In this document: piece after piece, positions 1-64,000 of the stretch
How positions within the stretch are numbered: position 1 is the first letter of the stretch
Layout of the letters: each line of letters opens with the position of its first letter
NCBI GenBank assembly: GCA_001769505.1
Contig: MEOF01000062.1
Span: forward strand, 1 to 64,000
Reading direction: 5' to 3'
Source: Bacteroidetes bacterium GWF2_33_38
GTDB taxonomy: Bacteria; Bacteroidota; Bacteroidia; Bacteroidales; GWF2-33-38
DNA: 64,000 nucleotides
Made by a program: the position numbers and the translations under genes
The notes under the pieces: generated by a model
What the model was told of the DNA's origin: nothing
Database searches by the model: none
Seen by the model: the letters and a program-made list of their open reading frames with translations, nothing else

Positions 1-152
1 TAAAATATAGATTAAAAAATCTATCGAATATTTCATTCCTAAATCTTTATCAAAATGTTATATATGAGATGGCTCCGCCAGTAAAATCTAACGGATTAAA
101 CCCATATTCGATATAAACTTTAATGTGTAGATTAAGTATGAAATAATAGGGT

Positions 153-304
153 TTATACCGAATAATTTTTTAGAGAAAATTTCAAATAGTTCGACCACGT
201 AGTGGTCGAACTATTTATAGCTGTACAATCCTGCTATAAACATTCGACTCCTTTGGAGTCATACAAATCTTTAAATTTAGCATATAATTTCTTATTCGGT
301 ATAA
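153..304. repeat. Candidate mini-element: 13-bp inverted ends flanking two hairpins
   Basis: TTATACCGAATAA (153-165) and TTATTCGGTATAA (292-304); internal 15-bp-stem hairpin 184-216 and GACTCC-TTT-GGAGTC 246-260. Confidence 0.5.
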
Positions 305-319
305 TGTCTACTAATTAAA

Positions 320-1228
320 CTATTCTTTTGGTTGGTGAATATTTAATTCAAATGTTAATGTTACAATAGAAAAAAAACCACCATAGTCATAAAATGTTTC
401 CTGCTCAACATAAATGTATTTATTTCCTTTTCTTAATTTGTAATACCTTTCTAATCCTTCTGAATAATCTATCCCATAGCATTCTGTCCAACCTTCACCA
501 CAACATTTTTTTATAAACCCCGAAATTTCATTGAAAAAAGTATAATCTGAATTTTCAACATCTTTTTCAAATCTTGCTCTATAATAATGATGTGAGTCCC
601 AATTTACAGAACCTTTCTCAAAGGGAGGAAATGAAACATTTGCTTTCCAAGAATAATATTCGGCATCGTCACTGTATGAATCATATTCATACTTCTCGTA
701 TAATCCGGTGAAACAATCGTCAAGACCTGATGAAATTTTATTGAATATGGTACAATCTAACTGACTATTTTGAACAAGGTCTGAGTTATAAAAGTCGTTA
801 GATGAAGGATAACATCCCATATTAAACACTTCTTTTGTGTTAATAAATTCACCATTAAAATAAATACCTTGATGTGTTATTTCTCCAATTGAGTTATACA
901 TAATTCCAGGACCATCTTGTACTCCATCTTTCCAGTAACCTTTGTAAATACTCCCATCTTCATAATTGTAAATCCCAAATCCATTGTATTTATAATCCGC
1001 AAACTCGCCAATATATTTTTCTCCACTCGAATGATAATAAATTCCATGTCCGTCATATTTTCCATTTTTCCATAAACCGACATATTGGGTTCCGTCTTCA
1101 AACAAATAAGTTCCGTAACCGTTGGTGCAATTTCCATTATAGCCAACATTAATATCTGAAGAAGTTTGCGATTTCACAGTTCCTATTAAAACTATGCAAA
1201 CAAATAAGAGGAGTTGGAAATTTTTCAT
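320..1228 (-). CDS. MORN-repeat protein, secreted (signal peptide)
   Basis: ORF with N-terminal signal (MKNFQLLLFVCIVLIGTVKS) and repeated YxGxWKNGxxxGxGxxxxxxGxxYxGxF MORN motifs. Confidence 0.8.
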   Translation of the reverse strand: MKNFQLLLFVCIVLIGTVKSQTSSDINVGYNGNCTNGYGTYLFEDGTQYVGLWKNGKYDGHGIYYHSSGEKYIGEFADYKYNGFGIYNYEDGSIYKGYWKDGVQDGPGIMYNSIGEITHQGIYFNGEFINTKEVFNMGCYPSSNDFYNSDLVQNSQLDCTIFNKISSGLDDCFTGLYEKYEYDSYSDDAEYYSWKANVSFPPFEKGSVNWDSHHYYRARFEKDVENSDYTFFNEISGFIKKCCGEGWTECYGIDYSEGLERYYKLRKGNKYIYVEQETFYDYGGFFSIVTLTFELNIHQPKE

Positions 1229-1535
1229 AAATATGTTTTTTAGATTTTATTACCCTATTTATTAACAAAAATAAACAAAATACTCAAATGTTAAATATTT
1301 TAAAACTAATACTCAGTAATTGCTATCTAGTTTAAATTGAAATGCTTAAAAGTATATAGCTGAAAAAAATAAAATCTATTTTAATGATATTCGTAGAATA
1401 ATTTTTACCTTTATAATATAAAATTAAAAAACTTCTAAGTATAGATTATTAAAAAATATTTAACTTTGGTAAGAATGAATAAAAGTTAACAATAATTGAG
1501 CATTTTTTTTTAAATTTATAATACCATTAAAAACC

Positions 1536-2630
1536 ATGAAAAAAATAATTAAAATTAGTTTTGTAATACTAGGATTAATCATCTGTACAAACCTAACTGC
1601 ACAGACAAGTAAAGAATACAACGATAGCGGCGAAAAAGCATTTGGGGAGCAACGATATGAAGATGCATTCAATTTATTTGACAAAGCAGTAAAAGCAGAT
1701 AATAGTTTTGCTATTGGATATGGAAATCGCGGATATTTGTACTATATGTTTGGAGAGTATGAAAAAGCCCTTGCCGATCAAAACAAAGCGATTGAACTAG
1801 CTCCTGACACAGCTATACTTTGGATAAATAGGGGGCTATTATATATAGCAATGGGAAATTTTAATTCAGCCTTGTCAGATATCACAAAATACCTATCGTT
1901 TGCACCAAACGATGGAGGAGGTTATTTTTTTAGGGCTCAAGCTTTTGCAGGAAAGAATCTTTACGATAAAGCTATCGTAGATTTAAACAAAAGCATCGAG
2001 TTAGCTCCTACTCCCGAAGTTTTTGATATGAGAGGTCAAATGTACAAAAGACTTGAAAAATTTGATCTGGCTATTGCAGATTTTGATCAAGCCTTGGCTT
2101 TAAATCCCCAATTTACATCTGCCATTTTAAACAAAGCACAAGCCATGAACTCAGTTGGAAAAACTACCGAAGCAATCGAAATTATTAATAAAGCCATTGA
2201 TGCCGGCTATTTCACAGGAAATCCTTCAGGGTACTCACTCGTTGGAAATTTATATGGTAGCATTGGCAATTTTACAGAAGCTGTAAATAATTTTAGAAAA
2301 TGTGAAGCAGCTGGAAGCAAAGATGCTAACATGTATAATAACAAGGCTGCCTGCGAAATTGAATTAACTTTGTTGGACGATGCTCTTTCATCAATAAATA
2401 AATCATTGGAGTTTGAGCCAGGTGTTTTCAATTCGTATATGACTAGAGCAAATATTTATTACAGATTGGGAAAATTTGAAGCTGGTCTTCTAGATGCAGA
2501 GAAAGCTGTGAGCATGGAACCTGATAATCTTGGAGCTCTCAATGCAAAAGGTCTTTTCCTTTTAGATTTAGGCAGGAGAAGCGAAGCAGAAGCTGTAGGC
2601 AAAAGGATTGAAGAATTGCAAAATAAATAA
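1536..2630 (+). CDS. TPR-repeat protein, secreted
   Basis: Signal peptide plus multiple TPR units (e.g. YEKALADQNKAIELAPDTAILWINRGLLY). Confidence 0.85.
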   Translation: MKKIIKISFVILGLIICTNLTAQTSKEYNDSGEKAFGEQRYEDAFNLFDKAVKADNSFAIGYGNRGYLYYMFGEYEKALADQNKAIELAPDTAILWINRGLLYIAMGNFNSALSDITKYLSFAPNDGGGYFFRAQAFAGKNLYDKAIVDLNKSIELAPTPEVFDMRGQMYKRLEKFDLAIADFDQALALNPQFTSAILNKAQAMNSVGKTTEAIEIINKAIDAGYFTGNPSGYSLVGNLYGSIGNFTEAVNNFRKCEAAGSKDANMYNNKAACEIELTLLDDALSSINKSLEFEPGVFNSYMTRANIYYRLGKFEAGLLDAEKAVSMEPDNLGALNAKGLFLLDLGRRSEAEAVGKRIEELQNK

Positions 2631-2640
2631 AGTACTTCAA

Positions 2641-3534
2641 ATGAGCAAATTCATAATATACCTTGTTCTATCGTTATTATTAAATAACACAAGTTTTGCT
2701 CAATGCCTAAAAGGAGACTGCCAAAACGGAAACGGAAAATATGATTTTGGCTGGTGTGTTTACGAAGGACAATTTAAAAGTGGACTGATGCACGGTGTAG
2801 GTACAATAGATTATGGTGGTAACGAGAAGTTTACTGGCGAATTTACCGATGGCAAAGAAAATGGGAAAGGAATTCTTTACCATGCAGATGGAAGTTCCGA
2901 AAATGTAGAATTCAACATGGGAACACAAGTAAAGAAATCTACAACAGTATTCGTTGATATTGGAGAACCGATTGCTCCGACAAAAGGCTGCCTTGAAGGA
3001 GATTGTGTGAACGGTTACGGAACATACGTATATCCTGGCGGTAACAAATATGTAGGATATTTTAATAATTGTGCTCGTGAAGGGCATGGCACATGTTTTC
3101 TTGCAAATGGAGACCGTTTCGAGGGGTTATGCCACAATAACTACTACCTATCAGGAATATATTATTACTCAAACGGATATAAATTTAGGGGCAAATATGA
3201 TGATGAAGGATACGAATATAATGGAGCATATTACTCGCCAAAAGGAGATTCTATTGAAGTCAAAGACGGGAAAGAAATTATTCCTCCCCCTCCACCACCT
3301 CAACCCCAAACCATGCTTTGCCCTACTTGCAAAGGAAGTGGCCAAATAATTTCAGGAGGAGGCATGAGATACGGAAAAATCGAAAAAAATTACCTTATGG
3401 GACATACTGTTGACGATGTAACTAAAATTGGATCGTGGGGCGGAACTGTAACAAGTTATGGCGTTTCATGTAGTCCTGTAACATTTGAAACATGCCCTAC
3501 ATGCAATGGGTATAGGCTTGTCGAAAAAAAATAA
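2641..3534 (+). CDS. MORN-repeat protein with C-terminal DnaJ-like CxxCxGxG zinc motif
   Basis: ORF track starts at 2608; ATG at 2641 gives a signal peptide (MSKFIIYLVLSLLLNNTSFAQ). MORN repeats, then LCPTCKGSGQI...CPTCNGYRLV. Confidence 0.75.
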   Translation: MSKFIIYLVLSLLLNNTSFAQCLKGDCQNGNGKYDFGWCVYEGQFKSGLMHGVGTIDYGGNEKFTGEFTDGKENGKGILYHADGSSENVEFNMGTQVKKSTTVFVDIGEPIAPTKGCLEGDCVNGYGTYVYPGGNKYVGYFNNCAREGHGTCFLANGDRFEGLCHNNYYLSGIYYYSNGYKFRGKYDDEGYEYNGAYYSPKGDSIEVKDGKEIIPPPPPPQPQTMLCPTCKGSGQIISGGGMRYGKIEKNYLMGHTVDDVTKIGSWGGTVTSYGVSCSPVTFETCPTCNGYRLVEKK

Positions 3535-3671
3535 TGTCATTCAATAAAATGGGGTATGATTTAATCAATACTTCGGTTAATTTTTGTAAACCTCTGATTT
3601 TAAGAACTTTGCCAAAGCTTGAGTTGAATTGAAATATTGCTGATTATCAGCGTGTTATACTTTGGTTAAAA

Positions 3672-3690
3672 TCAACTTTGGCAAAGTTGA
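3672..3690. repeat. Short palindrome TCAACTTTG-G-CAAAGTTGA
   Basis: 9-bp arms read directly; related AACTTTGCCAAAG at 3606-3618. Confidence 0.7.
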
Positions 3691-3738
3691 ACGAACTATT
3701 GATTTAATACAATGAATTAAAAATTATCTCAATAAACT

Positions 3739-3774
3739 TTATCCCCCAGCTACCACCAGCCTCAGCCATGTGGT
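3739..3774. repeat. Hairpin-type GGTAGCTGGGGGAT dispersed element (copy 1, minus orientation)
   Basis: ttatcccccagctaccaccagcctcagccatgtggt; reverse complement aligns with 57292-57326 without gaps. Confidence 0.55.
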
Positions 3775-3902
3775 AAAAAAAAGAATAAAATTGAGTAATG
3801 AGCAGAAATTGTAAGATTCCGCCTTTGATGGTTTTATCACCAACAAACGAATGGATAGTTGAAATTTATATGAAAAAGAATATATTGAAAACGTGAAAAA
3901 AG

Positions 3903-3928
3903 ATGTTGGTGATAACACCAACATCGGG
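3903..3928. repeat. GTTGGTG-N4-CACCAAC hairpin repeat
   Basis: ATGTTGGTG-ATAA-CACCAACAT perfect 9-bp stem. Confidence 0.75.
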
Positions 3929-4189
3929 AAAAAACAAAAGTTTTAAAAACAGGAGTGATAAAAATATCCTTGTCATTATATATATAAGGATGTTTCATTC
4001 TTTCACAAATTTAATTTCGGGAATTATTGATTATAACTTCTTGCCTAAAATTAATTTTCAAATAACCAAATACTTAATTCTGAGTAATTATCACTTTTTA
4101 TAATCGAACTCAAGTTTTTACTATCTAAATTTTAACCGTCAATTAATAATTAAATTTCTTATTTTTGCTTTGAAAAGCTATAATATTAT

Positions 4190-6616
4190 ATGGACGAAAA
4201 AAGCAAAATCAGTTTCGACGACTTTAAGACAGAAGTGTTAAAAGATTATTACACTGCCGTATTGAGTCGCGAAATAAGCGTTATTGGACGCAAGGAGGTG
4301 CTTAACGGAAAAGCAAAGTTCGGAATTTTTGGCGATGGAAAAGAAATTGCTCAACTTGCAATGGCAAAGGTTTTTGAAAACGGCGATTTTCGTTCGGGAT
4401 ATTATCGCGATCAAACTTTTATGTTGGCAGCCGAAATGATGACCGCAAAAGAAATTTTTGCACAATTGTATGGCGATACATCGTTGAAAAACAATCCCTC
4501 TAACGGAGGAAGGTTAATGAATAATCATTTTGCTACACGTAGTTTAAACGAAGACGGTTCATGGAAAAAAATTGTGAATCAAAAAAACTCATCGCCCGAC
4601 ATTTCTCCTACGGCAGGGCAGATGCCTCGTTTACTTGGATTGGCATCGGCTTCAAGAATTTATCGCAATATGTCAATAGAAAGTAAGCAAGCTGATTTTA
4701 GTAATTTTACACGAAATGGAAACGAAGTTGCTTTTGGAACCATTGGCGATGCAAGTACGTCAGAAGGTCATTTTTTCGAAACGATGAATGCTGCCGGAGT
4801 TATGCAAGTTCCTTTAGCTATGTCGGTCTGGGACGATGGTTGGGGAATTTCGGTTTCAAAAAAATATCAAACCACTAAGCAAAGTATTTCCGAATTGCTC
4901 AAAGGACTTAAAAGAGATGAGCGGTCAGATGGTTTTTTAATTTATAAGGCAAAAGGTTGGGATTATCCCGAATTGTGCAAAATATATAAAGAGGGCGTTT
5001 CGATTTGTCGCGAGCAACATATTCCGGTATTGTTTCACATCGAAGAAATGACTCAACCCAACGGTCATTCCACTTCCGGTTCGCACGAGCGATATAAGTC
5101 GAAAGAACGACTGAATTGGGAAACGGAATTCGATCCAATCAGTAAAATGCGTGAATGGCTTATCGAAACCCATATCGCTAATAATACAGAACTAGATAAC
5201 ATCGAAAACAAAGCAAAAACAGAAGCCTTGCAAGCCAAAAAAGATGCTTGGAATGATTTTCAAAATCCTATTAAAGAAGAAAAGACCGAATTATTGAATC
5301 TTATTAATAGCGAATTTTCGTGTGGTGCTTGTCCTAAGCAAGATAAGATTGATTATATTGTAAATGAATTACAGAAAATTCAAACTCCAATTAGAAAAGA
5401 TAATTTTAGTTCGGCAAAAAAAATTCTTCGATATGTTTGCCAAACCTGCGGAGTTGAAAAACCATTAAAAAAAGGCTTGGCTAATTGGCTAAGCGAAAAA
5501 TATAACGAAAACGCAGATAGATACAGTAGTCATTTATACAGTAAAAGCGAAAATTCAGCCTTGAAAGTTGTCGCAATTCCTGCAGCATTTTCAGAAAATT
5601 CGGCACATGTCCAAGGTCGTGAGATTATTCGCGATAACTTCGATATATTATTTTCAACATATCCAGAATTATTAACCTTTGGCGAAGATTCTGGGCGATT
5701 AGGTGATGTAAATCAAGGACTGGAAGGTTTACAAGAAAAATACGGCGAAAACAGAATATTTGATACCGGAATACGCGAAGCGACCATTCTAGGACAAGCA
5801 ATTGGATTAGCTTTGCGAGGATTTAGACCGATTGCCGAAATACAATATTTCGATTATTTATTGTATGCATTGCAAACCATGAGCGACGATTTGGCAACTA
5901 TGCTATATCGTACCAAAGGAGGGCAAAAAGCTCCTGTGATTATTCGTACTCGAGGACACCGCCTCGAAGGAGTTTGGCACTCAGGTTCGCCATTGAGTAT
6001 GGTCATAAATTCGATTCGTGGAATTTATGTTTGTGTTCCCCGAAACATGAATCAAGCTGCTGGATTTTACAATACTTTGTTAAAATCTGACGATACTGCA
6101 CTGGTTGTTGAACCGTTAAATGGGTATAGAGTTAAAGAAAAACGACCAGACAACATTGGTGAATATTGTATACAGCTGGGTGTGCCAGAAATTTTGAACG
6201 AAGGAACAGATATTGCCATTGTAACTTATGGTTCGTGCGTTCGTATTGCTCAAGATGCGGTTATTCAGCTTAGCGAATTTAATATTTCGTGCGAGTTGAT
6301 TGACGTACAAACCTTACTTCCGTTTGATATTAATCACACAATTTTGCAGTCGATAAAGAAAACAAATAAAGTGTTATTTTTTGACGAAGATGTTCCCGGG
6401 GGAGCGACTGCTTTTATGATGCAAAAGGTATTGGAAGAGCAAAAGGCATTTCAATATCTCGATTCGGCTCCGCGAACACTAACTGCAAAAGAACATCGTC
6501 CGGCTTATACAACCGATGGCGATTATTTTTCAAATCCGAATGCTGAAGATGTTTTCGAACGAGTTTACGAAATAATGAACGAATATAATCCAACGAAATA
6601 TCCAAAAATATACTAG
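4190..6616 (+). CDS. Fused alpha+beta 2-oxoacid dehydrogenase E1 component
   Basis: 808 aa; N-half E1-alpha-like (GDASTSEGHFFETMNAAGV), C-half transketolase-like E1-beta (GQAIGLALRGFRPIAEIQYFDYL). Confidence 0.85.
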   Translation: MDEKSKISFDDFKTEVLKDYYTAVLSREISVIGRKEVLNGKAKFGIFGDGKEIAQLAMAKVFENGDFRSGYYRDQTFMLAAEMMTAKEIFAQLYGDTSLKNNPSNGGRLMNNHFATRSLNEDGSWKKIVNQKNSSPDISPTAGQMPRLLGLASASRIYRNMSIESKQADFSNFTRNGNEVAFGTIGDASTSEGHFFETMNAAGVMQVPLAMSVWDDGWGISVSKKYQTTKQSISELLKGLKRDERSDGFLIYKAKGWDYPELCKIYKEGVSICREQHIPVLFHIEEMTQPNGHSTSGSHERYKSKERLNWETEFDPISKMREWLIETHIANNTELDNIENKAKTEALQAKKDAWNDFQNPIKEEKTELLNLINSEFSCGACPKQDKIDYIVNELQKIQTPIRKDNFSSAKKILRYVCQTCGVEKPLKKGLANWLSEKYNENADRYSSHLYSKSENSALKVVAIPAAFSENSAHVQGREIIRDNFDILFSTYPELLTFGEDSGRLGDVNQGLEGLQEKYGENRIFDTGIREATILGQAIGLALRGFRPIAEIQYFDYLLYALQTMSDDLATMLYRTKGGQKAPVIIRTRGHRLEGVWHSGSPLSMVINSIRGIYVCVPRNMNQAAGFYNTLLKSDDTALVVEPLNGYRVKEKRPDNIGEYCIQLGVPEILNEGTDIAIVTYGSCVRIAQDAVIQLSEFNISCELIDVQTLLPFDINHTILQSIKKTNKVLFFDEDVPGGATAFMMQKVLEEQKAFQYLDSAPRTLTAKEHRPAYTTDGDYFSNPNAEDVFERVYEIMNEYNPTKYPKIY

Positions 6617-6781
6617 AAAAGCGGAGAAATTTAGCAATAAATAAGGGGCTGATTTTTCATAGGAAATTCGGAATGATAAAATGTTAAGAATAAAATGTTA
6701 AAAACTCAATCTTATGACTTCTAACATCTAACTTCTATTTCTTAACTTTACAAACTTGAAATTTTTTTAACTCTACTAGCG

Positions 6782-7843
6782 ATGGCTACAAAAAAGAAAA
6801 ATAATAAAAAACAAATTATCAGGATTATTCTCATTTTCTTTCTTATTCTCATTGCTTCTGCAGCTTTTTTTTCGTACGATTCGTATAAAAAAATTTATGC
6901 TCCCAATGTTGTTCTTAAAAACTCATCTGACAAATTTTTGTATGTAAAAACAGGCTATGAATTCAACGATTTAGTGAATCTCTTGTATGAAAAAAACCTT
7001 ATAAATAATCGAAGTTCATTTGAATGGGTTTCCGAGTTAAAAGAATTTTCAGTGGTTAAGCCTGGAAGATATCGATTAAGAGACGGAATGAGTAATAACG
7101 AACTCATAAATTTGCTTCGTTCGGGAAATCAAGAACCGATAAATGTTACGTTTACAAACATTAGAACTAAGGCTCAATTAGCCGGAAGGCTTGGTCGAAA
7201 AATAGAAGCTGATTCGTTATCGATAATCTCATTGCTCACAGATTCTGATTTTTGCTCAAAATATGGATTTACAACGAATACAGTAATGACGATGTTTATC
7301 CCAAATACCTACGAATTTTTTTGGAATACTTCTGCCGAAGAGTTTTTTGCCCGAATGGCTGAAGAATACAAAGCCTTTTGGACCGACGAACGAAAACAAA
7401 AAGCAAATAATATAGGGCTGAGCCAGTCTGATGTTTCGATTTTGGCTTCAATTGTTGAACTTGAATCGCAAAAAAAGGACGAACGTCCGATTATTGCTGG
7501 AGTATATATGAATAGACTTAAACGAAATATGCTTTTACAGGCTGATCCCACAGTAATTTATGCCGTAGGCGATTTTACAATTAATCGAGTATTGAAAGTC
7601 CATTTGCAATACGATTCGCCATATAATACATATAAATATTTAGGTTTACCTCCTGGACCAATCTATTTTCCTTCTATTTCGGCAATCGATGCTGTTTTAA
7701 ACTACGAAAAGCATAGTTATATTTATTTCTGTGCAAAAGAAGATTTTTCGGGTTATCACAATTTTGCTGAAACGATGGCTCAGCATTCAGTTAATGCTCG
7801 AAAATTTCAAAAAGCATTAAACAAACGAAACATAATGAAATAA
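6782..7843 (+). CDS. mltG: Endolytic transglycosylase MltG
   Basis: N-terminal TM; SIVELESQKKDERPIIAGVYMNRL...LLQADPTVIYA...YNTYKYLGLPPGPI typical of the YceG/MltG family. Confidence 0.9.
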   Translation: MATKKKNNKKQIIRIILIFFLILIASAAFFSYDSYKKIYAPNVVLKNSSDKFLYVKTGYEFNDLVNLLYEKNLINNRSSFEWVSELKEFSVVKPGRYRLRDGMSNNELINLLRSGNQEPINVTFTNIRTKAQLAGRLGRKIEADSLSIISLLTDSDFCSKYGFTTNTVMTMFIPNTYEFFWNTSAEEFFARMAEEYKAFWTDERKQKANNIGLSQSDVSILASIVELESQKKDERPIIAGVYMNRLKRNMLLQADPTVIYAVGDFTINRVLKVHLQYDSPYNTYKYLGLPPGPIYFPSISAIDAVLNYEKHSYIYFCAKEDFSGYHNFAETMAQHSVNARKFQKALNKRNIMK

Positions 7844-8016
7844 ATATGTAGGGTTAATATTGTTATGATTTCCTTTAAAAATCGGAAGCGATAATCCTTT
7901 TTTGTGGTCTTGCATGTTCAAATGATGCTTTCTCCCTTCGTTGAGATTATCGCCAGCGAAATAAATATTTTTTTGAAGTTAATGGGAAAAATTCCAACGA
8001 GAGAGCTAATGTTTTT

Positions 8017-8706
8017 TTAACCCAATTCACTAATTTTCCTCAGACTGTCTTTTTGCAGCAGTTCCATTTCTCCATTATTATCTGATATTAGTCCACTTTC
8101 TTTGAAATCTTTTAATGCTCTTACTACGCTCATTACTGATAATCCGGTAAATTCAGCAATATCTTTTCTTGTCAACGACAAGTGAAATTTATCAGAATAA
8201 TAAATGTATTTTGCTAAGAACAAAAGTGTCTCAGCAATTCTACCATTAATTTGTTTTTGAGTTAACGAAAATATTTTATCGAAGTGATAAAACGTACATT
8301 TGGTCATGGTTGAAATAATAGAAGCCGCGAATTCTCCATTTGTTTTGACAAGGTTTTCAATTGTTTTTTTATCAATTGCACAAACTGTTGTATCTTCAAC
8401 GGCAGCCACTGAATACTGTAAAAAATCATCTCGAAATAATGATGGCAAACCAATTAGAGTTCCTTTGGGATATAAACTTAAAATTAAATTATCTTTTTCA
8501 TTAATCTCTTTATAAACTTTAGTTAAACCTTTTTGTACAAATAAAATGTGAGTTACGAAAGAACCTTGTTTAGCTATAACCTCTCCTTTTTTATACCGCA
8601 ACTCAACCCTTTTGGGCGAAATATTATCAAGTTCATCGACAGAAAGTTGTCTAAAACATGACGATTTGTTTTCACAAGCTAAACAAATATGTTCTGAGGT
8701 ACTCAT
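8017..8706 (-). CDS. FNR/CRP-family regulator with FNR-type cysteines
   Basis: cNMP-binding-like fold and C-terminal HTH (LTRKDIAEFTGLSVMSVVRALKDFKESGLI); N-terminal CLACENKSSC (CX2CX5C) plus a central TTVCAI cysteine. Confidence 0.85.
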   Translation of the reverse strand: MSTSEHICLACENKSSCFRQLSVDELDNISPKRVELRYKKGEVIAKQGSFVTHILFVQKGLTKVYKEINEKDNLILSLYPKGTLIGLPSLFRDDFLQYSVAAVEDTTVCAIDKKTIENLVKTNGEFAASIISTMTKCTFYHFDKIFSLTQKQINGRIAETLLFLAKYIYYSDKFHLSLTRKDIAEFTGLSVMSVVRALKDFKESGLISDNNGEMELLQKDSLRKISELG

Positions 8707-8715
8707 CTTTACTGG

Positions 8716-8733
8716 TTTATAAATATTTATAAA
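8716..8733. promoter_or_regulatory. 18-bp perfect palindrome just upstream of the FNR-family gene; candidate operator
   Basis: TTTATAAATATTTATAAA is its own reverse complement, 10 bp from the start codon. Confidence 0.35.
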
Positions 8734-8937
8734 TCAAAACATTAATAAAATAAACTAACAAAAATCTATTCATCTATTAACATAAATCTATTTTGTAATA
8801 TATAAAAAACGACTTATAGGTCTTCTAATTTATAATGCAAATATATCTAATAAAACGATGTTTTCAAAAGTTATAAATTAACATATCTATATCTTTATCA
8901 TTATAAAATTTTACAAAAAAATTAAATAATATTAATC

Positions 8938-9435
8938 TTGATGAAAGCTAAAAATGTAATAGTTGCTTTTGTAGTAATGATGATTTCATGGCTTTTGCTA
9001 AATTGGTCGTTCAATCCAATAATTCTAGTTGTTGGCGTAATTTTATCACTTGCAATAAGTGTTATTTTTTGTGGCAAATGCAGTGTTTTTGAGGGAATAA
9101 AAATAACACCGAAAGCTTTTTTATACACGTTTATTTATTTGTTTGTTTTTATTCGAGAATTAATTAAAGCAAATATTGATGTTACCAAAAGAGTTTTATC
9201 GCCCACCTTACCCATTAATCCTGGAATTGTTAAAATAAAAACAAATTTGAAATCGAAGATGGCGAGATTAATATTGGCCAACTCAATTACATTAACGCCT
9301 GGAACATTCACAGTACATATCGAAGGAGACTTTTTTTACATCCATTGGATTAGTGTAGAAGCGAAAAATATAGAGGAAGCAACTCAAAAAATAGCAGATA
9401 CTTTTGAAAACATATTGAAAGAATTATATGATTAA
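8938..9435 (+). CDS. Na+/H+ antiporter subunit E (Mrp/Mnh/MbhA-like)
   Basis: 165 aa; MrpE-like membrane protein (SITLTPGTFTVHIEGDFFYIHWI), first gene of the operon. Confidence 0.85.
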   Translation: MMKAKNVIVAFVVMMISWLLLNWSFNPIILVVGVILSLAISVIFCGKCSVFEGIKITPKAFLYTFIYLFVFIRELIKANIDVTKRVLSPTLPINPGIVKIKTNLKSKMARLILANSITLTPGTFTVHIEGDFFYIHWISVEAKNIEEATQKIADTFENILKELYD

Positions 9436-9694
9436 TACAGATTTTATAATATATGTAGCGGTAGCAATTTTACTCATTGCTATGTTTTTGAATATGCTAC
9501 GTTTTATTAAAGGACCAACACTAGTTGATAAAATTATTGCCTTCGATGTTTTATCAATATCAGGGCTTGTTTTGATTGGTATTTTAGCAATTTTATCAAA
9601 TCGAATGATATATATTGATGTTGCAATTGTTTATGGACTATTGAGTTTTATGGGAGTTATTGTAGTTGCAAAATATATTCAGAAAGGATTATAA
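9428..9694 (+). CDS. Mrp antiporter subunit F (MbhB-like)
   Basis: 88 aa, three TM; RFIKGPTLVDKIIAFDVLS; overlaps upstream gene by 8 nt. Confidence 0.85.
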   Translation: MINTDFIIYVAVAILLIAMFLNMLRFIKGPTLVDKIIAFDVLSISGLVLIGILAILSNRMIYIDVAIVYGLLSFMGVIVVAKYIQKGL

Positions 9695-9696
9695 TT

Positions 9697-10074
9697 ATGG
9701 ATATAATAAAATTAATAGGTGGGATTTTTCTTTTAGGCGGTTCTTTGTCCTTGTTGGTCTCAGCAATTGGGCTTTTAAGAATGCCTGATGTTTATAACAG
9801 AGTACAAGTTGGAACCAAAGCTTCAACTTTTGGAGCAATTGTATCCTTTGTTGGAATAGCATTGTTAAAATATGAACATTGGTTTACCGGCGAAAATTGG
9901 TTAGGAAGAGCAGCTATTTTAATAATATTTATTTACATCACTAATCCGGTGTCATCACATGTTTTAATGAGGGCAGCGTATTTTATGAAAGTTCCTCTTT
10001 CAAAAATCACTAGTACTGACGTGCTAAGAGACGATTTAAATAATAATGTTATAAAAGAGCCAAAAAATGAATAG
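9697..10074 (+). CDS. Mrp antiporter subunit G (MbhC-like)
   Basis: 125 aa; IGLLRMPDVYNRVQVGTKASTFGA is MrpG-like. Confidence 0.85.
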   Translation: MDIIKLIGGIFLLGGSLSLLVSAIGLLRMPDVYNRVQVGTKASTFGAIVSFVGIALLKYEHWFTGENWLGRAAILIIFIYITNPVSSHVLMRAAYFMKVPLSKITSTDVLRDDLNNNVIKEPKNE

Positions 10075-10324
10075 AGAATTTTTATATATCGTATTAACCA
10101 TTTTTTTGGGAGTAGCGTCCATCGTACTTTCATTTATTTCGATACACAGCAAAAAGCTTTCTCTAGCAGTTATTGCAGTAGGAGTAGTTAGTTTGTTTGC
10201 TTCGATTTTGTTTTTATTAATGTCTGCACCAGATGTTGCTATGACAGAAGCTGCCATTGGAAGTGGATTAACAACCTTAATTTTCTTTTATGTTTTAAAT
10301 AAAATTAAAAAGTCAGATGCTTAA
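10067..10324 (+). CDS. DUF4040/MbhD-like subunit (MrpA C-terminal module)
   Basis: 85 aa; MSAPDVAMTEAAIGSGLTTLIF; overlaps both neighbours by 8 nt. Confidence 0.8.
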   Translation: MNREFLYIVLTIFLGVASIVLSFISIHSKKLSLAVIAVGVVSLFASILFLLMSAPDVAMTEAAIGSGLTTLIFFYVLNKIKKSDA

Positions 10325-11018
10325 GAATATTATTATAGCCGTAATTTTAATTGTTTTTGCCGTATTGTTTTTTGATTTATTTATGCTTTACGAAGCAAGA
10401 ACAGGATTAACAGGAATTGCTCAATATTACGCACAAAATGGGGCTAAAGAGGTTGGTGCGGCAAACTTAGTAACGTCTATTGTGGTTACTTACAGAGGAT
10501 TTGACACACTTGGTGAAGTAACAATTTTGTTTGTTGCTGCTTCCATAATCTCATTCTTTTTAAAATTGAAAGAAAATGATGAAAGCAAAAACATATCGAG
10601 TAAAGATACCACCGAAATTTTAGTTACAGCATCAAATGTTCTTGTGCCAGTAATTTTCTTGTTTGGTATTTACGTATTCATCAATGGACATTTGACTCCC
10701 GGAGGAGGATTTCAGGGTGGAGCAATTATTGCAACCGGAGTCGCTCTTATGATTTTAGCAAACCCAAACATAAAAATAAATACTCAAATTATACATTGGG
10801 TTGAAAGTATTTCGGGTGTCGGTTACGTTGTTGTCGGTATATTTGGGTTGATTTTAGCAGGAGGCTTTTTAGATAATAAAATTACAGGTTTAGGAGAATT
10901 CGGGGCACTCTTTAGTGCAGGAGCAATACCAATCATTTACAGCTTTATCGGACTGAAAGTAGGAGCTGAAATTTCTAATATTCTTAACAAATATCAAAAA
11001 TCACAAAAAAATGATTAA
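10317..11018 (+). CDS. Mrp antiporter subunit B (MbhE/F-like)
   Basis: 233 aa; YRGFDTLGEVTILFVAA and HLTPGGGFQGGAIIATG are diagnostic of MrpB/MnhB. Confidence 0.85.
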   Translation: MLKNIIIAVILIVFAVLFFDLFMLYEARTGLTGIAQYYAQNGAKEVGAANLVTSIVVTYRGFDTLGEVTILFVAASIISFFLKLKENDESKNISSKDTTEILVTASNVLVPVIFLFGIYVFINGHLTPGGGFQGGAIIATGVALMILANPNIKINTQIIHWVESISGVGYVVVGIFGLILAGGFLDNKITGLGEFGALFSAGAIPIIYSFIGLKVGAEISNILNKYQKSQKND

Positions 11019-11400
11019 TACTGAATATTTTACATTAGGACATATAAGTTTATTACTTGGCTTTATACTTATTATTGTTGGTTTTTGGGGTATATTAACT
11101 CAAAAAAATATAGTAAAAATTATTTTGGCTTTTTCAATTGCTGATGCAGGAATAAATATTTTGATTGTAAGTTTAGGATATGTAATTGGTAAAACGGCTC
11201 CTATCATCGACGGTTCTGTTGTGCAAAAAGCTGGTATTGATGTTTCTGATTCAATTGTTGACCCGGTACCACAGGCATTAGTATTAACTTCAATTGTTAT
11301 TGGATTTGGAGTTACCGCATTAATGTTGGCATATGCAATGAAACTTTTTACTGCCAAAAAAACTTTACATATTAATAAATTTAACGATTTAAAATGGTAA
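11011..11400 (+). CDS. Mrp antiporter subunit C / NuoK-like (MbhG-like)
   Basis: 129 aa; three-TM NuoK-like, DPVPQALVLTSIVIGFGVTALMLA. Confidence 0.85.
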   Translation: MINTEYFTLGHISLLLGFILIIVGFWGILTQKNIVKIILAFSIADAGINILIVSLGYVIGKTAPIIDGSVVQKAGIDVSDSIVDPVPQALVLTSIVIGFGVTALMLAYAMKLFTAKKTLHINKFNDLKW

Positions 11401-14400
11401 CACCAATATTTATTGTCGCAACAGCTCTTGGAGTTGGTTTTGCAATAGGAGTTTTAAATAAGTTTGGGCGAAATTTTACTGGAGCATTAGTGCTTGCCGC
11501 TCTTTCTTTTATGACGTTTATTTCTTTTCAATGGTTTTATGCCTTAACTTTTAATAATTTATCAGAAGCTTATGTTTTTACTGGAGGATTTAAGCCTCCT
11601 TTTGCCATAAATTTACTAATGGGACAATACGAATCTATTGCCACTCTAATGATAAATTTAATTGGTTTTCTTGGGGCAGTTTATTTGTATAAAAGTTTAA
11701 AAGAAAGAGGTTCTGATGCACAAGTCGTTTACCTGATTCTTATAATGGCTCTTAATGTTTTGGTAATGACACGTGATATTTTTAATCTCTTTGTTTTTTC
11801 AGAAATAACAAGCGTGGCAATTGCCGGACTAATTCTTCTTGAAAAAGGTACTCGTTCAATTAGTGCAGGGTTTAAATATATAATAGCGACAAGTGTAATT
11901 TCAACAATTTTTCTCATAGGAATTGTCTTTGCTTATTTTATCACCGGAACTTTAAATATTGACGATTTTATTGGAATCAGTTTATCGACATATAAAGGAG
12001 GAACTATCGTGGTTTTTTTAATAATGATTTCCGCTGTGTTAGAACTAAAACCTTTTCCTGCCAATGGTTGGGGAATCGATATTTATGAGGCTTCAGAGGC
12101 TGGATTTTCGGCAATTATTTCTGCTGCAACTACGACTGCTTCACTTTTTGTTTTATATAAAATTATGGCATTTGCCGGAGCTGAATGGAATTATTATATC
12201 GCTCTTATTGGAATGATAACATTTATAGGAAGTAATTTATTGGGTCTCAAACAAGATAATACCCGCCGAATGCTTGGTTATTCTTCGATAGGACAAGTTG
12301 GATTGCTAATAACAATTTTAGGATTTAAGGATATTTTAGGTGAAAACGCTCCATTTATATTTTTCGGAATTCTAATTTCGCATTATTTTGCAAAAGCAGG
12401 ATTATTCTGGCTTTCGGGCATTATTAACGCATCTAATTTAAAGGCTTGGTCTATTATTCGTAAAAAGCCAATTCTTTTATTTCTGATGGGAACTTTTATT
12501 TTTGCGTTAATCGGATTTCCTCCATTCCCTTCGTTTTTTGCAAAATGGACGTTGGTTATGGATCTTGTTAAAACAGGAAACATCGTTTGGGTTATTGGAA
12601 TTCTATTAGGGTCGTTGTTTGAAGCTATTTATTTATTCCGATGGTTTGGATATGCAATTAAGGGAGACGCAGAAAAAACAGAAGAATATAAAATCGAATT
12701 CCATAAAATAATACCAGTTTGGATTGTTGCATTATCGTTATATGTTTTAGGATATTTTATCGCCCAATACAATGAATTTACTTCTGTTATTAATTTTATT
12801 CCGTTGGCTTTTGTCGCTCTTATTTTTGCCATAGATTTCATGCCCGTTTTGATAAAAAATACGATTGCAATTATTGGAATGATTTTTTATTTCTACACTA
12901 TTTATCCTCAATTGGATAATCTCCGATTAATTTTTGAAGTCATATTTTTAATAGGTGGAATTTTAGCCCTTATTGCAGGTTATTTACACAAAGGGAAACG
13001 AATAGGTTTTTATCCTGTTGCATTGCTTATGTATGCAGGGTTAACAGGAATTTTGGAAGCTAAAACTACCTTAGAATTTTTCTATGGATGGGAGCTGATG
13101 ACAGCCGGCTCTTATTTTTTGATTATTCGAGGAAAACGTTCAATGACTCACGCATTAAGTTATATGTTGTTTTCTCTTGCAGGAGCTTATGCGATTTTAA
13201 CTGCTTTCGGAATAGCAAGCGTAGGACAAAGTACATGGTCGTTAAGTATAATCAACAATATTCAATATATTCCTTTATGGGCGTATTCTTTATTAATAAT
13301 TGGTTTTTTAACAAAAACAGCATCAATCGGATTACATATTTGGTTACCTGGAGCTCATGCTGAAGCTGAGAGCGATGTTTCTCCGATGGTATCAGCAATT
13401 TTATTAAAAGCTGGAGTTTTTGGAATTGTGTTAACTTTAATCGGCATGGGGGCTGAAAATAATCAATATTCTGAACTTGTGTATGTGTTAGGTTGGCTTG
13501 GAGCAATTACAGCATTGATAGGAAATTTAGCAGCAGTTTTTCAAGAAGATGCAAAGCGATTATTAGCATATTCGTCAATTGGACAACTCGGATACATTGT
13601 TTTTGGTTTTGCAATGATGACACATTTAGGTTGGTTGGCAGCATTTACCTACACCATAAATCACTTTATGTATAAATCAATTCTATTTTTAACAATTGGA
13701 GCAGTAGTTTTGAGAGTTAAAACACACAATATGTACGAAATGGGCGGTTTAATTAAAAAAATGCCATTTGCATTTATAGCCGTTTTAATTTCAATAATTG
13801 CACTTTCGGGAGTTCCACCTTTATCAGGATTTGCCGGAAAATGGTTGTTGTACAATGCTGTAATTTTAAAAGGTTGGTATTTACAAGGAGCAATTGCATT
13901 TTTTTCAGGAATTATTGCATTTTTATATTTATTTAAATTGATAAGTTCAATTTTTTTAGGACAACTAAAAGATAATCACCGAAATGTAAAAGAAATATCA
14001 ATTTGGTTTATAATTCCAATTTATATTTTAATAGTTGGATTAATGATTTTTGCCGCAAAACCCGAATTAATTCTTCAACCATTAGGAACAATGATTTCAC
14101 AATATTTCCCTGAAGGAGGATTAAATTGGAATGGAGGAATGGCAACAACATCAATAGGATATTGGCACGGAACTCACATTATGATTATTGTTGGAATTAT
14201 GTTTGCTATTTTATTTTCGTGGTTAGCATTTTTAAGCCGAAAAGCACAAAAAGTGAAACAATTCAACATTGTATATTCGGGCGAAAGACCTTTTACACCC
14301 GAAACTACACACGTTTCATACAACATTTTTGCAGGTTACAACAAAGCATTAGGATTTTTAGTTCTTCCTTGGATTACCGATTTTTGGACATTAACAACAA

Positions 14401-14516
14401 ACATTGTGCACGACATTTCGGGCTTCGTTAGACGAATTTATAGTGGCAACGGACAAACATATTTAACACACATAGTATTGTATGTAGTGGTTATATATTT
14501 TGTGTTTTTTAATTAA
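11394..14516 (+). CDS. Fused tandem antiporter-like subunit (two MrpD/NuoM-type domains plus MbhI/NuoL-like C-terminal arm)
   Basis: 1040 aa; two proton-pump domains each with a LGYSSIGQ/LAYSSIGQ motif; C-terminal region with GERPFTPETTHVSYNIFAGY...VRRIYSGNGQTYL. Confidence 0.85.
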   Translation: MVTPIFIVATALGVGFAIGVLNKFGRNFTGALVLAALSFMTFISFQWFYALTFNNLSEAYVFTGGFKPPFAINLLMGQYESIATLMINLIGFLGAVYLYKSLKERGSDAQVVYLILIMALNVLVMTRDIFNLFVFSEITSVAIAGLILLEKGTRSISAGFKYIIATSVISTIFLIGIVFAYFITGTLNIDDFIGISLSTYKGGTIVVFLIMISAVLELKPFPANGWGIDIYEASEAGFSAIISAATTTASLFVLYKIMAFAGAEWNYYIALIGMITFIGSNLLGLKQDNTRRMLGYSSIGQVGLLITILGFKDILGENAPFIFFGILISHYFAKAGLFWLSGIINASNLKAWSIIRKKPILLFLMGTFIFALIGFPPFPSFFAKWTLVMDLVKTGNIVWVIGILLGSLFEAIYLFRWFGYAIKGDAEKTEEYKIEFHKIIPVWIVALSLYVLGYFIAQYNEFTSVINFIPLAFVALIFAIDFMPVLIKNTIAIIGMIFYFYTIYPQLDNLRLIFEVIFLIGGILALIAGYLHKGKRIGFYPVALLMYAGLTGILEAKTTLEFFYGWELMTAGSYFLIIRGKRSMTHALSYMLFSLAGAYAILTAFGIASVGQSTWSLSIINNIQYIPLWAYSLLIIGFLTKTASIGLHIWLPGAHAEAESDVSPMVSAILLKAGVFGIVLTLIGMGAENNQYSELVYVLGWLGAITALIGNLAAVFQEDAKRLLAYSSIGQLGYIVFGFAMMTHLGWLAAFTYTINHFMYKSILFLTIGAVVLRVKTHNMYEMGGLIKKMPFAFIAVLISIIALSGVPPLSGFAGKWLLYNAVILKGWYLQGAIAFFSGIIAFLYLFKLISSIFLGQLKDNHRNVKEISIWFIIPIYILIVGLMIFAAKPELILQPLGTMISQYFPEGGLNWNGGMATTSIGYWHGTHIMIIVGIMFAILFSWLAFLSRKAQKVKQFNIVYSGERPFTPETTHVSYNIFAGYNKALGFLVLPWITDFWTLTTNIVHDISGFVRRIYSGNGQTYLTHIVLYVVVIYFVFFN

Positions 14517-14540
14517 TTTTTTAAGTAAAATATTATTAAA

Positions 14541-15446
14541 ATGAATATCGATTTTACTAAACTATTTTTTACCTTTTTAGGATTAATGATAGTTCTTAAT
14601 TGGGGTTTATTAATGAGTGCAATTATGCGAAAAATTGGAGCAAGAGTTGCCGGACGATACGGAATTCCTTGGTTTCAACCTTGGGTTGATTTAATTAAAA
14701 ACTACGCAGTGCGATCGCAAATAACTCACGGAATTATGTTTTATTTAGGACCCGTTTTTCGTTTATCGGGAGGCGTTGGTTTGTTTCTTTTTATGCCAAT
14801 ACTTTTTGGTTCAAATTTGTGGAGTAATTTTTCGTTTCAAGGCGATTTAATTTTAATATTGTATTTTCAATTTTTTGGAATGCTCGGAATGGCTCTTGGA
14901 GCAGGAGAAGGCGGTCAACCACATTCGTTTATTGGAATTAGCCGTGGACTTTCGCAATTCACAACCATTGAAGTTCCAATGACTTTAGCAGTAATTTCAC
15001 TTGCCGTTCAATATCACACATTATCAATTTCAGAAATTGTGGCAGCACAACAAGGCGGAATTATGAATTGGACAATGTTCACAAATCCATTTGCAACCGC
15101 AGCTGCAATGCTATCGTTACTTGGAGCATTTGGACATTCGCCATTCGATTTAGTAAAAGCACCAAACGAAATTCCAATTGGACCACCAACCGAATATCAC
15201 GGAACTTTTTTAGGTGTTTTAAGAACCAACGCAGCAATTTTGCACGTAGTTGAAACTGTGTTGTTTATGAATTTATTTTTTGGCGGAGCAAGCAATTGGT
15301 TTGAACTAATAATAAAATCATTCTTAATCTATTTTTGGTCGGTTTTTGTTGGAATGGTTTTTCCACGATTTAGAATTGAACAATCGGTAGTGTGGTTTTT
15401 AAAAGTACCTTTAATATTGGGAATTATTGCAATTCTGTTGCTTTAG
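14541..15446 (+). CDS. NuoH/MbhM-like membrane subunit
   Basis: 301 aa; GRYGIPWFQPWVDLIKNYAVRS, FGHSPFDLVKAPNEI, typical NuoH/HyfC-family loops. Confidence 0.9.
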   Translation: MNIDFTKLFFTFLGLMIVLNWGLLMSAIMRKIGARVAGRYGIPWFQPWVDLIKNYAVRSQITHGIMFYLGPVFRLSGGVGLFLFMPILFGSNLWSNFSFQGDLILILYFQFFGMLGMALGAGEGGQPHSFIGISRGLSQFTTIEVPMTLAVISLAVQYHTLSISEIVAAQQGGIMNWTMFTNPFATAAAMLSLLGAFGHSPFDLVKAPNEIPIGPPTEYHGTFLGVLRTNAAILHVVETVLFMNLFFGGASNWFELIIKSFLIYFWSVFVGMVFPRFRIEQSVVWFLKVPLILGIIAILLL

Positions 15447-15447
15447 G

Positions 15448-15550
15448 GAATTTACTATTGATATTTACTATTGATATTTACTATTGATAATTACTAATTG
15501 ATAATTGCTCATTGCTCATTGCTAATTGCTCATTGAACATTGCTAATTGA
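15448..15550. repeat. Degenerate tandem repeat (TTACTATTGATAT..., ATTGCTCATTGCTAATTG...)
   Basis: Direct reading: successive copies of ttactattgata and attgctcattgcta. Confidence 0.85.
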
Positions 15551-15557
15551 AAAAAAA

Positions 15558-16250
15558 ATGACAGACGAAAAATTAAATAACGAACAAATGGAAAGTGTTT
15601 CAAGATTTTTTGCTCCTGAAAACGAGTTAAAAAAAGTAGAAACTCCCGATGGACAAATAATTGAAGTAAATCCATTACAAGATTATTTTTCAGAAGCACG
15701 ACCCAAAGTTCACGAACCCAATAGTTCAAAAATTATTGAAAAATTCTTAAATTGGGCTAGAGCAGAGTCACTATGGGTGTTAGGTTTTGGAACCGGATGC
15801 GGAAGTATTGAAATTCCACCACTTTTAACACCACGTTTCGATGCTTTCCGATATGGAGTTCAAATGCGACCAACACCACGCCAATCAAATGTAATAATTA
15901 TTTCAGGATATTTAGCCGTAAAAACGTTAAAAAGAGTTGTGCGTAGTTACGAACAAATGCAAAATCCAAAATATGTAATTGCACTTGGAAGTTGCACAAT
16001 AAATGGAGGAATGTATTTCGATAGTTATAACACAATTAATAGGCTCGACCATTATATTCCGGTTGATGTTTATATTGCAGGTTGTATGCCACGCCCCGAA
16101 GCATTATTAGCAGGTTTTGGAAAACTAAAAGAACTCATAAAAGACGGAAAAGCTGAAAATGCAAATAAATATGTCGAAAATTTTGATTGGTATAAAGCAA
16201 ATCAAAAAAAAATTATAAAAGATTGGAATATGCCCGATTATAATTGGTAG
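15558..16250 (+). CDS. NuoB/MbhJ-like Fe-S subunit with only three cysteines
   Basis: ORF track starts at a TTG (15540) within the repeat; ATG at 15558 is more likely. GTGCGSIEIPP, ALGSCTINGG, IAGCMPRPEAL; no other Cys. Confidence 0.85.
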   Translation: MTDEKLNNEQMESVSRFFAPENELKKVETPDGQIIEVNPLQDYFSEARPKVHEPNSSKIIEKFLNWARAESLWVLGFGTGCGSIEIPPLLTPRFDAFRYGVQMRPTPRQSNVIIISGYLAVKTLKRVVRSYEQMQNPKYVIALGSCTINGGMYFDSYNTINRLDHYIPVDVYIAGCMPRPEALLAGFGKLKELIKDGKAENANKYVENFDWYKANQKKIIKDWNMPDYNW

Positions 16251-16338
16251 AAAGTGAAGGTTATAGAGGAAATATGGAAATAAAGGTATAGAGGAAACAA
16301 GAAAATAAAACAAATTATAAAATTGAAAAGCAAATCTA

Positions 16339-16370
16339 ATTCCCCCTTAGAAAAGGGGGCGAGGGGGATT
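16339..16370. repeat. Palindromic element AATTCCCCCTTAGAAAAGGGGGCGAGGGGGATT
   Basis: CCCCCTT-AGAA-AAGGGGG hairpin in the intergenic gap of the operon. Confidence 0.8.
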
Positions 16371-16380
16371 GAAAAAAAAT

Positions 16381-16408
16381 AGATTTCTCGCAAGAAACTC
16401 GAAATGAC
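16381..16408. repeat. Half copy of the GTCATTTCGA/AGATTTCTC family
   Basis: agatttctcgcaagaaactcgaaatgac matches the right half of the elements at 18218 and 18335. Confidence 0.7.
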
Positions 16409-16422
16409 AAAAAGAACGAAAA

Positions 16423-16980
16423 ATGAAAAACTTATTAGAGCAATTAAATAAAAAATACACACTTTCTGAAATTGATTTTCAGAACCCGCAATTTGTGTAT
16501 GTTACTATATCACACGAAAATACAATTGATTTAATAACGCATTTGCGTGATGTTGAAGGTTTTACACATTTTGTATTACTTTCTTGTGTTGATTGGATTG
16601 AAGATGGAAAATTTCAATTAAGTTATTTTTTAAATCAACCCGAAAAAAAAATGGATTTAGTTGTTCGATGTTTTATTAATAGAGACAATGCCGAAATGCA
16701 ATCAGCACATCATTTGTGGAAACATATTGAAACTTACCAACGAGAACTTCGCGAAATGTATGGAATTAATTTTCCCGGAAGTCCACGAATTGAAGAAAAT
16801 TTTATATTAGAAGGTTGGGATAATATACCGCCAATGCGAAGAGAATTTGATACAAAAAAATATTCCGAAGAAACATTTTTTCCTCGTCCAGGAAGAAAAA
16901 AATATGACCCTGCAACATATATGAAAGAAAAATTGTATCCAAACGCACCAACAAATGCAAAAATAAATAAAAATGAGTAG
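16423..16980 (+). CDS. NuoC/MbhK-like subunit
   Basis: 185 aa; HHLWKHIETYQRELREMYGINFPGSPR...FILEGWDNIPPMRREFD is NuoC-like. Confidence 0.85.
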   Translation: MKNLLEQLNKKYTLSEIDFQNPQFVYVTISHENTIDLITHLRDVEGFTHFVLLSCVDWIEDGKFQLSYFLNQPEKKMDLVVRCFINRDNAEMQSAHHLWKHIETYQRELREMYGINFPGSPRIEENFILEGWDNIPPMRREFDTKKYSEETFFPRPGRKKYDPATYMKEKLYPNAPTNAKINKNE

Positions 16981-18160
16981 TTTATTTAAATGGCAAACAG
17001 ATAGAAGTAAATATCCATCAATGAATGACGATGGAAGTTTAGATGTTGATTTATCATCACATAAATATACAAAATTATGGGTTGGTCCAAACCATCCGGG
17101 AATTACAGGAAGTATGGCGGTTGAAATTACAATAAATGGCGATGAAATTGTTCAAGCAAAAACTCACGTTGGATATTTACACAGAGGTTTTGAAAAATTA
17201 ATCGAACGCCGTTTATTCATTCAAGGATTTCCAACTTGTATCAGAATGTGCGTTGCCGAACCCGATTTTAACGAATATCTTTTATCAAAATCAATAGAAA
17301 ATTTAGCCAAAATTGAAATTCCCGAAATGGCCGAATGGTTACGAACCTTGGTTCTAGAAATGGCTCGTTTGCAAAGTTTATTAAGAACGGTGCCGGGTCA
17401 AGCGGGAACCTTTTCGTTAGGTTTAGGAGTTCAATGGGGAATGTATTTACGAGATTTAATTTTAGACAGATTTGAAGAATTAACAGGCGGACGAATTTAT
17501 CACATGTATATTTTACCCGGCGGAGTTCGTGGTTTATTGCCCGATGGTTTTAAACAACGAATGGAAGAAAATTTAAAATTGATTGACGAATTTATTATAA
17601 ACATCAAAAAATTAATGTTCAACAATGCTGTTTTCAAAAAAAGAGCAATTGGAGTTGGTGTAATTAAAAAAGAATGGGTCGATAAATTTGGAATTGTTGG
17701 ACCAAATGCACGAGCCGTTGGAATTAACCGCGATGTGCGTAAAGATTATCCATATTTAAAATATTCGGAATTAGATTTTGAACCACCAACAGCAAAAGAA
17801 GGCGATATTTATGCACGAAGCACAGTTCGATATCAAGAATTAATTCAAACCGTTGATTTAATACGTCAAATTATGGCAAAAATGCCCGAAAAAGGCGATA
17901 TTAAAGCACAAACACCAAATGTTTTACATTGGCGAATTCCAAAAGGAGAAAGCTATGTTCGCTCCGAAAGTTCACGTGGCGAATACGGAATGTATTATGT
18001 TACCGACGGTAGCGACAAACCACGAAGAATTAATTTAAGAGGACCAAGTTATAATCACGCAATGACATTATTAGAACACATGCTAATAAATGCAAATGTT
18101 TCTGATGTTCACGCAATTATGGTTTCGTTACAAACTTGTCCACCGGAAATTGAAAGATAA
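16973..18160 (+). CDS. NuoD/MbhL-like large subunit with incomplete NiFe ligand set
   Basis: 395 aa; WVGPNHPGITGSMAVE, HVGYLHRGFEKLIE, FPTCIRMC and C-terminal SLQTCPPEIER replacing the hydrogenase DPCxxC. Confidence 0.9.
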   Translation: MSSLFKWQTDRSKYPSMNDDGSLDVDLSSHKYTKLWVGPNHPGITGSMAVEITINGDEIVQAKTHVGYLHRGFEKLIERRLFIQGFPTCIRMCVAEPDFNEYLLSKSIENLAKIEIPEMAEWLRTLVLEMARLQSLLRTVPGQAGTFSLGLGVQWGMYLRDLILDRFEELTGGRIYHMYILPGGVRGLLPDGFKQRMEENLKLIDEFIINIKKLMFNNAVFKKRAIGVGVIKKEWVDKFGIVGPNARAVGINRDVRKDYPYLKYSELDFEPPTAKEGDIYARSTVRYQELIQTVDLIRQIMAKMPEKGDIKAQTPNVLHWRIPKGESYVRSESSRGEYGMYYVTDGSDKPRRINLRGPSYNHAMTLLEHMLINANVSDVHAIMVSLQTCPPEIER

Positions 18161-18217
18161 TTTGATAATTTGGTAATGTGTTAATTTGAAAATGAAATTA
18201 TTGAAATAAAATTGGCT

Positions 18218-18297
18218 GTCATTTCGAAATGAGCGGTAGCGATTGAGAAATCTATAAAAATTAAAGAATTGAGATTTCTCCCTGCGGTCGAAATGAC
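18218..18297. repeat. Dispersed inverted repeat (GTCATTTCGA...GAGAAATCT...GAGATTTCTC...TCGAAATGAC), copy 1
   Basis: Terminal and internal inverted matches read directly. Confidence 0.8.
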
Positions 18298-18334
18298 ATA
18301 AATGGAAGTTCGAAATGACAATTTGAGTTGGGCT

Positions 18335-18403
18335 GTCATTTCGAGGGAAGTGCAACGACGAGAAATCTCAAAAATAGATTTCTCATAGGAAATTCGAAAT
18401 GAC
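18335..18403. repeat. Dispersed inverted repeat (GTCATTTCGA...GAGAAATCTC...AGATTTCTC...TCGAAATGAC), copy 2
   Basis: Same architecture as copy 1; about 37 bp apart. Confidence 0.8.
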
Positions 18404-18464
18404 AAAAAATAAAATTAAAAATTTCTTGTAAGAAAATAGGAATAAACAAATCACCATCAAAAAT

Positions 18465-20264
18465 ATGAGTTTAAAAGATATAATAAGTCCATTTACGGCA
18501 TGGGGAAACATTGTGAAAGAACCTGTTACAATTAAAAACCCAATTGGACGACAAGCAGCTCCTCGTTATAGAGGATTTCATAAAAACGATTTAGACAAAT
18601 GTATTGGTTGTGGAACTTGTGAAACCATTTGCGAAAACGAAGCCATTGATTTAGTTCCCGTTGAAGGAATAAAAACAAAAGATGGCGATAGCGGACTTCG
18701 CCCAATGCTCGATTATGGACGCTGTTGTTGGTGTGCTTTGTGTGTTGATGTTTGCACAACAAATTCATTAAGTTTATCTGACGCATACACTTGGGTTGTA
18801 ACCGATCCCGAAGAATATAGATTTATTCCCGGAGTTGATAAAAAAGATTGGGATAATTCAGAAAATGGATGGAAAAAACCTGAACCAAATTACGAATTTT
18901 ATAATATCAACCGAGTAAAAATGCCCGAACTTCACGCCAATGAACGAGCATCATCATTTATTGAATTTGTTACAGGATATTCAAAACAACAAGCAGAATT
19001 AGAAGCCGACCGTTGTGTTGAATGTGGAATTTGCACATCGGCTTGTCCCGCTCACATGGGAATTCCCGAATATATAAAAGCAATTCGTAACAACAATTTA
19101 GAAGAAGGTTTACGAATTTTATACGAAACAAATCCATTACCCGAAATATGCGGAAGAATTTGTACACATAAATGCGAAAGCGTTTGTAGTATTGGGCACA
19201 AAGGCGAAGCATTATCAATTCGTTGGTTGAAACGCTACATTGCCGATCAAAATCCATCAGAAAAATACAAAAAAATCCTAAACACCGACAACCTAAAACA
19301 AAACGGAAAAAAAGTTGCAATAATTGGATCCGGACCATCGGGTTTATCTGCCGCACATTATTTATCGTTGATGGGATATAAATGCACAATTTTCGAAAAA
19401 TTGCCAAAAGCCGGAGGAATGATGCGTTATGGAATTCCCGAATATCGTTTACCTTACGATCAAATTGATAAAGATATTGAATATATTTTAAGCCTTGGAG
19501 TTGAAATAAAATACAATGTAAATGTTGGAACAGATATAAAACTCGAAGATTTAAATAAACAATTCGATGCAGTATTTTCAGGAACCGGTTTGCATCTCGG
19601 ACGAAGCACTCGAATTGCAGGTTCAGACCACAAAAACGTTTATTTTGCAACCGATTTATTGCGTGAAATTTCGTTAGGAAATGAAGTTCCTTTAGCCGAA
19701 AAAATTGTTGTAATTGGTGGCGGAAACGTAGCAATGGACATAACTCGTTCGTTGGCACGATTGCAAAATCAAAAATTCGGAAAAGTTGATATAACAGCAA
19801 CTTGTTTAGAAAGCGAAGAAATTATGCCTGCCGATAGAGAAGAAATTGTTGAAGCACGAGAAGAAAATGCTATTGTTGATGCAGGTTGGGGACCAAAAGA
19901 AATTGAAATAGAAAACGGAAAAATTAAAGGACTTAACGTTGTAAAATGCTTATCGGTTTTTGACGAAAACAAAGCATTTAATCCAAAGTTTGATGAACAA
20001 AATAAGAAATTTTTTGCCGCTGAAATGGTGGTAGAATCTATTGGACAAGGTATGGATTTAAGTTATTTGAGCGAAGAATTTAAACAAAATTTAAAATTTA
20101 ATCAACGTGGACGAATAGAAGTAAACGATTATTTTCAATCGAGTATTGAATGGTTGTTTATTGGAGGCGATATTATTCAAGGTCCTGATGTAATTCACGG
20201 AATTGCAAATGGACACAAAGCAGCAATTGGAATTGATAAATTTTTAATGAACGAATTATGGTAA
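18465..20264 (+). CDS. NuoI/MbhN-like 2x[4Fe-4S] ferredoxin fused to GltD/NfnB-like FAD-NAD(P)H oxidoreductase
   Basis: 599 aa; CIGCGTCETIC and CCWCALCVDVC, then CVECGICTSACPAHMGIPEYI...CGRICTHKCESVC, FAD motif GSGPSGLSAAHYL, NAD(P) motif GGGNVAMDITRSL. Confidence 0.9.
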   Translation: MSLKDIISPFTAWGNIVKEPVTIKNPIGRQAAPRYRGFHKNDLDKCIGCGTCETICENEAIDLVPVEGIKTKDGDSGLRPMLDYGRCCWCALCVDVCTTNSLSLSDAYTWVVTDPEEYRFIPGVDKKDWDNSENGWKKPEPNYEFYNINRVKMPELHANERASSFIEFVTGYSKQQAELEADRCVECGICTSACPAHMGIPEYIKAIRNNNLEEGLRILYETNPLPEICGRICTHKCESVCSIGHKGEALSIRWLKRYIADQNPSEKYKKILNTDNLKQNGKKVAIIGSGPSGLSAAHYLSLMGYKCTIFEKLPKAGGMMRYGIPEYRLPYDQIDKDIEYILSLGVEIKYNVNVGTDIKLEDLNKQFDAVFSGTGLHLGRSTRIAGSDHKNVYFATDLLREISLGNEVPLAEKIVVIGGGNVAMDITRSLARLQNQKFGKVDITATCLESEEIMPADREEIVEAREENAIVDAGWGPKEIEIENGKIKGLNVVKCLSVFDENKAFNPKFDEQNKKFFAAEMVVESIGQGMDLSYLSEEFKQNLKFNQRGRIEVNDYFQSSIEWLFIGGDIIQGPDVIHGIANGHKAAIGIDKFLMNELW

Positions 20265-21235
20265 ATTTAGCAACAACATATTTAGGTTTAAACCTACGAA
20301 ATCCAATAATTATTGGAAGTTCAGAACTTACAAATTCAGTCGAAAAAATTATTGAATTAGAAAAAAGTGGAGCAGGAGCAATAATTTTAAAATCGTTGTT
20401 CGAAGAGCAAATTTTAATGAATATTGATGCCGAAAGAGTAAATAATATGTATGAAACTTATTCTGATACAGAAAATTATGTTTCGTACTATTTAAAAAAA
20501 CACAATGTTGATAGCTATTTAAATTTAATTAAAAATGCAAAATCGAAAGTTGAAATTCCAATAATTGCAAGCGTAAATTGCATAAGTTCAGAAGATTGGA
20601 CAAGTTTTGCAAAAGACATTGAAACTGCCGGAGCCGATGCTTTAGAATTAAACATTTTTATACTTCCAAGCGATATTAACACAAAAGGAAGCGAAATTGA
20701 AAAAATATATTTAGAAATAATTTTAAAAGTTAGTTTGTTAGTTAAAATTCCTATTTCGGTTAAATTAAGTTCTCAATTTTCGGGATTTGCAAATTTCATG
20801 GTCGATATTTCAAAAATTGGAACAAAAGGAATAACTCTATTTAATAGGTTTTATAGTCCGGATATTGATATCGAAAACGAAAAAATTACATCAACTCATA
20901 TTTATAGCAATGAACTCGAAAATGCAAATGTTTTACGTTGGATTGGAATATTATCGAATAAAATAAATTGCGATTTTTCTGCTTCAACAGGCATTCATAC
21001 CGGAAAAGATGTTGTGAAAAATATTTTAGTTGGAGCTACAACAACTCAAATAGTATCAACTATTTACAAAAATGGAAATCAACAAATTGAAAAAATGCTA
21101 AACGAAATTATTGATTTTATGAACCAAAAAGGATACAAAAACCTTAACGATTTTAGAGGAAAATTAAGCCAAGATAAATCAACAAAATCAATAATTTTTG
21201 AAAGAACTCAATTTATGAAATATTTTAAACAGTAA
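20258..21235 (+). CDS. Dihydroorotate dehydrogenase-like flavoprotein
   Basis: 325 aa; TTYLGLNLRNPIIIGSSELTNSVEKI, TIM-barrel FMN-type; overlaps upstream fusion gene by 7 nt. Confidence 0.8.
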   Translation: MVNLATTYLGLNLRNPIIIGSSELTNSVEKIIELEKSGAGAIILKSLFEEQILMNIDAERVNNMYETYSDTENYVSYYLKKHNVDSYLNLIKNAKSKVEIPIIASVNCISSEDWTSFAKDIETAGADALELNIFILPSDINTKGSEIEKIYLEIILKVSLLVKIPISVKLSSQFSGFANFMVDISKIGTKGITLFNRFYSPDIDIENEKITSTHIYSNELENANVLRWIGILSNKINCDFSASTGIHTGKDVVKNILVGATTTQIVSTIYKNGNQQIEKMLNEIIDFMNQKGYKNLNDFRGKLSQDKSTKSIIFERTQFMKYFKQ

Positions 21236-21320
21236 GGTTGAGGGAAAGTGAAGAGTAATTTGTAATAAATAGAAAATAGGGAAGAGCGATTAGTAATCGG
21301 GAATTAGTCGATAAAATAAA

Positions 21321-21352
21321 AAAAGTCGGAAGATTTTTCTTCCGACTTTTTT
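21321..21352. terminator. Intrinsic terminator after the complex operon (bidirectional)
   Basis: AAAAGTCGGAAG-ATTTTT-CTTCCGACTTTTTT hairpin with T-run. Confidence 0.9.
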
Positions 21353-21366
21353 AGGACTAGTCACAC

Positions 21367-21648
21367 TTATTTATCGTCTTCTAATTCTCCATCGTCGATA
21401 ATTTCGCCCGTAGGCTTCGATTTTTCCTTTTCTTTTTCAGCTTCCGGCTCTTGTTCTAAAGTTACTTCTGCACCAGGGATAGGTTCTCCAGGAGCTGCTT
21501 TTTTGTCACTTGATTCTTTCTTTTCTTTGAGTTCTGTTTTAGCTTTTTTCTCTTTTTTCTTTTGAGGTTCTTGGGCTAATGTTGTGTCTGATAAAGACAT
21601 AAAGAATGCTATGAAAGCAATTCCCAATAGTAGTTTTCGTAGTTTCAT
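21367..21648 (-). CDS. Small secreted Lys/Glu-rich protein
   Basis: Signal peptide MKLRKLLLGIAFIAFFMSLSDTTLAQ followed by low-complexity charged tail. Confidence 0.6.
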   Translation of the reverse strand: MKLRKLLLGIAFIAFFMSLSDTTLAQEPQKKKEKKAKTELKEKKESSDKKAAPGEPIPGAEVTLEQEPEAEKEKEKSKPTGEIIDDGELEDDK

Positions 21649-21700
21649 ATCTGTTTTTTTTTAATTTGGTTCGAGAATTATCAAAATATATGCCATTAAT

Positions 21701-22300
21701 TTATTGTTTGATTAATGATTTTAAATAGCTAATCAATTCAGTATTTCCATTATTTTCGGCAAATGTAAGAGCTGTATATCCGTAATTATTTTTTTTCGAC
21801 ATATTCGCTCCTTTTTCAATTATGAGTTTAACAATTTTAAGATTTCCCATTGTAGAAGCATTCATTAGTGCTGTATTTCCGTTGGTATCGGCGAATTCTA
21901 TATTTGCTCCTTTTTCAATTAAAAATTTACACATTTCGTAATTATTTTTACTTATTGCAATAAACAATGGAGTAAACTCATTATCGTCAACTTTATTGAT
22001 ATTTGAACCATTTTCGAGTAAAATATTTACAACATCGATACGATCTTTTCCGGCAGCAACACCTAACGGAGTATTTCCGTTAATTAGTGTATTTATTTCG
22101 GCACCATCTTTTATTAAAGTTTGAATAATTTCAGTATCACCGGTATAAAGAATTTCTGAAATAAGTTTTCGATTTAAACTTTTTATGCGATCTTCTTGAG
22201 TTATTGTTTCTTCTTGTAGTGCAGGCACAACAGATTTTTCACGCACTTTACACGATGAAAATATAAATAAAATAATTATGAAAAATAGAATTTTATTCAT
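21701..22300 (-). CDS. Ankyrin-repeat lipoprotein
   Basis: ORF track extends to 22363; start at 22300 gives lipobox FIFSSC; multiple ankyrin repeats (NGNTALMNASTMGNLKIVKLIIEKGAN). Confidence 0.85.
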   Translation of the reverse strand: MNKILFFIIILFIFSSCKVREKSVVPALQEETITQEDRIKSLNRKLISEILYTGDTEIIQTLIKDGAEINTLINGNTPLGVAAGKDRIDVVNILLENGSNINKVDDNEFTPLFIAISKNNYEMCKFLIEKGANIEFADTNGNTALMNASTMGNLKIVKLIIEKGANMSKKNNYGYTALTFAENNGNTELISYLKSLIKQ

Positions 22301-22480
22301 GCCAAGAATATTGATATTGTTACAAATGTATGAATTATTTATGGAATAGAAAATCATAAACAAAAACGATAATCAGTATTTTATAATTTGGCGTGAGTTT
22401 ATTCGGTAAAATCATTAATTTTACAATATTGAATGCCGAAGTTTGGTTTTAGTTTTATAGCATTTCAATTAATCGAAAAA

Positions 22481-23404
22481 ATGGAAAATTACCATTATAA
22501 AATAAATAAAGCACTCTTTGTTGTTAACCCTAAAGCGGGTAAAAAAAAGTCGCTATTGATTGAGACATTCTTATCAAATAATATCAACGGTCGTTTTACT
22601 TACGAAATTTTGTGGTGGAAAAATGCTTCGCAAAATATAGAAGAAGAAATAAACAATTACATAAATAAAGGCTTTGATACAATTGTTGCCGTTGGAGGAG
22701 ACGGTACTATGAATAGAGTGGGAGCTTCGCTAATTGGCAAAAATGTAATATTTGGAATTGTTCCTTTTGGCTCAGGAAACGGATTGGCTCGACATTTAAA
22801 AATTCCTTTAAAAGCCGAAAAGGCTATTGAAAATATAATAAATGGACATTATACGACAATTGATGGGTGTACGATTAATAATATTCCATTTTTTTGTACC
22901 TCAGGAGTTGGCTTTGATGCTCACATTGGGTATTTATTTGCGACTGATAAAAAAAGAGGATTTTGGAGATATGTTAAAATTGTTTTAAGCGAATTGAAAA
23001 ATTACAAATCGCAGTCTTATATCTTGAAAATTGAAAATGAAGAAGCTAAAAACTATACTGCGTTTCTTATTACTTTTGCCAATGCTAACCAATACGGGAA
23101 TAATACATTTATTGCTCCAAAGGCTAACATACAAGATGGTTTGATGGATATTACGATAATAAAAAAGTTTAAGTTTTATCATGTCCCTCAATTGATTTAC
23201 CGAATATTTAATCGAACCATTTATAAGTCATCTGTGGTTGAAACATTTACAGCTAAAAAAGCCATACTCGAACGCAAAAGCAATGCACATGCACACTACG
23301 ACGGCGAACCTGTTTTTATAGAAAACAGAATAGAACTGTCAATTATTCCCAAAGCTCTGAAAATAATTACGCCGATTTCGTTTAATGAATTTTTAGAAAA
23401 ATGA
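22481..23404 (+). CDS. Diacylglycerol/lipid kinase family protein
   Basis: VVNPKAGKKKS, VAVGGDGTMNRVGASL, PFGSGNGLARHL: DAGK catalytic motifs. ORF track starts at 22433. Confidence 0.9.
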   Translation: MENYHYKINKALFVVNPKAGKKKSLLIETFLSNNINGRFTYEILWWKNASQNIEEEINNYINKGFDTIVAVGGDGTMNRVGASLIGKNVIFGIVPFGSGNGLARHLKIPLKAEKAIENIINGHYTTIDGCTINNIPFFCTSGVGFDAHIGYLFATDKKRGFWRYVKIVLSELKNYKSQSYILKIENEEAKNYTAFLITFANANQYGNNTFIAPKANIQDGLMDITIIKKFKFYHVPQLIYRIFNRTIYKSSVVETFTAKKAILERKSNAHAHYDGEPVFIENRIELSIIPKALKIITPISFNEFLEK

Positions 23405-23570
23405 TTGGTGAATTATAACGGTTTGGTATTTGAGTAGGCGGCATGCTTACCCATGTCAGCCGGTGAAAGTATGTTGTGGATGTGCCCCATGTCTGTTGTC
23501 TTGCCCGTCCTACCGCCGCTTAAGCAAATACAGTATTAGCGGTATGTGCAATTTTATTATTGTTTAGTAA

Positions 23571-23957
23571 TTACTTTTCTTTAATATAACATTCGTCCGG
23601 TTTATCGGTTTTTTTCCTACACAACATATTATTAATTAGTAAAAACTTTTCCATGTCTATTTCTTTTATTTTGAATGGATGTTTTATTGTCCTAGATTTA
23701 CAAATACCGCTTGTACGACGATAGCTCTTATAATTTAGCGTCAATGTGTCGCAATTATATGTCCATTTTCCATAGTAAATTTTGCCATTCCCACTTTCCC
23801 AGTTATTTCTAACAAAAACAAAGGTATAATTTCTTTTCAAAATTAAATTGTTTCTTAACATTGTATAGGGTCCAATATATATTCCTTCAATCTCTTTCTG
23901 ACCAAATATTGCTGTTGAAATAAGAAGTAGTATGGATATAATTGAAAGTCGTCTCAT
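23571..23957 (-). CDS. Orphan secreted protein of unknown function
   Basis: Start at 23957 gives signal peptide MRRLSIISILLLISTAIFGQ; ORF track starts at 24023. Confidence 0.6.
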   Translation of the reverse strand: MRRLSIISILLLISTAIFGQKEIEGIYIGPYTMLRNNLILKRNYTFVFVRNNWESGNGKIYYGKWTYNCDTLTLNYKSYRRTSGICKSRTIKHPFKIKEIDMEKFLLINNMLCRKKTDKPDECYIKEK

Positions 23958-24163
23958 GTTTTTTTTTGCATTACCGCTAACTTGTTTATATGTAGACCTT
24001 TTGGTAAATATTATTTTTCTCAAATATATTTATTTTATTCTTACAAAACATCAAATGGCAATTTAATATTTCGGTAAATTTGAACAGAATCGACTCACAA
24101 ATTCTTTTCTTTAGAAAAGCTATTAAGATTGAGTATATCATTTTTCATATTACATTTGTGCCT

Positions 24164-24895
24164 ATGCAAAGTTCTCAAAAATATATAGAAAAAATAAAAA
24201 AGAAAGTTGCCAGAACGATTGTAAAGCAAAATCTTATTCAAGAAAACGATCGTATTTTGGTTGGTGTATCTGGTGGAAAAGATTCGATGGTATTACTCGA
24301 TATTTTGGCAAAAATTCAGAAGTATTCGCCTGTAAAGTTTGAAATAATTCCACTTCATATCGAATTGCAGGGATTATACGAAATTGATAAAGAATATTTG
24401 AATAAATTTTGCGAACAACACAAAATAGAAATGGTTTATAAAACCATCGAAATTGACTTTCCGGCTTGGAACAAAACTCCCTGTTTTGTTTGTTCTTCTA
24501 CAAGGCGTAAAGCACTTTTCAGCTCTGTGAGTGAACACAGATGCAACAAACTTGCTCTTGGTCATCATATGGACGATGCCATCGAAACAGTTTTGATGAA
24601 TATGGTTTATCATGGGTCAATTAGCTCGTTGCCCTTTTCATTATCAATGTTTGCTGGCGAAATGCAATTAATTCGACCATTGTTGGAAATGAATAAAGCA
24701 CAAATCGAACAATATGCTGAAATTATGGAATTTCCAACTGAGAAAAAGCTTTGTCAACATAGTAAGGAAACAAGTCGTTCAGAATTCTCACAGATTATTT
24801 CTGAATTTGAAAAGTTGAATAAAAATGCACGTAAAAATATATTTCGTTCTACATCAAAATTATTTCCGGAGTATTTTCCCAATATTATAAAATAG
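24164..24895 (+). CDS. TtcA/TilS-family PP-loop tRNA thiolation ATPase
   Basis: GVSGGKDSMVLLDIL PP-loop; CFVCSSTRRKALF; GHHMDDAIETVLMNM. Confidence 0.85.
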   Translation: MQSSQKYIEKIKKKVARTIVKQNLIQENDRILVGVSGGKDSMVLLDILAKIQKYSPVKFEIIPLHIELQGLYEIDKEYLNKFCEQHKIEMVYKTIEIDFPAWNKTPCFVCSSTRRKALFSSVSEHRCNKLALGHHMDDAIETVLMNMVYHGSISSLPFSLSMFAGEMQLIRPLLEMNKAQIEQYAEIMEFPTEKKLCQHSKETSRSEFSQIISEFEKLNKNARKNIFRSTSKLFPEYFPNIIK

Positions 24896-25011
24896 ATTGA
24901 AATCCAGTGTTTTAATTAAACTTATCAACTATTGTATTTGTTGATTCTTAATTTCTTTTTTTTTATTAAAAATATCTTTAAACTATTTTCGCTTCAAATA
25001 AAAATCTAGTA

Positions 25012-26739
25012 ATGAAATTTCTTTTTACATTAATATTTTCTTTCGTTTTTAGCTGTTTATTTGCTCAACAAAAACAATATCCGCAATATGATTTTTGTTC
25101 GCCGCTTGACATCCCGTTAAGTTTGGCTGGAAATTTCGGAGAATTACGCCCAAATCACTTTCATGCAGGAGTCGATTTCAGAACGCAAGCAAAAGAAGGT
25201 TTTAGTATTTATGCAATTGCCGATGGGTACGTTTCTCGAATAAAAATTACAACTGGGGGTTATGGAAAGTCGATTTACATAACCCACCCGAATGGTTACG
25301 TTTCGGTTTATGCACACTTAAAAAGCTTGAATTCGAAAATTTCGGAATTTCTTAAAAAAGCTCAATACGATCGAAAAACTTATGAAATTGATGTTTTTCC
25401 ATCGCCAAATCAGTTACCGGTAAAGCAAAAAGATATAATTGGATTATCGGGGAATACAGGAACTTCTTCTGGTCCCCATTTGCATTTCGAAATAAGAGAT
25501 GCTGTTACTGAATTTGCAGTTAATCCATTACTTTTCAACTTTAAGGTTGCCGATAATGTTGCACCCGAAATTTATAATGTTCAACTTTATCCGCTTGACG
25601 AAAAATCGTTTGTAAACGGTAAAAACGAAAAGGCTACTTTTACGGCTGTAAAATCAGGGGGAAGCTATATTTTGAAAGAGCCAAACATAACTGTTAGCGG
25701 AAGCATTGGTTTTGCTATTTCAGCAAACGATTTTTTAACAAACTCTGATAATTCTTGCGGGATATATTCGCTTGAATTAACACACGATGGAACTTTAGTT
25801 TACCAATTTGAATTCGATGAGATTTCGTTTTTTGAATCGCGATATGTAAATGCTCATATGGATTATTATCAAAATCGATTTAAAAGAAAAACCGTACATA
25901 AAGCTTTTCGTGAACCAAATAATCATTTACACATTTATAATACTTCGGTAAACGATGGAAACATTTATTTTGACGACGATAATAATCATCAAATGAGTTT
26001 TGAATTAAAAGATTCGTACAAAAATACGGCTACTATAAATTTTCAGGTAAAATCAACACCCACATCAAATAATCCTAAGATTAAAAAATCAAGGTCAGAG
26101 AATTATAAAGTTACAATGCCTTGCAATATTGATAATTTATACAAAGACGATGAAATAAGTGTTTGGTTTCCAGTAAATACACTTTATGATACGCTAGATT
26201 TTGAATTTCACAAATCCGAAAAAATAGCAAATTCTATTTCGCCGGTATTCCATATTCATAACAAATATATTCCGGTGCATAATTATTTTACTATTTCGAT
26301 TAAATCGGCAGATATTCCCGAAAAATATAAATCCAAAGCATTGGTGGCAACTTTCGACAGCAAAGGTCGAGTTGATGTTGTTGGTGGAAATTTTTTAAAC
26401 GACTATGTTGTTGCCGATATTAATGAATTTGGGGCTTATTTTGTTGTAATTGATACTCTTGCTCCTAAAATCATACCTGCGAATTTTGAAAATAATAGCA
26501 ATTTAGAAAAACAAGAAAATATTCAAGTAAAAATTAGCGATGATATTTCAGGTATAAAAAACTACGAGGGTTATATTGATGGGTGCTGGGTTTTGTTTGA
26601 ATACGAACCAAAACGAAATATGCTAATTTATCATTTCGACGAAAAGCGTTTAAAAAAAGGGCAGAATCATACATTGAAAATTAAAGTAGAGGATTGGAAA
26701 GATAATATTACGATATTCGATGCTAAATTTTATTGGTAG
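25012..26739 (+). CDS. M23-family metallopeptidase, secreted
   Basis: RPNHFHAGVDFRTQAKEGFSIYAIADG...GPHLHFEIRD (LytM motifs). Confidence 0.9.
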   Translation: MKFLFTLIFSFVFSCLFAQQKQYPQYDFCSPLDIPLSLAGNFGELRPNHFHAGVDFRTQAKEGFSIYAIADGYVSRIKITTGGYGKSIYITHPNGYVSVYAHLKSLNSKISEFLKKAQYDRKTYEIDVFPSPNQLPVKQKDIIGLSGNTGTSSGPHLHFEIRDAVTEFAVNPLLFNFKVADNVAPEIYNVQLYPLDEKSFVNGKNEKATFTAVKSGGSYILKEPNITVSGSIGFAISANDFLTNSDNSCGIYSLELTHDGTLVYQFEFDEISFFESRYVNAHMDYYQNRFKRKTVHKAFREPNNHLHIYNTSVNDGNIYFDDDNNHQMSFELKDSYKNTATINFQVKSTPTSNNPKIKKSRSENYKVTMPCNIDNLYKDDEISVWFPVNTLYDTLDFEFHKSEKIANSISPVFHIHNKYIPVHNYFTISIKSADIPEKYKSKALVATFDSKGRVDVVGGNFLNDYVVADINEFGAYFVVIDTLAPKIIPANFENNSNLEKQENIQVKISDDISGIKNYEGYIDGCWVLFEYEPKRNMLIYHFDEKRLKKGQNHTLKIKVEDWKDNITIFDAKFYW

Positions 26740-27831
26740 ATGGAAAAATATAATGTAATTGGAACTATGTCAGGTACATCGCTTGACGGACTTGATATTG
26801 CTGATTGTACATTCACATTAAATGAAGGTAAATGGGCATATAAAATTAATCATGCTCAAACTTTTAAATATCCGACGGAAGTAAAAAATGCATTGATATC
26901 TTGCCGAAATTTTAATTCTCTTGATTTTCTTAGTTTTCACAATAGCTACGGATGTTATATTGGGAAAAAAATAAATGCATTTGCAAAATCAAACAAATCA
27001 GAATTTAACCTAATTGCATCACATGGACACACTGTTTTCCATATGCCTGAAAGACGACTTACTTATCAAATCGGAAATGGTGCTTATATTGCCTCTGAAA
27101 CAGGTATTACAACGATTTCAGATTTTAGAACTTTCGATGTTGCACTCGGTGGGCAGGGAGCTCCTTTAGTTCCAATCGGAGACGAATTGCTATTCCACAA
27201 TTATCAGTATTGTTTAAATCTTGGTGGTTTTTCGAATGTTTCATATCGTGAAAAAAATATTAGAAAAGCATTTGATATTTGTCCGGTTAACATTGTCATA
27301 AATCATTATACTCAAATGCTTGGGAAAGAATTTGATAAAAATGGTAACATAGCAAAAAAAGGAAAAATTAATGAAGTGTTACTCTCAGAACTAAACCAAT
27401 TAGAATTTTATCGCAAAAAAAATCCCAAATCATTAGGGAAGGAGTGGCTCGATGAAATTTTTATCCCATTAATTAATCAATATGAAATTTCAATCGCTGA
27501 TAAAATGCGAACTATATACGAACATATTTCTATTCAAATTGCGAATGTTTTGAAGGGCGGAAATACTCTTGTAACGGGCGGAGGTGCCTACAATTCATTT
27601 TTAATTAAATTGATTCAGGAAAAAGCAACATCCGAAATAATTATTCCTGATAAAAAAACGATTGAATTTAAAGAAGCTTTGATATTCGCTTTTTTAGGAG
27701 TTTTAAGATATCGCAACGAGATAAATTGTTTATCGTCGGTAACTGGAGCAAAAAGGAATAATATTGGAGGGGTTATTCACTTGTTACCACACATGTTGAC
27801 TGAATTTCGTAAATTAAGTAATTTATTGTAA
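26740..27831 (+). CDS. anmK: Anhydro-N-acetylmuramic acid kinase
   Basis: GTMSGTSLDGLDIADC, ASHGHTVFHMPERRLTYQIGNG, ALGGQGAPLVPIGDELLF, VTGGGAYN. Confidence 0.92.
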   Translation: MEKYNVIGTMSGTSLDGLDIADCTFTLNEGKWAYKINHAQTFKYPTEVKNALISCRNFNSLDFLSFHNSYGCYIGKKINAFAKSNKSEFNLIASHGHTVFHMPERRLTYQIGNGAYIASETGITTISDFRTFDVALGGQGAPLVPIGDELLFHNYQYCLNLGGFSNVSYREKNIRKAFDICPVNIVINHYTQMLGKEFDKNGNIAKKGKINEVLLSELNQLEFYRKKNPKSLGKEWLDEIFIPLINQYEISIADKMRTIYEHISIQIANVLKGGNTLVTGGGAYNSFLIKLIQEKATSEIIIPDKKTIEFKEALIFAFLGVLRYRNEINCLSSVTGAKRNNIGGVIHLLPHMLTEFRKLSNLL

Positions 27832-27850
27832 ATTTGTTAAAAATATAAGA

Positions 27851-28318
27851 ATGAAGTTAAGAGTTTATATTGATACTTCTGTTGTCGGAGGATATTTTGA
27901 TGAAGAATTTGAAGCAGTAACAAAATTATTTTTCGATAGAATTTTTTGTAAAGACTTTTTAGTTTATTTCTCTGAAATTAGTGAAGCAGAATTAAGTTTG
28001 GCACCTGATTTTGTCAGAGAATTAAAAGCAAAAATTCCGGAAGACTGTTATAGATATCTAGAATTAGATGATGAAGCAAAGGAACTTGCGAAAACTTATA
28101 TTCAAGAAAAAGTTTTAGGAAAAGCAAGTCTTGATGATGCTTATCACATTGCAATTGCTACAATAAACAGATTAGATGTCCTTGTTAGTTGGAATTTCAA
28201 GCACATTGTAAATTATGATAAGATAAAGCTATTCAATTCAATTAACTTAAAATTAGGATACCCATTAATTGAAATTCGTTCACCTAAAGAATTTATAAAA
28301 CATGAAAGCAACGAATAA
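27851..28318 (+). CDS. PIN-domain protein (VapC-like)
   Basis: MKLRVYIDTSVVGGYFDEEF, ELSLAPDFV, ASLDDAYHIAIATINRLDVLVSWNFKHIVN: conserved acidic residues. Confidence 0.8.
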   Translation: MKLRVYIDTSVVGGYFDEEFEAVTKLFFDRIFCKDFLVYFSEISEAELSLAPDFVRELKAKIPEDCYRYLELDDEAKELAKTYIQEKVLGKASLDDAYHIAIATINRLDVLVSWNFKHIVNYDKIKLFNSINLKLGYPLIEIRSPKEFIKHESNE

Positions 28319-28451
28319 TAAAAAATTTGACACTGTTAAGTTTTTCCGTTTAATTAAAGAAAAACTTGCGGAAAAAATGGCTGACATGACTTTAGAAGAA
28401 CAGAAAGTTTTTTTGAAGCAAGTTAGAGAAGGCAAAATCAAAATTGCATAA
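28302..28451 (+). CDS. Small (49 aa) protein overlapping the PIN gene; candidate partner/antitoxin
   Basis: Manual translation MKATNNKKFDTVKFFRLIKEKLAEKMADMTLEEQKVFLKQVREGKIKIA*, 17-nt overlap with the PIN ORF. Confidence 0.55.
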   Translation: MKATNNKKFDTVKFFRLIKEKLAEKMADMTLEEQKVFLKQVREGKIKIA

Positions 28452-28600
28452 AACACGTGTGGTACAGCACCTACCTTAAAAGCAGGGGTCAGTGCTTCGG
28501 CAGACGGAAAAGTATAATATTTGTAATGCAGCGTTTCAAAGGAAGTTTGATGGTTAAAAGCCCTGCCTTTGGGTAGCTGCAAAATGTTACCGCCAAGTGT
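28452..28600. repeat. GC-richer imperfect palindrome, attC-like in architecture
   Basis: CAGCACCTACC...GCAGGG (28465-28488) pairs imperfectly with CCCTGC...GGGTAGCTGC (28561-28580). Confidence 0.45.
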
Positions 28601-29050
28601 AAGAAACAGATAGCGATATAGAAAAATTGAAAAGTAAATTTGTGTTTTAATATTTATTTTTCATTTTTTTAGTATTACAAATGCTTGCTTTTCTACTTTT
28701 TATTCAATTCCTCTTTTATTCCATTTAAAATTCTTGTTATCTTGTTGTTCTTTTTTCTACCGCAAAAAAGAACCAAAAACCCACCACAAAAACCAATTTT
28801 CGCTATTCATTTGCTTTTCAATTTTTGATTTGTAGTTCTAAATCCGCTCAAATTCACAATTTCGTGGACGCCCACCGCACGTTTTTCAAAGAATAATTAT
28901 AACATTTTATATTTTAATTTCTTCCGAACAGTTGTGGTGACAATACCAACAAGGGGGAAGAAATGCTACAATAATAAAGGTTGGCGAATCAGATGCCTCG
29001 CCAAACGGGAAGATTTTACAGAAAATTTGGGTATTGGATATCCGTTCGAA

Positions 29051-29741
29051 TTAAAATTCAAAGCTTAAACTTGCTTGATGTACTAATGTTGCACCTCCAT
29101 TTGTTCTTGCATTAACACAAGCATCGTAAGATAAATTAATAATAAAATCATTTATGTCAAAGTATGCTCCTAATTGAAAATAGCCACCAATAGATGTAAA
29201 TGAGTCGTTTATTCTAATTGATTCAACATAATAACCTAAGCTATCTTTAACCCCGCCTTTTTTATGAATGTTGTAACTTCCAACATTTAGTCCTGTAGAT
29301 GCCATAATACCAAAAAAACTAGCAATTTCTTTTTTCTTTGAAATACCAAAAGATGTATAGCCGCCATATGTAGTTATAGTTACATATCCAATATCTTCGT
29401 TTGAATTGCTATAATCATAAATATCAAACATATGGTGTATAGGTTTTGATTGAATACTAGTTTTAATAAATAAATCGAAATCATATTTAGTTGAAAGCTT
29501 TGTACCAATAACAAAATTTATTGGAATCATGTTTGTTGGGGGAGTCAATATATTCTTCGTAATGGAAATTATTTCCTAAAATTTGTTCCTGAGAACCACT
29601 AAAGTATGTATTTGGGGTACACATATTAAGTCCCAATATTATTCTAACATTTTTCTTATCTGTATTGTTTCCTTGTGTTTCTTGAGCAAGAATAAAAGAT
29701 GATGAAAAAATAAACACAAATGATATAAAAATAGTTCTCAT
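29051..29741 (-). pseudogene. Frameshifted outer-membrane-protein-like gene
   Basis: Signal-peptide ORF 29487..29741 and barrel-like ORF 29051..29548 overlap in different frames around a CCCCC run (GACTCCCCCAACAAACATG). Confidence 0.55.
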
Positions 29742-29928
29742 AAATAATATTTTATTTAGTTTTTAGAGGTTACCTTTTATTAATTACGCAATATTCGTCA
29801 TTAAATTTGTAAAATCATAAACTTAGAAAAGATATTTTTTATTCTATCCAAATTTCATTAATTTTCTACCTTTGTTAGTGTTATCACTTTTAGAATGAAA
29901 CACAACATATTCCTTTGTTTGAATATTA

Positions 29929-31872
29929 TTATTTCGAGAAATGGTAGCTTAATTTTAAATATATTTCTCTTCCAGCTGTTGGAATAGGATCGATACCTGC
30001 TTTATATGCATTAATGAACGAATATTTTTCGTTGAGAATGTCATAAATACCTAGTGAAATTCCCAATCCTTTAATCATATTTTCGTAAGAAATAGTAAAA
30101 TTTATCAAATTAGACGGGGCAAATTTCTTTAGCTCTAAATTTCCAAGCTCATTGTACAAATACGTGTATCGGTCAGAGTAAAAAAGATAGCTTGGGTTAA
30201 TTGTTAATTTTTCGCTTATTTTTATCGAACTATTCAATGTGATTTTGTAGTTGGGGTAAGCTCCTAAAATTTGGTCATGGTTCTCGATATTATAGTCAGG
30301 GACTCCGTTATAGGCAGCTCTATAAAATGAATAAGTTGTATTTACAAGTCCCCAATTTCCTTTTATTCGATATTGAATTTCAACTCCATTTGTTTCTGTT
30401 TTATCGTAATTTACGTAGCTATCGCCTGTATTGTCGTCCCATAAATACACAATAGGATTTCGAATAATTATATCGAAAAAATTTAAAGTTAAGAGCATAT
30501 TGTCAGTAATTTCATAACCTGTTTCCATTTCAATAATATCCGATGTTTCAGGCTCAATATTAGGATTAATGTCAATATTTGCAATTGTTGGAGCTTTAAA
30601 AGATTGACTGTATAATATTTTTTGATGCCATCTTTCAATTTTTTTGGTAATCCCAATTCTTGGGACGAAGGCAAACCCGAATTCACTGTGATTTTCAAAT
30701 CTTGCTCCCAACGTAATATTAGCAATTTCAGGAGTGAAAATTCCTTCGGTAAAAAAAGCTAAGTCGGAGTATTGAATCTCTTTTTTTCCATTATTGTAAA
30801 AAACATTGGTTTCTTCTTTTTTCCCTTGTTCCAAAAAATATTCAGCTCCACAAATAAGAGTAGCATCTTCGTTTATGGTGTATTCAGATATGATTAAACC
30901 TGTGTGTCGATTGTTTGATGTATTGTATATTTTATAGCTATCGAAGTCGATAAATTGCCAAGGTTTTTGATTTTTCCAGTTAATTTTAGGTGTGATTTTT
31001 ATTTTATCGCTAATATTGAACGAGTACTCAAGTCCTATATAGTGTCCGCTAAACAATACATTTCCGATTTGCTTTTGCAAGTTTTTGAAATTAAAATCGT
31101 CGTATAAGTAATTGATTTTTAAATTTTTGTAGTTAATACCAGCATTTAAGTTTGTCGATTTTATTTTTGAACTATCTGCATAATTTATCGTAGAACCACT
31201 TGAAGGAGTAATTTCTAAATTGCTTCGCTTCCCTATACCATAATATCCTGAAAGGCTTATCTCTAGTTCATTTTTTAACTTTTTGCCACATGCAAATTGA
31301 TAATTATTTTGCAAGGTTTTTCCATTGCTAATTGAATAATCTATTGCAGCTGATGCTCCGTTAACGTCTTTTCCTTTTTTTGTAATAATTTTTATTACAG
31401 CTAATTCAGCAAGACCGCCGTATATAGCTGAACCTGGACCTCGAATAATTTCAATGCGTTCGATATTTTCTAAAAGAATGTGTTGCCCGAATGCGAAACT
31501 TCCATAATTTGTTTCGTTCATTTGTTGTCCGTCGATTAACAATAAAAATTTACCTTCAGTTGCATTGTTGCCTCTCACACCGAGTCCTATAACATTGTCT
31601 AATTCAGCTCCAAAGTCAAATCCAGGAACAAATCGTAATAATTCTAATAGATTTCTTGCCCCGCTTTTTTTTATTTCTTCGCTTGTAATGAGCGTAACGA
31701 TTCCAGGGGTTTCATTCACTGGAGATGCTTTTGGGCTGGCAATAGATACATGAACATTCATTAATTCTTCAAGCGACAAATCAATCAAATCTCCCATTGG
31801 AATACTATCGGTTTGTGAAAATACCGATAAAGAGAACAAAATTGAGATAGATAATGATAATAAGCTTTTCAA
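29929..31872 (-). CDS. TonB-dependent outer membrane receptor
   Basis: Plug motif (TPGIVTLITSEEIKKSGARNLLELLRFVPGF, IEIIRGPGSAIYG) and C-terminal barrel. Confidence 0.9.
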   Translation of the reverse strand: MKSLLSLSISILFSLSVFSQTDSIPMGDLIDLSLEELMNVHVSIASPKASPVNETPGIVTLITSEEIKKSGARNLLELLRFVPGFDFGAELDNVIGLGVRGNNATEGKFLLLIDGQQMNETNYGSFAFGQHILLENIERIEIIRGPGSAIYGGLAELAVIKIITKKGKDVNGASAAIDYSISNGKTLQNNYQFACGKKLKNELEISLSGYYGIGKRSNLEITPSSGSTINYADSSKIKSTNLNAGINYKNLKINYLYDDFNFKNLQKQIGNVLFSGHYIGLEYSFNISDKIKITPKINWKNQKPWQFIDFDSYKIYNTSNNRHTGLIISEYTINEDATLICGAEYFLEQGKKEETNVFYNNGKKEIQYSDLAFFTEGIFTPEIANITLGARFENHSEFGFAFVPRIGITKKIERWHQKILYSQSFKAPTIANIDINPNIEPETSDIIEMETGYEITDNMLLTLNFFDIIIRNPIVYLWDDNTGDSYVNYDKTETNGVEIQYRIKGNWGLVNTTYSFYRAAYNGVPDYNIENHDQILGAYPNYKITLNSSIKISEKLTINPSYLFYSDRYTYLYNELGNLELKKFAPSNLINFTISYENMIKGLGISLGIYDILNEKYSFINAYKAGIDPIPTAGREIYLKLSYHFSK

Positions 31873-32008
31873 GCTAAAATGTTTTGTTTATAAATTTACA
31901 TTAAAATTGATTATGGAAATGGGAAATGTTGTTTTTATTTGACTAACAAATGAAATATAATTGTTAAAGATTAAAATTGAATGATAAATGCATTTAACAA
32001 ATTTTACA

Positions 32009-33019
32009 CTAAAATTTCGGACAAGAAACGATTACTTTTTTGCGTTTTTTTTGTTGCTCTTTGTCTTGCAAAAATTCATAAATAATCGAAATTTCGTGTG
32101 AACCTCCTGTTTTTGAACTTAATCCCGAAATTGTTAAATCGTAACTATAGCCAATTTTTAAATCTTTGAGCTGGTATCCTGCTAAAATAGCCACCGCATC
32201 ATGATTTACGTAATCTGATGAGTATTTTTTAAATCCGGGAATACCTCTATACCAAACACCAATAACCATTGGTCGTTTCGACCAATATAATCCAATGTCT
32301 AGCTGGTCGTACTCGGATTGTGTTTTGTATATGAAGGCTGGTGTGATTAGCTCTTCGTCGTATTTTCCATATCGATTGTTTATTGAAAACTTTGTGCCTC
32401 CAAAAATTGAATATCTCATTGGAACATTGCTTTCAGCTCCTAACAACGATTCGTTTGGTTTGAGCATGTGGTTAACGGATAACCCTACCCAATTTCTTTC
32501 AGAAAAAAACAAAGCAGAAGAAGAAAAATCGATATATCCAATTTGTTTTTCTGATGGAATTTCAACGGATGTACTCGTATTATAAACCATTTGGTCGCTG
32601 AATTTAAGATTATAAAAATCAACTCCTCGCTGCGAGTACATTAGGTGAATTCCAGGTCTAAACGACCACTTTCTATTTATCGTGAGATTGTAAGAGTATT
32701 GAAGCCCAATGTTTGTTGTTCGTAGATTTCCATGTCCAGCTTGGTCTTGGAGAAACAATAGCCCTAAACCGCTATTTACATTTGAAAAATAATGATCGTA
32801 ACTAAAACTGTAGGTATTGTATCCACCTGCAATTAATCCCCATTGATTTCTGTAATTTAATGCGACTCTGCTACCATCAGTTGCTCCCGCAAAAGAAGGA
32901 GCTAAATACAATGGTGCAGCATAAAATTGCGAAAATTGTGCATCTTGTGCCAATACATTATTAACATTAAATATTTTTAAAGCAATAAAAATGAATAATA
33001 TAACATATATTTTATTCAT
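32009..33019 (-). CDS. PorP/SprF-family type IX secretion membrane protein
   Basis: QDAQFSQFYAAPLYLAPSFAGATDGSRVALNYRNQWG is the signature PorP/SprF N-terminus. Confidence 0.92.
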   Translation of the reverse strand: MNKIYVILFIFIALKIFNVNNVLAQDAQFSQFYAAPLYLAPSFAGATDGSRVALNYRNQWGLIAGGYNTYSFSYDHYFSNVNSGLGLLFLQDQAGHGNLRTTNIGLQYSYNLTINRKWSFRPGIHLMYSQRGVDFYNLKFSDQMVYNTSTSVEIPSEKQIGYIDFSSSALFFSERNWVGLSVNHMLKPNESLLGAESNVPMRYSIFGGTKFSINNRYGKYDEELITPAFIYKTQSEYDQLDIGLYWSKRPMVIGVWYRGIPGFKKYSSDYVNHDAVAILAGYQLKDLKIGYSYDLTISGLSSKTGGSHEISIIYEFLQDKEQQKKRKKVIVSCPKF

Positions 33020-34568
33020 TTTTAATCAGTTTAATGTCTTTTATAAGTTCTTTCTCTGTAAAATCATTTTTTAATTCGAAATCTTCGATATAAGATTGAT
33101 AACCTTCCGATTCAACTATCATCTTATACTTTCTATTTTTGAATAGAATCAATAAATATTTTCCAGTTAACTGATTGGTTTTGTATATTCCTTGTAATTC
33201 TTTTGAATGATAATCGATGATTGAAATTGTTGCTTTTAAAATTTGTGTTTGTTCATTGTTGACCTTTCCTTTTAGCGGAACATAATTGGTAATATGATTA
33301 ATGTCGTGTACTTTATAAATATCAAAATCGCCCAATCCTTCTTTTCGATTAGTCGATAAATAAGCTGAAATCATATCAGAAGATGGTACGTAATATATGT
33401 CATTTTCAATGCTGTTTATTGGGTAGCCTAAATTTTCAGGAGTTGACCACGTAATGCTATCCAAATGAGAAACAAAAACATCGAATTCCCCCATGTTTTT
33501 ATGCCCTTTCGAACTGAAATATAAGGTGTTTCCGTCTGCGGTTATAAATGGACCATCTTCGTCGTATTGTGTGTTAATACTTGCTCCAAGATTTTGAGCT
33601 AAACTCCATATGCCAGTTGGTAATTTCGAGACTTTGTAAATATCCTTGCCACCCATTCCGCCATCTCTGTTACTTGCAAAAAAGAATGTATTTCCATCAG
33701 ACGAAATACTCCCGCTGGGTGTCCACGATAAGCGTGCGTTGATGTCGGCATTAATTATTTGAGGCGTGGTCCAATTATCTTCAACTTTTTGTGAAATATA
33801 AATATCTCCTCCCGATGAATCTTGATTTGTACGATAAATATAGAGTTCATTTCCGTCGTTTGAAATTGATACACAAGCATCGTGCTTTGCTGTATTTACA
33901 GGAGTTTGTAGGTTTTTAGCACTAAGCCAGTTTCCATTTTCGTGGTTCGATACATAGATATCCTCGTAATATTCGCCAAATGGATTCTTTAATTGACCTA
34001 TACTATTGTTTCGTCGAGAGGTAAAGTAAAATTGCTTTTCGGTTGAACTTAGTACAACTCCATAGTCAGGATACAATGAATTTATATTTTCTCCTAAGTT
34101 TTCAATTTTAATATTAGCTTTTGATGTTATCAATTGTTTTGCAACTTGCGATTTCTCAACATAATAATCGACCACTTTTTCATCGAAAGTAAGTTTCCCT
34201 TTTAGACTGTTGTAATATTTGTAATTATTAATTGCTTGGTCGAATAGTTGCTCGGAATGCAAAATTCTAGCTAAATAGAAATAGGAATCATTAAAATCAG
34301 ATTTCGATTTTTCAAAATATTTTTTCGCATTCGTTTTGTTTGGATTTGTGTTGAATATGCAAACTCCCAACTTAAAATTTGCTTCTATAATACTTGAATC
34401 TATTTCTACTATTTTTTGAAAAATAGGCATTGCATCGTAAAAATTATCGTACTGAAAATAGTAATTTGCTTCGATTAATTTTTGTCGAATAACTTTTGTT
34501 GTTGATTTATCTTGAGAAAACCCACTCAAACCATACATTAAAAATAATATGTAAAAAAAATATTTCAT
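33012..34568 (-). CDS. TPR + WD40-like (PD40) repeat protein, T9SS-associated
   Basis: YFTSRRNNSIG, LSWTPSGSISSDGNTFFFASNRDGGMGGKDIYKV repeats; overlaps the PorP/SprF gene by 8 nt. Confidence 0.8.
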   Translation of the reverse strand: MKYFFYILFLMYGLSGFSQDKSTTKVIRQKLIEANYYFQYDNFYDAMPIFQKIVEIDSSIIEANFKLGVCIFNTNPNKTNAKKYFEKSKSDFNDSYFYLARILHSEQLFDQAINNYKYYNSLKGKLTFDEKVVDYYVEKSQVAKQLITSKANIKIENLGENINSLYPDYGVVLSSTEKQFYFTSRRNNSIGQLKNPFGEYYEDIYVSNHENGNWLSAKNLQTPVNTAKHDACVSISNDGNELYIYRTNQDSSGGDIYISQKVEDNWTTPQIINADINARLSWTPSGSISSDGNTFFFASNRDGGMGGKDIYKVSKLPTGIWSLAQNLGASINTQYDEDGPFITADGNTLYFSSKGHKNMGEFDVFVSHLDSITWSTPENLGYPINSIENDIYYVPSSDMISAYLSTNRKEGLGDFDIYKVHDINHITNYVPLKGKVNNEQTQILKATISIIDYHSKELQGIYKTNQLTGKYLLILFKNRKYKMIVESEGYQSYIEDFELKNDFTEKELIKDIKLIKNE

Positions 34569-34601
34569 TCGTATTCCGTTATCTTCAAATTTCTAATAAT
34601 A

Positions 34602-37600
34602 TTATCTCAATAATGTTACATCGCCTGATTTAAAAAACGATTCTCCATTACTTAATTTCCCAGTAACTTTCCATACATATACATCTTGTTTGCATATTTC
34701 TCCTCTATAATATCCATTCCAACCGATATTGATATCTTCGCTTACAAATAATAATTCGCCCCAACGATTGTAAACTTCGAAATGATATTGTTCAACTCCT
34801 TCAGCAATCGGAAAGAAAATGTCGTTGCTATAATCATATTTATTGTATTTTCCATCGGGCTCACCATCTGCATTTGGTGTAAAAGCATTTGGATAATTGA
34901 TATTTCCACCAACTGTAGTTTCAACAGCTTCAGGTTTTATTTCTGTATCAACGCAGTTTGAATCCGACCAAGCTTTAAGAGTTATAGTATAAATTCCAAC
35001 CTCGGTATAAACATATTTGGGATTTTCTACACTAGTGGAATCTCCATTTCCAAAATACCACATATAAGCGGTTGCATTTTCTGAAAGGTTGTAACAATTA
35101 ATTTGCTGATTTGGCAAATACACTTTTATTGGTGAAATGGTAAATTCTGCAATTGGGTTTGGAAACACGTTTATTGTTGCATTTGTTGTTTCATCGCTAC
35201 CACCAGGTCCAATAGCTTTTAGTGATACTTCGTAAGTTCCTGCTTCAATGAATGTGTGAGCTGGATTTTCTTGCGAAGATGTATTGCCATCACCAAAATT
35301 CCATTCGTAATTTGTTGCATTTTGCGACTTGTTGCTAAACTGAACAGTAAGTGGCTCACAACCCTGAGCCGAAGAATCGAAATCCGCAATTGGAAGTGCT
35401 GGGATTATTTCAATTTGACGGAAACTTGTATCGGAGCAATGAGTTCCTGAAACAGTTAACATAATTGTATAATTACCAAAATTATCGTATTGATGCATTA
35501 ATGGATGTTCTTGTGTAGAAAAATCGCCGTCGCCAAAATTCCAATCAAAATTCCAATTTCCTAGATTTGTTAAATTATCGATGGTAATAGAAGAAAACGG
35601 ATAAATTTGACTTGTTGGCAATGCAGTAAAATTAGCTGTTGGACTTGCATAAACGGTTATATTTTTACGAATTGAATCTAAGCAATGGTATTGCGACTCA
35701 GCAATGAGTTGAACTTCAAAAATTGAATCCGTCCCTGAATTATTTGTGAATATATGAGTTGGATTTGTTTGTGTGGAAGTAACTTGGTTGCTAAAATTCC
35801 ATGTGTATATATTTGCTCCAAATGATTGATTTATAAATGACGATTGTAAAGGGCTACAACCTACTGAATCGTAATAAAAATTGGCAATAATCTCAGGGTA
35901 AACCAAAACTGTTTGAGAAGTTGCATCGGTACAGCCATTTACATTTTGGGCGGTTAACTCAACAATATAGTTATTAGGAACGCTTATCGTATTTTCGAAA
36001 ATGTGATTTAAAGAGGATTGTTGAGTTGAAATTGTGTCGCCGTCGCCAAAATTCCATTTGAATAAATCGCAACTCGACGAAGTATTTTCAAAATTTATTG
36101 ATAGGGGAGAGCATCCCAAAATATTATCCATAACGAATTTAGCTATTGGAACAGCTAAAACATTTATGTTTTTACTGATTGAATCTTTACAATTATACAT
36201 AGAATTTGCGGTAAGTTTTAACGTAAAAACGGTATCGTTTATCGTTGATAAATTGGTAAAGATATGAGTTGGATTTGTAATCGAAGATGATATTCCATCG
36301 CCGAAAATCCATTCGTAATCTTGAGTTCCTACGGATGTATTTAATAATGAAATGCTTAAAGGAGAACAGCCGATAGAGTCAGTTAAAAAATCAGCATTTA
36401 TCGAAGGGTAAACTACAATCTGTTTTTGAATTTCGTCTGTACAATTAAAAATATTTGAAACAATAAAACTTACATCAAAATAATTAGGAACACTCTGGTT
36501 GTTATTGTATTCGTGAGAAATTATCGAATCACTCGAAGTTGAAAAATTGTTATCCCCAAAATACCATTCATAACTATTCCCACCTATTGATAAATTAATA
36601 AAATCGATAGTTTTGGGAGCACAAAAAATACTGTCTGATAGCGTGAAGTTGGCAATAGGCTTTGGGTTTACCGTAATTTCTTTGCTAACACTGTCAGTAC
36701 ATGAATATTGGCTAGTTGCTATAAGATGAACTACAAAATTTGTATCGGTTAATTGTGAGATTATGTATTGATTTGTAGGGTTTTTTATGCTAGATGTAGA
36801 ATTGTTGCCAAAATCCCAATTGTAAGATATAGCTCCAATTGATTGATTTGTAAACTGGATTGTTAATGGTGAGCAACCGACTGAATCGCAAGAAAATTCT
36901 GAAATGATTTCAGGATAGGTGGTAACAGTAATTGAAAAAGTGTCTTTGCATTCAAACTGTGTTTTGCTTATCAATGTAATAGTATTTGAAATTGGAGTAC
37001 TTATCTGATTCAAAAATTGATGAGAGAATTGATTCAATGAAATAGTATCCAAATTTCCATCTCCATAATCCCAATAGTAGAAATCAGCTCCAGTTGATAA
37101 ATTTGTAATTTCGGCAATAAATGGAGTGCAAGCACTTGTAGTATCTAACGAAAATTCAGCATTAGGTTTAGGATGAACTACAATATTATGAGTAACAGAA
37201 TCGGAGCATCCAAAAAATGAAGTTGTTTTTAGTTTAATATTGTAAGTTGTATCAACTGTTAATAAATTCGAATATGTATGATTAATATTGTAATCATCAG
37301 TAATTATAATACCATCTCCAAAATCCCAAGTGTACATAAAAGCTCCTTGAACAGCCGAAAAATTTACATTCTCGGGATTACATGCAGAACTAGGAATCAA
37401 TGTAAAATCATAAATAGCATTTGGAAAAACTGTTACCCATGCTTCTGTAGTGTCTTTACAATTGTATTCGGAAATGGCAATTAAGTTAACTTCATAAAAT
37501 TGAATAAATGAAGTGTCGTTTATAAAGGTATGTGTTGGATTATTCGTTGTATCTAATTGACTTCCATCATTGTAGTTCCAAATTAACATGTCTGCTCCAA

Positions 37601-40016
37601 GCGAATTTTCAATAAAATTTAGGGTTAGAGGGCTACACGCTGGTGTTATATCAAAATCATAAGAAGATTTTGGTATTGGGTGTACTGTAACAGAATGTGC
37701 GACTGAATCAATACATCCAAAAACAGACTCGGTAATTAATTTAATTGTGTAGGTTGTATCGCTATCATTTTCATTTAAAAAAGTATGAGATGGGGTTTCA
37801 TCTGTTGAATTATTTCCATCTCCAAAGTCCCAGAAATAATTGCTTGCACCTAAACTTGTATTTGTATATGTAATTGAAAAACCAGAACAATCGTCAAAAC
37901 TTGTTGGAGTAAAACTTGGTGTTGGAACTAAATCAAAATTTATGATTACTTCGCCACTATCAGAGCAATTGAAATTATTTATTTCTTTCCATTGAAAAAC
38001 ATATGACCCAAAAACATCGACAGAAACATTGCTGCTTGGTATGTTTGGTGTTTGAAAAATTGCTGTTCCGGCTCCACTTTTTTGAGTCCATGTGCCTTGC
38101 CCTACACTTGAATTTGCATTCATTTGATAATTTAACCCACAAATTGTATCGTTAGCTCCTGCATCTGAGTTAGGTATTTCAACAAAAACAATCGTAATTT
38201 GAGAGCTATCAGAACACAATGCTCCCGAAACTTCCTTCCACTGAAAAACATATGAACCATAATTATCGACTGTAACTGTAGCCAAGGAATCGTTCAAATT
38301 TGAGAAATTAACATTTCCTAAACCCGAAATTTTCGTCCAAGTTCCAGTTCCAATACTAGGAACAGCATGTAAGTTGTACGAATTTCCACAGATACTATCT
38401 CCAATGCCTGCGTTTGCAATTGGATTTTCAAAAACAGTAACACTTGTGTTGTCGCTTCCTGTACAACCATTTGAATCGGAAACGATGTATGTTAGATTGT
38501 ACGTTCCTATAGTAGATGAGTTAAAAATAGGTGTTTCTATGTTTGTTTGCGAAATATATGTAGTGTCTCCGTTCCAATTGTGAAAAGAATATATTCCTGT
38601 TCCTCCAGACGGGTTTCCATCTAATATTAAATTTTCTCCTGCACAAATTTCTGCAGGATCGGGTAATATATTGGCAGAAACTGGATTTACCGATATTGTC
38701 ATATTTTGTGATCGAGAACAAGCATTTTCATCAACAACTGTGTAGGTTAAATTGTATGTTCCTTGTGTCGAAGTTAAAAAGTATGGATTTTGAATTGTTG
38801 TTTGATTCAAATTTGAAGTTGAGCCTGTCCATAAATGACTTATAATATTTCCACTTCCTTCGGTTGGATTTCCATCGATAAAAAGTGTATCGCCTGGACA
38901 AACTTCGGCATTTGTGCTTGGTAAAATATTAATCTGTGGGCGAGCCCATACTTTTATCAAAATAGTATCAACTCCAGCACAGCCATAAGCATTTGAAACG
39001 GTATAAGTAATTAAATGATTCCCTGCTCCAGCAACCGAAGGATTGAAATTTCCAGTTGCAGAATTTGTTATTCCTGTTCCTGACCAAGTTCCTCCAGCAG
39101 TTGCTGCTGTTAAAAGAATCGAAGATGCGTTTGAACAGAATGGACCAACAGGAGTTATAGTTGCATCAGGATAATCTACAATCAAAATCATAGCAGTTGT
39201 TGTTACAGGTAAACTATCAGGATACGGATTGCAATAATTCCAATAGTTTAATGTTACTTCAAAAAATTGTCCAACAGTTGCTGTGGATGGAGCAAAGCAC
39301 GGTAAGCTGAAATCGTTAGGAGGAGTTGGACCTGTAACTGGTCCAGTATGTTCTTCTACATCTCCTGCAAAAGGATAAACTTGTACTGTTCCGTCAACTT
39401 CAACGTTCGTAATGTCGTAGTTTGTTCCATAAATCCATTGAGTCCAACGCGTACTAATATTAGGAACGTCATTTTCAATGGGCGGTACACAATTAAATGT
39501 TGAAACATCTTGAAATGTAACGGTTCCCGAATTTCCAGCACAAATTGGAAAAATAATAGGGTCGATTGCAACTATTCCTCCATTTTCGTCGTCAGTATCC
39601 CATACAGTAACGCTTTGTTCTTGTATTGAACTTGAACAGATAATTCCATTAACAACCAAAGTTGCATTTGGGTTATAGTTACAATTTATTCCATTTTGAG
39701 GATAAACGTGTGAAACGGTTACTTGCCATTCGCGAATTAATGGATTTGGATTTGTGTTTATGGCATTTACCAATTCAACTGCGTTTCCGTCGTCCCAATC
39801 GAATTGTACTTGTACCAAAGTACCTCCATCATTTACACCGCGATAAGTAACTTCCCATGTCAGAGAAACGGGAGCACAAAGTTTATCGGGTAAAATGTCG
39901 TTTGCTTTTGATGTAATATTGCAGTCTTGAGAAAACAAATCTTGAGAAAAAAACAAGAAAGCTGCGAAGAAAAAAAATAAAAAATAAAACTTAATATTTT
40001 TAATAAGGCACAGCAT
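34602..40016 (-). CDS. Giant multi-PKD-domain secreted protein with T9SS type-B C-terminal sorting domain
   Basis: 1804 aa; repeated YxWDFGDGxxS PKD motifs; C-terminus NYPNAFTPNADGEPDGKY...YHFEVYNRWGELLFVSEDINIGWNGYYRGEICKQDVYVWKVTGKLSNGESFFKSGDVTLLR. Confidence 0.92.
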   Translation of the reverse strand: MLCLIKNIKFYFLFFFFAAFLFFSQDLFSQDCNITSKANDILPDKLCAPVSLTWEVTYRGVNDGGTLVQVQFDWDDGNAVELVNAINTNPNPLIREWQVTVSHVYPQNGINCNYNPNATLVVNGIICSSSIQEQSVTVWDTDDENGGIVAIDPIIFPICAGNSGTVTFQDVSTFNCVPPIENDVPNISTRWTQWIYGTNYDITNVEVDGTVQVYPFAGDVEEHTGPVTGPTPPNDFSLPCFAPSTATVGQFFEVTLNYWNYCNPYPDSLPVTTTAMILIVDYPDATITPVGPFCSNASSILLTAATAGGTWSGTGITNSATGNFNPSVAGAGNHLITYTVSNAYGCAGVDTILIKVWARPQINILPSTNAEVCPGDTLFIDGNPTEGSGNIISHLWTGSTSNLNQTTIQNPYFLTSTQGTYNLTYTVVDENACSRSQNMTISVNPVSANILPDPAEICAGENLILDGNPSGGTGIYSFHNWNGDTTYISQTNIETPIFNSSTIGTYNLTYIVSDSNGCTGSDNTSVTVFENPIANAGIGDSICGNSYNLHAVPSIGTGTWTKISGLGNVNFSNLNDSLATVTVDNYGSYVFQWKEVSGALCSDSSQITIVFVEIPNSDAGANDTICGLNYQMNANSSVGQGTWTQKSGAGTAIFQTPNIPSSNVSVDVFGSYVFQWKEINNFNCSDSGEVIINFDLVPTPSFTPTSFDDCSGFSITYTNTSLGASNYFWDFGDGNNSTDETPSHTFLNENDSDTTYTIKLITESVFGCIDSVAHSVTVHPIPKSSYDFDITPACSPLTLNFIENSLGADMLIWNYNDGSQLDTTNNPTHTFINDTSFIQFYEVNLIAISEYNCKDTTEAWVTVFPNAIYDFTLIPSSACNPENVNFSAVQGAFMYTWDFGDGIIITDDYNINHTYSNLLTVDTTYNIKLKTTSFFGCSDSVTHNIVVHPKPNAEFSLDTTSACTPFIAEITNLSTGADFYYWDYGDGNLDTISLNQFSHQFLNQISTPISNTITLISKTQFECKDTFSITVTTYPEIISEFSCDSVGCSPLTIQFTNQSIGAISYNWDFGNNSTSSIKNPTNQYIISQLTDTNFVVHLIATSQYSCTDSVSKEITVNPKPIANFTLSDSIFCAPKTIDFINLSIGGNSYEWYFGDNNFSTSSDSIISHEYNNNQSVPNYFDVSFIVSNIFNCTDEIQKQIVVYPSINADFLTDSIGCSPLSISLLNTSVGTQDYEWIFGDGISSSITNPTHIFTNLSTINDTVFTLKLTANSMYNCKDSISKNINVLAVPIAKFVMDNILGCSPLSINFENTSSSCDLFKWNFGDGDTISTQQSSLNHIFENTISVPNNYIVELTAQNVNGCTDATSQTVLVYPEIIANFYYDSVGCSPLQSSFINQSFGANIYTWNFSNQVTSTQTNPTHIFTNNSGTDSIFEVQLIAESQYHCLDSIRKNITVYASPTANFTALPTSQIYPFSSITIDNLTNLGNWNFDWNFGDGDFSTQEHPLMHQYDNFGNYTIMLTVSGTHCSDTSFRQIEIIPALPIADFDSSAQGCEPLTVQFSNKSQNATNYEWNFGDGNTSSQENPAHTFIEAGTYEVSLKAIGPGGSDETTNATINVFPNPIAEFTISPIKVYLPNQQINCYNLSENATAYMWYFGNGDSTSVENPKYVYTEVGIYTITLKAWSDSNCVDTEIKPEAVETTVGGNINYPNAFTPNADGEPDGKYNKYDYSNDIFFPIAEGVEQYHFEVYNRWGELLFVSEDINIGWNGYYRGEICKQDVYVWKVTGKLSNGESFFKSGDVTLLR

Positions 40017-40120
40017 TTAACTTTTTTTGTTTTTGTACGATAATTTTATAGAAAATGTTTAAAATCAATAAAAGCAAATATAAAAAAATATTGAGTGTGG
40101 AGATTGATTTAGCAAAACAA

Positions 40121-40143
40121 AAAAAGGGTCATTCACGACCCTT
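40121..40143 (-). terminator. Intrinsic terminator for the minus-strand gene 40150..41814
   Basis: On the minus strand AAGGGTC-GTGAAT-GACCCTT followed by a T-rich run. Confidence 0.8.
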
Positions 40144-40149
40144 CGATTC

Positions 40150-41814
40150 TTACAATCCTAAAACCGGCAAGCCCTGTTCAAAAATAAGGTCGGTTTTAAT
40201 ACCTTCTTCGCTTATTCGTGTAATATCTTTTTTGAGTTGTTCTTCCATCATACTTTTTTCTTTAACTAAATCAACACAAGCTCGATAATCTCCATTACCT
40301 TGAATGGTAATAATTTTGGTTACAAGACTTGTTACTGCTTGTTTCATTTTGTCGAAATTAACGCTGTATTTTCCTGTGCCTGCATCTCTGTTAAATGCTC
40401 CATTTTCTTGAAAATAGTTAAAAATAATCATATTTGCTTTTCCTTGAGCATTTCCGGCTCCAAATCGAACTGAACGGAACATATTTGCCATTTGAGTAAC
40501 ATAATTGTCCATAAGTTCGCCATCGTTTAATTCGCCCATTTCATGAAGTTGGGTAGCTAGGTAAAGACGCAACACTTCAGCTTTACTTGAACTGATTGTA
40601 CTGTATTCCTCTTTCAATGCTTCTTTTACGCTGCCTTGATTGTTGATGGTATATTTTATCCCTAAAGCATCGCCAATTTCGTAAAGTAAACTGTTTTCAA
40701 AAAAAGCGTGAAACTGAACGTGTTTAAGTTGATTTTCATCAATCAAAACTGTTGCAATTGGATGTAAAATTTTGTCGAATTTTAGTTGCATTACATTTTT
40801 AAATTCTAATTTTCGATTTCCTTTTTCGAGTTGTACTCTTCCATCGAGTGGTCGATTGATTGAAATATTTTTTGGACCAGAATTGCAATATCCTGCATAG
40901 TAAATGGCATCGTAAACTCCTATATCTGATGATTTTCCGGGTACGTCTTTTTTGTATATTTCGTCAACTGGCAACGATGCTTGAAGCTTTGGAAGCAACG
41001 ACGATATTTTATCAAGTTTATCAGTCCATTTTTGATCTTTTATCAAAATATATGATTCGTATGCAGCTTTAATATTTAAAAATCTGTCTTCAATGTCTTC
41101 AACAGGACCAATAAGGAAATCAATAGTGTTATTTTTCATATCCATCCACGCCATGTCGCTATCGAAGAAATTATCGTTTAGCAAGGCTTCAGCTCTTAGA
41201 TTAAGGTATTTTTTGAAACCTTCATCTTCAGCTAATTCAGCAGCTTCTTTCATGAATCCGGCAGCTTTTTCTAAATCTTCTTTGTAGGCTTTATTGTAAG
41301 GAATAGTGTATAGAGTTCCGTCTTCCATTCGGCTAAGCAAGGTAAAAGCACTAAATTTGTCTTCGAATTTCATATCAACAAATTGCAAGTACTTAATATC
41401 TGAAGGATAAAAATTAGCTCCTAGAGGTTTTTTTCCATATCTTTCGATAAAAGCTTTGTGACTCGCTAGCCTGTCCCAAGGACCATAATTTATTTGAACG
41501 TATTTTAATGTGTCATCACCTTTAATATCGCTAAATAATTTTTCTTTGTCTCCAAATGCCTGTTTCCAAAATATTTCGTCAATAATTTTCGATGCTTCGA
41601 TAAGTTTGGGTATCATTAGCTTTTCATTTTCCGACAAACCGGATAAATCGCTTGTCAACTGAACAGGAATGTAATTGCTTACTCGTTCTTCCATACTTGT
41701 TACAATTTCTTCGGTAACTTCAATATCAGTAGGTTCAGCAGTTTGTTTATTATCACACGATGCAAATAATATTACAAGTGAAGATAAAACTAAGGATAAC
41801 TTTTTATAAATCAT
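40150..41814 (-). CDS. Dipeptidyl-peptidase III-like (M49-related) lipoprotein, probably catalytically inactive
   Basis: Family-like C-terminus (FRSVRFGAGNAQGKANMIIFNYF...GTGKYSVNFDKMKQAV...DLIFEQGLPVLGL) but YEIGD and SSSKAEV at positions where I expect HExxH and EExKAD. Confidence 0.65.
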   Translation of the reverse strand: MIYKKLSLVLSSLVILFASCDNKQTAEPTDIEVTEEIVTSMEERVSNYIPVQLTSDLSGLSENEKLMIPKLIEASKIIDEIFWKQAFGDKEKLFSDIKGDDTLKYVQINYGPWDRLASHKAFIERYGKKPLGANFYPSDIKYLQFVDMKFEDKFSAFTLLSRMEDGTLYTIPYNKAYKEDLEKAAGFMKEAAELAEDEGFKKYLNLRAEALLNDNFFDSDMAWMDMKNNTIDFLIGPVEDIEDRFLNIKAAYESYILIKDQKWTDKLDKISSLLPKLQASLPVDEIYKKDVPGKSSDIGVYDAIYYAGYCNSGPKNISINRPLDGRVQLEKGNRKLEFKNVMQLKFDKILHPIATVLIDENQLKHVQFHAFFENSLLYEIGDALGIKYTINNQGSVKEALKEEYSTISSSKAEVLRLYLATQLHEMGELNDGELMDNYVTQMANMFRSVRFGAGNAQGKANMIIFNYFQENGAFNRDAGTGKYSVNFDKMKQAVTSLVTKIITIQGNGDYRACVDLVKEKSMMEEQLKKDITRISEEGIKTDLIFEQGLPVLGL

Positions 41815-41954
41815 CGTTAAAATTTTAAGTTTTTTATAATCGTGCAATATAGTATTTTTTTGAGAATTAAAAGATAAAAATATGACAGTTTTAAACTATT
41901 TTAGCGATATATTTTTTGTAAAAAGTAAAATGCACACAATAACGATTTGAATTT

Positions 41955-42425
41955 ATGGCTGTTTTAGAGGAAGGAAAAGAATATTTGTTTGATGTCGTTG
42001 GCGAAATTTCAATTGAAAATGAAGCCGTTTTTTATATTTTAGCTGATATATTTTCTCAAAAACATCTGTTAAGCAAAAAAACATATCGTAACTATAGTAT
42101 TATAGTTGGTAAAGCGATTACGTGTAAGGTTGATAAAATAAATTGTCAAGGACGAATTTATCTTGAACCAAAGCATCCTCTTTATAAAATTGGTCAAGTT
42201 TGCGAATTTACTTTTAAACAAAAGGAAGTAATAGTAAATAAAAAAGGAGTTAAAAAAAATGTGCTTCATTTTTCTGATAAACATGGAAACAAAGCGATGG
42301 CAATTATTAAACAACTAGATAAATTCAATAATTTTGATTTGCCAGCATGCCATTGTCGAATTATTGACATTAAAAAAGCAATTTTAATTGTTGAAATTCA
42401 GATGGATATGTTTAATTGTAAATAG
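41955..42425 (+). CDS. Conserved-looking protein of unknown function
   Basis: 156-aa ORF; GRIYLEPKHPLYKIGQ segment suggests an OB/S1-like fold (inference). Confidence 0.5.
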   Translation: MAVLEEGKEYLFDVVGEISIENEAVFYILADIFSQKHLLSKKTYRNYSIIVGKAITCKVDKINCQGRIYLEPKHPLYKIGQVCEFTFKQKEVIVNKKGVKKNVLHFSDKHGNKAMAIIKQLDKFNNFDLPACHCRIIDIKKAILIVEIQMDMFNCK

Positions 42426-42534
42426 AAATATAAATATTATTGATAAGTGCATTTTTCATCTCATTTTTTGGTAGTTTCATAAACGAAATTATTATAAATT
42501 TGCCCCAATATTTAACCAATAAAAAATTGAAATT

Positions 42535-44346
42535 ATGGGAATGACAATTATTGAAAAGATACTTGCTAACCACTCAAAATACGACGTAGTTAAACCAGAT
42601 GAAAATATCGATATTTTAATCGATGCGAGGGTTGCTCGTGATTTTGGAGGGGCAAATGTTGTTAAAAATCTTGAAGATAACGGAATGTCGGTTGATGACC
42701 CTTCGAAAACATTTTTTACATTCGATTGCAATCCAACAGGCTCTGATCAAAAGTATGCCGTAAATCAGCATATTTGTAGATTATTTGCCCGAAAACATAA
42801 TTTTAAAGTTTATGACATAGATTCTGGCATTGGAACTCATCTAGCAATTGATAAAGGCTTGGCTTGGCCAGGCTCAACTTTTGTTTCTACTGATTCTCAT
42901 GCAAACATCATGGGAGCAATCGGTTCATTCGGACAAGGTATGGGCGATGTTGATATTGCTGCAACTTTTGCAAAAGGAAGTATTTGGTTTAAAGTTCCGC
43001 ATTCGGCAAAATTAACATTTGTTGGAAAACGTCCTGCGAATGTTTCTGCTAAAGATTTCGTTTTAAACATGCTTGCAATTTATGGTGCAAATAAATTATT
43101 AGGATATTCAGTTGAATTATATGGCGAATGCATCGAAAAACTTACACTTGACGAAAGAATTACGATTGCGTCGATGGGAACCGAAATGGGTGCTATCATT
43201 ATATTAATTCCTGCAAATGATGAAATTATCAAATACAGCGAGAAAATTACCGATAAAAAAATAGAAAAAATTATTGCTGATACAGATGCTCATTACGAAT
43301 TGAATCACACAATTGATGTCAGTAAATTTGTTCCAATGGCCTCACGACCAGGAAAACCACACGATAGTGTAAATATTAATGATGTAAAAAAGATAAAAAT
43401 AGATTCTGGTTTTATTGGTAGTTGCACAAATGGACGCATTGATGATATGCGTGCTACAGCTGAGGTTCTTAAAAATCGCAAAGTCGCTCCGGGAGTTGTT
43501 TTAAAAATAGTTCCTGCAACAAATGAAGTTTGGGAGCAATGTCTTGAAGAAGGAATAATTTCAATTTTCAAAAAAGCAGGAGCAATGGTATCAAATGCAG
43601 GTTGTGCAGGTTGTGCAGCTGGTCAGGTTGGTCAAAATGGTGCAGGCGAGATAACAATGAGTACTGGAAATAGAAACTTTCCTGGCAAACAAGGCAAAGG
43701 CGACGTTTATCTTTCATCTCCAGCAAATGTTGCAGCGTCATGCGTTGCAGGTTACATTACCACGGTAGATGATATTCCGGCAAGTCCTGCTGTTTTTGAG
43801 CTTGGCGAAAAAATTAGCAAGGTAGAAGTTGTCGTAAAGAAAAATATTAAAGTTGAAGATAAGCCAATAATCGTAGAAGGTAGGGTCTGGTTTATAAAAG
43901 AGGATAATATCGATACCGATATGATTTATCACAATAGATATTTGGCTATTACCGACATTAAAGAAATGGGGCAATATACTTTTGATAATCTTAAAGGATA
44001 TGAAGATTTTGCTAAAAAAGCTAAACAAAATGATATAGTTGTAACTCAAAAGAATTTTGGAGCAGGAAGTTCACGTCAACAAGCAGTTGATTGTTTTAAA
44101 TCGTTAGGAATTCATTGCATAATTGCCGAATCGTTTGGAGCAATATACGAGCGAAATGCTATCAATGCTGCTTTCCCAATCATGACTTACAATAATATTA
44201 CAGACCTTGATTTAGTTGCAGGAGACACTATCAGCGTAAATTATGAAACCGGAGAAATTACTAATTTGAAAAACAAAAAAACAATCAAAGGAAATCCTTT
44301 CTCTGATGTTCAAATGGAAATTTATCAGAATGGAGGGCTTTTTTAG
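42535..44346 (+). CDS. Fused aconitase-superfamily hydro-lyase (LeuC+LeuD-like), paralog A
   Basis: Cluster motifs GSCTNGR and GCAGC; C-terminal swivel domain DNIDTDMIYHNRYLAI...GAGSSRQQAV. Confidence 0.85.
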   Translation: MGMTIIEKILANHSKYDVVKPDENIDILIDARVARDFGGANVVKNLEDNGMSVDDPSKTFFTFDCNPTGSDQKYAVNQHICRLFARKHNFKVYDIDSGIGTHLAIDKGLAWPGSTFVSTDSHANIMGAIGSFGQGMGDVDIAATFAKGSIWFKVPHSAKLTFVGKRPANVSAKDFVLNMLAIYGANKLLGYSVELYGECIEKLTLDERITIASMGTEMGAIIILIPANDEIIKYSEKITDKKIEKIIADTDAHYELNHTIDVSKFVPMASRPGKPHDSVNINDVKKIKIDSGFIGSCTNGRIDDMRATAEVLKNRKVAPGVVLKIVPATNEVWEQCLEEGIISIFKKAGAMVSNAGCAGCAAGQVGQNGAGEITMSTGNRNFPGKQGKGDVYLSSPANVAASCVAGYITTVDDIPASPAVFELGEKISKVEVVVKKNIKVEDKPIIVEGRVWFIKEDNIDTDMIYHNRYLAITDIKEMGQYTFDNLKGYEDFAKKAKQNDIVVTQKNFGAGSSRQQAVDCFKSLGIHCIIAESFGAIYERNAINAAFPIMTYNNITDLDLVAGDTISVNYETGEITNLKNKKTIKGNPFSDVQMEIYQNGGLF

Positions 44347-44389
44347 AAAATATAAGTTTAGAAGATTAGGATTTTAGAAGACAGAATAA

Positions 44390-44770
44390 ATGGATAATCT
44401 GGAAAGTGCAAAAAGTTTTGAAAACTTAGTAGTTTGGCAAAAAGCTCATCATTTTGTATTAAATGTGTATGAATATTCTTCTAATTTTCCTAATCACGAA
44501 TTATTTGGACTAACTTCTCAATTCAGAAGAGCAGCCGTTTCAATTGCTGCAAATATTGCTGAAGGGTTCAAAAAAAATTCCCCAAAAGATAAATTAAGAT
44601 ATTATAACATTGCACAAGGTTCTCTGGAAGAATGCAAATATTTTACAATTCTTTCAAAAGACCTTAAATATGGAGAAAATAATCAACTTAAAACAAATTT
44701 AGAAGAGGTAAGTAAATTACTCGGAAGCTATATCCGAACAATTAATAAAAATATTAAAAACGAAATATAA
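44390..44770 (+). CDS. Four-helix-bundle protein (S23/IVP family)
   Basis: SFENLVVWQKAHHFVLNVYEYSSNFP...LTSQFRRAAVSIAANIAEGFKKNS is the family signature. Confidence 0.9.
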   Translation: MDNLESAKSFENLVVWQKAHHFVLNVYEYSSNFPNHELFGLTSQFRRAAVSIAANIAEGFKKNSPKDKLRYYNIAQGSLEECKYFTILSKDLKYGENNQLKTNLEEVSKLLGSYIRTINKNIKNEI

Positions 44771-44822
44771 TGAGTTCAGAATTCTAATTTTCTGACTTCT
44801 AATATTCTAAAATTCTAATAAT

Positions 44823-46598
44823 ATGGGAAAAACCTTTGTAGAAAAAGTGCTAGGAGCCGAAACAGGTGCTATTGTTTTTAGAAAACCAGACATCGTTTTA
44901 ACTCACGACAATACGGCAAGTATTCGCAAAACATTTGAGAAAATGGGTGGAGTAAAAATATTCGATCCGAATCAATTGTTAATCGTTTTAGACCACAATG
45001 CTCCACCAACCGAAGCAAAATTGGCAAACGACTACCAATATATTAGAGAAACGGCAAAAGAGCAAGGAGTGAAAAACTTTTATGATGCAGGAAAAGGAAT
45101 TTGCCACCAAATAATGTCATATCATGCCAAACCCGGACAAATAATTGTAGGAAGCGATAGTCATACTTGTACAGCCGGAGCATTTAATGCAATGGCAGCT
45201 GGAATAGACCGTACCGAAGCCGCAGGATTATGGAAACGTGGCGAAACTTGGTTTCGAGTTCCCGAATCGATGAAAATTACCTTGACCGGAAAATTAAATA
45301 AAGGTGTGTATGCCAAAGATATTTCTCTTTGGATTATCGGCATGATTGGAACCGATGGAGCAAATTATTATTCAATTGAATATCACGGCGATGGAGTTAA
45401 AACATTATCGATTTCAGAAAGAATGACTTTAGCTAATTTAGCTTCTGAAATGGGTGCAAAAAATGCAGTTTTCCCTGCCGACGAAGTATTGGATAATTTT
45501 TATGGTAAAAAAATAGAAGGCGTTTGGGCTGATGCTGATGCAAAATATATTAGAGAAATTACGATTAATCTTTCAGATTTATTTCCGGTTGTTGCTGCAC
45601 CACACAATGTAGAGAATATAAAATCTGTTTCTGAAGTTCAGGGCACAAAACTCAATCAGGGTGTCGTTGGGACATGTACGAATGGTCGCTTAGATGATTT
45701 GCAAATTGCAGCTGAAATTTTAGCTGGAAAGAAAATTGCCGACAACTTCCAGTTGTTGGTTATTCCAGCATCACTCGAAATATATATGAGTGCAATGAAA
45801 GATGGAACACTTGAAAAACTTATCAATGCAGGTGCCACAGTACTATCAACTTCTTGTGGTCCTTGCTTGGGAACAGGACAAGGAATTCCGGCCGATGGAT
45901 TTAATGTCATTTCTACAGCAAATAGAAATTTTTTAGGTCGTATGGGAAATAAAAAAGCAAATATTTATTTAGCTTCACCTGCTACAGTTGCACATTCAGC
46001 AATTAAAGGTGAAATTACCGACCCAAGAAGTATCAATGCAAAAGATGTTTATAAATCGACAATTGTACAAGGCTCGACTATTGAAATTGCCAAAACCGAT
46101 AACCGAAAAGTTAATGGAATTTGGAATTATAAAGACGCCGACAATTTAAACACCGACCAAATGTTTGCAGGAAACTTAACATACAATGTGTTGAGTTCTG
46201 ATGCAGAAGCAATTATGCCTCACTTGTTTAAAGGATTTGACGAAAAATTTTCTGAAAATGTAAAAGAAGGCGATATTGTAATAGCTGGCGATAATTTTGG
46301 TTGCGGAAGTTCGCGCGAACATCCTGCAGTTGGATTGGCTCACGCTGGAATTAAGGCAGTAATTGTAAAATCGGTTAACCGAATTTTTTATCGCTCGGCA
46401 ATCAATCAAGGCTTATTGCTTATTGTAAATAGCGAAATTGTTGATGCTTATAATTCGGGCGATAAAGTTGATGTTAATTTTGCAAAAGGAATTGTAAAAA
46501 TTAACGATAAAGAAATAAAATTTGCTCCACTTCCCGAAAAACTAATGCAAATTATTGAGAAGAAAGGCTTGGTTAATTGGATGAAGAACGAAGCATAA
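44823..46598 (+). CDS. Fused aconitase-superfamily hydro-lyase (LeuC+LeuD-like), paralog B
   Basis: GSDSHTCTAGAFNAMAAG, GTCTNGR, SCGPCLG, GCGSSREHP. Confidence 0.85.
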   Translation: MGKTFVEKVLGAETGAIVFRKPDIVLTHDNTASIRKTFEKMGGVKIFDPNQLLIVLDHNAPPTEAKLANDYQYIRETAKEQGVKNFYDAGKGICHQIMSYHAKPGQIIVGSDSHTCTAGAFNAMAAGIDRTEAAGLWKRGETWFRVPESMKITLTGKLNKGVYAKDISLWIIGMIGTDGANYYSIEYHGDGVKTLSISERMTLANLASEMGAKNAVFPADEVLDNFYGKKIEGVWADADAKYIREITINLSDLFPVVAAPHNVENIKSVSEVQGTKLNQGVVGTCTNGRLDDLQIAAEILAGKKIADNFQLLVIPASLEIYMSAMKDGTLEKLINAGATVLSTSCGPCLGTGQGIPADGFNVISTANRNFLGRMGNKKANIYLASPATVAHSAIKGEITDPRSINAKDVYKSTIVQGSTIEIAKTDNRKVNGIWNYKDADNLNTDQMFAGNLTYNVLSSDAEAIMPHLFKGFDEKFSENVKEGDIVIAGDNFGCGSSREHPAVGLAHAGIKAVIVKSVNRIFYRSAINQGLLLIVNSEIVDAYNSGDKVDVNFAKGIVKINDKEIKFAPLPEKLMQIIEKKGLVNWMKNEA

Positions 46599-46616
46599 AA
46601 ATTAACATTTAAATGT

Positions 46617-46648
46617 AAAAACGCAGTCAATTTATGACTGCGTTTTTT
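46617..46648. terminator. Bidirectional intrinsic terminator between aconitase-like gene and hsp20
   Basis: AAAACGCAGTC-AATTTAT-GACTGCGTTTTTTTT. Confidence 0.92.
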
Positions 46649-46651
46649 TTA

Positions 46652-47107
46652 TTAAGAAATTTTGATTTCTCTGGCAGGTTTGTCTTTTGCTTCTTCTTTT
46701 TTGTAAATCACAATTTCTAAAATTCCATTGTTGAAGCTTGCATTAATTTTTTCCAAATCAGCGGATTTAGGAAGAGTGTACAAACGTTCAAAATTATTGT
46801 ATTTGAACTCTCTTCTTTCGTAAAGAATATTTTCATCGTTTAGATCTTCAGATGTTCTAGAAATGCTCAAAATATTCTTTTCTAAGTTAATCACAACATC
46901 TTCTTTTTTTATTCCGGGTATTGCCATTTCGATTTTGTAATATTCTTTTGTTTCATAAATATTACTCAATGGCTTTAATTGGGAGTTAGCTAATACGTTT
47001 GTATAAGCATGGTCGAAGAAATCGCTGAAAATGTCGTTAAAAGTTAACAAATTGTTGTTTCTTCTTTCGACTTGATTTTCTCTGTTTTTTAAAGCTAATA
47101 GTGTCAT
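46652..47107 (-). CDS. Hsp20/alpha-crystallin small heat shock protein
   Basis: YYKIEMAIPGIKKEDVVINLEKNILSISRTSE...SFNNGILEIVIYKKEE. Confidence 0.92.
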   Translation of the reverse strand: MTLLALKNRENQVERRNNNLLTFNDIFSDFFDHAYTNVLANSQLKPLSNIYETKEYYKIEMAIPGIKKEDVVINLEKNILSISRTSEDLNDENILYERREFKYNNFERLYTLPKSADLEKINASFNNGILEIVIYKKEEAKDKPAREIKIS

Positions 47108-47186
47108 AATTTTGTCCTCCTATATTTAGTTTATTTATTAAATAGTTTTGCTAAGAATAAATCAAACTAAATGCCATCGGAAATTT

Positions 47187-47227
47187 AATGACTATGTGTC
47201 ATATAATAAATAATTAATATGTCATAA
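47187..47227 (-). promoter_or_regulatory. Upstream element of hsp20 shared with dnaK
   Basis: + strand AATGACTATG-N9-ATAAATAAT-...ATATGTCATAA. Confidence 0.45.
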
Positions 47228-47353
47228 AGGCGTGTTTTTGATAATTTGCACACATAAAAAAGACTTTTATACAGTAATTAAATGAGAATATGCTAAGCTC
47301 TATCGGTAGAAATAAATGCAATTTTCGCCGATGATTAAGCATAAAATATATTT

Positions 47354-49009
47354 TTATAATTGCTTATTGACTTTCAAACTAGCCCTAATTTCTTGAGCAT
47401 TTTTTTTAATAAATTTGTAGTCGTAATCGTAAGTTGGGAATTCGATTTGAATTTGGTCTTCTAAAAAATCAAGTTCTGTTTTTACATCATCAAAAAAATT
47501 GGTTATGTACAAACTATCAGAATATTCTTCTAAATATGTAAAATATAATTTATTGAATTGTTTACTATCGTAAACTTGATAAATTAAAGATTCCGCGTCG
47601 TATTTTTTGTACTTCAAATGATTATCGGTGAAGCCTAGATAAGGATTTGCCCAAGTCATATGATTTGTAGCAGTGTAAGCATCGTAACCTATTGGCTCAA
47701 TTTTATTTTTTTGAAAATCGTAATAAAATCGAAGGTTAATCCAGCCCATTGCGTGATATGCTCTCGCAATGTCGCATAAAGCGTAATATTTTGCCATTTG
47801 ACTTAAATCTAAGTATTTAAAAAATGTAGAATCTTGCTTTCGATATAAATCAACAATTTCGATAGCTTTTAAAATTGCTTCGTCATCTTTTGATTTTCCG
47901 TATGTTTTTATTTCGGCTTTCGATGCTAAATTGTTCATCTGCCTTTCTTCTTCCTTTTTAATCATTTCATCCCAAAAAGGTTTCTCGTCAAATTTTAAAA
48001 TAACTCCCGTATTTTTGTTGAATCTATTCATTAATCTTTGGCTAAGATGTTCTTCCAATGCATAAACGCCATAAGATTTTTGATTAATAAAGACTTCAAC
48101 AAATCTATATTCAGGAGTCAATATACCTTCTCGTTCCAAGAGTTTGTGAAAAATATATTCATTTAAAAAACCTCTTGTGTATGGATTTTGTAGACTAAAA
48201 ACATTCATGCCAGATATTAAATTTTCATTTAATTTTAAGCGATATGACCATTTTTCTCCATATAAATGATCAGTCCAATCACCTTTAAGTCTAATTTTTC
48301 CATTTATTTGTTTATTTTCAAATTTGGTACTTACCGGAAGAAAATCATTGTCTTGTCGATTTAAAATACCTAATTCAATTGCTTCATTACGAATTTGTGT
48401 CAGTCGATCAAAATTATTTTTTTCGATATTTAAGTATAATTTATCAAGCTTGAATGCTTCATAATCAACTTTTCGATGAATATGAGTGATTTTGAAATCA
48501 TCGAGAAGAAATTTCTTTTTGTCTTTATTCCAAATATATATCGTTATTTCATTTCCATTATAAATAATTGGAATTTCGAATTGAGCTTGTATGAGATTCC
48601 ATCCATTTTTTTGTTTTGATAGATTGCTACCTGTTTTATAAAAAAAATCTTCTTTGCTATCAGCAACAATAAGACATTTAGCAGAATCAATTTCTGAAAA
48701 TTCCCATACTTCTACATTAAGTTGATCATATGGTTTTATATTTTTAATTTTTATTGAATATCCATAATTGTTTGTGCTATCAAGCAAAATACTATATTTT
48801 CCGGAAAAGGCTTTTTCAGTTGTTCTAATTTTATTAATCCCATATTCATGTAAGCTATCGTCAATCAGAATTTCATTGTTTAATGTAACCACAACCTGCT
48901 CAGCATCACAAAAATAAATAGTTTCATTCTCTGTGTTTTGTTGTATGAAGTTGCAACTAAAAAACATAGAAAGTAACGGTAAAATAAAAACTAACAAATT
49001 GATTTTCAT
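47354..49009 (-). CDS. CotH-kinase-family lipoprotein
   Basis: RGFLNEYIFHKLLEREGILTPEYRFVEVFINQKSYGVYALEEHLSQRLMNR; start at 49009 gives lipobox LLSMFFSC. Confidence 0.8.
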   Translation of the reverse strand: MKINLLVFILPLLSMFFSCNFIQQNTENETIYFCDAEQVVVTLNNEILIDDSLHEYGINKIRTTEKAFSGKYSILLDSTNNYGYSIKIKNIKPYDQLNVEVWEFSEIDSAKCLIVADSKEDFFYKTGSNLSKQKNGWNLIQAQFEIPIIYNGNEITIYIWNKDKKKFLLDDFKITHIHRKVDYEAFKLDKLYLNIEKNNFDRLTQIRNEAIELGILNRQDNDFLPVSTKFENKQINGKIRLKGDWTDHLYGEKWSYRLKLNENLISGMNVFSLQNPYTRGFLNEYIFHKLLEREGILTPEYRFVEVFINQKSYGVYALEEHLSQRLMNRFNKNTGVILKFDEKPFWDEMIKKEEERQMNNLASKAEIKTYGKSKDDEAILKAIEIVDLYRKQDSTFFKYLDLSQMAKYYALCDIARAYHAMGWINLRFYYDFQKNKIEPIGYDAYTATNHMTWANPYLGFTDNHLKYKKYDAESLIYQVYDSKQFNKLYFTYLEEYSDSLYITNFFDDVKTELDFLEDQIQIEFPTYDYDYKFIKKNAQEIRASLKVNKQL

Positions 49010-49028
49010 AAGTTTTTCGAAATTAAAT

Positions 49029-49061
49029 AAAAAAAGCGGACAATTCAAATCGCCCGCTTTT
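49029..49061 (-). terminator. Intrinsic terminator downstream of dnaK
   Basis: Minus strand AAAGCGGGCGATTTGAATTGTCCGCTTTTTTT. Confidence 0.8.
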
Positions 49062-49078
49062 CATTCTATTGTTAAGTA

Positions 49079-50980
49079 CTATTTAACTTCTTCGAAGTCA
49101 ACATCAGTTACTTCGTTTTCTTTTTTTGTTTGAGTGTCTTCGGTTGGAGATCCTTGAGAATTTGCTTGTTGCTCTTGCGACGATGCTTTATACATTTCTT
49201 CAGAAGCAACTTGCCATACTTTATTTAATTCTTCCATAGCAATATCAACTGCTGCAACATCTTGATTTTTATGAGCTTCTTTTAAATTTGCTAAGGCTTT
49301 TTCGATAGGCTCTTTTTTATCTGCAGGTAATTTATCACCAAAATCTTTAATTTGTTTTTCAGTTTGGAAAATCATGCTATCTGCTGAATTTAACTTATCA
49401 ACTTTTTCCTTTACTTGTTTATCAGCTGCCTCATTTGCCTTAGCCTCATCTCTCATTTTATTTATTTCGTCATCGGTCAAGCCTGAAGAAGCTTCTATTC
49501 TAATACTTTGTACTTTGCCCGTTCCTTTATCTTTTGCCGAAACATGTAAAATTCCGTTAGCATCAATGTCAAAAGTAACTTCAACTTGAGGAATTCCTCT
49601 TGGTGCTGGTGGAATTCCGTCCAAATGGAATCTTCCGATGGTTTTGTTTCCCGATGCAATTGGTCTTTCACCTTGCAAAACATGTATTTCAACCGAAGGC
49701 TGATTGTTTGCCGCAGTAGTAAACGTTTCAGCTTTTTTGGTTGGAATGGTTGTATTCGACTCAATAAGCTTTGTCATAACTCCCCCCATGGTTTCAATTC
49801 CAAGCGATAAAGGTGTTACATCTAACAAGAGAACATCGGTTACTTCTCCGGTTAAAACCCCACCTTGAATTGCAGCTCCAATCGCAACAACTTCGTCAGG
49901 ATTTACACCTTTCGAAGGTGTTCTTTTAAAGAAATCTTCAACTATTTTTTGAATAGCAGGAATTCTAGTTGAACCACCTACAAGAATTACATCATCAATG
50001 TCAGATACTGAAACGCCGGCATCTTTTATGGCTAATTTACATGGTTCGATTGTTGCACGAATTAAACTATCGCTTAATTGTTCAAATTTTGCTCTTGTCA
50101 ACGTTCGAACTAAGTGTTTTGGTACACCATCAACAGGCATTATATATGGCAAATTAATTTCGGTGCTAGTTGAACTCGATAATTCGATTTTTGCTTTTTC
50201 GGCAGCCTCTTTTAATCGCTGAAGAGCCATTGGGTCTTTTCTTAAGTCAATGTTTTCGTCGTTTTTAAATTCAGTAGCTAACCAATCGATAATTACTTGG
50301 TCAAAATCGTCACCACCAAGGTGCGTATCACCATTTGTCGATTTAACTTCAAAAACTCCGTCACCCAATTCTAAAATTGAAATATCGAAAGTTCCACCAC
50401 CTAAATCGAAAACTGCTACTTTTATATCTTTATTCTTCTTGTCCATACCATATGCTAACGCAGCAGCTGTAGGCTCATTGATGATTCGTTTAACTTTTAA
50501 ACCAGCAATTTCGCCAGCTTCTTTAGTAGCTTGTCGTTGCGAATCGTCGAAATAAGCAGGAACGGTAATAACAGCTTCGGTAACTTCATGACCTAGATAA
50601 TCTTCGGCTGTTTTCTTCATTTTTTGAAGAATCATAGCAGAAATTTCCTGCGGAGTATATAATCTGTCATCAATTTTAACTCTAGGCGTGCTGTTATCTC
50701 CTTTAACAACTTCGTACGGCATTCGAGATATTTCTTTTGCAACTTTATCGAATTTTTCCCCCATAAATCTTTTTATCGAAGAAATAGTTTTCTTAGGGTT
50801 TGTAATTGCCTGACGTTTTGCAGGATCTCCAACTTTACGCTCCCCTTTATCAACAAAAGCAACAACTGATGGTGTTGTTCGCTTGCCTTCGCTGTTCGGA
50901 ATAACGATAGGCTCGTTTCCTTCCATTACAGAAACACAAGAGTTTGTGGTTCCTAAATCGATTCCAATTATTTTATTCAT
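49079..50980 (-). CDS. dnaK: Chaperone protein DnaK
   Basis: [21 protein letters not shown]..., complete 633-aa Hsp70. Confidence 0.98.
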
Positions 50981-51027
50981 ATTTTAATATTTTGATTTTA
51001 ATTAATTTTCGCGAATGGCAAGTAGTC

Positions 51028-51077
51028 AATGACTATGCCATTATATAAATAATATATTTTATTGAAAATATGACATA
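51028..51077 (-). promoter_or_regulatory. Upstream element of dnaK shared with hsp20
   Basis: + strand AATGACTATG-N7-ATAAATAAT-...ATATGACATA, matching 47187..47227. Confidence 0.45.
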
Positions 51078-51127
51078 CAAAAACGGGGTACAAAAAATTT
51101 ATGTCAGTAAATAATGACATAAAGACA

Positions 51128-52144
51128 CTAAAATTGTGCTTGATAGTATAAACTGGTATGATCTTCAAAGCTTAATTTAGATGTATAAATGCTATGAGCA
51201 ACGGAATCGACGCTTCGATCTGTAATTTCATTTGATAAGAAAACTTTGTCATAAAGCGAAGACATTAAGCCAATTCCATCAACAATATTCGTGAACTCTG
51301 GTTTTTCCTGAATGACACTAAACGAAGGTCCATTAACTTCCATATAAGTATATAAATCAGCACCTCCTACTTGAAAAATAATATCAATTGCATCTTTGTG
51401 AACAACTCTAATGACATCATCTTTTATAGTAATATTAGATGCAAGTGTTTTTAAAAACGATTGAGGAGTAAGTTCAACGTACATGTTTTCACTCGAAGAA
51501 CTTGCATTACTAGATATTTTTGTACCTACATTCCATTTTACGGTATGAAAAGTCGTATCACCAGATGTTAAATTAATTTCAAAGTAGTGAAAATCTACTG
51601 ATACATTATAAATTCGGGCGTTTGCCGAACTTTTCCATTCAACGGAATATGGATACTCGTAATTAGCAATATTAATTTTAGGAGGCAATGATGTTACTTC
51701 AATACCATTAATTAACTTCGTTTCACCATAAACTGTTTTGTCAAGGTCAGGATTATAAACAACCAAGCGATATTTTCTAGTAGAAATTAAAGATGCATCT
51801 GTTTTATATAAAACATTATTATCGTCGGCAAAAATTCCTGTATCTTTTGGAATTTCGGTAGTTTTTTCAAGGTAAAAAATGTTTGTCAAATTATCATTAT
51901 CATATTCTTCGAGAGAGACTGTAATATTATCGTAGTATAGAGAATCGCTAATTTTTGCCATTTCATAAGCATCGGCCTCGCCAAGAAAAGCTTTTTCGAT
52001 TTTGGCATAGTGAATAGTATCATTTTGGTTCAGTAAACAGTATATAACTGTAATATCTTTCCATTCGTCGATTACGTCAAATTCTGTAGTACACGAATTA
52101 AAAAAAACACTGAGAATAATTAATACTGAGAGTATTTGTTTCAT
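51128..52144 (-). CDS. DUF4249-like lipoprotein
   Basis: Lipobox FFNSC; GIFADDNNVLYKTDASLISTRKYRLVVYNPDLDKTVYGET resembles DUF4249 family. Confidence 0.5.
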   Translation of the reverse strand: MKQILSVLIILSVFFNSCTTEFDVIDEWKDITVIYCLLNQNDTIHYAKIEKAFLGEADAYEMAKISDSLYYDNITVSLEEYDNDNLTNIFYLEKTTEIPKDTGIFADDNNVLYKTDASLISTRKYRLVVYNPDLDKTVYGETKLINGIEVTSLPPKINIANYEYPYSVEWKSSANARIYNVSVDFHYFEINLTSGDTTFHTVKWNVGTKISSNASSSSENMYVELTPQSFLKTLASNITIKDDVIRVVHKDAIDIIFQVGGADLYTYMEVNGPSFSVIQEKPEFTNIVDGIGLMSSLYDKVFLSNEITDRSVDSVAHSIYTSKLSFEDHTSLYYQAQF

Positions 52145-52222
52145 TATTTAAATAAAATTGACAATTTTGCATAAATTATACAACGTGGCAAAGATATAAT
52201 TTATTAATCAAAAAAAAGAAAA

Positions 52223-53038
52223 ATGTCAACACAACATAATATAAGAAAAGTTACTACTCATGTTCTTGCAGAAATGAAGTTGAGAGGTGAAAAAATTTCT
52301 ATGCTAACTGCTTATGATTACTCAATGGCTAGAATACTTGAACAAGCAGGAATTGATGTAATTTTAGTTGGCGATTCAGCTTCAAATGTAATGGCTGGTC
52401 ACGAAACAACACTTCCAATTACATTGAACGAGATGATTTATCATGCTTCGGCCGTTGTAAGAGGAACAAAAAGAGCTTTAATTGTAGTTGATTTACCATT
52501 TGGAACCTATCAAGGAAATTCCAAAGAAGCATTGGCATCTGCTATAAGGATTATGAAAGAAACCGCTGCAAATGCCGTAAAACTAGAAGGAGGTAGTGAA
52601 GTTAAAGAGTCTGTTTCACGAATTTTATCAGCAGGAATTCCGGTTATGGGACATTTGGGTTTAACACCACAGTCGATACATAAATTCGGAACATATGTGG
52701 TTAGAGCAAAAGAAAATGAAGAAGCAAAAAAACTAATCGAAGATGCACATATTCTAGAAGATGCTGGATGCTTCGCTCTTGTCTTAGAAAAAATACCCGC
52801 TACGCTTGCGGCCAAAGTTGCTACTGAAATTAAGATTCCGGTTATTGGAATTGGGGCTGGAAACAAAGTTGATGGTCAAGTTTTAGTTCTTCACGATATG
52901 TTGGGAATTACTCAGGAGTTTTCACCACGTTTTTTAAGAAGATATCACAACTTATATCAAGAAATTCAAGGAGCTGTTTCAAATTACATTAACGATGTTA
53001 AAAGTTCCGATTTTCCAAACGAAAGAGAACAATACTAG
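52223..53038 (+). CDS. panB: 3-methyl-2-oxobutanoate hydroxymethyltransferase
   Basis: [48 protein letters not shown]. Confidence 0.96.
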
Positions 53039-53043
53039 AACGA

Positions 53044-53742
53044 ATGAATACAAGTATCGAAAATATTGATGTCCTTTACGAGGACAATCACATTATTGTA
53101 ATAAATAAGAAAAACTCAGATATTGTTCAAGGTGATAAAACCGGAGATGAGTCTTTATTGAATAAGGTAAAAGCGTATATAAAAATAAATTACAATAAGC
53201 CTGGCGATGTTTTTTTAGGTCTTGCTCATCGGCTCGATAGGCCAGTAAGCGGTGTTGTTGTTTTTGCACGAACAAGTAAAGCTCTAAGCAGATTAAATGA
53301 GATTTTTAAAAATCGAGAAGTTGAAAAAATTTATTGGGCAATTGTAAAAAATCGTCCACCAAAAGAAGAAGACAAAATCGAACACCACTTGGTAAGGAAT
53401 GAACAAAAAAATAAATCGGTGGCTTTCGATGGACCAAAAGCAAACTCAAAAAATGCTATTTTATCATATAAACTTTTAGGAGCAACTAAAGTATATAATC
53501 TTTTAGAAATAACTCTTGAAACTGGAAGACATCATCAAATTAGGGTTCAATTGGCTAAAATTGGATGTCCAATAAAAGGTGATTTAAAATATGGATTTGA
53601 TCGTTCAAATTCGGATGGAGGAATCAGTCTTCACGCACGAAAAATTTCCTTTATTCATCCTGTAAAGAAGGAAAAAATAGAAATAGTAGCTCCACCTCCA
53701 GAAGATAATCTATGGAAAGAGTTTTTGAAAATCGCAGAATAA
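53044..53742 (+). CDS. RluA/RluD-family pseudouridine synthase
   Basis: LAHRLDRPVSGVVVFARTSKALSRLNEIF...LETGRHHQIRVQLA. Confidence 0.92.
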   Translation: MNTSIENIDVLYEDNHIIVINKKNSDIVQGDKTGDESLLNKVKAYIKINYNKPGDVFLGLAHRLDRPVSGVVVFARTSKALSRLNEIFKNREVEKIYWAIVKNRPPKEEDKIEHHLVRNEQKNKSVAFDGPKANSKNAILSYKLLGATKVYNLLEITLETGRHHQIRVQLAKIGCPIKGDLKYGFDRSNSDGGISLHARKISFIHPVKKEKIEIVAPPPEDNLWKEFLKIAE

Positions 53743-53753
53743 TTTCAATTACT

Positions 53754-55013
53754 TTACCTTGCTTTTAATACGAAACGAGCAGTATGTCTGGTTTTTTGCT
53801 CTAGATAAATTTTTTTGTCAGTCAGCACCCTATCAATAGTTGCTTGATTGTAATGGCGAATGGTAGCTAGTTCCATATCGCTGTTGTAAAGAATTTTATA
53901 TTCTTTTTTCAAATCTTTAATTAACTTTTCGATTTTAGATTGACAATTGTCGATACAAACCGAAAAACTAACGGCAGAATTTTGCATTAAGTTTATTTTA
54001 ACTCTGTGTTTTGCAAAAACACCAAAAATATCACTCAAGTTATTCTCCATAATGAATGATAAATCCCTTGGCGAAATAGACAACAATACCTGTGATATTT
54101 TAAAAATAAACGAAGGTTTAAGTTTATCGCTCAACTGATTTTCGTTAATAACAGTTCCTTCACTTTGTGGCGAAAGAAAGGATTTAACAAATAGTGGGAT
54201 TTGCTTATTTTGTAAGGGTTTTATGGTTTTAGGATGAATAACTGTAGCTCCATAATAAGCTAATTCGATAGCCTCGAGGTATGAGATATTATCAAGTTTC
54301 TCAGTATTATCGAACCATTTTGGGTCGGCATTTAAAACCCCATCAACATCTTTCCATATAGTTACACTTTCAGCATGTAACGAGTGTGCAATGATAGCAG
54401 CCGTAAAATCTGAACCTTCACGCCCAAGAGTGGTTGTTCGACCATTCGATGTACTTCCTATAAAGCCTTGAGTTATGTAAGTATTTGTTTGTGTAAAAGT
54501 GAAAAAACGAGACATTAAATCGTTGGTTTGTTTCCAATTAACTTTTCCTTCTTGAAAAGTATCATCGGTTTTTAAAATAGAGCGTATATCAACAAACTCG
54601 CAATTATTCCCTTTGTAATTCAAATATGCAGCTATAATTTTGGTTGACACTATTTCTCCAAAAGATACTATTTTGTCGTATTCGGATGAGTAATCTACAC
54701 TTGGCTTACTTCCAACAAGCCTGTATAAGTCGGCAAATATTAAATCTAAATCGTTAAAAATTTGATGGTTTTTATCATCGAAAAGTTCATTCGTAATTGA
54801 GAGGTGAAATTCTTTTACGATTTGCAAGGATTCTTTTTTTTCGATTTTTTCATAAAAATAATCATTGCAGAGCTTTTCCAATGCATTGGTAGTTTTGCCC
54901 ATTGCTGAAATTACGACAACAATTTTTTCGTTGTATCTTTCGAGTATTGATTTTAAGTTTTTTACTGCATCGGCATTTTTTACCGAAGCTCCTCCAAATT
55001 TAAAAACAATCAT
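53754..55013 (-). CDS. Aspartate kinase
   Basis: MIVFKFGGASVKNADAV..., GFIGSTSNGRTTTLGREGSDFTAAIIAHSL. Confidence 0.92.
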   Translation of the reverse strand: MIVFKFGGASVKNADAVKNLKSILERYNEKIVVVISAMGKTTNALEKLCNDYFYEKIEKKESLQIVKEFHLSITNELFDDKNHQIFNDLDLIFADLYRLVGSKPSVDYSSEYDKIVSFGEIVSTKIIAAYLNYKGNNCEFVDIRSILKTDDTFQEGKVNWKQTNDLMSRFFTFTQTNTYITQGFIGSTSNGRTTTLGREGSDFTAAIIAHSLHAESVTIWKDVDGVLNADPKWFDNTEKLDNISYLEAIELAYYGATVIHPKTIKPLQNKQIPLFVKSFLSPQSEGTVINENQLSDKLKPSFIFKISQVLLSISPRDLSFIMENNLSDIFGVFAKHRVKINLMQNSAVSFSVCIDNCQSKIEKLIKDLKKEYKILYNSDMELATIRHYNQATIDRVLTDKKIYLEQKTRHTARFVLKAR

Positions 55014-55016
55014 AAT

Positions 55017-56003
55017 TTAAATAATTTTTTGTTCTATTAAATATTCGGCAATTTGAATAGCATTGGTTGCAGCTCCTTTTCGTAAATTATCGGCTACAAT
55101 CCACATATTTATAGTTTTTGCTTGTGAAAAGTCTTTGCGAATTCTACCAACAAAAACTTCGTCTTTATCGTTTGCCGTTAGAGGCATTGGATAAAAATTA
55201 TTGAATACATCGTCTTGAACTACAACGCCTTTTGCGTGTGATAAGATTTTACGAATTTCAATTATATCAGGCTCATTTTCGAACTCAATATTTACAGCTT
55301 CTGAATGACCTCCAACTACTGGAACTCTAACGGCTGTTGCTGTAACATTGATATTTGCATCAAGAATTTTTTTAGTTTCGTTAACTAATTTCATTTCTTC
55401 TTTAGTATATCCGGTTTCGTCGAATGTATCGCAATGTGGCAAACAATTTTTGTCAATTGTGTGCGGATAAGCTTTTAATCCATCAATACCTTTTCGTTCA
55501 TTCTCCATTTGATTTACAGCCTTCATCCCTGTTCCTGTAATCGATTGATAAGTAGAAACAACAATGCGTTTAACCTTGTATTCCCGATGTAAAGGTGCAA
55601 TTGCTATTAACATTTGAATGGTCGAACAATTGGGATTTGCAATAATTTTGTCGGCAATAGTCAACACATTTCCATTTATTTCGGGAATCACGAGTTTTTT
55701 GGTCTTGTCCATTCGCCAAGCCGACGAATTGTCGATTACTACTGTATTATTTTTAGCAAATGCTTCAGCCCATTCGAGCGAAACGCTTCCTCCTGCCGAA
55801 AAAAGTGCAATATCGGGTTTCATCGATACGGCTTCGGAAATACTTACGATTTTGTACTTTGTGTTTTTATATTCGATGATTTTTCCCAATGATTTTTCCG
55901 ATGCTACTGGAATAAGCTCAGTGATTGGAAAATTTCGTTCGGCTAACACTTTCAAAAACATTTTGCCTACTAAGCCTGTAACACCTACAATTGCAACTCT
56001 CAT
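55017..56003 (-). CDS. asd: Aspartate-semialdehyde dehydrogenase
   Basis: VGVTGLVGKMFLKVL, IIANPNCSTIQMLIAIAPL, VPVVGGHSEAVNIEF. Confidence 0.95.
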   Translation of the reverse strand: MRVAIVGVTGLVGKMFLKVLAERNFPITELIPVASEKSLGKIIEYKNTKYKIVSISEAVSMKPDIALFSAGGSVSLEWAEAFAKNNTVVIDNSSAWRMDKTKKLVIPEINGNVLTIADKIIANPNCSTIQMLIAIAPLHREYKVKRIVVSTYQSITGTGMKAVNQMENERKGIDGLKAYPHTIDKNCLPHCDTFDETGYTKEEMKLVNETKKILDANINVTATAVRVPVVGGHSEAVNIEFENEPDIIEIRKILSHAKGVVVQDDVFNNFYPMPLTANDKDEVFVGRIRKDFSQAKTINMWIVADNLRKGAATNAIQIAEYLIEQKII

Positions 56004-56032
56004 GAGACTTGTCTTTTAATATTTTTACAAAT

Positions 56033-56851
56033 TTAAAACTGATTTATTGCTGACCTGATTTTACACAATTTATCCAAAAGAGGTTCGACCAAATCGAGTT
56101 TTAACATATTTTCACCATCTGAACTCGATAGTTTAGGATTCGGATGTGTTTCGAGAAAAATGCCGTCAGCACCAACTGCTATGGCCGCTTTTGCAAGTGT
56201 TTCAATCATTTCGGGTTTGCCTCCGGTAATTCCATTCGATTGATTTGGCTGTTGAAGCGAATGAGTAATGTCGACAACAACAGGATACCCACATTTTTTC
56301 ATCGTATAAATACCTCTGAAATCAACAATTAAATCGTGATAGCCGAACAGTGTACCACGTTCGGTTAACAAAATATGATTATTTCCCGATTGGCTGACTT
56401 TTTCGCTTGCAAATTTCATGGCTTCAGGCGATAAAAACTGACCTTTTTTAATGTTTACATATTTTCCGGTTTTTGCAGCCGCAATTAAGATATCGGTTTG
56501 ACGAGATAAAAAAGCAGGTATTTGCAATATATCAGCAACCTCTGCAACTTCGGCGGCTTCGGCGGCAGAATGAATGTCGGTAAGAATAGGTAAATGCAAG
56601 GTAGATTTTATTTCTTGCAAAATGTCAAGTGCTTCTTTATCTCCTATACCGGTGTATGAATCTAATTTAGAACGATTTGCTTTGCGATACGATGCTTTAA
56701 AAATAAACGGAATTTTAAGTTCTTCGGTAATTATTTTTAAGTTAGTTGCAATAAAAATGCTTGTTTCTCTATCTTCGATAATACAGGGCCCTGCAATTAA
56801 AAAGAAGTTGCCTGAATTTATATTTTTTATGTTTGGTATTTTACTCAACAT
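56033..56851 (-). CDS. kdsA: 3-deoxy-8-phosphooctulonate synthase
   Basis: LIAGPCIIEDRETSIFIA, FKASYRKANRSKLDSYTGIG, DITHSLQQPNQSNGITGG. Confidence 0.95.
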   Translation of the reverse strand: MLSKIPNIKNINSGNFFLIAGPCIIEDRETSIFIATNLKIITEELKIPFIFKASYRKANRSKLDSYTGIGDKEALDILQEIKSTLHLPILTDIHSAAEAAEVAEVADILQIPAFLSRQTDILIAAAKTGKYVNIKKGQFLSPEAMKFASEKVSQSGNNHILLTERGTLFGYHDLIVDFRGIYTMKKCGYPVVVDITHSLQQPNQSNGITGGKPEMIETLAKAAIAVGADGIFLETHPNPKLSSSDGENMLKLDLVEPLLDKLCKIRSAINQF

Positions 56852-57294
56852 TGACTTGAAATTTATACTTCAAACTTACATGATTTTTTTTAATTTTGGA
56901 TATGCTTGAAAAAAATACTTAATTTTTAACTGCTTAGGTATTTTCTGCTGAAAAATAGAATGTTTTTTAGAATTTATTCTCTGTTGCCTGTAGCTCAAAA
57001 CAATCCCATGTTCCTGAAAACATGATGCTTGTGGAATACTAAGTTCTAAAAAAAAGTATTCCCTTTGAATTAATGAGTAGAAATTACAAATTTCATAATC
57101 CTGAAGGATTTTAATTTATAAATTTGCTACAGTATATTAGTTGGATATATTTGTTCGTAAATTGTATGCTGATTGCATATTAAAAACTTAACTTACAGTG
57201 TTAAAAAAAAGGGATGGAAATGTCTGGTGCAAAAGATTATTGCGATGAAAAAGAATTAGTAATTTTATGTTTAATTTAATAGGTAAAATAACCA

Positions 57295-57326
57295 CAAGCG
57301 TGACGCTTGCGGTAGCTGGGGGATTA
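57295..57326. repeat. Hairpin + GGTAGCTGGGGGAT dispersed element (copy 2)
   Basis: CAAGCG-TGA-CGCTTG then GGTAGCTGGGGGATTA; related copy on the other strand at 3739-3774. Confidence 0.6.
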
Positions 57327-57419
57327 TATCCTGAAATAGCTAGTCTTTTTAATATGTCAGATTTAAGAAAATCTAAGATCGTATTGTTTTTTGAAATAAA
57401 AGATTAAACCGCAATTATA

Positions 57420-57875
57420 ATGAAAAAGATTGTAATATCAATATTGTTTTTTTTAGCTTTTTTTAGTATCTCTTGTAATGAAAGAGTAGAAAAAAAAGAA
57501 ATCGTCAATAGAAATTCTAAATATTATAAAGTATATGAATTTTGGGAAAAATTTGTAGAAGCAATGTCAGTTAAAAATTCATCGTTTTTAATTGAAAATT
57601 CATTAGATACTATAAATTGTTGTGAATGCCTTCCTTCTGTTAATTCAAAAGATAAGTTCTCTTCAAAATTTATTTTAGATAAATATATTAATAAAGTGAT
57701 GCATGTTGAAACACTAAAAGAAATACCTTTTAGTGTTTTTGAAACCGATACTAACACATATAAAATTACTTATCATATTACAAGTAAGAATGCTCCAAAT
57801 GGGACATATAGTTTATTTTATACAGTTGTTAAGGAAAATGGGGAATTTTTATTTTCAGGAATGTTATTTCAATAA
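57420..57875 (+). CDS. Small orphan lipoprotein
   Basis: Lipobox FFSISC; no family recognised. Confidence 0.55.
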   Translation: MKKIVISILFFLAFFSISCNERVEKKEIVNRNSKYYKVYEFWEKFVEAMSVKNSSFLIENSLDTINCCECLPSVNSKDKFSSKFILDKYINKVMHVETLKEIPFSVFETDTNTYKITYHITSKNAPNGTYSLFYTVVKENGEFLFSGMLFQ

Positions 57876-57890
57876 TAAAAAATAAGAAAT

Positions 57891-58178
57891 ATGAAAATTA
57901 ACTTGATTACTACAACTTCAATTATTTTATTGTCATTATCTTTTGGCTGTGATAGTATAGTTGATGTAAAGAATAGTGAGATAAAGAATAATATTTATAC
58001 AAATAATTATTTCAATTTTAGTTTACATTTTTCAAATAATTGGAGAGTCAAAACGGAAAAAGAAAATGCAGAACTAATTGAGAATGTTGTTGTTATTTAC
58101 TTTGTCAATAGGATTGAAAATAATATATTTGATAATATTAATGCTGCCAAAAAATATTTACAAAATTTAAAAAACTAA
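57891..58178 (+). CDS. Small orphan lipoprotein (possibly truncated)
   Basis: MKINLITTTSIILLSLSFGC lipobox; 95 aa. Confidence 0.45.
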   Translation: MKINLITTTSIILLSLSFGCDSIVDVKNSEIKNNIYTNNYFNFSLHFSNNWRVKTEKENAELIENVVVIYFVNRIENNIFDNINAAKKYLQNLKN

Positions 58179-58321
58179 ATTCTGGGTAATGTGGTCAAAA
58201 TTACCAACTATTTTTGGTATCATTAAAAAAGGGCTACGACATTGGGTTTATATTATTATGGTTCACAACCAGTATTTGGTTTGCAAAATGGACTACATTA
58301 TTAACTTAAATAATCACTTTC

Positions 58322-58762
58322 ATGAAATATATATATTGTATTATTTTTTTAATGATTTTACTTGGATGCGATGAATTTGATTCACGGTTAAAAGTATATA
58401 ATAAATCAAATAAACGAATTCTTGCTGAATGTAGTAAAGATACTATAATTGAAGATTCATTATATTATGATTTACTTGTTACGCCAGGAATTGTTAGACC
58501 AAATGAAACAATTAGTTTTACTTATGAAAAATGGGATATTTACATTAAAAATGAATTTCAAGATAGTAAATTACACATGTTTATTTTTGATTATGAAAAA
58601 TTAACACAATATGCTGTTTATGGTAAAGTAATTTCAAGGGATTCATTATATAAGCGATACGATTTAACAGTAGATAGTTTAGAAAAAATGAACTGGACAA
58701 TTACCTATCCCTATAGAAAACTCCAAACCTTTCCGAAAGTTTTAAAACTTTCGGAAAGGTAA
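58322..58762 (+). CDS. Small orphan lipoprotein
   Basis: MKYIYCIIFLMILLGC lipobox; 3' end formed by a perfect palindrome. Confidence 0.5.
   Translation: MKYIYCIIFLMILLGCDEFDSRLKVYNKSNKRILAECSKDTIIEDSLYYDLLVTPGIVRPNETISFTYEKWDIYIKNEFQDSKLHMFIFDYEKLTQYAVYGKVISRDSLYKRYDLTVDSLEKMNWTITYPYRKLQTFPKVLKLSER
58727..58760. repeat. 34-bp perfect palindrome
   Basis: ACCTTTCCGAAAGTTTTAAAACTTTCGGAAAGGT equals its own reverse complement. Confidence 0.95.
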
Positions 58763-58849
58763 AAAAATAGTTCGTTTTCCGTCCTTGTAGGTGTTACCAA
58801 CAAACAATTCTACTAAGCTAAGAAGAAATCAAACAAAAAAAATAAGAAT

Positions 58850-59434
58850 TTATTCCTTTTTGGTAATCGTTGAAATCGCTGTTGATTTTACATTCCATAC
58901 TAAAGAATCTTTTTCAAATATCATATCTACATCTGCTGTTATAAAAAAACAAGGCGATTCATCAATATATTTCATAATTAGTGTTCCGCTTTTGAGGTCG
59001 TTGATATCTAATAAAATATTTTTTTCAATATCATTAAACATGAAATTTTGAATCAAGTTGCTAGTTTTAAGTTCAAAATTACCTTTGTCATTCAATGTTT
59101 GGACCCATTCATCAAGATTCATATTCTCGTATTCAGTAAACGAAATAAAATCTTTCGAAAATATGGTTAAGCTAAATACTTCGCTTTCGATTGCAATACT
59201 GCATTCGCCAGTTGGTTTAACACTGAACATATAATTTGGGTTTGCTCCAAAAACACTCTCATCATCGATAATTTGTAGCGAATCATTAACATAAAAATAA
59301 GCTTCTTCCTGTTCAAAACACTCGTTGGGTATTTCATCGATTATTTTTTTGCATTGAGAAAAAAATAATATTGGAATGATTTGAAAAAGTAAAAAGAGAA
59401 CACGAAATAATTGGTTTATCTGTCTATGATTCAT
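58850..59434 (-). CDS. Orphan secreted/lipoprotein-like protein
   Basis: MNHRQINQLFRVLFLLFQIIPILFFSQC; ORF track starts at 59473. Confidence 0.55.
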   Translation of the reverse strand: MNHRQINQLFRVLFLLFQIIPILFFSQCKKIIDEIPNECFEQEEAYFYVNDSLQIIDDESVFGANPNYMFSVKPTGECSIAIESEVFSLTIFSKDFISFTEYENMNLDEWVQTLNDKGNFELKTSNLIQNFMFNDIEKNILLDINDLKSGTLIMKYIDESPCFFITADVDMIFEKDSLVWNVKSTAISTITKKE

Positions 59435-59564
59435 AACAAAACATTTTTTTTTCTTTGATAAAATCCGAAACATATTTAGGTGCCAAGTCTTCCCACGTTT
59501 TGTCTTTTGCTTTTATTTTCGCCAATACTTGTTTAGAAGTAATATGTAAGCGTTCTTTTTTCAC
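59424..59564 (-). CDS. Possible 46-aa small ORF with GTG start, overlapping the downstream ORF start
   Basis: Manual translation (V)KKERLHITSKQVLAKIKAKDKTWEDLAPKYVSDFIKEKKMFCYES*. Confidence 0.3.
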   Translation of the reverse strand: MKKERLHITSKQVLAKIKAKDKTWEDLAPKYVSDFIKEKKMFCYES

Positions 59565-59685
59565 ATTTGGCAAATTCAATACAAACTAAAAAATAATATA
59601 AGGAATTGCTATAAATCTTCAGTTTTTATACGAGTTTATTTTTTTATCCTCTCAGGTATTAACTTAAATTGATTGGTAATTAGGT

Positions 59686-61356
59686 TTAAAATTGCCGATG
59701 TAAGTGTTTTAGTAATTCTTTAGCATTCGAAATAGCAGCATTGGTAAGTTTTTCTCCACTTAGCATTTTAGCAATCTCAATTATTCGTTCGTTTTCCGAT
59801 AAGAGTTTAATATCAGTCTCAACGGTTTTGGTAGAGTTTTGCTTGTAAACGATGTAATGAAATTCTCCTTTGGCTGCAATTTGTGGCAAGTGTGTAATGC
59901 TGATTACTTGCATTTGACTTGCCATATGTTGCATAATGCTTCCCATTTTGTCGGCAATATTTCCTGAGATTCCATTATCTATTTCGTCAAAAATAATAGT
60001 TGGCAAATATGTCTTTGAACTTATTAAATGTTTTATGCTAAGCATTAACCTCGAAAGTTCACCGCCTGATGCGATTTTGGTAATTTCTTGCACCTGAATT
60101 TTTTTATTTGCTGAAAACAAAAATTGAATTTTATCAACACCCGATTCTGTAATTTTTTCGCTTTGTGTTAAGTTTATTTCAAAAGTTATATCGGGCATTC
60201 CAAGCAAGCGACACATGTCTTCAATTTTACTTTTTATTTCAGGAATACCAGCCTTTCTACGTTTGTTTAACTGCTTTGCTAATGCGTTTACTTCTTTTTC
60301 TTGCAAAGCAATTTCGATGTTGAGTTTTTCTATTTCGTTATCGAACGATGCAATTTGCATAAGCTCTTTTTCGATTGATTCTTTTGTAGAAATAAGCTCA
60401 ACAATTGAGTTGCATTGAAATTTTTTCTGTAGCGAATATATTGTGTTGAGTCGTTCGTTGACTTTTTCTAATCGTTCAGGATTAACATCAATCTTATTAA
60501 AAATACTTTCGATATCGGCATTGATATCTTTTGTTTCAATGTAAATTTGCTGAGTTCTGTTGGCAAGTTCTGTAATATTTGGATATATTTTTTTTACGTT
60601 ATCTAAAGTGCTTAACACAAATTTTAACTTATTAATTGCATTGTGTTCTTCCTCGCTAAGAGCTAAAACTGCATTATTCAAATCGCTTTTAATATCAACT
60701 GCATGAGTTAAAAATTGAAATTCTTGTTCGAGTTCTTCTTGTTCACCTGGTGCTAATTTTGCATCGTTAAGTTGCTCAAATTGAAATTGCAAGAAATCGA
60801 GTTGCGTTTTTGAATCGTTGGCTTTTTCTTCGAGCACTTGAAGTGTTTTTTGGGCGGTTTTAAATTTTTTGTAGCGGATCGAAAAATCAGAACACAAGGG
60901 TATATTATCGTTGAAAACATCAACTACATTTAATTGAAAACCTTCGTCATTTAACAATAAATTTTCGTGTTGTGAATGAATATCAATTAATTTCGATGAA
61001 ATTTCTTTTAATGCTTGAAGCGAAATAGGGGTGTCGTTTATAAATGCTCTTGATTTTCCTTGTGAATTTATTTCTCTTCGTATAATTGTATTTTCAGAAT
61101 AGTCTAGATCGTTGAGTTGAAAAAGGTTTTCGAGTTTATATTCTTTAATGTTGAAAACGGCTTCAATTACACATTTTTTATCTTGATTTTTAATGTGGGC
61201 ATTATCGGCTCTATTTCCTAAAATTAACGATAGAGCTCCAAGTATTATTGATTTTCCGGCTCCGGTTTCTCCTGTTATGGTTGAAAAACCTTTGTGAAAA
61301 TCAATTTCTAATTCATTGATAATTGCGTAATTAATTATTGATAATGACTTTAACAT
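59686..61356 (-). CDS. recN: DNA repair protein RecN
   Basis: MLKSLSIINYAIINELEIDFHKGFSTITGETGAGKSIILGALSLILG; VISITHLPQIAAKG. Confidence 0.96.
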   Translation of the reverse strand: MLKSLSIINYAIINELEIDFHKGFSTITGETGAGKSIILGALSLILGNRADNAHIKNQDKKCVIEAVFNIKEYKLENLFQLNDLDYSENTIIRREINSQGKSRAFINDTPISLQALKEISSKLIDIHSQHENLLLNDEGFQLNVVDVFNDNIPLCSDFSIRYKKFKTAQKTLQVLEEKANDSKTQLDFLQFQFEQLNDAKLAPGEQEELEQEFQFLTHAVDIKSDLNNAVLALSEEEHNAINKLKFVLSTLDNVKKIYPNITELANRTQQIYIETKDINADIESIFNKIDVNPERLEKVNERLNTIYSLQKKFQCNSIVELISTKESIEKELMQIASFDNEIEKLNIEIALQEKEVNALAKQLNKRRKAGIPEIKSKIEDMCRLLGMPDITFEINLTQSEKITESGVDKIQFLFSANKKIQVQEITKIASGGELSRLMLSIKHLISSKTYLPTIIFDEIDNGISGNIADKMGSIMQHMASQMQVISITHLPQIAAKGEFHYIVYKQNSTKTVETDIKLLSENERIIEIAKMLSGEKLTNAAISNAKELLKHLHRQF

Positions 61357-61377
61357 TGAATTAGATGAGATTACGAA

Positions 61378-62283
61378 CTATTGCTGCTTCATAATTTTGT
61401 TGTATTTTCCAATATTTGCAGGATCAACTTCTTTTAAGATATTTACAACTCGAGCTTTTTCGTCAGGAAACGACTCTGAAAATATATTAACAAATTCGTC
61501 TGCTTTTGCGTCAAATAAAACTCTTAAAAAAACGGTTGAAATAGTTTTATTTCGATATGCTTTTTGCACATAGTTTAAACTTTCGACCATTGTTCCGCGA
61601 GCTTCAATTGTTTTGTCAGCCATGCGATCCAAACCCATACGGTGGTACGAATAGTAAAATTCTCTTAATGGACGGTAGTTTTCGTTCAACATGTTTTCGA
61701 CCATCCAATAGCGATTCTTATTGTTTTCAAATGCTTTCCAACCTTTAAATTCATCTTGAGTTTGTGCTTTTTGTACAATATTTTCGGCTACTTGATAATA
61801 CGGTGTGCCTCCTTCAAGCGAAAACGAATCATAATCAATTCCAAGAATTATGTATATGTAATAGGCAATTAACGAAGTTAAATTATCGGTAAAAACTTGT
61901 TCGTTAAATTCCATCGCTTGAAATTCGACATATCGAAAATGCACATCGTTATCAACATAATTCATCAATACTGAATTGTATGTTGAATTGAAAACAGGAC
62001 GACTTGCTTGTATTTGCATGGTGCCTTTAAATTCGTCAGCTCCAATTTCAGTTGAAATATTTATTAAAATATTGCACTCAATTTTTTCGTCTTGTGTATA
62101 TGCATGATTAGTCCATTTTCGATTATTAATAAATTCGAAAAGGTCTTTTTGCATATTGGTAAACTTATCTTTGTTTGTACCTTGAACTTGAGGAGATACA
62201 ACTTGTATTCTACATTTTAACTCTTGTGAAAAAACATCAAGATTAACAACGATTCCTAAAAGAATAATTAAAAAAAGTCTCAT
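61378..62283 (-). CDS. DUF4835-family protein (PorD-like)
   Basis: ELKCRIQVVSPQVQGTNKDKF...; conserved position between coaBC and recN. Confidence 0.85.
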   Translation of the reverse strand: MRLFLIILLGIVVNLDVFSQELKCRIQVVSPQVQGTNKDKFTNMQKDLFEFINNRKWTNHAYTQDEKIECNILINISTEIGADEFKGTMQIQASRPVFNSTYNSVLMNYVDNDVHFRYVEFQAMEFNEQVFTDNLTSLIAYYIYIILGIDYDSFSLEGGTPYYQVAENIVQKAQTQDEFKGWKAFENNKNRYWMVENMLNENYRPLREFYYSYHRMGLDRMADKTIEARGTMVESLNYVQKAYRNKTISTVFLRVLFDAKADEFVNIFSESFPDEKARVVNILKEVDPANIGKYNKIMKQQ

Positions 62284-62284
62284 T

Positions 62285-63484
62285 TTATGTGATGAGTTTT
62301 ATAATTTTGTTTACAATATCTGAGGCAACTTCGCGCTTAGTCTTTAACTCAAATTTTTCGATATTATTGTTTTTGTCAATAATAGTTATTTTGTTTGTAT
62401 CGTGTTTAAAGCCAGCTCCAGTGTCTTTTAGCGAATTTAGAACTATAAAATCCAAGTTTTTACTTGTGATTTTCTTTTTTGCATTTTCAAGTTCATTATC
62501 CGTCTCAAGTGCAAATCCGATTAAAAGTTGATTCTTTTTTTTCATTTTTCCAAGTTCCAACGCAATATCTTTGGTTGGAATCAATTCAAGAACCAGATTT
62601 TCAGTTTTGTTCTTAATTTTTGAATCTACTTGTGTTTTAGGTGTAAAATCAGCTACTGCAGCACTCATAATTGCTATGTCGCAGTTCTGAAAATGTGAAA
62701 TTGACACGTTGTACATTTCTTCTGCAGAAGTAACTTTAGTAAGATGAATGTTTTCATGATTTATATTCATAGAAACAGGACCACTGATTAACTCAACTTT
62801 TGCCCCATTTTCAGCAAGGCATTCAGCAATATTGTAACCCATTTTACCGCTTGAGTGATTTCCGATAAAGCGAACAGGATCAATTTTTTCGTAAGTTGGA
62901 CCAGCCGTTACGAGTATTGTTTTATTGATGAGTTTTTTTTTTGAATCGAAAAACGAAACAACATCTTTCAAAATATCGGCAGGTTCTTTCATTCGTCCTT
63001 TACCGTGAAGTCCGCTTGCAAGCTCTCCTTCAGTAGGCTCAATAATAATGTTTCCGAACGATTTTAAAGTTTCAATGTTTTTTTGAGTTGCAGGATGTTT
63101 GAACATATCAAAATCCATTGCCGGAGCAATCATAACAGGACAACGAACTGATAAATACGAAGTAAGTAATAAATTATCACAAATTCCATTTGCCATTTTT
63201 GCTATTGTGTTGGCAGTGGCAGGAGCAATTAACATTAAATCAGCCCAAAGTCCAAGTTCTACGTGACTATTCCAAGTGCCATCGTCGTGATGGAAAAAAT
63301 CGCAGAGTACGGTATTTTTTGATAGTGTTGCAAGTGTAACCGGAGTAATAAATTCTTTGGCTAGCGGAGTAACAATAACCTTAACATTTGCTCCATTGGT
63401 TACTAATAAACGAATAAGCATAGCTGCTTTGTAAGCAGCTATGCTTCCAGTTATTCCTAAAATAATATTTTTGTTTTTAAGCAT
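62285..63484 (-). CDS. coaBC: Bifunctional phosphopantothenoylcysteine decarboxylase/synthetase
   Basis: KNIILGITGSIAAYKAAMLIRLL, APAMDFDMFKHPATQKNIETL, ILVTAGPTYEKIDPVRFIGNHSSGKMG. Confidence 0.96.
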   Translation of the reverse strand: MLKNKNIILGITGSIAAYKAAMLIRLLVTNGANVKVIVTPLAKEFITPVTLATLSKNTVLCDFFHHDDGTWNSHVELGLWADLMLIAPATANTIAKMANGICDNLLLTSYLSVRCPVMIAPAMDFDMFKHPATQKNIETLKSFGNIIIEPTEGELASGLHGKGRMKEPADILKDVVSFFDSKKKLINKTILVTAGPTYEKIDPVRFIGNHSSGKMGYNIAECLAENGAKVELISGPVSMNINHENIHLTKVTSAEEMYNVSISHFQNCDIAIMSAAVADFTPKTQVDSKIKNKTENLVLELIPTKDIALELGKMKKKNQLLIGFALETDNELENAKKKITSKNLDFIVLNSLKDTGAGFKHDTNKITIIDKNNNIEKFELKTKREVASDIVNKIIKLIT

Positions 63485-63505
63485 TTATACCCAAGGTATT
63501 GCTTA

Positions 63506-63829
63506 TTATTTTTCGGTGTTTGGTTTACGGTGATAAACTTTTCCTTCAATGTATTCTTGCATTGCAATTGAAGTTGGTTTAGGAAGTCTTTCATAGAACT
63601 TTGATATTTCAATTTGTTCTCTATTTTCGAAAACTTCTTCCAAATTATCGGTATAAGATGCAAATTCTTCTAATTTTCTGCTTAATTCTTCTTTAACTTC
63701 AACAGAAATTTGATTTGCTCTTTTAGCTACAATCATAACTGATTCATAGATATTGTTTGTATCTTTTTCGATGTCGGTAAAGTTCCTTGTAATTGTAGAA
63801 GGAGCTGCGTTTGTTTTTTTGTAATCCAT
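63506..63829 (-). CDS. rpoZ: RNA polymerase omega-like subunit
   Basis: MDYKKTNAAPSTITRNF...NIYESVMIVAKRANQISVEVKEEL, Bacteroidetes-type omega; conserved context. Confidence 0.8.
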   Translation of the reverse strand: MDYKKTNAAPSTITRNFTDIEKDTNNIYESVMIVAKRANQISVEVKEELSRKLEEFASYTDNLEEVFENREQIEISKFYERLPKPTSIAMQEYIEGKVYHRKPNTEK

Positions 63830-63845
63830 TTTTATCATATTGATT

Positions 63846-64000
63846 TTAACTGTTTATTCTCTTTTTTGAAGCTTCAAAAATTCTTTCGGCTTCTTTTTTA
63901 TACTGAGTTTCAGGGTATTCATCAACAAGTGCATGATACTCAGTTAATGCACTTTTATATCGTTCTTCTTTTTTCTTATCAATACTATTTTCGGCCAATA
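63846..64000 (-). CDS. BamD-like outer membrane assembly lipoprotein, C-terminal part (truncated by window end)
   Basis: Manual translation ...LAENSIDKKKEERYKSALTEYHALVDEYPETQYKKEAERIFEASKKRINS*. Confidence 0.7.
   Translation of the reverse strand, partial: LAENSIDKKKEERYKSALTEYHALVDEYPETQYKKEAERIFEASKKRINS

Follow-up and report, generated by a model that had tools for sequence, protein, structure and literature searches.

A candidate NADH-linked ion pump of the MBS/MBX type with an MbsN-GltD fusion as its predicted electron-input subunit

The MBS complex has been presented as a form intermediate between hydrogenases fed by ferredoxin and a complex I fed by NADH. The MBS of P. furiosus works reductively, uses ferredoxin and has polysulfide as its acceptor; its proximal [4Fe-4S] cluster has three cysteine ligands only (MbsJ C28, C93 and C123), two of the four NiFe cysteines are left (MbsL C85 and C385, shown to be non-catalytic) and the quinone residues H38 and Y87 are missing (PMC7684303). 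In Thermotoga maritima, mbxA was induced 4.4-fold by S0 (PMC9431562). For the dehydrogenase-linked MBX of Desulfurococcaceae, it was suggested in 2010 that a SudA/GltD-type gene supplies the complex with NADPH (PMC3035292).

Regarding flavoproteins with a GltD-type module, the phosphate of NADPH is bound in NfnB by a Y-R-R motif, and DsrL enzymes without YRR prefer or require NAD(H) (PMC7596348). The proximal cluster of NfnB has a glutamate ligand, whereas the non-bifurcating StnC has a lysine there (PMC10482914); the cluster motif of NfnB is GRVCPQExQC (PMC6405883). The fusion of an MbsN-like ferredoxin domain to a GltD module is itself already known as an architecture, since NCBIfam models it (NF010590/PRK13984, 'putative oxidoreductase') and T. 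maritima has a member. In the open literature searched, no NADH-fused bacterial MBS was described, bar the unfused SudA-linked MBX (PMC3035292). The searchable papers apparently do not describe that the fused family is of MBS type, how widespread it is, its split into NADH-type and NADPH-type clades or its non-bifurcating signature.

The window analysed here, the whole stretch of 64,000 nucleotides from Bacteroidetes bacterium GWF2_33_38, contains an operon with such a fusion and the following features:

8017..8706, minus strand: divergent Crp/Fnr-type regulator (Pfam cNMP_binding, HTH_Crp_2)
8938..9435, plus strand: MrpE/MbsA-like (Pfam MNHE)
9428..9694, plus strand: MrpF/MbsB-like (Pfam MrpF_PhaF)
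9697..10074, plus strand: MrpG/MbsC-like (Pfam PhaG_MnhG)
10067..10324, plus strand: MbhD/MbsD-like (Pfam MbhD)
10317..11018, plus strand: MbhE+MnhB-like, one protein as in MBS (Pfam; best solved match 6u8y_E)
11011..11400, plus strand: MrpC/NuoK-like, MbsG (Pfam Oxidored_q2)
11394..14516, plus strand: double antiporter of 1040 aa, MbsH-like and MbsH'-like halves fused (6u8y_H and 6u8y_X match separate halves)
14541..15446, plus strand: NuoH/MbsM-like membrane anchor (Pfam NADHdh)
15558..16250, plus strand: NuoB/MbsJ-like, three-Cys motif GTGCG, GSCTI, AGCMP (best match 6u8y_J; ligand counts); start taken at ATG 15558, the listed ORF beginning at TTG 15540
16423..16980, plus strand: NuoC/MbsK-like (Pfam Complex1_30kDa)
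16973..18160, plus strand: NuoD/MbsL-like, C93 and C389 equivalent to C85 and C385 (best match 6u8y_L)
18465..20264, plus strand: MbsN-GltD fusion (PRK13984 type), 599 aa, uninterrupted ORF (Pfam, NCBIfam, solved-structure matches)
18465..18824, plus strand: MbsN/NuoI-like 2x[4Fe-4S] domain of the fusion, about residues 1-120 (best solved match 6u8y_N)
18948..19259, plus strand: Fer4_20, the GltD N-terminal Fe-S helical domain, residues 162-265 (Pfam)
19230-19232, plus strand: Lys256 in the Fer4_20 domain, replacing the Glu ligand of NfnB (residue comparison)
19308..20198, plus strand: FAD and NAD(P) Rossmann folds (Pyr_redox_2), residues 282-578 (Pfam; AlphaFold2 model)
19803-19811, plus strand: C447-L448-E449, replacing the YRR of NfnB (residue comparison)
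20258..21235, plus strand: DHOD-like flavoprotein (PRK07565), overlapping the end of the fusion (NCBIfam)

The gene order of the operon corresponds gene for gene to P. furiosus mbx, PF1453-PF1441 (table in PMC2678158), and the gene set and order of mbs with its two antiporter units are likewise present, the two units being fused in the window and encoded by a single ORF in all relatives with long enough contigs. An MBS chain is the top solved match for NuoD (MbsL, E 2.5e-87 vs 1.5e-58 for the next solved match), for NuoB (MbsJ, E 1.4e-63 vs 8e-39), for the MnhB-like protein, for both antiporter halves and for the ferredoxin domain. The MbsJ ligands C28, C93 and C123 are conserved in 62-63 of 65 relatives, and the non-ligand C25 of MbsJ is glycine in 63 of 65. 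Judged by its subunits and residues, the complex of the window is of the MBS/MBX (sulfane reductase) type. Two gaps inside the operon (16250-16420 and 18160-18460) hold copies of a short repeat, TGTCATTTCGA with its reverse complement and GAGAAATCT with its reverse complement, not found elsewhere in the window.

An earlier note, made from the sequence alone, had described the 599-aa ORF as a NuoI/MbhN-like ferredoxin joined to a GltD/NfnB-type module, a description borne out by Pfam, structure matches and motifs. MbsN (6u8y_N) tops the solved structures matched by residues 1-145 (E 2.8e-22) and shares with the fusion the N-terminal stretch K-PVTIK...APRYRGFH; Pfam places Fer4_7 at residues 45-100. 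The C-terminal part matches chains of NfnB, StnC, NfnABC and the GltD type among solved structures, and the nearest fold to an AlphaFold2 model of the fusion (alignment of 34 members, mean pLDDT 80.5) in structural matching is that of NfnB. The FAD-binding GxGxxG is present, and GGGNVAMD occupies residues 418-425. Of the 17 cysteines checked, none varies among 88 members, apart from a single gap at C46 in a sequence truncated by a contig end; in the ferredoxin domain these are Cys 46, 49, 52, 56, 87, 90, 93 and 97 together with C88.

A genome scan with nine aligned fusion members returned 566 stretches encoding some relative, GltD-only relatives included. The best 80 of these 566, kept as loci from independent assemblies, have the full-length architecture (with one exception over practically the entire query) and represent at least eight phyla, including Bacteroidota, Chlorobiota, Spirochaetota, Cloacimonadota, Fermentibacterota, Fidelibacterota, Delongiibacteriota and others; the cultured Prolixibacter bellariivorans and P. 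denitrificans are among them. Against NF010590/PRK13984, residues 2-597 of the fusion align to 7-609 of 611 with a full-length score of 889-892 bits, under the equivalog cut-off of 946, which the T. maritima protein exceeds. The members form two clades, one with [CSA]-L-E (83 members) and one with YRR (five members, L014-L018); the latter is deeply diverged (100% support) and has a NuoB of the three-Cys type, with GTGCG and the other two Cys ligands. Genome G051 apparently carries two kinds of MBS-type NuoB gene.

NuoD lies immediately 5' of the fusion in 72/72 testable loci, and where contigs are long enough the order MrpE-MrpF-MrpG-MbhD-MbhE/MnhB-MrpC-double antiporter-NuoH-NuoB-NuoC-NuoD-fusion recurs. 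NuoB matches were surveyed in the window's genome and in 58 relatives, of which two belong to its family and the others to its order; the matches fell into two separate groups, with 58-81% identity (MBS type) and with no more than 48% (complex-I type). All eight relatives that have the former group carry the fusion, and in the remaining fusion genome, G052, the fusion locus adjoins a contig end. Across the samples tested, the fusion and the operon always accompany each other. The domain order for which the earlier note had proposed a search was found in 80 kept loci, and NuoB/C/D/H-like genes accompany it where contigs are long enough, with NuoD upstream in 72/72 testable loci; the possibility raised there that homologues occur only outside such operons is contradicted by the operon kept around the relatives.

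Regarding the neighbouring genes, the DHOD-like gene follows the fusion in 37/45 testable Bacteroidota and 1/3 Chlorobiota, and in 0/22 other loci; it is therefore not essential to the complex, and its product is possibly an accessory in Bacteroidota. Dihydropyrimidine dehydrogenase, which has GltD-like and DHOD-like parts in one enzyme, is among the structural matches of the AlphaFold2 model, and by this analogy the DHOD-like protein might, speculatively, be a lineage-specific accessory flavin partner. The Crp/Fnr-type regulator is divergent upstream of the operon in many relatives too and possibly regulates it; it has no specific NCBIfam match. Genes of the Rnf and Nqr types are present in the window's genome too, as are a HydB-like gene adjoining that of a large protein with a GltD part, an arrangement as in Stn, and a further single NuoD-like gene, whose cluster looks like hydrogenase 4; a complex-I-type NuoD was sought in this genome and none was found besides the NuoD-like gene of the window. 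Elsewhere in the window, two differing aconitase-family proteins of about 600 aa, each a fusion of LeuC/HacA-like and LeuD-like parts, are encoded in tandem (42535-44346 and 44823-46598), separated by a gene for a 23S rRNA-intervening-sequence-type protein, and a giant protein with PKD repeats and a CHU_C type IX secretion signal (34602-40016, minus strand) lies near a PorP/SprF-like gene (32009-33019, minus strand), a pair usual for Bacteroidota.

The operon probably encodes a bacterial ion pump of the MBS/MBX type whose electron-input subunit has a built-in NADH dehydrogenase and which would conduct electrons linearly from NADH to sulfane sulfur or a disulfide. The FAD of the GltD module would oxidise NADH, and single electrons would then pass linearly over four [4Fe-4S] clusters of the fusion, first a pair in the Fer4_20 domain and next a pair in the MbsN-like domain. 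They would go on to the proximal [4Fe-4S] cluster with three cysteines in the NuoB/MbsJ-like subunit and there, in the chamber over the NuoH/MbsM-like anchor, reduce a sulfane-sulfur bond or another disulfide. A tie to sulfur beyond sequence comparison comes from T. maritima, whose genome has a fusion-family member and in which S0 induces mbxA (PMC9431562). The reduction may be coupled to movement of H+ and/or Na+ through the fused MbsH-H' antiporter and the Mrp part. With an NAD(P)H-oxidising enzyme on the electron-input subunit, the pump is therefore probably powered by NADH and not by free ferredoxin only. As for the nucleotide, YRR was sought in 88 members and found only in the five-member second clade; in 83/83 members of the window's clade it is replaced by [CSA]-L-E, which in the window (C447-L448-E449) directly follows the strand 443-446 of the AlphaFold2 model. 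NADH is therefore predicted, by homology, to be the likelier nucleotide for the window's fusion, a preference that depends on a three-residue motif.

That the ORF is an assembly chimera, with a nuoI-like gene joined to a gltD-like one, has next to no probability, because the same length and domain order are present in the 80 kept relatives, two cultured Prolixibacter species among them, in T. maritima and in the NCBIfam model. An AegA-type protein working outside a complex is ruled out by the conservation of the operon and by the low scores against the AegA/YgfT family models (250 bits at a cut-off of 1003 and 199 bits at a cut-off of 1154, against 889 for PRK13984). Homologues of NuoB, C, D, H and I are present, as in a quinone-reducing complex I with GltD in place of NuoEFG, a reading that is nevertheless very improbable and that we reject on residues: the quinone headgroup residues H38/Y87 (Nqo4) are replaced by T/V in 84/84, the tandem Cys-Cys sought in NuoB of the window and its relatives is GTGCG instead, giving a three-Cys proximal cluster, and MBS chains match best. 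As a negative control, 13/13 loci read for complex-I NuoB in related genomes show the tandem CC. The four NiFe-ligand cysteines (two CxxC motifs) were also sought in the NuoD-like subunit, where only the equivalents of C85/C385 are present, conserved in the window and varying in some relatives; a group 4 NiFe hydrogenase is ruled out, the two CxxC motifs of the large subunit being incomplete. On the three-Cys proximal cluster and the absence of both H38/Y87 and the NiFe signature, the complex is neither a quinone complex I nor a hydrogenase. The proposal of the earlier note that GltD hard-wires NAD(P)H to an Mrp-linked complex is thus very probably right, as fusion and operon always occur together, but the complex is not a complex I with NuoEFG exchanged.

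The same note had suggested bifurcation or confurcation of the NfnB type at the GltD flavin, in which ferredoxin and NADH would both feed the fusion or exchange electrons in it; the DHOD-like flavoprotein, which that note does not mention, could join in Bacteroidota. In favour, the GltD module has the bifurcating NfnB as a homologue, the MbsN-like domain is the entry of ferredoxin electrons in MBS (PMC7684303), and R328, the counterpart by sequence of the NfnB Arg in contact with FAD N5, is conserved, although the non-bifurcating StnC keeps this Arg too. Such coupling is possible at this flavin but disfavoured, and we consider it unlikely, because Lys256 takes the place of the Glu ligand (Glu117 in Tm NfnB) in 88/88 members, as in non-bifurcating StnC, the fusion has GRICTHKC where GRVCPQExQC was sought, and no NfnA partner was found among the operon ORFs with Pfam hits; the DHOD-like gene, moreover, is missing outside Bacteroidota/Chlorobiota. 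Quite unlikely, too, is the specific form in which the fusion is a branch point and an ion-pumping sulfane reductase is driven by NADH and reduced ferredoxin together, in Bacteroidota perhaps with help from the DHOD-like flavoprotein; if true, it would mean flavin-based coupling built straight into a complex-I-type pump. Linear electron transfer from NADH meets a real difficulty of its own: the potential gap between NADH and polysulfide is only about 60 mV at standard conditions, which is poor for a multi-antiporter pump. The pump must therefore either have a low stoichiometry, use a more oxidising acceptor, be helped by ferredoxin, whose added driving force would solve the energy problem, or run backward. 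Complex-I-like machines are reversible, and the small gap makes direction condition-dependent. In reverse operation the MbsJ site would take electrons from thiols, sulfide or some other donor and an ion gradient would drive them to NAD+, as the related flavoprotein DsrL works towards NAD+ in sulfur oxidisers (PMC7596348), but P. furiosus MBS is reductive (PMC7684303) and S0 induces T. maritima mbxA (PMC9431562), which leaves this direction rather improbable. We infer that the linear, NADH-fed pump with a non-bifurcating flavin would run forward; ferredoxin input may persist in it, as P. furiosus MBS uses ferredoxin. A literature search found no report of sulfur reduction by Prolixibacter.

If true, a widespread bacterial MBS with GltD and not NuoEFG would be a second, independent link between the pump and the NADH pool; it would also point to a so far unrecognised respiration of sulfur or disulfides with NADH in many uncultured anaerobes. 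The fusion family also questions the assumption that the MBX of T. maritima, where a member is known at genome level, runs on ferredoxin alone, and the LE-type and YRR-type clades make nucleotide use directly testable.

Among known systems, E. coli AegA/YgfT likewise has a ferredoxin domain followed by a GltD module in a single ORF; it is not known to belong to a complex-I-like operon. NfnB of NfnAB shares the fold and domain order of the GltD part, but has the Glu ligand, GRVCPQExQC, YRR and the NfnA partner. StnC/NfnABC transhydrogenases (PDB 8oh5, 9n5u, 9bov) share the GltD module, the proximal-cluster Lys and the short C-x3-C spacing, whereas theirs is fused to NuoG-like parts, retains YRR, is soluble and is paired with a HydBC-type bifurcating module. 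The SudA gene of Desulfurococcaceae MBX (PMC3035292) is separate and archaeal, with the acceptor unassigned there. NF010590/PRK13984 has the same whole architecture and length and includes the T. maritima member, but the model gives no function and no MBS link, and the window falls below its cut-off. The MBX of T. maritima is described as an MBS homologue and published as ferredoxin-dependent (PMC9431562), while that genome has a fusion-family protein over the cut-off. With the MBS/MBX of P. furiosus (PDB 6u8y, PMC7684303), the window shares gene order, subunits, the three-Cys cluster, MbsL C85/C385 and the loss of the quinone residues; there, MbsN is unfused and ferredoxin-fed and MbsH and MbsH' are separate, whereas in the window MbsN bears a GltD module and H-H' is one protein.
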